A stretch of DNA of 33,812 nucleotides from an uncultured Acetobacteraceae bacterium (GTDB lineage: Bacteria > Pseudomonadota > Alphaproteobacteria > Acetobacterales > Acetobacteraceae). The first letter of the stretch is position 1. Every line of letters begins with the position of its first letter. The position numbers were made by a program, and so were the translations under genes. This document shows positions 1 to 33,812 of the stretch, piece by piece. Location: assembly GCA_937902425.1 (NCBI GenBank), contig CALFNB010000261.1, positions 1 to 33,812 on the forward strand, read 5' to 3'. The notes beneath the pieces are model-generated. The model was not told the origin of the DNA. It saw nothing but the letters and a program-made list of their open reading frames with translations, and did not search any database.

Positions 1-286
1 ACGGCGATATATGGCCTCCGTCTCGATCCGGGCGATTCCCGTGAGACAGAGTCGATTCCATAAATAGTTGACGTACAAGCTTTTTTTAACCGGACAGCCG
101 TGGGTCAGGCCCGCCCATGACGTGGGCAGGCCGGCGACAACTGGTCAGAACTCAATCGCGCCGGTATGACTCGAGCAAATTCAGAATGTATGAATCCGGC
201 CGGCCAGGTTATAGCATAATCAGAACGACACGACCTGATCCGATAACGCTCCAACCAGCGCCTGGCAGCGCGCCGTATCGCATTGC

Positions 287-1279
287 TCATCCGGAGACCG
301 GCGGCGTTCCCTCCAATACGAGCAGGCATGCGACGGCACCGCCATCGGGCAGCTCGGTCAACGGCGGATCGATCTCGCCGCAGCGTGGCTCGGCGAAGCG
401 GCAGCGTGGTGCGAAACGGCAGCCTTTCGACACCGCCGTCGCACTCGTCACGTCACCGCGCAGCGCGTGGCGATGCCGAGGCTGGTCCGGGTGCGAAACC
501 GGGACGGCTGATAGTAATGCTTGGGTATAGGGATGCAGCGGACGGGCGAACAACGTATCCGCCTCCGCCAGTTCAACGATACGCCCAAGATACATCACCG
601 CGACCCGCGTGGAGATGTGACGCACGACGGCGAGATTGTGCGAGATGAACAGATAAGTCAGATCCAGTTCCCGCTGCAGGTCCCGCATCAGGTTGATGAT
701 CTGGGATTGCACGGAAACATCGAGCGCGGAAACCGCCTCGTCGCAGACGACGAACTCCGGCTTTAACGCCAACGCCCGCGCGATGCCGATGCGCTGGCGC
801 TGGCCGCCGGAAAATTCATGCGGATAGCGGTGCACCGCCTCACGCGGCAGCGCGACGAGATCGAGTGTCTCGGCGACCCAACGGGCCCGCTCGGCACGGT
901 TCCCGAGCCGATGGATCGCGTACGCTTCGGCGATGATGGCGCCGACCGTCTTGCGTGGGTTGAGGGAGCCGAACGGGTCCTGGAAGATAATCTGAAGATC
1001 GCGCCGGCGTTCACGCAACGCGCGACGGCCCAGATGCGTGAGATCGGTGCCTTTATGCACAATGGCTCCTCGCGTCGGCTCGATAAGACGCAGGAACAGA
1101 CGTCCCAGAGTAGATTTGCCGCAACCCGACTCGCCCACCAGTCCCAGCGTCTCACCCTTGCGGATCAGCAGATCGACACCGTCCACCGCGCGCACCACGG
1201 CGGTGCCGCCGCGCATGGGAAAATATTTGCTGACGCCGCGCGCTTCGATCAGGACTTCGCCTGAAACCGGTCCGGTCAT
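287..1279 (-). CDS. Oligopeptide/dipeptide ABC transporter ATP-binding protein (OppF/DppF-like)
   Basis: This is the second ATPase of a peptide/nickel-type importer. It hydrolyses ATP at the cytoplasmic face to drive uptake through the two permeases encoded upstream. The sequence shows a Walker A motif (GESGCGKST), a signature [14 protein letters not shown], Walker B VVCDE, an H-loop (FISHN), and a C-terminal oligopeptide-transporter extension with a cysteine cluster ([10 protein letters not shown]). It is 330 aa, normal for the family. The ATG at 1279 was chosen because it overlaps the stop of the upstream ATPase gene as ATGA and begins just before the domain; a longer reading to 1414 would run deep into that gene. 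It is the last gene of the five-gene minus-strand operon. Family assignment is sure; the substrate is unknown. Confidence 0.93.
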
Positions 1280-2280
1280 TTCGGTGTCTCCGCGGGGAGT
1301 TCGCCGAACGGTCGCGGGCAGGCAGCCGCATGATCTGGCGACAGGGCGCGCACCGGCGGGGGCGCCTGTTCGCAAACTTCCTGGCGCCAGGAGCAGCGCG
1401 GCGCGAAGCGGCATCCCGGGGGCATGGTCGCGGCATTGGGCACCGTTCCCGAAATCGTCGCCAGCCGCGGGCGGCGTTCGTTGATGTCGGGAATGGCAGC
1501 GAGCAGCACCTGCGTATAAGGATGCGCCGGCGCATCGAAGATCGTTCGCACCGGCGCGATTTCCGCCACCCTGCCGGCGTACAGCACCATCACCCGGTCG
1601 GCGATTTCCGCGATCACACCCAGGTCGTGCGTGATCAGGATCAACGACAGGCCGAACTCGCGCCGCAGCCCGCGCAACAGATCGAGAATTTGTGCCTGCA
1701 CGGTGACGTCCAGCGCGGTGGTTGGCTCGTCCGCGATCAGCAACTTCGCATTGGCGGCGAGCGCGATCGCGATCATGACGCGTTGGCGCATGCCGCCTGA
1801 CAGTTCGTGCGGGTACGCGTTCAGCCGGCTCCGCGGCGAGGCGATCTCGACCTGCTCCAGCAATTCAAGCACCCGCTTCCGGGCCTCGGTGCCACGCAGT
1901 CGCCCACGCCAGCGCAACACCTCCTCGATTTGCGCGCCGACGCGCATGACCGGATTGAGCGAGGTCATCGGCTCCTGAAAGATCATCGCCATGTCGCGGC
2001 CGCGATGCGCCCGCCAGACCTCACGCGGCTGCCCCAGGAGTTCGTTCCCCAGCAAGGCGATGGTGCGTGCCGTCATGCTGAGCGCGGGTGGCAGCAAACC
2101 CATGACGGACAAGGCCAGCATGCTCTTGCCGCTGCCGGATTCCCCGACGATGCCGAGCACTTCGCTCTGGGCTACCGTAAACGAAACGTCGTCGAGGATC
2201 GTTGCCTGATCGGGATGCGCGGCCAGGCGGACGGTCAGCCCGTCGACCGCGAGCACATCGTTCGCGCGCGCGTCCGGCAT
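1276..2280 (-). CDS. Oligopeptide/dipeptide ABC transporter ATP-binding protein (OppD/DppD-like)
   Basis: This is the first ATPase of the minus-strand peptide-type importer and probably forms a heterodimer with the OppF-like ATPase encoded next. Visible are Walker A (GESGSGKSM), the Q-loop region [10 protein letters not shown] typical of OppD/DppD, the signature LSGGMRQRV, Walker [13 protein letters not shown], the H-loop ILITHDLGV, and the C-terminal peptide-transporter extension ([10 protein letters not shown]). The protein is 334 aa. The ATG at 2280 lies 4 bp after the stop of the permease gene, so I prefer it over an upstream start at 2331 that would overlap that gene by about 45 bp. The tight spacing says it is co-transcribed with its neighbours. 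Confidence 0.92.
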
Positions 2281-2284
2281 CCCG

Positions 2285-3142
2285 TCAGAGTCGCATGCGC
2301 GGATCGAGCACGTCGCGCAATCCGTCGCCAAGCAGGTTCAACCCGAGCACCGACGTCACGATCGCGAGTCCGGGAAAGATCATTGTCCAGGGCGCGGTTT
2401 CCATGAAATCGCGTTCGCCCGCGATGATGTTGCCGAAGGTCGGCGTGGGCGGCGGCGGGCCGACGCCGATGTAGGACAGCACCGCCTCAGCCAGGATCGC
2501 GGTGGCGAAAACATAAGTCAGCCGCACGATCAGCGGCGCGAGCGCGTTGATCAGCACATGGCCGAACAAAAGTCGCAGATCGCTCGCGCCAAGTGCCCGT
2601 GCGGCCTCGATATATTCCATCTCGCGCACCACGAGCACCGAGCCGCGCACAATGCGCGCGGTATGCGGGCTGGTGGCGATGCTCAATGCGATCACGACGT
2701 TGACGATGGAGGCGCCGAGTGTCGCGCTGATCACGATCGCCAGCAGGATCGCGGGAAACGCCATCAGCGCGTCCATCAGGCGCATCAGTGGATTGTCGAG
2801 CCGTTGAAAGTAGCCCGCGAGCGCACCGATCGTGGTGCCGGCGATGCCGGTCACGATGACGACGAAGCAGCCGATCAGCAGTGAGATCCGCCCGCCGTGA
2901 ATCACCCGGGACAGCAGATCGCGGCCGAAATGATCGGTGCCGAACCAGTGCTCCGCGCCGGGTTCGACCAGCCGCGCGCGGAAGTTGCTGCGCGTCGGAT
3001 CGAACGGCGCCAATTGGTTCGCGAAAACCGCGACCAGGACAATAAACAGCGTCAACGTGGCGCCAATGGCGAAGGAGCGATTTTGCAACAGCCGGCGCAG
3101 CGCGGCGCTATTCAAGGCGCACCCGCGGGTCGGCCACGGCAT
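2285..3142 (-). CDS. Peptide-type ABC transporter permease (DppC-like)
   Basis: Inner-membrane permease, one half of the translocation channel. The N-terminal helix follows NRSFAIGATLTLF. The DppC hallmark HWFGTDHFGRDLLSRVI and a cytoplasmic EAA loop (EAARALGASDLRLLFGHV) are present, with about six hydrophobic segments. The start is uncertain. The ATG at 3142 (285 aa) overlaps the preceding permease gene by 35 bp. A TTG at 3154 is also in frame. A TTG at 3115 overlaps by only 8 bp and would give an N-terminus NSAALRRLLQN that looks more like the family's short cytoplasmic tail. No convincing ribosome-binding site decides between them. The gene lies in the middle of the operon. Confidence 0.88.
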   Translation of the reverse strand: MPWPTRGCALNSAALRRLLQNRSFAIGATLTLFIVLVAVFANQLAPFDPTRSNFRARLVEPGAEHWFGTDHFGRDLLSRVIHGGRISLLIGCFVVIVTGIAGTTIGALAGYFQRLDNPLMRLMDALMAFPAILLAIVISATLGASIVNVVIALSIATSPHTARIVRGSVLVVREMEYIEAARALGASDLRLLFGHVLINALAPLIVRLTYVFATAILAEAVLSYIGVGPPPPTPTFGNIIAGERDFMETAPWTMIFPGLAIVTSVLGLNLLGDGLRDVLDPRMRL

Positions 3143-4052
3143 ACAGTATGTCAACCGTGAGGTTGACCAGCAAATAAATCACCGCCACGAACAACAAAGT
3201 TCCCTGGATCACCGGAAAGTCGCGGCTCAGCACGGCGCCGATGACAAGCCGTCCCACACCTGGAAGCGAAAACACTTGCTCCACGACCACCGCTCCGCCG
3301 AGCAGGGAACCCGTGACGATGCCGAGCACGGTCAGGATCGGGACCAGCGCGTTGGGCAGCCCGTGCCGTGTGACAACGACGCTCCAGGGCAGGCCCTTTG
3401 AGTCCGCCGTGCGGATGAAATCCTGGCTCAGCACCTCCAGCATCGCCGAGCGGGTCATGCGGGCGATGAACCCCATCTGCACCGCGGCCAGCGTGAAGGC
3501 CGGCAACGCGAGGCCCAGAAACCAACCGGAAAAGCTTTCGGTGATTGGGACGAAACCGCCTGCCCGGAACCAATGCAGCCGGACCGCGAATGTGAAAATA
3601 AGCAACAGCCCGAGCCAGAATTCCGGGATCGACAGGCCAAGCAGTGCGACAATCATGATCGACTGGTCGGCCCAACTTCGGTGGCGCATCGCCGCCAGGA
3701 TACCGGCGATGATGCCCATCACGGCCGCGAAGATCAGCGACAGCGCGGTGAGCGACAGTGTGACCGGCAGGCGTTCGATGATCGCGGCCGAGACGCTACG
3801 ATTGAGCAGGATCGACTGGCCGAGATCGCCGTGCAGGATGCGGCCGTACCAGGCGATGATCTGCAAGTAAAATGGTTCGTCGAGACCGAGCCGGTGGCGG
3901 ATTTGCGCGAGTTGCTCCGGCGTCGCGCCGGCGTCGGCGAAAGCGGATGCGGGATCGCCCGGAACCAGCCAGATCACCGCGAACGACATCAGCGAAACCA
4001 GTGCCAGCACCGGCACCGCGATAAGCAGACGCCGAATGACGAAGCGTCGCAA
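3108..4052 (-). CDS. Peptide-type ABC transporter permease (DppB-like)
   Basis: Inner-membrane permease paired with the DppC-like protein. The N-terminus RRFVIRRLLIAVPVL, the conserved loop WLVPGDPA, and the EAA region near the C-terminus (DSKGLPWSVVVTRHGLPNAL) are typical of the DppB family. Length is 314 aa with about six membrane helices. The start codon is TTG at 4052: an in-frame TGA lies directly upstream, so nothing longer is possible, and a GGGCGGA stretch sits at ribosome-binding distance. It begins 20 bp downstream of the binding-protein gene stop, so it belongs to the same transcript. Confidence 0.9.
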   Translation of the reverse strand: MRRFVIRRLLIAVPVLALVSLMSFAVIWLVPGDPASAFADAGATPEQLAQIRHRLGLDEPFYLQIIAWYGRILHGDLGQSILLNRSVSAAIIERLPVTLSLTALSLIFAAVMGIIAGILAAMRHRSWADQSIMIVALLGLSIPEFWLGLLLIFTFAVRLHWFRAGGFVPITESFSGWFLGLALPAFTLAAVQMGFIARMTRSAMLEVLSQDFIRTADSKGLPWSVVVTRHGLPNALVPILTVLGIVTGSLLGGAVVVEQVFSLPGVGRLVIGAVLSRDFPVIQGTLLFVAVIYLLVNLTVDILYAVADPRVRLE

Positions 4053-4072
4053 TCAGTCCGCCCACTGCATGA

Positions 4073-5641
4073 TCATGCGTCGAGCCAGACGCCCCACAGG
4101 CGTGGCACGCGGTATGGCACGAAATTCTTGATTTTCGACGACACGACCTGGAACATCCCGTAATTGCCAAGCGGCACGGTCACCGCGTTCTCGTACATGT
4201 ATCGCTGGAACGAGGCGAAGATCTCCTTGCGTTTGGCCATATCCAGTTCGGCCAGCAGATCGGCGTAAAATTTGTCGATCGCCGGATCGTCCTTGATCTG
4301 GGAAATGCCGTTGGCCCAGATGCTCATGAGCTTCGCGGGCCCTTCGTAGGGCTCGATGCCCAGTCCATGCGTCCAGAAATGCCAGCCGTCCGGCTTGAAT
4401 CCCAAAGTGGACACCGTCGGCCAATCCGAGACCTTCACTTCAATCTTGATCCCGATCTGGCCAAGCTGCTCCTTGATGTCGGTGGCGGTGTCGACGACCG
4501 GACGGATGGTGTCGCAGATGAACGTCAGCGTCTCGCCCTTGTATTTGCTCTTCGCCAGCCACTCCTTGGCCTTGGCGACGTCGTTGATGTTGTAAAGTTC
4601 CGTCCCGGCAGTCGTATAGTACGGTGAGTAGCCGTAGACCAGGCCGCCATCCAGCTTGTTGATGTCCGGATAGGCGATCGACATGGTCTCCTCCATGTTG
4701 AGGCATGCGGCGACCGCGCGGCGGAAGTTCACGTCGTCGCAGGGAGCCTGCGCATGATTGAACTTCGCGATATTGAGGGCAAAGGGCAGCAGCTTCAGAA
4801 CCTGAACCTTGCTGTCGCCCGCGAGCTGTTTGGCGGTCGGCCCGTCGGTCGTTTCGTTGATCAGGATTTCGCCGGTCTGGATGGCGGCGGTTCGGGCACC
4901 GGACTCGGGCATGAAGCGGAACACGGCGCGGTCGATGAACACCTCCTTCCGGCCGGCGAAACCATCGCGTTTCGTGTAGTTTGGATTGGCAACGTAGTCG
5001 GCGAACCGCTCCAGCGTCGCGTGGCTGTCCGGCGCGTATTCGACGAACTTCATCGGCCCCGTTCCGACAAATTTGAAGTCCTTTGGGTCCTTGCGGGCTT
5101 CCTCGGCTGGATAGATGGCCAGGGGGGTGCCTGGGGAAGACAGGGTGTCGAGAAAGTTCGACTGCACCTTCTTCAGCCTGACCGTCACTTCCAACGGCCC
5201 AGACGCCTCCATTTTGTCAACGCCGCTCAACAGGATCGACGCAAGACCGATCCTGCGATAACGCTCCAGCGAGGCGACCGCGTCGCCGGCATCCATTGTC
5301 TTGCCATTGTGAAACTTTACCCCCGAGCGAAGCTGGAGGACGTAAGTGAGGCCATCCTTCGCGATGTCGGCACCTTGCGCGAGATCAGGGACAACACCGG
5401 CATTCTCATCGCGCGCATACAGCGTTTCATACATGTGGAGGTTGATGGCGCGCGCGACCTGCGCGGAAGTGAGCTGCGCATCCAGCGAGGGCGGCGCCTG
5501 AGTCAGCCCGACCGTGATCGTGCCACCTCGCTTCGGTTGCGCGGTACCCTGCGCGGACGCGGACAACGGTAATTCCGCGAGCGAACCCGCGAGGCCGGCC
5601 GTCCCGGTCTTGAGCAACTCACGGCGTGTCCAGCCAATCAT
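4073..5641 (-). CDS. ABC transporter solute-binding protein, family 5 (peptide/nickel type), Tat-exported
   Basis: Periplasmic binding protein of the minus-strand importer, 522 aa, which delivers the substrate to the two permeases. The N-terminus carries a twin-arginine signal (TRRELLKTG, a hydrophobic stretch, then ASAQ). The mature part has the SBP family 5 pattern: GGTITVGLTQAPPSLD, then YETLYARD, then a YVLQLRSGVKFHNG block and VGTGPMKFVEY. The ATG at 5641 has an AGGGAG ribosome-binding site; a longer in-frame reading to 5794 would put non-conserved sequence before the signal peptide. It is the first gene of the operon. Tat export suggests the protein folds before export or is handled differently from the two Sec-type paralogues at 7420 and 13662. 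Confidence 0.92.
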   Translation of the reverse strand: MIGWTRRELLKTGTAGLAGSLAELPLSASAQGTAQPKRGGTITVGLTQAPPSLDAQLTSAQVARAINLHMYETLYARDENAGVVPDLAQGADIAKDGLTYVLQLRSGVKFHNGKTMDAGDAVASLERYRRIGLASILLSGVDKMEASGPLEVTVRLKKVQSNFLDTLSSPGTPLAIYPAEEARKDPKDFKFVGTGPMKFVEYAPDSHATLERFADYVANPNYTKRDGFAGRKEVFIDRAVFRFMPESGARTAAIQTGEILINETTDGPTAKQLAGDSKVQVLKLLPFALNIAKFNHAQAPCDDVNFRRAVAACLNMEETMSIAYPDINKLDGGLVYGYSPYYTTAGTELYNINDVAKAKEWLAKSKYKGETLTFICDTIRPVVDTATDIKEQLGQIGIKIEVKVSDWPTVSTLGFKPDGWHFWTHGLGIEPYEGPAKLMSIWANGISQIKDDPAIDKFYADLLAELDMAKRKEIFASFQRYMYENAVTVPLGNYGMFQVVSSKIKNFVPYRVPRLWGVWLDA

Positions 5642-5712
5642 GTGCGGTCTCCCTGGATGAAGCCCAGACGTTACGCTCGCGCGGCACGAGTAAACGATTT
5701 TTGCCTGGGCTG

Positions 5713-5740
5713 ATCGTATACACCGCCCTGACGCCGTCAA
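5713..5740 (-). promoter_or_regulatory. Candidate promoter for the minus-strand importer operon
   Basis: Read on the minus strand, TTGACG (5740-5735) is a near-perfect -35 element. After a 16 bp spacer comes TACGAT (5718-5713) as a 4/6 match to a -10 element, about 70 bp before the ATG at 5641. A short palindromic sequence (5714-5723) overlaps the -10. Assigned by eye only. Confidence 0.35.
5714..5723. promoter_or_regulatory. GntR/FCD-like operator candidate (TCGTATACAC)
   Basis: TCGTATACAC matches 8 of 10 positions of the TTGTATACAA type of operator known for many GntR-family (FCD subgroup) repressors, and has a perfect GTATAC core. It overlaps the predicted -10 of the importer promoter. 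A second such sequence, TTGTATTCAA, lies at 5802-5811. No GntR regulator gene is present in the window. Confidence 0.25.
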
Positions 5741-5801
5741 CTGAATCTCCACCGACACAGGCGCCGCATGCGGTTTTCGGAAACGGCGCTCCACCCCGAC
5801 C

Positions 5802-5811
5802 TTGTATTCAA
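5802..5811. promoter_or_regulatory. GntR/FCD-like operator candidate (TTGTATTCAA)
   Basis: TTGTATTCAA differs at one position from the palindrome TTGTATACAA. It lies about 65 bp upstream of the predicted -35 of the minus-strand importer operon. It resembles the sites at 5714-5723 and 7295-7304. A 10-mer of this kind can arise by chance, so confidence is low. Confidence 0.22.
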
Positions 5812-6105
5812 CTGTGCTTTACGATCAGTATGGTCCAAGGCATGGTGGTGGTCTGGGGGTGTCGCCTGATGGAATCGCGCGGATCGCGACGGATCGGATC
5901 GTCAACGTGTTCGCGAAGTCTGCCACTATCCGTTCCGAACCTGGCGGAACATGGGCAAGGGCGCGATCAACCTGCATGGCCATGGTCATGGCAGGCTTAA
6001 GCCGCGGCCGCGCCAGCTGGATGTTGGCGTGGACGTGTGGGACTTCCAGCCGGTTCCGTTCGCGGACCTTGCCGGGAGGACAAAGACCCGGCGCGATACC
6101 TGATC

Positions 6106-7113
6106 TCACGCAACGAGCGCGTGCACCAGGAACGGCAGACTTTCATCCATCCGGTATTCGACGCCGCTGTGATTGTCGGGGAACTCTTCATAGCGGTGCG
6201 CCACGCCAAGCTCCCGCAGGCGCCGCGCCAGCCTGCGGGCGCCATAAAGCAAATTGAACTGATCCCTTTCACCACAATCGATATACAGAGCCTTGAGGTT
6301 CCGTAGATTATCCCCCAGCGTCTCGACCGCGACCACCGGGTCGTGGCGCATCCAGTTCGCCCATCTTTCCTCGATCACCTCGCAGGTATCGAATGTGACC
6401 GGAAGTCGCATGCCCAGGAACTCAGCCGGATCCGGATCATAACTGGCCGCCATGGCGAGAATGTTCATGGTCGCAAAGGTGCCGTCGGGGCGTTTCGTTG
6501 CTTCCTCGACCTTCCGCCACCATTGCTCGATGGAATTGCCGGCTCCGGAGAGCGATCGCAGCGTGGCCGGCATATCGGGCAGGTAGCATAGCTCGAAGCC
6601 CATATCGCCCGAATGGCATGCCGCCGCCGACCAGATGTCGGAATGGCGCAGAGCATGCGTGATCGCCCCATACCCGCCGGAGCTCTTGCCATACACGCCG
6701 CGACGTCCCGCGCCGCCGCAACCGAAGCGCTGCTCGATGGCGGGCAGCATTTCCTTGATCAGGAAATCTTCCCAGGCGCCCGTGGCAGCGGAGTTGATAT
6801 ACTGGTTGCCGCCAATTCTGGTGAAACAGTCTGGGAAGGCAACGACAACCGGCGGCATGCGCTGCTCACCGATCAGTCGATCGAGGCGCTCCGGCATGTT
6901 CTCGCGGAAGGCGGCCCAATTGGTCTGGGACAGGCCGCTGCTCGTTATGCCGACCAGGTCGACAAGCAACGGCAGCCCGCGACCGTCGTGATCGGCGGGG
7001 ATATAGACATCGACCGCGCGCGCCATGGAATCCCCGAGAATATTCCCCCTCAGGACGTCGCTTTCGATGATCAGGCGGCTGACGGAGCCCATCGGTCCGA
7101 AGAACTTGCGCAT
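6106..7113 (-). CDS. Putative alpha/beta-hydrolase esterase (esterase D/PF00756-like)
   Basis: Probable serine esterase of 335 aa. The alpha/beta-hydrolase core is visible: a nucleophile elbow GKSSGG (Ser144) after RRGVY, a likely acid Asp284 in CGERDQ, and a catalytic His315 in FPDNHSG. The N-terminus has the strand pair VDVYIPADHDGRGLPLLVDL typical of the putative-esterase family. No signal peptide is seen, so it is probably cytoplasmic. The ATG at 7113 follows a GAGGGG ribosome-binding site; a TTG one codon upstream is less likely. It sits alone between two peptide-type importers and diverges from the second. This suggests, without proof, that it hydrolyses an ester among the imported compounds. 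The natural substrate cannot be read from the sequence. Confidence 0.8.
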   Translation of the reverse strand: MRKFFGPMGSVSRLIIESDVLRGNILGDSMARAVDVYIPADHDGRGLPLLVDLVGITSSGLSQTNWAAFRENMPERLDRLIGEQRMPPVVVAFPDCFTRIGGNQYINSAATGAWEDFLIKEMLPAIEQRFGCGGAGRRGVYGKSSGGYGAITHALRHSDIWSAAACHSGDMGFELCYLPDMPATLRSLSGAGNSIEQWWRKVEEATKRPDGTFATMNILAMAASYDPDPAEFLGMRLPVTFDTCEVIEERWANWMRHDPVVAVETLGDNLRNLKALYIDCGERDQFNLLYGARRLARRLRELGVAHRYEEFPDNHSGVEYRMDESLPFLVHALVA

Positions 7114-7294
7114 CAATTTTCCCCTCGATGGCCAGGATCATACCGCACCCGGGTCAGCACGGAAGACTTCGCGGCGACGCCTAACTTCGAACCGGGAAGC
7201 GTAACGATTACCGCCTCGCATGACGGGACGGGTGCCGACCGGTTGCTCCGGCGCGGGACTGTCCGTGGGATGATCACGTTCAACTGCATAATAA

Positions 7295-7304
7295 TTGTGC
7301 ACAA
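7295..7304. promoter_or_regulatory. Perfect palindrome TTGTGCACAA, candidate operator
   Basis: TTGTGCACAA is a perfect 5+5 palindrome in the divergent region. Its TTGT-N2-ACAA form is that of GntR/FCD-type operators and resembles the two sites upstream of the other importer operon. Read on the minus strand it is followed by TATTAT, a possible -10 for the esterase gene. Function is inferred only. Confidence 0.3.
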
Positions 7305-7345
7305 CCTGCGCGTATGACCCCGTCCATCAGTCATAGCCTGGGGTA

Positions 7346-7375
7346 TTGCATGTTATGTCGCCATAATCCTATGCT
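7346..7375 (+). promoter_or_regulatory. Candidate promoter for the second importer operon
   Basis: TTGCAT (7346-7351) and TATGCT (7370-7375) are separated by 18 bp and lie 45 bp upstream of the start at 7420. They fit a moderate sigma70-type promoter. Assigned by eye only. Confidence 0.3.
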
Positions 7376-7419
7376 GCATCGCACAATCGGTTGCATGCGA
7401 CAAATCAGGCGGTCTGAGC

Positions 7420-9015
7420 ATGATGAAAATGGTCTCTCTGTTCGCGGCGGCGCTCCGGGCCGCCATACTCCTCGGGTTCGCAGCCATCTGCTCGCCGATT
7501 CGTGCCGAAAGCGTGCTCAGCGTCGGCATGACCGCCGGAGACATTCCGCTCACGACCGGCAACCCGGATCAGGGTTTCGAGGGCTTCCGGTTCGTCGGCT
7601 ACAACCTGTACGATGGATTGGCGATCTGGGACCTCTCGCGCTCCGACGCGCCCTCCGACATCAAGCCTGGGCTCGCTTCCGGGTGGGAGGTCGATCCAAA
7701 CAATCATCGGCGCTGGATCTTCAAACTCCGCGAGGGCGTGAAATGGCACGATGGCTGCCCGTTCACCGCCGACGACGTACTGTGGAATTTCGCCCGTGTC
7801 ACCAACAAGGACGCGCCGCAATACTTCACGCAGCAGATGGCAATGTCCCGCACCTACGTGACCAATTTCGAATCAGCCGAAAAAATTGACGACCACACGG
7901 TCGCGATCACCACCAAGGTCGTCGAGTCGCTGTTCCCCTACTCGATGTCCTACCTGCTGATGGTCAGCCGCTGTCGCGCCGAGGCATTGAAATACGATTG
8001 GGCCGCTTACGCGAACAACCCGTCCGGGACAGGCCCGTACCGGTTCGACCGAATGGTCGCGCACGAACGGCTGGAAATGGTGCCAAACAAAGACTACTGG
8101 GATCCAAAACGAATTGCCAAACATGACCGTCTGGTGCTGCAGCCGATGCCGGAGGCCACGACCCGCGCGGCGGCGTTGATGGCCGGTCAGGTCAACTTCA
8201 TCGAGGCGCCCGCGCCCGACACGATCCCTCGCCTGAAAGCGGCGGGGATGCAAATCGTCACCAACCAATACCCGCACAACTGGCCGTATATCCTGAATTT
8301 CGTGCGCGGCCCGATGACCGATATTCGCGTCCGCCGCGCCGCCAATCACGCCCTCAATCGCGCCGAGTTCGTCGAGATGCTGGGTGGCCTCGCGACCGAG
8401 GACTACGCGACGATGCCGCCGGGCACGCCATATTACGGCAATCCGGTAAAATACGAATTCAACCAGGACAAAGCGCGGCAGTTGCTGAAGGAAGCCAACT
8501 GCGTCCCGTGCAAAATCACTCTGGCGATCTCAACCTCGGGTTCCGGCCAGATGCAGCCTCTGCCGATGAACGAGCTGGTGAAGGCGCAGCTTGAGGAGGT
8601 CGGGTTCCAGGTTGAATTAAAGGTGATGGACTGGAACTCATTGATCGAGATCGGCCGGTCGGGCGTGGCAAAATACCCGGAGATCGATGGCTATAACGGA
8701 TCGCGTGCGCTGCTCGATCCGCTTTCGGCGCTGATCAAGCCAGTGTGGAAATTGCACTGGTCGCCGGCGGGCAGCAATTGGGGACACTTCTACGATCCGG
8801 AAATCGAGGACCTCGTGGGTCAGATCCTCAATGAATTCGACGATGCGAAGCGCCTTGCCATGCTCACGAAATTGCACGAACTGGAGAGCGACCGCGCGGT
8901 GATGATCTGGGTCGTGCATGACCTCAATCCCCGTGCTCTTTCGCCGAAGCTGTCGGGTTTCGTGCAGGCGAGGAACTGGTTCCAGGACCTGACACCGATC
9001 GTGGTGCGGCAATGA
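7420..9015 (+). CDS. ABC transporter solute-binding protein, family 5 (first paralogue of second system)
   Basis: Periplasmic binding protein, 531 aa, opening the second importer operon. A Sec signal peptide spans about residues 1-29 and ends CSPIRA before ESVLSV. The mature chain shows the family 5 landmarks RRWIFKLREGVKWHDGCPFT, GTGPYRFDRM and RVRRAANHALNR. A cysteine pair (NCVPCK) is shared with the paralogue at 13662. Two tandem ATG codons (7420 and 7423) are possible starts; an AGGCGG sequence lies just upstream. The stop overlaps the start of the next permease gene (ATGA), indicating translational coupling. Confidence 0.93.
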   Translation: MMKMVSLFAAALRAAILLGFAAICSPIRAESVLSVGMTAGDIPLTTGNPDQGFEGFRFVGYNLYDGLAIWDLSRSDAPSDIKPGLASGWEVDPNNHRRWIFKLREGVKWHDGCPFTADDVLWNFARVTNKDAPQYFTQQMAMSRTYVTNFESAEKIDDHTVAITTKVVESLFPYSMSYLLMVSRCRAEALKYDWAAYANNPSGTGPYRFDRMVAHERLEMVPNKDYWDPKRIAKHDRLVLQPMPEATTRAAALMAGQVNFIEAPAPDTIPRLKAAGMQIVTNQYPHNWPYILNFVRGPMTDIRVRRAANHALNRAEFVEMLGGLATEDYATMPPGTPYYGNPVKYEFNQDKARQLLKEANCVPCKITLAISTSGSGQMQPLPMNELVKAQLEEVGFQVELKVMDWNSLIEIGRSGVAKYPEIDGYNGSRALLDPLSALIKPVWKLHWSPAGSNWGHFYDPEIEDLVGQILNEFDDAKRLAMLTKLHELESDRAVMIWVVHDLNPRALSPKLSGFVQARNWFQDLTPIVVRQ

Positions 9016-9968
9016 TCAATTACATCATCCGGAGGATTCTTTATGCGATACCGATCGCGTTCGGCGTCAGCGTGGTGTGCTTCTCCCTGGTGTACCTGGC
9101 GCCGGGCGATCCATTGCAGACCATCCTGCCGTCTGATGCCTCGGCCGAAACGATCGCCCTGGTCAAGGCCGCCTACGGCTTCGACAAGCCACTTCCCATT
9201 CAGTTCCTCAAATGGCTGGGTCACGTGCTGACCGGGGATTTCGGTGAATCGATCGCGACGCGCCGCCCGGTGATCCTGGAGGTCTCGGGCGCACTGTACA
9301 ACACGGCGACGTTGACGACGTTCGCGATCCCGATTTCGTTCACCATGGGTTACGTGATGGGCGCGATCGCCGGCTGCTTTCCCGGCCGTGTGCTCGACCG
9401 GGTCATAACAGGAACCGCCGTGTTCGGAGTCAGCCTGCCGAATTACTGGTTCGGCATCGTGCTGGTGATCATTTTCGCGGTGCAACTCATGGCACTCCCC
9501 GCGACCGGCATGGGCGGCAGTGGATCGGCCGACTTCAACGTATTCCGGTGGGCGGACGCGCGCTTCCTGATACTGCCCGTCATCACGCTCTCGATGGTGC
9601 CGATCGGAGTGATCGCCCGCACCACGCGTGCCGCGGTGGCCGAGGTGCTCAATCAGGACTTCACCATCACGCTGCGGGCCAAGGGTCTGAGCGAGTTCGC
9701 CATCGTGCGTCACGTGCTGAAGAACGCACTGCCGCAGGTGCTCGCGGTGATGGGACTGCAGTTCGGCTATCTGATGGGCGGCTCGATCCTGGTGGAGACC
9801 GTGTTCACCTGGCCGGGGAGCGGCTTCCTGCTGAGCAAAGCGATCATCAACCGCGACATTCCTGTCCTGCAAGGAACCATTCTGTTGCTGTCCTTGATTT
9901 TCGTCACCATCAACCTCGTGGTCGATCTTCTGCAATCGGTGATCGACCCACGCATTCGACGGAACTGA
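9012..9968 (+). CDS. Peptide-type ABC transporter permease (DppB-like)
   Basis: Inner-membrane channel subunit of the second importer, 318 aa. It begins INYIIRRILYAIPIAFGVSVV, followed by YLAPGDPLQ, as in DppB/OppB proteins. It has six hydrophobic segments and a cytoplasmic EAA region (RAKGLSEFAIVRHVLKNALP). The ATG overlaps the stop codon of the binding-protein gene by four bases. It is followed after 4 bp by the DppC-like gene. Confidence 0.93.
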   Translation: MINYIIRRILYAIPIAFGVSVVCFSLVYLAPGDPLQTILPSDASAETIALVKAAYGFDKPLPIQFLKWLGHVLTGDFGESIATRRPVILEVSGALYNTATLTTFAIPISFTMGYVMGAIAGCFPGRVLDRVITGTAVFGVSLPNYWFGIVLVIIFAVQLMALPATGMGGSGSADFNVFRWADARFLILPVITLSMVPIGVIARTTRAAVAEVLNQDFTITLRAKGLSEFAIVRHVLKNALPQVLAVMGLQFGYLMGGSILVETVFTWPGSGFLLSKAIINRDIPVLQGTILLLSLIFVTINLVVDLLQSVIDPRIRRN

Positions 9969-9972
9969 CATC

Positions 9973-10881
9973 ATGTCCCCGACGATTATCACGGCACCGC
10001 CGTCGTCCCACTTCGAGGAACAGGTCGCACCGGCGCTGATGGTCCGCGGCTACTGGGGAAACGTTCTCTTTCGGCTTCGGCACGACAGAGTAACCGTGTT
10101 CTTCGGCTTCATCCTGTTGCTGATCATCCTGGCCGCGATCTTCGCGCCTTTGATTGCCCCCTTTGATCCCTACAAGGAAAGCGTGATCGGACGATTGAAA
10201 CCATTCGGCTGGCGGTCCCACCCACTCGGCACCGACGAACTGGGCCGCGATCTGCTGACACGACTGATCTACGGCGGTCGAATTTCATTGCTGATGGGTG
10301 TCGTTCCGGTCTGCATCGCGACGTTGGTCGGCGGCACGCTCGGGGTGATTGGCGGCTTCGGCGGCAAACGTGTCAACACCGTGATCATGCGGACGATGGA
10401 CGTGTTTTACGCGTTTCCCTCGGTGCTGCTCGCGGTGGCGATTTCCGGTGCGATGGGCGGTGGAATCGCCAATGGCATGATCGCGTTGTCGATGGTGTTC
10501 ACACCGGCGATGTGCCGGATCGCGGAGACCGCGACCACGCAGATCAAGAATCTCGACTTCGTCGAGGCCGCGCGGGCGACGGGAGCCGGCACGTTCACGA
10601 TCCTGCGGTTTCACATTCTCGGCAACGTCCTGGGGCCGGTGTTCATCTACGCGTCCAGTCTCGTCAGTGTAGGCATTCTGCTCGCGTCCGGCTTGTCTTT
10701 TCTGGGTCTCGGGGTGAAACCGCCGACCGCCGATTGGGGACTGATGCTGAGTACGTTGCGGCAATCGATCTACATCAACCCGGAGATCTGCGCGTTGCCT
10801 GGTGTCGCGATTTTTATCACCTCGATCAGCTTCAACCTGGTCAGCGACGGAATCCGTGCGGCCATGGACGTGCGGATGTGA
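9973..10881 (+). CDS. Peptide-type ABC transporter permease (DppC-like)
   Basis: Second channel subunit, 302 aa. An N-terminal cytoplasmic tail of about 35 residues precedes the first helix (VFFGFILLLIILAAIF). The DppC hallmark HPLGTDELGRDLLTRLI is present, as is the EAA loop (VEAARATGAGTFTILRFHIL). The gene lies 4 bp after the DppB-like gene and 4 bp before the ATPase gene, so all are one transcript. Confidence 0.93.
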   Translation: MSPTIITAPPSSHFEEQVAPALMVRGYWGNVLFRLRHDRVTVFFGFILLLIILAAIFAPLIAPFDPYKESVIGRLKPFGWRSHPLGTDELGRDLLTRLIYGGRISLLMGVVPVCIATLVGGTLGVIGGFGGKRVNTVIMRTMDVFYAFPSVLLAVAISGAMGGGIANGMIALSMVFTPAMCRIAETATTQIKNLDFVEAARATGAGTFTILRFHILGNVLGPVFIYASSLVSVGILLASGLSFLGLGVKPPTADWGLMLSTLRQSIYINPEICALPGVAIFITSISFNLVSDGIRAAMDVRM

Positions 10882-10885
10882 TGCG

Positions 10886-11947
10886 ATGAACATGCTCTCC
10901 CCCATGCCACCGCCCCCGGTGCAAGATCCACGCGATCGCGGCGGACCAGCCCAACCATTGATGATCGCGCGCGATCTGAAGAAGCATTTTCCGGTGAAAT
11001 CCGGACCGAAAGGCGCCGTGGTGCGCGCCGTCGACGGGGTGTCGTTCACGCTGTTCAAAGGTGAGACCCTCGGCATTGTCGGAGAGAGCGGCTGCGGCAA
11101 ATCCACCCTTGCCCGACTGCTGCTGCATCTGATCGAACCCGACGGCGGGGAGATTGTGTTCGATGGCGATCCGGTCGCGGCGCCGCGCGGGATCACGGTC
11201 AACGCGCTGCGCCGTCAGGTGCAGATGGTGTTTCAGGATAGCTACTCGTCGCTCAATCCGCGGATGCCGGTCCGCGACTCCGTGGCGTTCGGTCCTTATG
11301 TTCACGGCAAATCACGCGCGGTCGCGCGTGAGGTCGCGCGGGAGATGCTGCTGAAGGTTGGCCTCAATCCTGACCTGTTCGGTCCGCGTTACCCGCACGA
11401 GTTATCCGGTGGTCAGAAGCAGCGCGTCAACATCGCCCGCGCGCTGGTGATCGAACCACGCATGGTCATTCTGGATGAGGCGGTGTCGGCGCTGGACAAA
11501 TCGGTTGAGGCGCAGGTGCTGAACCTGCTGCGGGCGCTTAAGGCCGGGTTCAATCTGACATATCTGTTCATCAGCCATGACCTGAATGTCGTGCGTTATA
11601 TCAGCGACCGTGTCCTGGTGATGTATCTTGGTTCCGTGGTGGAGCTTGGTCCGGTCGAGCGCATTTTCACTCGCCCGCTTCACCCGTACACGGTCGCACT
11701 GCTCGGTTCGCGGCCTTCGATGGATCCCGCTCACCGGATTGAGGAACCGCCGATCACGGGGGACCCGCCCAGTCCGATCAATCCTCCGTCGGGGTGCCGG
11801 TTTCGCACGCGATGCCCGTTCGCCGAAGCGGTTTGCGCGGCGCGTGCTCCGGTCCTCGGCGATTGGTTGGACCGGGAATCCCACGTCGCGGCCTGCCATA
11901 TTCACGATCCTGAGTCGGGACATTCGCGCGCCCATGGAGTGTCCTGA
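10886..11947 (+). CDS. Oligopeptide ABC transporter ATP-binding protein (OppF/DppF-like)
   Basis: ATPase of the second importer, 353 aa. Walker A is GESGCGKST; the signature is LSGGQKQRVNIARA, followed by Walker [14 protein letters not shown]-loop FISHDLNV and the cysteine-rich peptide-transporter tail (GCRFRTRCPF). The ATG at 10886 is 4 bp after the permease stop; a longer frame from 10802 would overlap it by 80 bp and encodes unrelated residues. Unlike the first operon, the OppF-like ATPase here precedes the OppD-like one. Confidence 0.93.
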   Translation: MNMLSPMPPPPVQDPRDRGGPAQPLMIARDLKKHFPVKSGPKGAVVRAVDGVSFTLFKGETLGIVGESGCGKSTLARLLLHLIEPDGGEIVFDGDPVAAPRGITVNALRRQVQMVFQDSYSSLNPRMPVRDSVAFGPYVHGKSRAVAREVAREMLLKVGLNPDLFGPRYPHELSGGQKQRVNIARALVIEPRMVILDEAVSALDKSVEAQVLNLLRALKAGFNLTYLFISHDLNVVRYISDRVLVMYLGSVVELGPVERIFTRPLHPYTVALLGSRPSMDPAHRIEEPPITGDPPSPINPPSGCRFRTRCPFAEAVCAARAPVLGDWLDRESHVAACHIHDPESGHSRAHGVS

Positions 11948-11948
11948 G

Positions 11949-12932
11949 ATGGTTCCGCTGGTAGAAGTAAACGACCTGACGGTACGCTTCGTGACCCGTG
12001 AGATGACCGTCCACGCGGTGAATGGCGTCACTTTTTCGGTAAGCCCAGGAGAGGTGCTGTGCATATTGGGAGAGTCGGGATCGGGCAAAAGTGTTACGTT
12101 GCGAGCATTGATGCGATTGCTTCCGCCGCGGCGCGCGCAAATCACCGGCTCAATCCGGGTGGATGGCGAAGACGTTCTCGCTCTGGATGCCAAAGGTTTG
12201 CGCCATTTGCGCGGCGGCCTCGTGTCGATGATCTTTCAGGAGCCGATGACGGCGCTCGACCCGGTCTATACGATCGGTCACCAGATTGTCGAAACGATAC
12301 GCGAACATAAGGGCGGTACGCACGCGGCTGCACGGGCGAGGGCGCTGGAACTGCTGGAACTGGTGAAAATTCCGTCGCCGGAGCGGCGGCTCGATAATTA
12401 TCCGCACGAACTGTCTGGTGGCTTGCGGCAGCGGGCGATGATCGCCATGGCGCTGTCCTGTGGGCCGCGGCTGTTACTCGCCGATGAACCGACGACGGCG
12501 CTCGATGCGACCGTGCAGATCCAGGTGCTGATCCTGCTGCGCCGGTTGCAGAAAGAACTCGGTATGGGAACGATTTTCGTGACCCACGATCTGGGCGTGG
12601 CGAGTGAGATCGCGGATCGGATCGCGGTCATGTACGCCGGCCGCATCGTTGAGGAAGGACCGGTGGCGGATGTCCTCGCCGCGCCGCTGCATCCGTACAC
12701 GCGTGGCCTGCTCGCGTCGACGGTGCATGGGCAGAGTCGTGATCACGACATCGACGCAATTCCAGGCAGCCCGCCGGATTTGCGTATCGTGCCCACCGGA
12801 TGCGCGTTCGCGCCGCGATGCGGAATGGCCATTCCGCAGTGCCGCGCCGGCATTCCGGAAGAGAGGCATCCATCGCCCGGACGCATGGCGCGCTGCATCC
12901 GCGTTGACGCGCCGGTACCCGCTTATGCCTGA
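11949..12932 (+). CDS. Oligopeptide ABC transporter ATP-binding protein (OppD/DppD-like)
   Basis: Partner ATPase of the second importer, 327 aa, with Walker [20 protein letters not shown] after the Q-loop, signature LSGGLRQRA, Walker [13 protein letters not shown]-loop FVTHDLGV and tail GCAFAPRCGM. I chose the ATG at 11949, one base after the previous stop. An in-frame ATG at 11934 (14 bp overlap) is possible because a GGAG lies between them. Reading further upstream to 11628 only covers the previous gene in another frame. Confidence 0.92.
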   Translation: MVPLVEVNDLTVRFVTREMTVHAVNGVTFSVSPGEVLCILGESGSGKSVTLRALMRLLPPRRAQITGSIRVDGEDVLALDAKGLRHLRGGLVSMIFQEPMTALDPVYTIGHQIVETIREHKGGTHAAARARALELLELVKIPSPERRLDNYPHELSGGLRQRAMIAMALSCGPRLLLADEPTTALDATVQIQVLILLRRLQKELGMGTIFVTHDLGVASEIADRIAVMYAGRIVEEGPVADVLAAPLHPYTRGLLASTVHGQSRDHDIDAIPGSPPDLRIVPTGCAFAPRCGMAIPQCRAGIPEERHPSPGRMARCIRVDAPVPAYA

Positions 12933-12950
12933 CCGCCAGGAGGATCCGAA

Positions 12951-13649
12951 ATGAACGGTATTACTTTTCCGCCTTCCATCGTCGAACGCGTGGTGGCGCG
13001 CCGCGGCACCGAACACGTATTCTCCGAGTTCGACCCGCGCCGCACCGCGCTGGTCGTGATCGATCTGCAGAATGCGTTCATGGACGACGCGGTGGGCCAC
13101 GCGGTCTGCCCGGACGCCCGCGCGATCGTTCCCGCCGTGAACCGTCTGGCAAGTGCCACACGCGACGCGGGGGGCGGCGTGTTCTGGATCAAGAACACGT
13201 TCGACGAAACATGTCTGACCGAATGGTCCGTCATGCAGGACATCTCGACACCGGAAGGACGGGCACGGCGCGCGGCGGCGATGAGCGAGAACACCAAAGG
13301 CCACGAACTCTGGCCCACGCTGGATGTGCACCCGGACGACGAGATCGTGAAGAAGTATCGTTTCAGCGCCTTTCTTCCAGGCGCGTCGACGCTGCCTGAC
13401 CGGCTCCGCGCCCGCGGCTTCGATACGGTACTGATCACCGGCACGGTCACCAATGTTTGCTGCGAGTCCTCCGCCCGTGACGCGATGATGCGCAATTTCC
13501 GCGTCATCATGGTGAGCGACGGCAATGCCGCCATGACGCGGGTGGAACATGAGGCGTCGTTGACCGCCTTCTACCTGACATTTGGCGATGTGATGGACAC
13601 CGACCTGCTGGTGCGGCGCCTGTCCACCGCCGCGCGCCTCGCCGCCTGA
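12951..13649 (+). CDS. Isochorismatase-family cysteine hydrolase (amidohydrolase, RutB/carbamoylsarcosine amidase-like)
   Basis: Cytoplasmic hydrolase of 232 aa. The catalytic triad of the family is visible: Asp38 in VVIDLQNAF, Lys135 in KKYRFSAF, and Cys170 in GTVTNVCCESSARDA, which includes the cis-peptide motif region. The arrangement K-x-R-[FY]-S-x-F and TNVC-x-ES is that of ureidoacrylate and N-carbamoyl amide hydrolases rather than of true isochorismatases, but the substrate is not decided by this. A strong ribosome-binding site (AGGAGG, 7 bp before ATG) sits 18 bp after the ATPase gene. Its place between importer genes and a second binding protein argues that it cleaves the imported compound, releasing an amine, ammonia or CO2 (inference). 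Confidence 0.88.
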   Translation: MNGITFPPSIVERVVARRGTEHVFSEFDPRRTALVVIDLQNAFMDDAVGHAVCPDARAIVPAVNRLASATRDAGGGVFWIKNTFDETCLTEWSVMQDISTPEGRARRAAAMSENTKGHELWPTLDVHPDDEIVKKYRFSAFLPGASTLPDRLRARGFDTVLITGTVTNVCCESSARDAMMRNFRVIMVSDGNAAMTRVEHEASLTAFYLTFGDVMDTDLLVRRLSTAARLAA

Positions 13650-13661
13650 ACCCGGGAGATC

Positions 13662-15230
13662 ATGATGCGTCTGCTCCGTGCCCTGTTGCTCTCCTGTGCC
13701 ATTGTCGTCACAGCCCGGGCGGAAACCGTGCTGACGGTGGCGATGACGGCCGGCGATATCCCGATCACGACAGGGATTCCGGACCAAGGCAGCGAAGGCG
13801 TCCGCTTCGTCGGATACTCACTCTACGACGCGCTGATCCTGTTCGACCTGTCGCACGCCGATCGCGCGGCCGAGCTTCGGCCTGGCCTGGCCACCTCCTG
13901 GACCGTCGATCCGGAAAATCCGAAGCGCTGGATCTTTAAGTTGCGCGAGGGCGTGAAGTGGCACGACGGCTGCCCCTTTACCGCCAACGACGTCGTGTGG
14001 AACTTCAAACGCATCATGGACAAGACGGTACCTCAATTCGATCCATTGCAGTTCGCTCTTGGCCGTGGTTACGTTGGCAACGTCGCCTCGGTCGATACGC
14101 CAGACGATCATACAGTCGCCATCACGATGGATCGGCCGCACGCTTTGTTTCCTGGCCTGCTGCCGCAGGTCATGCTGATCAGCCCATGCAACGCGGAGGC
14201 GCTTAAATACGACCGCGATGCATTGATGTTCCATCCCTCCGGCACCGGCCCCTACCGCATCCAGCGGCTGGTGCCGCATGAGCGGCTGGAACTGTCGCGT
14301 AACGACGATTACTGGGACAAGGGCCGCGTGCCGAAACACGACAGGCTGGTGCTGCTGCCGATGCCCGAGGCCTCGACGCGCACCGCCGCTCTGCTGGCGG
14401 GTCAGGTCAATTTCATCGAAGCACCTGATCCGGATGCGATTCCCCGGCTCAAATCCGCCGGCATGAACGTCATCGTCAATTCCTACCCGCACAACTGGGC
14501 TTACCAACTGAACTTCGTCAACGGTCCGTTCACCGACATCAGAGTGCGCCGCGCCGCCAATCACGCGATCAATCGCGACGATGTCGTCGAACTGCTTGGC
14601 GGCACCGCGATGGCTGGCTACAGCACCGCGCCGCCAGGGATGCCATATTACGGCAATCCGGTGAAGTATGAGTACGATCCGAAACAAGCCACCGCCCTGC
14701 TCAAGGAAGCCGGCTGCTACCCGTGCAAAGTGAATTTCGCGATTTCGACGTCAGGCTCTGGCCAGATGCATCCGCTGCCGATGAATGAGCTGGTGAAATC
14801 GCAGCTCGATGCCGTGGGGTTCGACGTCACGTTGGCGTCAATGGACTGGAACGCACTGCTGAATGTAGCGCGCGGCGGTGTTGATAAGTTTCCCGAATTC
14901 TCCGGGGTGAACATCAGCCGAAATCTCGTGGATCCCTTCAACGGCCTGGTTCGCCATGTCTGGACCGGGCAATGGGCACCGGTCGGCGGGAACTGGGGAC
15001 ACTACCAGTCGCCGGAGACCGAAGCACTGGTGGGCAAGATATTCTCGGAGTTCGACGATGCGAAGCGTAACGTCCTGCTGACTCAATTACATGAAGTGAT
15101 GAACGAACAGGCGGTGATGATCTGGGTCGCGCACGACCTCAACCCGCGCGCGTTGTCGCCGAAGCTGAAAGGATTCGTGCAGGCACGCAGTTGGTTCCAG
15201 GATCTCACACCGATCGTCGTCACCCCATAG
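13662..15230 (+). CDS. ABC transporter solute-binding protein, family 5 (second paralogue)
   Basis: Periplasmic binding protein, 522 aa, with a Sec signal peptide ending VTARA. It is a close paralogue of the 7420 protein along its whole length. Shared blocks include MTAGDIP-TTG-PDQG, LREGVKWHDGCPFT, AGQVNFIEAP, STSGSGQM and LKGFVQARSWFQDLTPIVV. Start at 13662 (tandem ATGs) with GGGAG upstream, 12 bp after the hydrolase gene, so it is in the same transcript. A second binding protein at the end of the operon probably widens or shifts the ligand range of one transporter. The binding site cannot be compared by eye. Confidence 0.92.
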   Translation: MMRLLRALLLSCAIVVTARAETVLTVAMTAGDIPITTGIPDQGSEGVRFVGYSLYDALILFDLSHADRAAELRPGLATSWTVDPENPKRWIFKLREGVKWHDGCPFTANDVVWNFKRIMDKTVPQFDPLQFALGRGYVGNVASVDTPDDHTVAITMDRPHALFPGLLPQVMLISPCNAEALKYDRDALMFHPSGTGPYRIQRLVPHERLELSRNDDYWDKGRVPKHDRLVLLPMPEASTRTAALLAGQVNFIEAPDPDAIPRLKSAGMNVIVNSYPHNWAYQLNFVNGPFTDIRVRRAANHAINRDDVVELLGGTAMAGYSTAPPGMPYYGNPVKYEYDPKQATALLKEAGCYPCKVNFAISTSGSGQMHPLPMNELVKSQLDAVGFDVTLASMDWNALLNVARGGVDKFPEFSGVNISRNLVDPFNGLVRHVWTGQWAPVGGNWGHYQSPETEALVGKIFSEFDDAKRNVLLTQLHEVMNEQAVMIWVAHDLNPRALSPKLKGFVQARSWFQDLTPIVVTP

Positions 15231-15323
15231 CCGCGCATGGTTGCCCTCGGGCCGCGCGCCGCCGGGGAGGTGACCGAGACCAAACCCCGCCCGCCTCGCT
15301 TTCCTCGACAGAGGCCACGACGG

Positions 15324-16308
15324 CTACGCCGCGTTTACGCCAGCGATGTACTGAACGACCTTGCCGCGGAGTTGTTCGGCCTGCCTGGACAATTCTCCCG
15401 CCGCGCCCAGAACCTGACTGGCCGCCGTACCCGTGTCGCTGGCGCCCGCGCTGACCCCGGCGATGTTTGAATTGACCTCCTGTGTGCCAGCGGCCGCCTG
15501 CTGCACATTGCGGGCGATCTCCTGTGTCGCGGAGCCTTGCTCCTCCACCGCGGCAGCGATGGCGGCGGCGATCTCACTGATCTCGCCAATCGTCGCGCCG
15601 ATGCCCTGGATGGAGACCACGGCCTCCTTGGTCGCGGTCTGAATTTGCGAGATCTGACGGGCAATATCATCAGTCGCTTTCGCGGTCTGGGTCGCCAGGC
15701 TCTTGACTTCGGAAGCAACCACGGCAAAGCCCTTGCCGGCGTCGCCCGCCCGCGCCGCCTCAATCGTCGCGTTCAGCGCCAGCAGATTGGTCTGTCCGGC
15801 GATGTCATTGATGAGGCCAACGACCTCGCCAATCTTGTGGGCACCATCGGCCAAAGCACGCACGACGCCATCGGTGCGCTGCGCATCCGCTTTCGCGCGG
15901 CCGGCGATTTTCGCGGACTGTGCCACCTGGCGCGAAATCTCCGCGACCGATGACGCCAGTTCCTCGGATGCGACGGCGACGGTTTGTACGTTGGCACTGG
16001 CTTGCTCAGCCGCGGCGGCAACACTGGTCGCCTGCTGTATGGTCTGAGCGGCGGTGCGGGTCATGGATTGGGCCGTGGCTTGCAGCTCCGTGGCCGCGGC
16101 GGACACCTGACCGACCAATTCCCCGGCTTTTGCCTCAAACGTCCGCGTCAGCGCGTCGAGCTGTGCTGTCCGTCGCTCCCTCACCACGACGGCGCCCTCC
16201 TTCTCGGCCGACCAGAGCGAGGATCGTCAGCACGCAACCGAATCCAATGAAGATTTTCGTGCGAACGTTGAGGCTCGTAAGCGTGGACGCGATGGACATG
16301 CGGGACAT
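15324..16308 (-). pseudogene. Methyl-accepting chemotaxis protein, broken by an internal out-of-frame deletion
   Basis: The C-terminal part (15324 to about 16215) encodes an intact chemoreceptor signalling domain: a long coiled coil with the hairpin-tip sequence [26 protein letters not shown]. From an ATG at 16308 with an AAAGGAT ribosome-binding site, another frame encodes a typical MCP N-terminus and first membrane helix ([20 protein letters not shown]). The two parts meet around 16200-16215 in different frames. The ligand-binding region, second membrane helix and HAMP domain, about 230 residues against a usual ~550-aa receptor, are missing. The first frame stops after about 55 codons. A GTG at 16187 could start a soluble 287-aa signalling fragment, but I think the gene is dead. 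An assembly error is possible but unlikely for so large a gap. Confidence 0.8.
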
Positions 16309-16675
16309 GCGGTTGATCCTTTAAGAAGCTTGCACCCTGCTTACGAATTCAGGACTAACGTGTGGCGCCGCCGAGTGCGTCCTCCGGGCACGATGCCGGC
16401 CAGCCGGGTGATCGCTTACCCCATGGCGGCGAGCGGGCGGCATGACGCGACCGCACCGATCTTGGCTGGCGCGGAGAAGTTAGGATGGGCTTAACAGACT
16501 ACCGGAAAGGGCAGCGCGTCGTGCCGTCCACCAGTGCGATATCCACTCGTTTGGTGCCCCCGGTATGCCCCCATCCAATGATCCGCCCGATGTTGGCAAT
16601 TAGTGAACCGCCGGATTCAGGGTTGTTGATTTTGCCCAATCTTTCTTACCGCACCACGCTCCAGCCCAGACCCGT
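16309..16675. other. Intergenic region, no recognised gene
   Basis: About 367 bp between the broken chemoreceptor and the histidine kinase. The first 25 bp hold the receptor's ribosome-binding site. Open frames in the rest have no recognisable family signature. No clear hairpin with T-run follows the kinase stop. Confidence 0.5.
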
Positions 16676-18049
16676 TCAATCCCCGTCGCGCCCGGACGCG
16701 CCTGGCTGCGCCAGTGGCAGCCACACGCTGACCGTGGTGCCCTTGCCCGGCTCGCTCTCGATCGACAGCTGCCCGCGATGGCGGCTCACGATGTGCTTGA
16801 CGATCGCGAGTCCGAGCCCGGTACCGCCGGCCGCGCGAGACCGCGCCTTGTCCACGCGATAAAATCGCTCCGTGACCCGAGGAATGTCCGCGCGCGGAAT
16901 CCCCGCGCCCTCGTCGGCCACGGCCAGAACCACGCCGGGGCGCGACGGCCACGTTTTGCCTGGCTCGGCGATGCCGGCGGTCAGCCGCACCGTGCCCCCC
17001 TCGCGGCCGTACTTCACCGCGTTATCCAGCAAATTTTGCGACACCTGCGCGATCTGGTCAGCATCCCCAACGATCGGCGGGGTGTCCGAAGCGATCTCGA
17101 CCACGATCCGCGTCCCGCCTCCAGCCAGCCGCGGTTCGTACCCAGCCACGATCCTGGGCAGCAACCCCGCGAGGTCGACCGTATCGGACGGCACCTGATG
17201 CTCGATCATCTCGATCCGTGACAGGCTCAGCAGGTCGTCGATCAGCCGGTTCATCCTGGCGCCTTGCTCGGCCATGATGGTCAGGAAGCGCTTGCGCGCC
17301 GGCGGGTCGTCCTCGGCTGGCCCGAGCAAAGTCTCAGTGAAACCGATCAGCGATGCCAGCGGCGTGCGCAATTCATGGCTTACGTTGGCAACGAAATCGG
17401 CGTGCGAACGTTCGCTGCTGCGTTCCCGCGTGCGGTCGGACAGCAACACCACGGCACGGCCACCGTCCTGCAGCGGCGGGTTGATCGGCACGACGGTCGC
17501 CCGCAGCTCTCGCGCGATGGGGCCCGCGATCGTCAGGTCGGCCGCTTTCGTCACGTCGTCGCCAATCGCCTGATCGAGCGCGGCGCGCAGCTCCGGATGA
17601 CGCAAGACCGCCGGAAGATCCGCCCCAAAGATCGCGTCAGTCGCCGGGTTCCGCCGGCTGACCGTACGGTCCTGGCGCAACACGACGAGCGCGTCCGGCA
17701 ACCGCTCCAGGATCAGGGTATCGGCCCGCCGCTCCTGTTCGATCCGTGCCGACCGCGCCGCGAGGTGCCGGGACAGACGGGCGATTTCCAGACCCAACGG
17801 CTCCATCAATGTGGGACCCACGGCCCCGGCCGGATCGGGGCCGGCGTCGTCAGCCTCGATCCGCTGCACCGCCGCCGTCAGCACGTCGAGGTCGCGGGCC
17901 CACACCAAACTGAACGCCGCCGCGGACAGAATCGTTACGGCGATAGCCACGACCACCGGCCATGCCGGCGCGAGACCCGCCAGCGCCATGACGGCGAGCG
18001 CGGTCACCGGTGCGGCGGCGACACAAATGGCGATGGCGATGAACGGCAT
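16676..18049 (-). CDS. Sensor histidine kinase, PhoR-like
   Basis: Membrane-bound two-component kinase, 457 aa. Two N-terminal hydrophobic helices (about residues 4-26 and 29-50) have almost no periplasmic loop, as in PhoR. A PAS-like region lies around 108-205. The HisKA box FVANVSHELRTPLAS carries the phosphorylated His225. The ATPase domain shows the N box (NLLDNAVKYG), the F/G boxes (ADEGAGIPRADIPRVTERFY) and GGTGLGLAIVKHIV. The ATG at 18049 has AGGGA upstream and lies 21 bp after the glycosyltransferase gene, so the two are probably co-transcribed. No response regulator, Pst transporter or PhoU gene is in view, so the phosphate-sensing role is a family guess only. Confidence 0.88.
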   Translation of the reverse strand: MPFIAIAICVAAAPVTALAVMALAGLAPAWPVVVAIAVTILSAAAFSLVWARDLDVLTAAVQRIEADDAGPDPAGAVGPTLMEPLGLEIARLSRHLAARSARIEQERRADTLILERLPDALVVLRQDRTVSRRNPATDAIFGADLPAVLRHPELRAALDQAIGDDVTKAADLTIAGPIARELRATVVPINPPLQDGGRAVVLLSDRTRERSSERSHADFVANVSHELRTPLASLIGFTETLLGPAEDDPPARKRFLTIMAEQGARMNRLIDDLLSLSRIEMIEHQVPSDTVDLAGLLPRIVAGYEPRLAGGGTRIVVEIASDTPPIVGDADQIAQVSQNLLDNAVKYGREGGTVRLTAGIAEPGKTWPSRPGVVLAVADEGAGIPRADIPRVTERFYRVDKARSRAAGGTGLGLAIVKHIVSRHRGQLSIESEPGKGTTVSVWLPLAQPGASGRDGD

Positions 18050-18070
18050 GGCACGGTCCCTCGCGTACCA

Positions 18071-19774
18071 TCATCCCACCGGCAATGGCAGTCCGCCAAT
18101 GCGCGCCCGGATCGCCTCCGTCAGCGCCGCCCGCCGTTCCCACAAATCGCGATACCATGCGATCCTGGGCGCCACCTGGTCGGCGAGCATCCGATCCCGG
18201 CTCACCATGCGCCGCGCGTTGTTCGCAAGCTCCAGCGCGAGGTCGGGGATCGCCGAAAGACGCAGGAAATGCCGGTGGAATTCGTCGGGATCATTGAAGA
18301 TCAGACCGGTTTCACCGTGCTCGATGGTGTCGCGGTAGACGACGGAACTGGCGAGCGCGGCGACGCGGCAGGCCCCCGCCTCGATGAACTTCAGGTCGGA
18401 CTTCGCGCGGTTGAACGGCGTATCGTCCAGCGGCATCAGCGAAATTTCCGACGTGCCAAGCAAATCCAGATAGGTGTCGTAGTCGCACAGCGGGGTGAAG
18501 CTTTTGTTCGGCGTTTCCAGTGCCTGGAAAAACCCCTCGTCATGCACCACGCGAAACCGCAGCCGATCACCCGCCCGCGCGGCGACCGCGTTGATCGCCC
18601 CCATCAGGTGACGCCAGTCCGGCTCGCGGTTGAGCGCACCGAAAAACACGGTGAGGACACGCGGGGCGGTGAAGTTGCGGACCGGGGGCAGCTCGGCGAT
18701 GGCGTTCGGGAACATCGCGAGTTCAGGATTGCGTTCGCGCAACAACGCGGCGAGTTCCGGCGTGGTGGTCTGCACCGCGTGCACGCCGCGAAACGACACC
18801 AAAGCCGGGTTGTTCAGGCCACGCAGAAAATCCGGGTGGTCGTCGAACTCGGTGACCACCAGCCAGCCCTTGTCGATCATGTTGTTGATCAGACGTTGCC
18901 CATCCGCGCCGAACATGGCGGGCCGGTGCATGATGAAGATGCGCGGCACATCGTCGTCCGCGATGTCGGAGCCCAGGATGTCGCGCGGCTCGGGCGGGTT
19001 GGCCACCGGCGCGAAGTGGGTGATCACGGCCGGGTCGGAGGCCATCGCGGCCAACGGATGAATGACCCGCAAATGCGATACGCCACCGATCGGCCGCAGC
19101 ATGTCCCCGGCGACCACGAGCCGCCGAACCGGTGCCCGCCGGGCTCGCCAGACGTATTGGAGCGGAATGGCGGTGCGCAGGTAATCGGCTGGATCGATGC
19201 CGAGATTGCGCAGTGCGGGGAGCATCGCCTCAACGAACGCCAGGCCGGATTGCTCGTCGAAGATCCGCGGCTGCGCATCGATGGGCACGAGGCCGGCTTC
19301 GATCAGGCCGCGGGCCATGCTGTCATGGCTGAACCAGCGCAGGTGGCGGCGATCCAGCAGGCCGGCATCCTCATAGCGGAACGCGCCGCGCAGCAGGCGC
19401 TCGGTCAGTCGCCAATGTTCCACGTTGGAGACGCAGATCAGCATCATGCCGTCCGGCGACAACGCCTCCGCGTGGCGGGCGAGCATGGCGAACGGATCGG
19501 CCACATGTTCGAGGACGGCGCTGTAGACGATGCAGTCGATGCCTTGCGGCGTGTCGAACGGGAGGGTGCCGGTTCGCGCATCGGCGACGACGCATTCGTC
19601 GAAATGTTCGCGCGCGGCCGCCGCCATGGCCGGGTCGTTGTCGATCGCGAGCAGCCGAGCATTGGGGTTCAGCCGCCGGTAGGCCGCGCCCAACCGGCCG
19701 GTCCCGCAGCCGACATCCAGGACCACACGAGCGCTGAGCGGAATGAGCCGTGACAGGTCGGGCACGGGCGGCAT
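18071..19774 (-). CDS. Fusion protein: SAM-dependent methyltransferase + glycosyltransferase
   Basis: Two-domain protein of 567 aa. Residues ~1-190 are a class I methyltransferase: motif I DVGCGTG (20-26) is followed by LLAIDND (acidic residue for SAM ribose) and a partly hydrophobic strand IDCIVYSAVLEHV. The remainder resembles a GT-B glycosyltransferase. It has an N-terminal half-domain starting RRLVVAGDMLRPIGG and a C-terminal sugar-nucleotide region with KSDLKFIEAGACRVAALAS and EHGETGLIFNDPDEF. It is probably cytoplasmic and adds and methylates sugars of a surface polysaccharide or glycoprotein (inference). The ATG at 19774 has GGGAG 13 bp upstream. The polysaccharide genes at 25.3-28.7 kb support the role. 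Confidence 0.82.
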   Translation of the reverse strand: MPPVPDLSRLIPLSARVVLDVGCGTGRLGAAYRRLNPNARLLAIDNDPAMAAAAREHFDECVVADARTGTLPFDTPQGIDCIVYSAVLEHVADPFAMLARHAEALSPDGMMLICVSNVEHWRLTERLLRGAFRYEDAGLLDRRHLRWFSHDSMARGLIEAGLVPIDAQPRIFDEQSGLAFVEAMLPALRNLGIDPADYLRTAIPLQYVWRARRAPVRRLVVAGDMLRPIGGVSHLRVIHPLAAMASDPAVITHFAPVANPPEPRDILGSDIADDDVPRIFIMHRPAMFGADGQRLINNMIDKGWLVVTEFDDHPDFLRGLNNPALVSFRGVHAVQTTTPELAALLRERNPELAMFPNAIAELPPVRNFTAPRVLTVFFGALNREPDWRHLMGAINAVAARAGDRLRFRVVHDEGFFQALETPNKSFTPLCDYDTYLDLLGTSEISLMPLDDTPFNRAKSDLKFIEAGACRVAALASSVVYRDTIEHGETGLIFNDPDEFHRHFLRLSAIPDLALELANNARRMVSRDRMLADQVAPRIAWYRDLWERRAALTEAIRARIGGLPLPVG

Positions 19775-19888
19775 CAGCGGCGTTTACTCCCCAGGCGGTG
19801 GCGACGCCGCGGGTTCAGGCGGTGAGCCGGCGGGGCGTCTGGTGGTAGGCGGAAAGGGAGGGGTGGTGCAAGGGCGGCGGGTCGGCGG

Positions 19889-20092
19889 ATGCGACGTGCG
19901 ATGACGGTAATCCAGATGAGCGATCGGGAACTGATGCGGCTGACCGCACGGGCCGGCGGGATCGCGGTTGATACCGTGACGGCTTCCGCCGGCATGGCCC
20001 TCCGCGACTTGTCTTTTCGGAAGTGTTTTCCAGGTTGCTTCAAGCCCACACACGAAATGGCAAATCGCCGCCGATATTCAGCCCACCCTTAA
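19889..20092 (+). pseudogene. Possible N-terminal remnant of an ISNCY-type transposase
   Basis: A 67-codon frame starts MRRAMTVIQMSDRELMRL. From memory, MTVIQMSDREL-RL is the beginning of many ISNCY-family transposases of alphaproteobacteria, where a helix-turn-helix follows (DLADGRLTV, then AAxLMG). Here the similarity ends after about 15 residues and unrelated sequence follows, so only a stub would remain. No terminal inverted repeats were identified. Identification rests on one short motif. Confidence 0.35.
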
Positions 20093-20150
20093 AGAATTGT
20101 TAGGGTTTCGGCTCCATCATCGCGCCAGGTGGCCAGCAAAACAGGATTTC

Positions 20151-20174
20151 GGCTCTCTTGTTGTTCGGAGAGCC
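20151..20174 (+). repeat. Inverted repeat (hairpin) in the leader of the small-peptide operon
   Basis: GGCTCTC and GAGAGCC form a perfect 7 bp stem around a 10-base loop, about 90 bp before the small-peptide start. There is no T-run, so it is not a simple terminator. A second hairpin (CTTCGC/GCGAAG, 20201-20223) lies between it and the gene. They could be regulatory RNA structures. Confidence 0.4.
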
Positions 20175-20261
20175 AACCGTCCGGCGGGTCGTGACCGCAT
20201 CTTCGCCCCGTTCTGGTGCGAAGCATGCGGTTTAGTGGTGAACAAGGATACGGAGAGCAAC

Positions 20262-20429
20262 ATGGGTATGCCAGTTGGTGCTGGTCGCGGCTTCAGCGCG
20301 CCGATTTCAATGCCGGTCCGAGCGGCGGCACCTCCCCCGCCGCCACCGCCGAGCAACGCGGGCACGGCCGCGGCGCTGTTATTGAACAGCGACGGACCGC
20401 GCGGTACGAAAGTCAACACAAACGCCTGA
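20262..20429 (+). CDS. Small proline-rich protein, candidate ribosomal peptide precursor
   Basis: A 55-residue protein I do not recognise. The ATG at 20262 has a strong, well-spaced ribosome-binding site (GGAG, 6 bp away); a longer frame from 20097 lacks one. The N-terminal part is glycine/alanine-rich with basic residues (Arg9, Arg20). The middle has seven consecutive prolines (24-30). The C-terminal part runs SNAGTAAALLLNSDGPRG and ends with Thr49, Lys50 and two Asn-containing dipeptides. There is no cysteine, no Glu and a single Asp (Asp44). No signal peptide or membrane helix is present. It heads a run of genes for WD40, flavin reductase-like, SUMF1-like and ATP-grasp proteins, and a terminator-like hairpin follows its stop. 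That is the layout of a highly expressed substrate peptide with its modifying enzymes. The function is inferred only from this context. Confidence 0.6.
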   Translation: MGMPVGAGRGFSAPISMPVRAAAPPPPPPPSNAGTAAALLLNSDGPRGTKVNTNA

Positions 20430-20433
20430 GACA

Positions 20434-20477
20434 GGCCGGAGCCAGCGCCGCGCCGCGGTCTGGCTCCGGCCAATTTT
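20434..20477 (+). terminator. Strong hairpin with T-run right after the small-peptide gene (attenuating terminator)
   Basis: GGCCGGAGCCAG (20434-20445) and CTGGCTCCGGCC (20460-20471) form a perfect 12 bp stem with a 14-base loop, followed directly by AATTTT. This is a standard intrinsic-terminator shape. It begins five bases after the stop codon of the small gene and about 23 bases before the WD40 start. Partial termination here would give much more small-peptide mRNA than enzyme mRNA. Confidence 0.75.
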
Positions 20478-20499
20478 CCCGATTGCCGGAAAGTCCTGC

Positions 20500-22188
20500 A
20501 TGATCATGCCCAGCATGAAGCATTGGGGACCGATCGCGGGCATCGCCGCGTCGGGAGCCTATGTCGCGACCGCCGGATACGACAATCAGTTGATCCTGTG
20601 GAACGCCGCCAGCAAACGCGCGCTCGCGCGCAGCCTGCACGATCACCTGATCAATCATTGCGCCTTCAACGACGATGGCACGCTGATCGCGACCGCCAGC
20701 AGCGATTATTCGGCGCGCATCTGGGATGTGCCGTCCTTGCGCCTGCGCGCCGCGTTGATCGGGCATGAGGACGACGTCGATATGGCGGTGTTTTCCCCCG
20801 ACGGACTGCGGATCGCCACCTGCGCGCTCGATCGCACGATCCGCGTTTGGGACCTGTCCGGCCATTGTTCGAACGTCCTGCGCGGGCATACCGGAAACAT
20901 CCTGTCAGTCGCCTGGACCCGCGATGGCACCCGCCTGGTCTCATCGGGAGTCGATGGCACGGTTCGGGTCTGGGACGCGGCCTCGGGTGACGAACTTGAC
21001 CGCACGGACCTGGCGGTCCGCACCGACACGATCGCGATCGCCAGCGATGGCCGCATTCTCGCGGGCGACGATCTGGGGCGGATCGCCCTGATCGTCCATG
21101 GCGTCGTCCGCTTCACCGAGGCGCACCGCGCCGGGATCAAGCATGTTTCATTCGATGAGGCGTCGGGGACGCTCGTGACCCTCAGCTACGACCGCACGAT
21201 CGCGATCTGGTCGGTGGGCAAGGCAGACGAAATCCATGAACTCGCCCGCGCCTCTCTGCCCGCTCAGGTCTGGCCGCGGGCGGCGGTCCTGCTCCGCCCA
21301 GGGCTGGTGGCGATGGGAACCTTCGGATCGAGCTACGCGGTGTTCGACTGGGCCGCCAACCGGTGGGATCTGGATTGGGTCGAACCCGATCTCAGTCTGA
21401 ACGCGGTCGCCATCATGGATGGGGCACGGTATGCGATCGGCGACGCGGGTGTCCTGTTCCGCGACGGCGAACCCGCCGCGAACCTGGGAGAGTTGTGCAA
21501 TTTCCTGCTCCCGGCAGGGGGGCGCCTGCTGACCGGGGGGCAGATGGGCAGCCTGCACGACGCCAGGACCGGGGAGACGCTTTACCAGCATCATTCGCCG
21601 CTGAATTGCGGCGCCTGCTTCTGGCGCGACGGCACGCCGCACGCGGTTATCGGCACCTATACCGGCGAGGCGCTGATCTTCGCGCTGGAGGATGACGGCC
21701 CGCCGCGCCTGGTGACGGTTCTGAAGATTTTCGAGAACGCCATCAAAGGCCTGGTCGCGACGGCCGGGCGGATCTTTTCCGTCTGCGCCTCGACCGATAT
21801 CGCCTGGCACGACACGGACGACTTCCGGCTGATCCGCCTCGTTCCCAGGGCGCACGAGAAAATCGCCAATGGCTGTAGCCTGGCCGGTCCCACCGGCTTC
21901 GCGAGCATCGGACGGGATCTGAAATTGCGAATCTGGACCGGCAATCATGAGGATGTCTACCAGACGCCGCATCCGAACTCGGTCAAATGCATCTGCGCCA
22001 GCGATGACCGGGAAACGCTGATGACCGGCGCCTATACCGGCACGCTGGCGGGTTTCGACATGGCTTCGCGACGCTGGATTTCGTTTACCCGCCCCACGGC
22101 ATCGGGGATTTCCGGCCTGGCCTATGACGGCGGAAACCGGCGGTTCCTGGCCAGCTCTTACGACGGACATATCTATGCCGCCGCGTGA
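20500..22188 (+). CDS. WD40-repeat beta-propeller protein
   Basis: Protein of 562 aa made of WD40 repeats without a signal peptide, so probably a cytoplasmic scaffold. The best repeats in the first half end in ARIWDV, IRVWDL, VRVWDA and IAIWSV, each preceded by a DGT/DG turn and a GH or H dipeptide (for example GHEDDVDMAVFSPDG, GHTGNILSVAWTRDG). The second half has degenerate repeats (DLKLRIWTG, GTLAGFD near the end). The length would fit two seven-bladed propellers. The ATG at 20500 was taken; ATG 20506 is an alternative. The stop lies inside the next gene (14 bp overlap). WD40 proteins usually hold partners together; here the likely partners are the three downstream enzymes and perhaps the small peptide (inference). 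Confidence 0.85.
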   Translation: MIMPSMKHWGPIAGIAASGAYVATAGYDNQLILWNAASKRALARSLHDHLINHCAFNDDGTLIATASSDYSARIWDVPSLRLRAALIGHEDDVDMAVFSPDGLRIATCALDRTIRVWDLSGHCSNVLRGHTGNILSVAWTRDGTRLVSSGVDGTVRVWDAASGDELDRTDLAVRTDTIAIASDGRILAGDDLGRIALIVHGVVRFTEAHRAGIKHVSFDEASGTLVTLSYDRTIAIWSVGKADEIHELARASLPAQVWPRAAVLLRPGLVAMGTFGSSYAVFDWAANRWDLDWVEPDLSLNAVAIMDGARYAIGDAGVLFRDGEPAANLGELCNFLLPAGGRLLTGGQMGSLHDARTGETLYQHHSPLNCGACFWRDGTPHAVIGTYTGEALIFALEDDGPPRLVTVLKIFENAIKGLVATAGRIFSVCASTDIAWHDTDDFRLIRLVPRAHEKIANGCSLAGPTGFASIGRDLKLRIWTGNHEDVYQTPHPNSVKCICASDDRETLMTGAYTGTLAGFDMASRRWISFTRPTASGISGLAYDGGNRRFLASSYDGHIYAAA

Positions 22189-22792
22189 GTCCGGCCTACC
22201 CAGACTGCTGCTGTTCCCCGGCAGCCTGCGCCGGGACGCATATCAGCGGCGGTTGATCGAGTATTTTCTGACGCTGATCGGGGACCGGTGCGAGCCAGAT
22301 ATGTTGGTGGCCGATCTTCCCTTGTTCGATCAGGACCTGGAGCAGGATGCCGGGGTGATCGAGCGGGTCGCGGCGCTGCACCGGCGCTGCGTGGCGGCGG
22401 ACGGGTTCATCGTCGCGTCGCCGGAATATAACGGCCACGTCTCGCCCTATGTGAAGAACACCGTGGACTGGGTTTCGCGCCTGGCCCGGGTCGACGCGCG
22501 CTTCGCGGACGCCCGCCCCTTCCGCGGCAAGCCGTTGCTGCTCGCCTGCGCCTCGACCGGATGGACCGGCGGGCTTCTGGGCCTGCGGGACGCGCGGACC
22601 TTGTTTGGCTATCTCGGATGCCTTGTGCAAGCCGACCAAATTTGCGTGTCCGACGCCGCGCACTGGGCTTCCGAGGGACCGTTCCGCTTCGAACCGGCGT
22701 TCGCGGACCATATCGCGAGCACGTTGCTCGATTTCTGCCGTCTGGCGGCCGCCTTGAAAACCAGGGACTCCGACAATGGATCATTTGCCTGA
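22175..22792 (+). CDS. NAD(P)H-dependent FMN reductase-like flavoprotein
   Basis: Flavodoxin-fold protein of 205 aa. The phosphate-binding loop FPGSLRRDAYQRRL (residues 14-27) and the signature SPEYNGHVSPYVKNTVDWVSR region (82-102) identify the NADPH-dependent FMN reductase family (PF03358). It probably binds FMN and reduces it or a small substrate with NAD(P)H in the cytoplasm. The ATG at 22175 overlaps the WD40 stop by 14 bp and the gene overlaps the following one by 17 bp, indicating translational coupling. Within this operon it may supply reduced flavin or itself act on a peptide (inference). The start is chosen because the domain begins nine residues later; a longer frame to 22124 would lie inside the WD40 gene. 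Confidence 0.86.
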   Translation: MPPRESGLPRLLLFPGSLRRDAYQRRLIEYFLTLIGDRCEPDMLVADLPLFDQDLEQDAGVIERVAALHRRCVAADGFIVASPEYNGHVSPYVKNTVDWVSRLARVDARFADARPFRGKPLLLACASTGWTGGLLGLRDARTLFGYLGCLVQADQICVSDAAHWASEGPFRFEPAFADHIASTLLDFCRLAAALKTRDSDNGSFA

Positions 22793-23804
22793 ACAATCCC
22801 GGCCCGGATATCACTGGCCGATTTTCGATCGGATTTTGTGCGGAACGATGACGGACCGGGAACGGCTTGGCCTGCCGGATCGTTTCGTCGATCCGCGCTT
22901 CGCCGAAACGTTTCCCGCCGTGCTCAATCAACTGCGCGGCATCGGCGTCACCGCCCTGGCTATCATGTGCGAAGACCCGGGGCAGTCTTTGACGGATCGT
23001 TTCGCGGCCGGTCAGATGCTCGCCCTGCTCGGTGACCCGCGGATCAACACACTTGATCCCACCGTCATCGCGCTGCCCGGCGGACCGGTGGAGATCGGGC
23101 TCGATCCCGGCGATTTGGAACGGGTGATGCGGAGCCTGTCCGGACTCGGGCTCGACCGGTCGTGGATCGCCAAGGAATGCCCCCGGCACGCGGTTGAACT
23201 GCGATCATACGCGATCGGAAAATATCCCGTCACGAACCAGGAATATCGGGACTTTCTACTGGCGACCGGCCATTCGTGCATACCTGACAGCTGGCATTTC
23301 CGCCGGTTCCCCCGGGAACGGTCCAATCACCCAGTGTATACCGTCAGTCCCACGGACGCGGATGCCTATGCCGCCTGGCTGGCGCGGACGACGGGACGGC
23401 GGTTCCGCCTGCCCACGGAGGCCGAATGGGAGTTCGCCGCCGCCGGCTTCGAGGGTCTGGAGTTTCCCTGGGGTCAGACGTTCGAGCCTGATCGCGCCAA
23501 TACCGCCGAGACAGGCCTGTTTCAGTCGAGTCCCGTAGGCATCTTCGTTGCGGGTAACTCGCCTTTTGGCGTAACGGACATGGCCGGCAACGTAGAGGAG
23601 TATGTCTCCGGGCTCTATTCCGCTTATCCGGGCGGAGCCTGGGTCAGCGATCATCTGGTGGAGATAAACGGCGCCTACCGCGTCGCACGCGGCGGCGGGT
23701 TCGCGCGATTCCGGGACCTGGCGAGGACGCGGCGGCGGCACGGCGGCAACCCGCGCTCCGCGACCTATACGATGGGGTTCCGTCTGGCCGAGGATATCGG
23801 CTGA
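22776..23804 (+). CDS. SUMF1/formylglycine-generating-enzyme-fold protein lacking the catalytic cysteines
   Basis: Protein of 342 aa. Residues ~1-95 are a helical extension, with RFAAGQMLALLGDPRI at its end, a pattern often found before SUMF1 domains. Residues ~96-340 form the FGE-sulfatase fold: ALPGGPVEIG, IGKYPVTNQEYRDFL, FRLPTEAEWEFAAAG, DMAGNVEEYV, RVARGGGF and MGFRLAED are the familiar landmarks. In true formylglycine-generating enzymes two copper-binding cysteines follow the GG-S-[FY] segment; here the equivalent positions are Arg311 and Ala316. So it is unlikely to make formylglycine. Members of this fold also serve as substrate-binding or oxidative domains (as in EgtB). It overlaps both neighbours: 17 bp with the flavoprotein gene and TGATG with the ATP-grasp gene. 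Confidence 0.86.
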   Translation: MDHLPEQSRPGYHWPIFDRILCGTMTDRERLGLPDRFVDPRFAETFPAVLNQLRGIGVTALAIMCEDPGQSLTDRFAAGQMLALLGDPRINTLDPTVIALPGGPVEIGLDPGDLERVMRSLSGLGLDRSWIAKECPRHAVELRSYAIGKYPVTNQEYRDFLLATGHSCIPDSWHFRRFPRERSNHPVYTVSPTDADAYAAWLARTTGRRFRLPTEAEWEFAAAGFEGLEFPWGQTFEPDRANTAETGLFQSSPVGIFVAGNSPFGVTDMAGNVEEYVSGLYSAYPGGAWVSDHLVEINGAYRVARGGGFARFRDLARTRRRHGGNPRSATYTMGFRLAEDIG

Positions 23805-25042
23805 TGGGGCATATCTTGTTGCTCGAAGTCCCTGGCGGCAACGATTTCACGGTGCTGGAGGACGCGGTGGCGATGGGCCACCAGGTGACCTTCTTCACCG
23901 GCGATACCTCCCAATATGAAGCCCAGGGAGAGAGGACCCGCTTGTGTCTCGGGATGGCACGGGAGGTGGTGGAGGTCCGCCCGTTCAATTATCCGGCGCT
24001 GGAACGTGCGGCACTGGAGATCCACGCCCGTCTTCCGTTCGACGCGATTCTCTGCATTCTCGATATTCGCATGATTGAGGCGAGCGATCTGGCCGCGAAG
24101 CTGGGTTTGCGTTTCCTGAATCCCGCGACCACGCGGATGGCGCGCGATAAGGTCGCGGTGCGGGAGGCCCTGGCGCGGGCCGGGGTTCGGCAGCCGCGCT
24201 TCGCCCGCGCCGACACGATGGAGGATCTGCGCAGTGCCGTCGCCGAGGTTGGATACCCGGCTCTGGTGAAGCCCTCCGATGGATATGGGTCGCAGAACGT
24301 TTGCTTGCTGCGAACCGAGTCCGATCTGACCGCGGCTTTGGCGAACATGCCGCGCGCGCCCGCGGATTATGGCCTGGGCGTCCACGCGAGCAACCGATTT
24401 TCGGTCGAACAATATGTTCAGGGTGCGATGATCGGCTGCGACGTCTTTTCCAACATCGATGACCGTGTGCTTCTGGGCATCAACGACAAGTTGATGTTCC
24501 CGCCACCGTCTTTCGCGATGCGCGGCAGTTGCTTTCCGTCGGACCGCCATGACACCGCCGCTATTCGCGACTATGCGTTTCGGGTCCTGGACGCGATCGG
24601 CTTCGATTTTGGTGCATCCCACATCGAAATGATCGTCGCCGCGGATGGTCCCTGTCTGGTCGAGGTCAATCCTCGCCTGGTCAGTGCGCAAATTCCATTT
24701 CAGATGGGCTATGCGCTGGAGAGGTCGATCTACGCTGATCTGATCAACCTTCATCTGGGTCTGCCATTGACAGAATTGCACGCGCTTCAACCGAGTTGGT
24801 TCAGTGCCATCCGCTGGATCGTGGCGGACCGGCCGGGTGTGCTTCACTCGGTGGAGATACCCGAACCGCTCGATCCCGCGGTACGGCGCGTGGTGCTGTT
24901 CAAGGAACCGGGCGATGCCGTTCATCCTCCGGTGAACAACGGCGATCGCATCGGATATGTCATCGCTGTCGGAAACAGTGAGGCAGGGGCTGAGGAAATC
25001 GCGAACCGCTTCGTTCGGACAAGTTGCGTATATTTGCGGTAG
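23804..25042 (+). CDS. ATP-grasp domain ligase
   Basis: Carboxylate-amine (or carboxylate-alcohol) ligase of 412 aa. An N-terminal pre-ATP-grasp domain (GHILLLEVPGGNDFTVLEDA) is followed by the ATP-grasp fold. Lys156 and the glycine-rich loop lie in YPALVKPSDGYGSQNV, the adenine-binding hinge in SVEQYVQG (Glu202), and magnesium ligands in HIEMIV (Glu275) and CLVEVNPRL (Glu287, Asn289). The C-terminal ~80 residues form a further domain as in BacD-type amino-acid ligases. Enzymes of this type activate a carboxylate as acyl phosphate and join it to an amine or hydroxyl. The start ATG shares bases with the previous stop (TGATG). It is the last gene of the operon and probably the enzyme acting on the small peptide or on a metabolite attached to it (inference). 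Confidence 0.9.
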   Translation: MGHILLLEVPGGNDFTVLEDAVAMGHQVTFFTGDTSQYEAQGERTRLCLGMAREVVEVRPFNYPALERAALEIHARLPFDAILCILDIRMIEASDLAAKLGLRFLNPATTRMARDKVAVREALARAGVRQPRFARADTMEDLRSAVAEVGYPALVKPSDGYGSQNVCLLRTESDLTAALANMPRAPADYGLGVHASNRFSVEQYVQGAMIGCDVFSNIDDRVLLGINDKLMFPPPSFAMRGSCFPSDRHDTAAIRDYAFRVLDAIGFDFGASHIEMIVAADGPCLVEVNPRLVSAQIPFQMGYALERSIYADLINLHLGLPLTELHALQPSWFSAIRWIVADRPGVLHSVEIPEPLDPAVRRVVLFKEPGDAVHPPVNNGDRIGYVIAVGNSEAGAEEIANRFVRTSCVYLR

Positions 25043-25293
25043 CCTCGTCGTCAGATGGCCTGACTTCTGACCATGCCCGGTGTACCGCCCGCGGTTGTTC
25101 TGTTTGCCGATCGTACCTCTGGGCAAGCCGCCCCGTACCGCGAATGATGTCGGGCTTGCGCGCCGCTGGTGCGGACTCCAGCTCTGGAGTCCTCCCGGAG
25201 TGGCCCAGGCGCCGTGCCACCAGGCGAAAAACGCTCTTCAGTATCATGCGTGAGACAGGGGCCCTTCAATACCGCACCTGTTCCTGGCCAACC
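25043..25293. other. Convergent intergenic region
   Basis: This 251 bp region lies between the converging ATP-grasp and pyruvyl transferase genes. It contains a perfect inverted repeat (25173-25192) but no gene I can support; short frames on both strands lack any family resemblance. Confidence 0.5.
25173..25192. repeat. Perfect inverted repeat between convergent genes
   Basis: GGACTCCAG and CTGGAGTCC form a 9 bp stem with only two bases between. It lies between two convergent transcripts, where a bidirectional terminator would be expected, but there is no T-run on either side. It could be a Rho-independent-like pause site or a protein-binding palindrome. Confidence 0.4.
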
Positions 25294-26277
25294 TCAGTAG
25301 ACCGAGGTCCGCGCCAGGTCGGTCAGCGACATTTGAACCAACCCACTCACGCCCCGCGCATCCTGGCCACAGTCCCCACCGGCCCGCGGCCAACCCCGCA
25401 TCGGCGACCGCCGCAACGCCTCAATCGCCTCCAGCATCCGTGACTGCGCTTCATCCAGCAGCGCGCTTCGCGACAACCGCGGCTCCACCTGAGCGACCGT
25501 GCGCAACCCCGAGGCCGCCCGGTCAACATACCGTTCCCGCGCGAAGCCCCGCAGCCACGCGGCCTGCCGGAGCAGCACCTTCCTGCCCATGTGGAAACGC
25601 GACAAATGCGTGAGATGCGCCTGCTCCAGCGCGGTCGACGGCGGCAGCGCGCGGAACGCGATATCCAGATCGAGGGTTTCCGCCCAGTCGATCCATTTCG
25701 GACGGTGTATGGGGGCCAGCGGCCGGATCGCGATCCAGGGCACCCGCAGCGCGTCGGCCACGATGATACCGTGCAAGGCCTCGCTGATCAGCACGCGGCA
25801 TCTGCCGATGGCGGCGATCACCGCCAGCGGATCGTCGCGTGGATCGATCAAGGTGACGCCGGCGCGCGCCGACACGTCCTGCCAGGCGCCGCGGACGGCA
25901 CTTTCAAAATGCGGCATGAAGCCGATGTCACGACTTTCGCGCGCCGGCGTCAGTCCGGCCAGCGGCAGCAAAGACGCCGGATCGCCGATGCCCATCGCGG
26001 CCGGCAGGCCCAGAAGCCGCGCCGTGCGTCTGCCGCGCACCCAATGCATAACCCAGGTCTCGTCGAGCGCGATCCGTGGTTGATATCCGCCATAACCCGA
26101 ACCCGCCACCACCTTCCTCACCTTCGGATCGTGACGATCGTCGAGGATTGAGCCGATGCCGAGGAATTGCGTGTCCGCGTTCCGGTCGAAGAAGTCGGGC
26201 AGTAATCTGGGCCACAGCAGACCGTTCAACTCGTCGCCGAAATTCCGATGCGATCCGCGCCATTGGTAAAGGATCAC
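25294..26277 (-). CDS. Polysaccharide pyruvyl transferase family protein
   Basis: Enzyme of 327 aa resembling the polysaccharide pyruvyl transferase family (PF04230, ExoV-like), which adds pyruvate ketals to sugars of exopolysaccharides. Visible landmarks are NFGDELNGLLWPRLL near the N-terminus, FLGIGSIL, and ISEALHGIIVADALRVPWIAI, the conserved S-x-x-HG helix. A C-terminal ~90-residue tail is not conserved. The start is GTG at 26277, overlapping the TGA stop of the upstream glycosyltransferase gene as GTGA. It is therefore in the same transcript and probably modifies the same glycan. Confidence 0.82.
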   Translation of the reverse strand: MILYQWRGSHRNFGDELNGLLWPRLLPDFFDRNADTQFLGIGSILDDRHDPKVRKVVAGSGYGGYQPRIALDETWVMHWVRGRRTARLLGLPAAMGIGDPASLLPLAGLTPARESRDIGFMPHFESAVRGAWQDVSARAGVTLIDPRDDPLAVIAAIGRCRVLISEALHGIIVADALRVPWIAIRPLAPIHRPKWIDWAETLDLDIAFRALPPSTALEQAHLTHLSRFHMGRKVLLRQAAWLRGFARERYVDRAASGLRTVAQVEPRLSRSALLDEAQSRMLEAIEALRRSPMRGWPRAGGDCGQDARGVSGLVQMSLTDLARTSVY

Positions 26278-27257
26278 GAAGCAGCCCGCGCCGAGGCGCC
26301 GGAAGGGGTTGGCCGGCCAGCACGGCGGGCCGCGTCGCTCACGCGCCAGCCCAGAGCGGCGCGGACGAAGCCAGCCGAATAGGCCCGTCGCCAGCGAGCC
26401 GCGAGAAACCGGGTGGATGTTTCAGGCCACGGAGCCGCCGGCGCGAACAGGGTGGCGACCAGCATTCGGCGCGGCAGTTCGCGCCAGACAGCATCGTTGT
26501 CCCGCAGCAACCGGCGGGTCAGGACTGTCGAGGCCCCTTGCCAGTAGAGACGCGACAACAGCCACTCCGGATTGAGCCGCGTCGCCTGGATCTGGTGGTG
26601 CACCACGATGCGTGAATCGTATCGCGCGGACAGTCCCTCGTCCTGCAGGCGCCACGCCAACTGGACATCCTCATCCGACAGCAGCACCCCGCCGACGCGG
26701 CCGATCCCGCGTCCGAAACCACCGGTGTTCAACAGCGAAGCCACGTGCACGACCATGTTGCAGCCGTACGGCTCCATCCCGGAGGGGAGATCGGCGGTCC
26801 GGAATTCGCCCAGGCCCTCATATTCGATGATCGACAGCAGGCCGCGCAGGGAATCGGGCCACCATGGCGGCAGTGGCGCCTCCCATTTCGGCAGAATTCG
26901 ACCGCCGAGCACCACAGGGCGGTCATTCCGCTCCGCGAGCGCGTCGGTGATCGCCGCCACCCAGTCCTCGGCGGGTATGGCGTCGTCGTCGATATAGGCG
27001 ATGTAGTCCGTCGTCGCGGCGTCCGCTCCGACATTGCGCGCCACGCTGACGCCAGGTTCATCGACGCGGATCAGGCGGGCGCCCGGATGCTGACGCGTGA
27101 GGTCTCGGAGTTCCGAGCGGGCGGGCTCCGGCGAGCCGCTGTCGACGATCAAGGTGGCGAAACGGTCTTCGGCCACTGTCTGACGGCGCAGGCCTCGCAG
27201 GCAGTCGCGCACGTAGCGGGGACGGTCATGGGTACAGATACAGACAGTCAGGTCCAT
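26274..27257 (-). CDS. Family 2 glycosyltransferase
   Basis: Glycosyltransferase of 327 aa with a GT-A fold. The N-terminal nucleotide-binding part begins DLTVCICTHDRPRYVRDCL, and the metal-binding acidic motif is IAYIDDDAIP (Asp90-92). The acceptor-side acidic motif appears in LLSDEDVQLAWRL. A weakly hydrophobic C-terminal region may touch the membrane. The ATG at 27257 starts directly at the domain; a reading to 27425 would add 56 unrelated residues. It probably transfers a sugar to a growing surface polysaccharide in the cytoplasm. The order is UDP-glucose dehydrogenase, this gene, then pyruvyl transferase, all on the minus strand. Confidence 0.88.
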   Translation of the reverse strand: MDLTVCICTHDRPRYVRDCLRGLRRQTVAEDRFATLIVDSGSPEPARSELRDLTRQHPGARLIRVDEPGVSVARNVGADAATTDYIAYIDDDAIPAEDWVAAITDALAERNDRPVVLGGRILPKWEAPLPPWWPDSLRGLLSIIEYEGLGEFRTADLPSGMEPYGCNMVVHVASLLNTGGFGRGIGRVGGVLLSDEDVQLAWRLQDEGLSARYDSRIVVHHQIQATRLNPEWLLSRLYWQGASTVLTRRLLRDNDAVWRELPRRMLVATLFAPAAPWPETSTRFLAARWRRAYSAGFVRAALGWRVSDAARRAGRPTPSGASARAAS

Positions 27258-27357
27258 GACCGACGCATACCTCTGGACGGTTGAGGAAAGGTTAATACCG
27301 CGCGCGGATGTGATCGCCCGTCGCGATTCGAACGATCGCGTCCATCGGGCCGCCGGC

Positions 27358-28668
27358 TCAGCCTGGCCGGCCGATACCCTGGTAGGCGAACCCCGCCTGG
27401 CGCATCGCGATCGGGTCCCAGGCATTGCGCAGGTCCACCAGCACGCGGCCGCGCATCGTATCGCGCAGCCGGGTGGGAGACAGCGCGCGAAACTCGTTCC
27501 ATTCGGTGATCAGAACGACGGCGTCCGCCCCGGATGCCGCGTCCAGCGCGTCGCGGCACCAGGTGACCGACTCCGGCAGCAACGGCCGTGCCTGGTCCAT
27601 GCCCTCGGGATCGAAGGCGCGGATCACGGCGCCATCGCCAGCCAGCCGCGACACGATCGGCAGCGCTGGCGAGTCGCGCATATCGTCGGTCTCCGGCTTG
27701 AACGTCAGCCCAAGCACCGCGATCGTCTTGCCGCGCACCGAGCCGCCGCAGGCGTTGATGACACGCATCGCCATGCTCGATTTGCGCGCGTCGTTGACCA
27801 GCACGGTCGCCTCCACGAGGCGGGAGGGCGCGCCGAAATCCTGCGCCGTGCGCACCAGCGCCAGCGTGTCTTTCGGGAAGCACGACCCGCCATAGCCAGG
27901 CCCCGGATGCAGGAATTTGCGGCCGATGCGGCCATCGAGGCCGATGCCGCGGGCGACGTCATGCACGTCGGCGCCAACCTTCTCACACAGATCGGCCATT
28001 TCGTTGATGAAGGTAACCTTCATCGCGAGGAAGGCATTGCCGGCGTATTTGGTCAGTTCCGCCGTTTCGATCCCGGTATGGACAATCGGGGTCTCGATCA
28101 GATTGAGCGGACGATAAAGCTGGCCCAGTACCTCCCGCGCGCGGTCGGTTTCCGCGCCGATCACCACACGGTCGGGGCGCATGAAATCGGTGATCGCGTT
28201 GCCTTCGCGCAGGAACTCGGGGTTGGAGGCGACGTCGATTTCCAGATCCGGCCGGACGGCGGCGACGATCTCCTTGATCCGCCGCCCGGTGCCGACCGGG
28301 ACGGTGGACTTGGTGACGATCACCGTGGGTGCGGTCAGCGCGCGCGCCACCTGCTCCACCGCCGCGTAGACGTAGGTCAGATCCGCGTGACCGTCGCCTC
28401 GGCGAGTCGGCGTGCCAACGGCGATGAACACGGCCTCGGCGTTCTGCACGCCCGCGGTCAGGTCGCCGGTGAACGCCAGTCGGCCGGCGGCCACATTCTC
28501 ATTCACCAGCTTTTCCAGACCCGGTTCGTAGATCGGCATCCGCCCGTCGCGCAGCGCGGCGAGTTTCCCGGCGTCGGCTTCCACCACGGTCACATCGGTG
28601 CCGAATTCAGCGAAGCAGGCGCCGGAGACGAGGCCGACATAGCCGCCACCGATCATCGTTATGCGCAC
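27358..28668 (-). CDS. ugd: UDP-glucose 6-dehydrogenase
   Basis: Makes UDP-glucuronate from UDP-glucose with two NAD+, a precursor for acidic surface polysaccharides. The protein is 436 aa, normal for the family. It shows the Rossmann start ITMIGGGYVGL, STVPVGTG (121-128), NPEFLREG (149-156), and the catalytic Cys263 in GYGGSCFPKD. The start codon is GTG at 28668 with an AAAAGGA sequence 8 bp upstream; ATG four codons later is less likely because it would cut into the first beta strand. It is 100 bp upstream of the glycosyltransferase gene. Close relatives such as UDP-ManNAc dehydrogenase share the fold, but the length and motifs favour UDP-glucose. Confidence 0.92.
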   Translation of the reverse strand: MRITMIGGGYVGLVSGACFAEFGTDVTVVEADAGKLAALRDGRMPIYEPGLEKLVNENVAAGRLAFTGDLTAGVQNAEAVFIAVGTPTRRGDGHADLTYVYAAVEQVARALTAPTVIVTKSTVPVGTGRRIKEIVAAVRPDLEIDVASNPEFLREGNAITDFMRPDRVVIGAETDRAREVLGQLYRPLNLIETPIVHTGIETAELTKYAGNAFLAMKVTFINEMADLCEKVGADVHDVARGIGLDGRIGRKFLHPGPGYGGSCFPKDTLALVRTAQDFGAPSRLVEATVLVNDARKSSMAMRVINACGGSVRGKTIAVLGLTFKPETDDMRDSPALPIVSRLAGDGAVIRAFDPEGMDQARPLLPESVTWCRDALDAASGADAVVLITEWNEFRALSPTRLRDTMRGRVLVDLRNAWDPIAMRQAGFAYQGIGRPG

Positions 28669-28888
28669 GGGGGAGAATCCTTTTCGCGGGTGCCCGGGAG
28701 GTTAAGCACAGGTGGGTGAGGGGTTTCCAGGATTTGCTGGCCCATTCCGGGCCGGGCGGTCGAACCACGGCTCATTTGATCCTCGCGCGCCGGTTTCAGC
28801 GCATTTCGGTCCAAGGATTTCGCCGCGATCCATGACGTTTCGAACCGTTAAGACGTAATGAACTGCCCCGGGACGTTTCATCGACCGC

Positions 28889-28926
28889 CATATGCGTGTC
28901 CCAAGGATTCCTGGGACACACATATG
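28889..28926. repeat. Long imperfect palindrome with CATATG ends
   Basis: CATATGCGTGTCCCA and TGGGACACACATATG are 15 bp arms with a single mismatch, separated by eight bases (AGGATTCC). It lies in the middle of a divergent intergenic region, far from either stop codon, and has no T-run. It is therefore more likely an operator or structured element than a terminator. Confidence 0.55.
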
Positions 28927-29033
28927 GCCGCGCAACCAGCCGAATTCATCGCCGCAGCCGTTGCGCTGCTCGCGTCAATCCGCGACCGGGCGCCCTCAGG
29001 CGTTGCCACCGGCGGCGAACAAATCGAGGGTAT

Positions 29034-29049
29034 TTAACCGTTCATTAAC
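29034..29049. promoter_or_regulatory. CtrA-type binding site (TTAA-N7-TTAAC)
   Basis: TTAACCGTTCATTAAC matches the full consensus TTAA-N7-TTAAC recognised by the alphaproteobacterial cell-cycle/motility regulator CtrA. It sits 40 bp upstream of the Cache-protein start, so it overlaps or adjoins the promoter of the Cache/GGDEF-EAL pair. The match is direct; regulation by CtrA is inferred. Confidence 0.5.
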
Positions 29050-29088
29050 ATATCCATGCGACGCTTCCGGTGGTGAACGGAGGTATCA

Positions 29089-29547
29089 ATGGCGCATGCC
29101 GCCCAAACAACCGGCGTTATGGTGGCCGCCTGCCTGGCGCTCAGTGCACTGGCCTCCGCCAGCACACCTGAGCAAGCCAGGACCTTCGCCGAACGCGCCG
29201 TCGCCCATGTCCGTGAGGTCGGACGAGATCGCGCATTCGCCGACTTCAGCCGCACCGATGGCGGTTTCGTCGATGGGGACCTCTATGTGTATTGCCAGGA
29301 CGTCAGCGGCGTCGTCCTGGCGCATGGTGCCAACCCGGCGATCGTCGGCAAGAACCTGGGCGGAGTGCGGGACCCCGATGGCCGCTATCCGAATGTCGAA
29401 CTCAATCGCATGGGTCTGGACAACGGTTTCGGTTGGGTAAGGTTCCGCTGGCCCAACCCGGCGACCAATCTTATCGCCAACAAGGTCGCTTACGTCATTA
29501 AGGTCGATGACCATACGGTCTGCGGCTCCGGCTATTACGAGCCGTGA
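29089..29547 (+). CDS. Secreted Cache-domain protein
   Basis: Small protein of 152 aa with a Sec signal peptide (hydrophobic stretch VMVAACLALSALASAS) and a mature part resembling a single Cache domain. The sequence DLYVYCQDVSGVVLAHGAN followed by IVGKNLGGVRDPDG and later GWVRFRWPNP is the usual strand-loop pattern. Such domains bind small ligands outside the inner membrane. The CGGAGG ribosome-binding site, 6 bp before the ATG, is strong. It precedes the GGDEF-EAL gene by 7 bp and so probably acts as the ligand-sensing partner of that membrane protein (inference). No membrane anchor or lipobox is seen. Confidence 0.75.
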   Translation: MAHAAQTTGVMVAACLALSALASASTPEQARTFAERAVAHVREVGRDRAFADFSRTDGGFVDGDLYVYCQDVSGVVLAHGANPAIVGKNLGGVRDPDGRYPNVELNRMGLDNGFGWVRFRWPNPATNLIANKVAYVIKVDDHTVCGSGYYEP

Positions 29548-29554
29548 GCCCGAC

Positions 29555-32092
29555 GTGATCCGATATTTCCGGAACCTGCCGCTCGCTCGCAAGGTCCTCC
29601 TGATCCCCGGTCTGACTTTGCTGCTCCTGGGATCGATCCTCGGGCTCGCAGTGAACGATGCGGCCACTCATATAACGAGCCTGAAACACCAGAAAGATAA
29701 TGCGTTCGCGCCGTTGTACCGTGGGTTGGTCCTGAAAGACCACATGAGTTCGGTCCATGGCCAGTTGTTCGCTCTGCTATCCAAGCGAGCGACCGAAGAC
29801 GACCCCGTCGGATGGAAACGCCAGGCGGCGTCAAGCGTGCGGGCCTTGGCCCAGCAACGAGTTTCACTGAACGCGCTGACGGACGGCGTGCGTGGACTGG
29901 TTCCAGACGAACGGCTGGATGCGCTGACGAAGGCGTACGAACTCTATTCCGTCGCCGCCCTGAACGCGATCGACATAGCCGCCAGCAACGCCAATTACGG
30001 TGAGATGATGATGATCGGCGCCGACGCCAGTTTTGGTGAGTTGCGCCCGGTGTTCGATCGGCTGCTCGACGCGTTGGCCGAACGCCTGGCGACGCGAACG
30101 GAGAGTGTGATCCAGCGTGCCAGGTTGGCGGAAATCGCCATGATTGGTCTGGGCTTCCTGGCGGCGGTCCTCACGCTGTTCGGCTCGATCGCCGTTGGAC
30201 GTGGCATCGCGCGGCCGATTTCCGGACTGACCACCATCATCAGACGGCTGGCTGATGGCGATACCGCCGCGGCGCCATTCGACATCGAACGCCGCGATGA
30301 GGTCGGAGAAATCGCGCGCGCGGTCGAAGTATTCCGGAACAACGCGATCGCGAACAAGGTCGCCGAGGCGGAATTGTCGCACGCGCACTGGCAATTGGAC
30401 CTCGCGCTTAACAATATGTCCCACGGGCTTTGTCTGTTCGACGATCAAGGCAGAGTACAACTCCATAATCGCCAGGTCCACGAAGTCACGGGCATACCGC
30501 CGGACAAGATTTGGAAAGGACTGCCATACCGCGACCTGCTCGTACAAGCCGCCGCCGCTGGCCTGGTACCCGAGTCCGACGTGGAGCGGACCGACGAACT
30601 TCTGAAGGCGGCACTGGCGGGAGGGGCGCGGTCGCGTCTCGAAACCGGTATGCCCAATGGACGCAGCGTGATGATCTGCCGGCAACCGCTGCCCGAAGGC
30701 GGCTGGGTGGCGACCTATGAGGACACCACCGAGCTACGACGGAGTGAGAAGCACATTGCCTACCTTGCCCGTCACGACCCGCTGACCGCGCTACCGAACC
30801 GCCGTGTGTTTCGGGAAAAGCTGGAACAGGCCCTGGCACGGGTTGACCGCGGCGAGCGCTTCGCGGTGCTGTGCCTCGATCTGGATCACTTCAAGAAAGT
30901 CAATGATACGCTTGGCCACGATGTGGGGGACGCGCTGTTGCGCACCGTCGCCGAGCGTCTTCAGGCGTGCGTGCGCGAGGTCGACACCGTCGCCCGACTC
31001 GGCGGCGACGAGTTCGCGATCCTTCAGGAGAATGTCGAGGATGCCAAAAGCGCCGCGCTGCTCGCGACGCGGATCATCGACGTCATCCGCGGTACCCATG
31101 AAATCGATGGGCATCAGGTGGCGACCGGTACCAGCATCGGCATCGCCATGGCACCGGAAAGCGCCACCTCGGCGGACACCTTGCTGAAAAACGCCGATAT
31201 CGCATTGTATTTCGCGAAAGCGGAGCGCGGGCGCTTTAACTTTTTCGAGCTGGATATGGCCGAGCATCTGCAACGGCGCCGCGTCATGGAAATTGACCTG
31301 CGCCATGCCATCGCGCGCCAGGAGTTCGAACTGCACTACCAACCGTTGGTTGCCCTCGACCGCGGCCGGGTCGTCGCGTTCGAGGCACTCGTCCGCTGGC
31401 ATCATCCCGAGCGCGGCATGATCCCGCCCGCCGAATTCATCCCCCTGGCCGAGGAAACCGGCCTCATTGTCCCGCTTGGCGAGTGGATCCTCGCCACCGC
31501 CTGCCGCGAGGCCGTCAGCTGGCCGGACGACATCAAGGTCGCGGTCAATCTCTCCTCCGTTCAATTCAAGGGGGATCAGCCATACGAGATGGTCACCCAG
31601 GCCCTGCATGAGAGCCGTTTGCCATCGCATCGGCTGGAACTTGAAATCACCGAATCAGTGCTGATGAATGACAACGCGCGGGCCTTCGCCATGTTGCACC
31701 GCATTCGCGGCCTTGGCGTGAGCATCTCGATGGATGATTTTGGCACCGGCTATTCGTCTCTGAGCTATCTGCACAAATTCCCATTCGACAAGATCAAGAT
31801 CGATCGGTCGTTCGTGGCCGGCATCACCCGCGAGGGTGGGACCAGCGAAATCGTCCGCGCCATCACCGCGCTCAGCCGCGGTCTGGGCATGACGACCGTG
31901 GCCGAGGGAGTCGAAACCGACGAACAACTCTGGCGGCTGCGGAACGAAGGCTGTGCCGAGGTGCAAGGCTTTCTGTTCAGCCGGCCGGTCCCGGCGCCCG
32001 AGGTACCGCGGATCCTCGCGAGAATGAATGGCGCGGAGGCGGTCCCCGCCATGCTCGGACGGATCAACGCCCAGGAGGCGGCGGTGGCATGA
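29555..32092 (+). CDS. Membrane HAMP-PAS-GGDEF-EAL protein (cyclic-di-GMP turnover)
   Basis: Membrane sensor of 845 aa. One helix near residues 11-31 and a second near 185-210 enclose a helical periplasmic domain. A HAMP domain, a PAS domain (ALNNMSHGLCLFDDQGRVQLHN) and the two catalytic domains follow. The diguanylate cyclase motif is intact (LGGDEF) with the inhibitory RxxD site (REVD) five residues before it. The phosphodiesterase has FEALVRW, NLSSVQF, ELEITES, DDFGTGYSSL, KIDRSF and AEGVET, so both activities are possible. The GTG at 29555, 7 bp after the Cache gene stop, begins a typical VIRYFRNLPLARKVLL N-terminus. An ATG at 29507 would overlap the neighbour by 41 bp. Likely role: ligand-controlled c-di-GMP level in the choice between motility and surface growth. 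Confidence 0.92.
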   Translation: MIRYFRNLPLARKVLLIPGLTLLLLGSILGLAVNDAATHITSLKHQKDNAFAPLYRGLVLKDHMSSVHGQLFALLSKRATEDDPVGWKRQAASSVRALAQQRVSLNALTDGVRGLVPDERLDALTKAYELYSVAALNAIDIAASNANYGEMMMIGADASFGELRPVFDRLLDALAERLATRTESVIQRARLAEIAMIGLGFLAAVLTLFGSIAVGRGIARPISGLTTIIRRLADGDTAAAPFDIERRDEVGEIARAVEVFRNNAIANKVAEAELSHAHWQLDLALNNMSHGLCLFDDQGRVQLHNRQVHEVTGIPPDKIWKGLPYRDLLVQAAAAGLVPESDVERTDELLKAALAGGARSRLETGMPNGRSVMICRQPLPEGGWVATYEDTTELRRSEKHIAYLARHDPLTALPNRRVFREKLEQALARVDRGERFAVLCLDLDHFKKVNDTLGHDVGDALLRTVAERLQACVREVDTVARLGGDEFAILQENVEDAKSAALLATRIIDVIRGTHEIDGHQVATGTSIGIAMAPESATSADTLLKNADIALYFAKAERGRFNFFELDMAEHLQRRRVMEIDLRHAIARQEFELHYQPLVALDRGRVVAFEALVRWHHPERGMIPPAEFIPLAEETGLIVPLGEWILATACREAVSWPDDIKVAVNLSSVQFKGDQPYEMVTQALHESRLPSHRLELEITESVLMNDNARAFAMLHRIRGLGVSISMDDFGTGYSSLSYLHKFPFDKIKIDRSFVAGITREGGTSEIVRAITALSRGLGMTTVAEGVETDEQLWRLRNEGCAEVQGFLFSRPVPAPEVPRILARMNGAEAVPAMLGRINAQEAAVA

Positions 32093-32103
32093 CCAGACGG
32101 CTG

Positions 32104-33369
32104 TTACGAGAGGAGGCTCTCCGCGATCGACGTCAGGCCTGGAACGCGATTCGCCGGCCCCATCGCGGCGAGCGTCGGCTTGCCGCGGAAATGGCGCGCC
32201 GCCGAGCGTTGGACGTCTTGCGCGGTCACCGCCATGATCTTTCGCACGGTTTCCTCGGTGGTCAGCACTCGGCCGAACACCTGGATTTGCCGCGCGAGTT
32301 GCTCGCACCGGCTACCGGTGCTTTCCAGCGACATCAGCACGCTCGCCTTCACCTGCGCCTTGGCGCGGGCCAGTTCCACCTCGGTGACCGAGGTCTGCAC
32401 CTTGCGCAGTTCCTCCAGCGTGACCGGCATCAGTTCCTCGGCCTCGCTCTCGCCGGTCCCGGCGTAGATGCCGAACAGGCCGCCATCCATGTAGGGCTGC
32501 GCGAAGGAGTAGATCGAGTAAACCAGCCCGCGCTTTTCGCGGATCTCCTGAAACAGCCGCGACGACATGCCGCCGCCGAGCACCGTGGAGAGCAGCAGCG
32601 TCGGATAGTAATCCGGATCGGAATACCCGACCGAGGGAAATCCCAGCACGATGTGGACCTGATCGAGATCGCGATCCTCCCGAAATTCGCCACCTTGATA
32701 AGTGCCATTCTCCATGCCCGGCGGCACCTGAGCCGGTAGATCGGCGAAATGCCGCCGCACCAGATCGAGGATCTGGGTGTGCTCCAGCTTGCCGGCGGCG
32801 GCCACGACGACATTCGGCGGCGCGTAATGCCGCTTCATGTAGCCGGTCAGGATCGTGCGCGGCATCTCCCGGATGCCCTCCTCGGTCCCCAGGATCGGCC
32901 GGCCGAGGGATTGCAGCGGATAGGCGACCTCCTGGAAGTGGTCGAAGATGATGTCGTCCGGCGTATCGTTGGCCTGGCCGATTTCCTGCAGGATGACGCC
33001 GCGTTCGCGCTCCATCTCCTCCGGCTCGAACGTCGAGTGGGTCAGGATGTCGCCGATGATGTCGGCGGCGAGCGCGGTGTCTTCCTTCAGCACCTTGACG
33101 TAATACGCGGTCTGTTCGCGCGCGGTGTAGGCGTTGATGTGGCCGCCCACCGCCTCGATCTCCTCGGCGATGGCGGCGGCGGAGCGGGTCTCGGTCCCCT
33201 TGAACGCCATGTGTTCCAGGAAATGCGAGACGCCGTTCTCGGCCGCGGTCTCGTTGCGGGATCCGGTGGCGACATAGGCGCCGAAGGAGACGGTCTCGAC
33301 CCGGTCCATGCGCTCGGTCACGATGGTCAGGCCGGAGGCCAGGCGGGTGGTCTGGATGGCTTCGTTCAC
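32104..33369 (-). CDS. M16-family zinc peptidase (mitochondrial processing peptidase-like)
   Basis: Metallopeptidase of 421 aa. The inverted zinc motif HxxEH is present as HFLEH (49-53), followed by MAFKGT and, about 70-80 residues later, glutamates in ERERGVILQE that include the third ligand. The C-terminal half contains the R/Y substrate-binding segment (EKRGLVYSIYSF). No signal peptide is seen, so it is probably cytoplasmic. I chose GTG at 33369, whose product starts NEAIQTTRLASGLTIVTE as in other bacterial members. The longer frame to 33477 reads through a tandem repeat and looks non-coding. The gene converges on the GGDEF-EAL gene with only 11 bp between them. In many alphaproteobacteria this gene follows threonine synthase, but that is not visible here. 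Confidence 0.9.
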   Translation of the reverse strand: MNEAIQTTRLASGLTIVTERMDRVETVSFGAYVATGSRNETAAENGVSHFLEHMAFKGTETRSAAAIAEEIEAVGGHINAYTAREQTAYYVKVLKEDTALAADIIGDILTHSTFEPEEMERERGVILQEIGQANDTPDDIIFDHFQEVAYPLQSLGRPILGTEEGIREMPRTILTGYMKRHYAPPNVVVAAAGKLEHTQILDLVRRHFADLPAQVPPGMENGTYQGGEFREDRDLDQVHIVLGFPSVGYSDPDYYPTLLLSTVLGGGMSSRLFQEIREKRGLVYSIYSFAQPYMDGGLFGIYAGTGESEAEELMPVTLEELRKVQTSVTEVELARAKAQVKASVLMSLESTGSRCEQLARQIQVFGRVLTTEETVRKIMAVTAQDVQRSAARHFRGKPTLAAMGPANRVPGLTSIAESLLS

Positions 33370-33386
33370 TGTGTGCCTTGTTCCTG

Positions 33387-33464
33387 GGCTGAGACGTGGG
33401 GCTGAGACGTGGGGCGAAGACGTGGGCCTGAGACGTGGCGGGCTGAGACCGTTGGGCGAGACGG
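33387..33464. repeat. Tandem array of 13 bp units (ggctgagacgtgg)
   Basis: Two perfect copies of GGCTGAGACGTGG (33387-33412) are followed by two near copies (GGCGAAGACGTGG and GCCTGAGACGTGG) in exact 13 bp register to 33438. Two decayed copies reach 33464. The array is directly upstream of the M16 peptidase start. Because 13 is not a multiple of three, it does not look like coding sequence. Confidence 0.8.
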
Positions 33465-33504
33465 AAAGAGTCCTCAATATGGGTGTCGCGAGCGGTTCGC
33501 AACC

Positions 33505-33804
33505 TCACGACGCTGATTTCTGGTCCATTCGCGCCTTCGCGAACGCCGAAGCGGCGGCCAGGAATTCGCCGGGAATGATCAGCGCGGTGGTGCTGGTATG
33601 CTCCGCGCCGACCTCCGAGATCGTCCGCCGCCGGCTGTGCCCCGAGCCGACCTCAGAGATCGTCCGCGGGCGGCGGATTTCCCGGCCGGCCGGATGGGCG
33701 CCGATGATCTTCGCCGCCTCCGCCGGTTTGTTTGACGGACGGCGGGCACCGGCGGCATCGTCGTGCGGATGCACGCGGCATCGTCGTGCGGATGCACGCG
33801 GCAT
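33505..33804 (-). CDS. Doubtful small hypothetical protein
   Basis: A 99-codon frame from an ATG at 33804. The N-terminal part lies in the 23 bp tandem repeat, and the middle contains an in-frame 13-residue duplication (two copies of RTISEVG). The C-terminal end TTALIIPGEFLAAASAFAKA looks the most protein-like. No family is recognised, no ribosome-binding site can be judged because of the window edge, and the true start may lie outside. It could equally be non-coding repeat sequence. Confidence 0.2.
   Translation of the reverse strand: MPRASARRCRVHPHDDAAGARRPSNKPAEAAKIIGAHPAGREIRRPRTISEVGSGHSRRRTISEVGAEHTSTTALIIPGEFLAAASAFAKARMDQKSAS
33607..33669. repeat. Direct repeat with 39 bp period
   Basis: GCCGACCTCCGAGATCGTCC and GCCGACCTCAGAGATCGTCC, each followed by CGC, occur 39 bp apart with one mismatch in the first 20 bases. 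The period equals 13 codons. Confidence 0.7.
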
Positions 33805-33812
33805 CGTCGTGC
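33755..33812. repeat. 23 bp tandem repeat, two and a half copies, cut by window edge
   Basis: A 23 bp unit beginning GCATCGTCGTGCGGATGCAC is present at 33755-33777 and again, identical, at 33778-33800. The first 12 bases follow to the end of the window at 33812, so the array probably continues. Confidence 0.85.

What the first reader, a model, noticed from the sequence alone, without database searches (positions are those of the whole stretch)
20262..25042. Unrecognised peptide-modification-like operon: small Pro-rich peptide, WD40, flavin reductase-like, SUMF1-like, ATP-grasp
Seen: five genes on one strand; the last four overlap each other by 1-17 bp, and a 55-aa protein with a strong ribosome-binding site is at the head. 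Known: ATP-grasp ligases install ester, amide or amino-acid additions in several ribosomal peptide classes, and precursors are usually short genes just upstream of their enzymes. Inferred: the small protein is the substrate, the WD40 protein a scaffold, and the ATP-grasp, flavoprotein and SUMF1-fold proteins the tailoring enzymes. I know of no described class with this gene set. The operon lies between surface-glycan genes but is oriented on its own.
Basis: partly seen in the sequence, partly recalled or inferred. Interest (0 to 1): 0.85.

Follow-up and report, generated by a model that had tools for sequence, protein, structure and literature searches.

The report
Peptide operon with toxoflavin-type ToxC/ToxD
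A rare bacterial operon pairs a conserved 55-residue peptide with an ATP-grasp ligase, a flavin reductase and relatives of two toxoflavin-making proteins, which suggests that this unusual chemistry may be run on a ribosome-made peptide.

Summary
The five genes are real and where stated. The 55-aa ORF is a genuine gene: 9 of 11 genomes found with an ortholog of the ATP-grasp carry such a peptide (MGMx[IV]..., variable Pro/Ala-rich middle, C-terminal GxxGTx[LV]NxxA-like motif; one of the nine is a fragment at a contig edge). Its reading of the enzymes is not: the 'SUMF1-like' gene is a ToxD homolog (PDB 7spq, E 6.6e-126) and the 'WD40 scaffold' is ToxC-like. ToxC has been proposed to help form the N-N bond of toxoflavin. 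In 7 other ToxC/ToxD loci GTP cyclohydrolase II is always present; the ATP-grasp loci show none in the stretches held, nor a RibD-like gene. Peptide-type ToxC and ToxD form their own groups in trees. Best reading: a peptide-dependent variant of azapteridine-type chemistry, the peptide being scaffold or acceptor for the ligase. That the peptide is modified, and where, is inferred. ToxD is missing from 4 of the 11 genomes, so it is not the core. My paper searches found no description of this gene set.

The parts
20262..20429 (+). 55-aa MGM peptide gene: N-terminal MGMPV, Pro run, C-terminal GPRGTKVNTNA
   Evidence: conserved at both ends in relatives, dN below dS, null scan 0
20434..20471 (+). 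hairpin just after the peptide stop codon, before the ToxC-like gene; possible attenuator or RNA-processing site (inference)
   Evidence: 17-pair stem, z -4.29; a hairpin is predicted in all 7 loci folded, but only window, L103 (z -6.71) and L006 (z -2.86) stand well out from shuffles; L005, L008, L044, L055 have z -1.55, -1.32, -0.66, -0.24
20500..22188 (+). WD40 protein, ToxC-like (562 aa), taken as a double beta-propeller
   Evidence: 45-54% identity over 99% to WD40 genes of 6 toxoflavin-type loci, 26% to a seventh; all-beta AF2 model, pLDDT 90.8
22175..22792 (+). NADPH-dependent FMN reductase family protein
   Evidence: PF03358 5.5e-27; nearest solved: YieF, then YhdA azoreductase and chromate reductases; PEYNG invariant in 7 rows
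22776..23804 (+). FGE-sulfatase fold protein, ToxD-like (342 aa)
   Evidence: PDB 7spq, deposited as ToxD, 423 bits, profile positions 25-340 of 341; peptide-type ToxD group 97/97
23804..25042 (+). ATP-grasp ligase with L-amino acid ligase C-terminal domain (412 aa)
   Evidence: PF18603; 3vot L-amino acid ligase best by sequence (9.8e-22) and by fold (TM 0.82-0.83; model pLDDT 89.3)

Best explanation
The operon encodes a peptide-dependent variant of azapteridine-type (toxoflavin-like) chemistry. Shown: the MGM peptide is a conserved gene that travels with an L-amino-acid-ligase-type ATP-grasp, usually with an FMN reductase, and in 7 of 11 genomes with a ToxC-like protein (ToxD recovered in 6 of these 7). 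Inferred: the peptide is made in excess of the enzymes (hairpin after its stop codon) and is the scaffold on which the ATP-grasp forms an amide bond, most likely at its N-terminus (Gly2 after Met removal; the MGM start is the part shared with longer proteins that lie beside the ligase in two genomes), less likely at the conserved C-terminal carboxylate. The FMN reductase supplies reduced flavin or reduces an intermediate. ToxC/ToxD then perform an oxidative coupling like the one proposed for toxoflavin, where an aminouracil of the riboflavin route is joined to glycine with N-N bond formation; the aminouracil would come from the cell's own riboflavin pathway, because the locus has no dedicated ToxB/ToxE genes. 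The product would be a pyrimidine-derived group carried on the peptide, or a small molecule released from it.
For: Peptide in 9 of 11 ATP-grasp genomes: on the ligase contig in 7 (G000, G691, G692, G694, G697, G1018 as a C-terminal fragment, G1212); on another contig in G696, where both contigs break inside the same operon, and in G695, where it precedes ToxC/ToxD. In the 7 genomes with ToxC the peptide lies directly before ToxC in 5 and between the ligase and ToxD genes in 2. ToxD identity. GTP cyclohydrolase II in 7 of 7 and RibD-like in 5 of 7 other ToxC/ToxD loci, neither in the ATP-grasp loci held. Separate groups: ToxC 7 vs 7 at 100/100, ToxD 6 vs 6 at 97/97. Ligase type. ToxC named as a proposed N-N-forming oxidase family in PMC12154649 (passage); PsdE and/or PsdC proposed to join an aminouracil with glycine in pseudoiodinine synthesis (PMC9911603, passage). 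Long proteins beside the ligase: 3 of 4 start MGM, 1 MDM.
Against: Nothing shows that the peptide is modified or even translated. ToxD was not found in G692, G693, G694 and G1091 (whole genomes, completeness not told); ToxC was looked for there only in the stretches held. FMN reductase was not seen in the stretches of G697, G1212 and G693. G1091 has only long MGM proteins and G693 none that I saw. The peptide has no leader/core split and no conserved Cys, Ser, Thr, Lys or acidic core. Solved L-amino acid ligases join free amino acids (recalled), so the peptide need not be the substrate. The N-terminal motif is not wholly specific: long homologs read in 4 genomes without the ligase begin MALDIGSG or MALEIGSG, and a second copy in G692 begins MGWSVSGA. 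No alignment to a record named ToxC was made; that identity rests on the WD40 genes of toxoflavin-type loci and on ToxC being listed as COG2319. Whether PsdC/PsdE are ToxC/ToxD homologs was not checked. Absence of ToxB/ToxE elsewhere in these genomes was not tested.
Confidence: 0.42

Rival explanations
1. Classical RiPP: the peptide is tailored by the enzymes, cleaved and released as a bioactive peptide; the WD40 protein only scaffolds.
For: Small gene at the head of an enzyme operon, ribosome-binding sites before it (by eye), present in 9 of 11 ligase genomes.
Against: Both ends are conserved and the middle is low-complexity, the reverse of a leader plus variable core; no protease or exporter among the five genes; WD40 and SUMF1 are relatives of proteins of small-molecule synthesis.
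Confidence: 0.2
2. The peptide is not a substrate but a small partner or exported protein; the enzymes make a free small molecule, for example an azapteridine-amino acid conjugate or a dipeptide.
For: The nearest solved ligases by sequence and fold are L-amino acid ligases. The peptide's ends loosely resemble a YjfB-like small protein in G694 (MDMS...GIGGNLDVSA). The long MGM proteins have homologs in 6 genomes without the ligase.
Against: Linkage of the short peptide with both the ligase and ToxC/ToxD, even apart from the ligase in G695. A Pfam scan of 5 peptides gave no YjfB match.
Confidence: 0.25
3. Amino-group-carrier-like system: the ATP-grasp ligates an amino acid to the C-terminal carboxylate of the peptide, enzymes work on the bound residue and the product is cleaved off, as LysW/LysX do (recalled).
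For: 54-61 aa peptides ending at a fixed distance from a conserved motif; 8 of the 9 C-termini seen end in Ala; flexible Pro/Ala middle; ATP-grasp partner.
Against: G692's peptide ends NVK; G1091 showed no short peptide; LysW's own features are absent; no releasing peptidase among the five genes.
Confidence: 0.13

Closest known systems
Toxoflavin (azapteridine) biosynthesis, tox operon toxABCDE
   Same: ToxD homolog (7spq) and ToxC-like WD40 protein as a pair, with many invariant residues across both types
   Different: no GTP cyclohydrolase II (ToxB) or RibD-like (ToxE) in the locus; instead peptide, FMN reductase and ATP-grasp; separate ToxC and ToxD groups
L-amino acid ligases (BL00235 / 3vot, BacD / 3vmm, RizA / 4wd3)
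   Same: ATP-grasp fold with LAL C-terminal domain
   Different: 16-19% identity over the structural alignments; tied to a ribosomal peptide gene
Peptide ligases acting on ribosomal peptides, e.g. pheganomycin PGM1 (recalled)
   Same: ATP-grasp plus a small peptide gene; possible N-terminal ligation
   Different: homology to PGM1 not tested; additional ToxC/ToxD and FMN reductase
Amino-group carrier proteins LysW with LysX/ArgX (recalled)
   Same: small carrier-like protein of similar length with conserved C-terminus and an ATP-grasp
   Different: no Cys, no EDWGE; LysX-type structure only a weak hit to the ligase profile (1uc8, 8.9e-6)
Halobacillus litoralis plasmid pLDW-31 cluster (L067)
   Same: ToxD-like protein, WD40 proteins and an NADPH-dependent FMN reductase together
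   Different: has GTP cyclohydrolase II; its WD40 is 26% identical to the window's; no MGM peptide by pattern and no hit of this ATP-grasp

Membership tests
Toxoflavin/azapteridine pathway | ToxD homolog | tested here: met
   PDB 7spq, E 6.6e-126, 423 bits
Toxoflavin/azapteridine pathway | ToxC homolog (WD40, COG2319) | tested here: met
   45-54% identity over 99% to WD40 genes of 6 loci with GTP cyclohydrolase II and ToxD-like genes; no direct alignment to a record named ToxC
Toxoflavin/azapteridine pathway | dedicated GTP cyclohydrolase II (ToxB) and RibD-like (ToxE) in the locus | tested here: not met
   no hit at E <= 1e-3 in the window and the other ATP-grasp stretches held (3.2-19 kb each); L103 none at E <= 1
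Toxoflavin/azapteridine pathway | ToxA-like methyltransferase in the locus | tested here: inconclusive
   query MT_azo gave no hit in the ATP-grasp loci, but it also hit only 2 of the 7 toxoflavin-type loci
RiPP | short conserved gene linked to candidate modifying enzymes | tested here: met
   9 of 11 genomes
RiPP | post-translational modification of the peptide | not testable with these tools
   needs mass spectrometry
RiPP | leader and variable core | tested here: not met
   both termini conserved, middle variable and Pro/Ala-rich (some RiPP classes lack this layout, recalled)
L-amino acid ligase family | ATP-grasp fold with LAL C-terminal domain | tested here: met
   (PF18603 1.8e-16)
L-amino acid ligase family | ligation of two free amino acids | not testable with these tools
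   needs enzyme assay
Formylglycine-generating enzyme | catalytic Cys pair of FGE (recalled) | tested here: not met
   window reads RGGGFARFRDLARTRRRHG in the stretch that bears the Cys pair in FGE; judged by eye from memory of FGE
YjfB motility protein (PF14070) | match to the Pfam model | tested here: not met
   no PF14070 match in 5 peptides at E <= 10 (HMMER's filters drop most weak matches)
Amino-group carrier protein LysW | Zn-binding Cys and C-terminal EDWGE (recalled) | tested here: not met
   no Cys and no EDWGE in the 8 full peptides

The most novel reading that the evidence does not exclude
A ribosomal peptide replaces free glycine in azapteridine-type chemistry: after Met removal the N-terminal Gly of the MGM peptide is coupled by ToxC/ToxD to an aminouracil of the riboflavin route with N-N bond formation, and the ligase and FMN reductase finish the group, giving a peptide that carries a covalently bound flavin-like (pyrimidotriazine) redox group. 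This would be a new class of peptide-borne cofactor or natural product.
Probability: 0.15. Interest if true: 0.93.

Novelty: new variant of a known kind. Interest (0 to 1): 0.72.

Why it matters
How ToxC and ToxD work is, as far as I could read, only proposed. Clusters in which the same pair travels with a ribosomal peptide and an amide-forming ligase, without the usual pyrimidine-making genes beside them, offer a separate handle on that chemistry: the peptide can be followed by mass, cut and mutated. It would also link azapteridine-type chemistry to ribosomal peptides, which none of my paper searches showed as described.

Tried and rejected
Conflict-system reading (WD40 plus FGE-sulfatase domains as effectors, from memory): dropped once ToxD matched at 423 bits. 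RNA element: Rfam at gathering cut-offs gave only two tRNAs in 10 sources (140,032 bases), and nothing in 19775-25300 up to E 1. Promoter scan: nothing on the + strand. YjfB kinship: in 8 genomes one weak match in G694 (23.5 bits, under the cut-off) and one at E 0.85 in G691; the peptides match no such model. Peptide on plasmids: the L011 peptide gave no match at E <= 10. ATP-grasp on plasmids: 6 records at 26-31% identity, not orthologs. A ligase-specific N-terminus of the long MGM proteins: weakened, since homologs in genomes without the ligase start MALDIGSG/MALEIGSG (read in 4 of 6 such genomes) and a second copy in G692 starts MGWSVSGA. NMT1/THI5-type uptake link: binding protein near the ligase in L006, L008 and, as a C-terminal piece with ABC ATPase and permease, L007, so 3 of 11 genomes; not a core part, and its nearest solved relative names no ligand. 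ToxC-like model: generic double propellers at TM <= 0.50, no catalytic hint. Ligase tree: genomes with and without ToxC/ToxD separate only weakly (68/76). Literature: the paper cited for ToxC (Org Lett 2023, 25, 2918, PMID 37074364; title not seen) is not held, so I know it only through one sentence in PMC12154649.

Limits: the peptide profile search missed the G695 peptide, which turned up only when the ToxD contig was fetched, so absences are weak. The window's genome is 89% complete; completeness of the other ten was not told. In one search the L006 peptide was cut one codon short (it starts at 9427).
Full report
OBSERVATION. Pfam agrees on each domain, and the peptide matches no family in Pfam or NCBIfam. 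Between the peptide stop codon and the WD40 gene lies a 17-pair hairpin (-41.8 kcal/mol, z -4.29). I folded this stretch in 7 of the 9 peptide loci (not in L011 and L057): a hairpin is predicted in each, but only three stand clearly out from shuffles (window, L103 z -6.71, L006 z -2.86; the others z -0.24 to -1.55).

RELATIVES. One scan of genome contigs with the ATP-grasp gave 7 loci (37 pattern matches, 7 confirmed); such a scan sees only close relatives. Whole-genome searches found it in 1 of 299 genomes of the order, 1 of 398 of the phylum and 1 of 248 of the family of G694, each time only the window's genome or the centre itself, and in 2 of 120, 3 of 149 and 2 of 32 genomes of three other families, which added G1018, G1091 and G1212. 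With the window's that makes 11 genomes: G000, G691, G692, G693, G694, G695, G696, G697, G1018, G1091, G1212. By record titles the named ones are Rhizobiales, Rhodopseudomonas, Ferrovum and unplaced Proteobacteria, all metagenome bins.

THE PEPTIDE. It was found by tblastn in L005, L008 and L011 and more weakly in L006, by profile in G696 (the 5-row profile had not seen it; full gene), by tblastn in G1212, as the last 31 residues at the edge of the G1018 contig, and in G695 beside ToxC/ToxD genes on another contig than the ligase. With the window this is 9 of 11; in 7 of them peptide and ligase share a contig. G1091 instead has three long proteins beginning MGMRIHGGG, MGMRIQGGS and MDMRIQGGG around its FMN reductase and ligase genes; G692 has one such long protein plus the short peptide. 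G693's contig ends just after the ligase gene and I saw no peptide there. The eight full peptides have 54-61 residues, begin MGM, keep I or V at position 5, have a Pro/Ala-rich middle and end in a motif like GxxGTx[LV]NxxA (G1212 has H for N, G692 ends NVK). dN is below dS in the pairs computed, clearly so by NG86, but by YN00 only slightly for L011/L057 (0.38 vs 0.47). A search for M[GD]M...[LVI][NH]xx[AV] in 105 sequences held (616 kb, many overlapping) found only these peptides, and 1,355,530 shuffled bases gave none (hits it labels 'other' are duplicate cuts of the same places).

THE ENZYMES. The SUMF1-like profile matches PDB 7spq, deposited as 'Serine/threonine kinase ToxD', at E 6.6e-126 over almost its whole length; the next hits (CalU17 at 9.6e-31, then EgtB, SUMF2, FGE, PvdO) are far weaker. 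The FGE Cys pair (recalled) is not kept in the window (by eye). ToxC and ToxD are listed as COG2319 and COG1262 in PMC9040811 (passage). The WD40 protein matches, over 99% of its length, WD40 genes that stand beside ToxD-like genes on plasmids. I examined seven such loci: L064-L068 from plasmids and L069, L070 from genomes found with the ToxD profile (3 of 349 genomes, one being the window's). GTP cyclohydrolase II is present in 7 of 7 and a RibD-like gene in 5 of 7 (in L065 the ToxD-like gene is in pieces, in L067 the WD40 is only 26% identical); the Azospirillum methyltransferase query hit 2 of 7. None of the three was found in the window or the other ATP-grasp stretches held (L103), most of which are short, so these genes may lie elsewhere. 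The ToxC tree separates 7 peptide-type from 7 toxoflavin-type sequences at 100/100 (L067 is a very long branch), and in the ToxD tree the 6 peptide-type sequences group at 97/97 against 6 others. So this looks like a lasting lineage with its own gene set, not a decayed toxoflavin operon. ToxD orthologs occur in 6 of the 11 genomes; ToxC was also seen in G696, whose contigs break where ToxD should be; ToxD was not found in G692, G693, G694 and G1091, where ToxC was sought only in the stretches held.

The ligase is nearest, by sequence and by predicted fold, to L-amino acid ligase BL00235. The FMN reductase is a YieF/azoreductase/chromate reductase relative, seen near the ligase or peptide in 8 of 11 genomes.

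WHAT IS KNOWN. A 2025 preprint (PMC12154649; [quoted passage not shown] The pseudoiodinine paper (PMC9911603, passages) proposes that PsdE and/or PsdC join an aminouracil with glycine with N-N bond formation; I did not test whether these are ToxC/ToxD homologs. No paper with the present gene set turned up.

MECHANISM. Shown: conservation and linkage. Inferred: the peptide is the partner on which the ligase acts. Two ends are candidates. An MGM start is seen in 9 of 11 genomes, counting the long proteins of G1091 (the start of G1018's peptide is off its contig); but long homologs in genomes without the ligase start MALDIGSG, so the sharing may have another cause. The C-terminus is equally conserved in the short peptides and recalls carrier proteins such as LysW. 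ToxC/ToxD would add an oxidative coupling of the toxoflavin kind, drawing the pyrimidine from the riboflavin route. Since ligase and peptide occur in genomes where ToxD was not found, the ligase step may be more general than the coupling.

VERDICT. Observation confirmed; interpretation partly supported. The finding is a new variant of a known kind: azapteridine-type enzymes tied to a ribosomal peptide and an amide-forming ligase.

Noticed in passing
L056 5650-6378, 6587-7387, 9536-10294 (- strand); L006 6899-7750: Long (242-283 aa) low-complexity proteins with the start M[GD]MRI[QH]GG beside the ligase genes, some with His-rich stretches; the L006 one has no Pfam match over cut-off.
   Followed up: partly
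L057 6214-8868 and L056 3058-5589: Large TPR proteins, by eye with a glycosyltransferase-like C-terminus, upstream of the ligase; in L057 only 7 bases separate it from the ligase gene.
   Followed up: partly
L006 4632-5822, L008 5815-6900, L007 1-1940: NMT1/THI5-type ABC uptake genes next to the ligase in 3 of 11 genomes; the L006 and L008 binding proteins are 54% identical.
   Followed up: partly
L067 1-8957 (Halobacillus plasmid): Toxoflavin-type cluster with a DUF692 multinuclear iron protein, a second WD40 protein, aldo/keto reductase, PLP enzyme and FMN reductase.
   Followed up: no
L059 1456-1662 (G694): YjfB-like small protein, MDMS...GIGGNLDVSA, whose ends loosely resemble those of the MGM peptides.
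   Followed up: partly
window 287-5794 and 7420-12932: By eye, two sets of oligopeptide-type ABC transporter genes with solute-binding proteins; not part of the operon.
   Followed up: no
L065 9725-10508 (Streptomyces plasmid): ToxD-like gene matched only in pieces in different frames.
   Followed up: no
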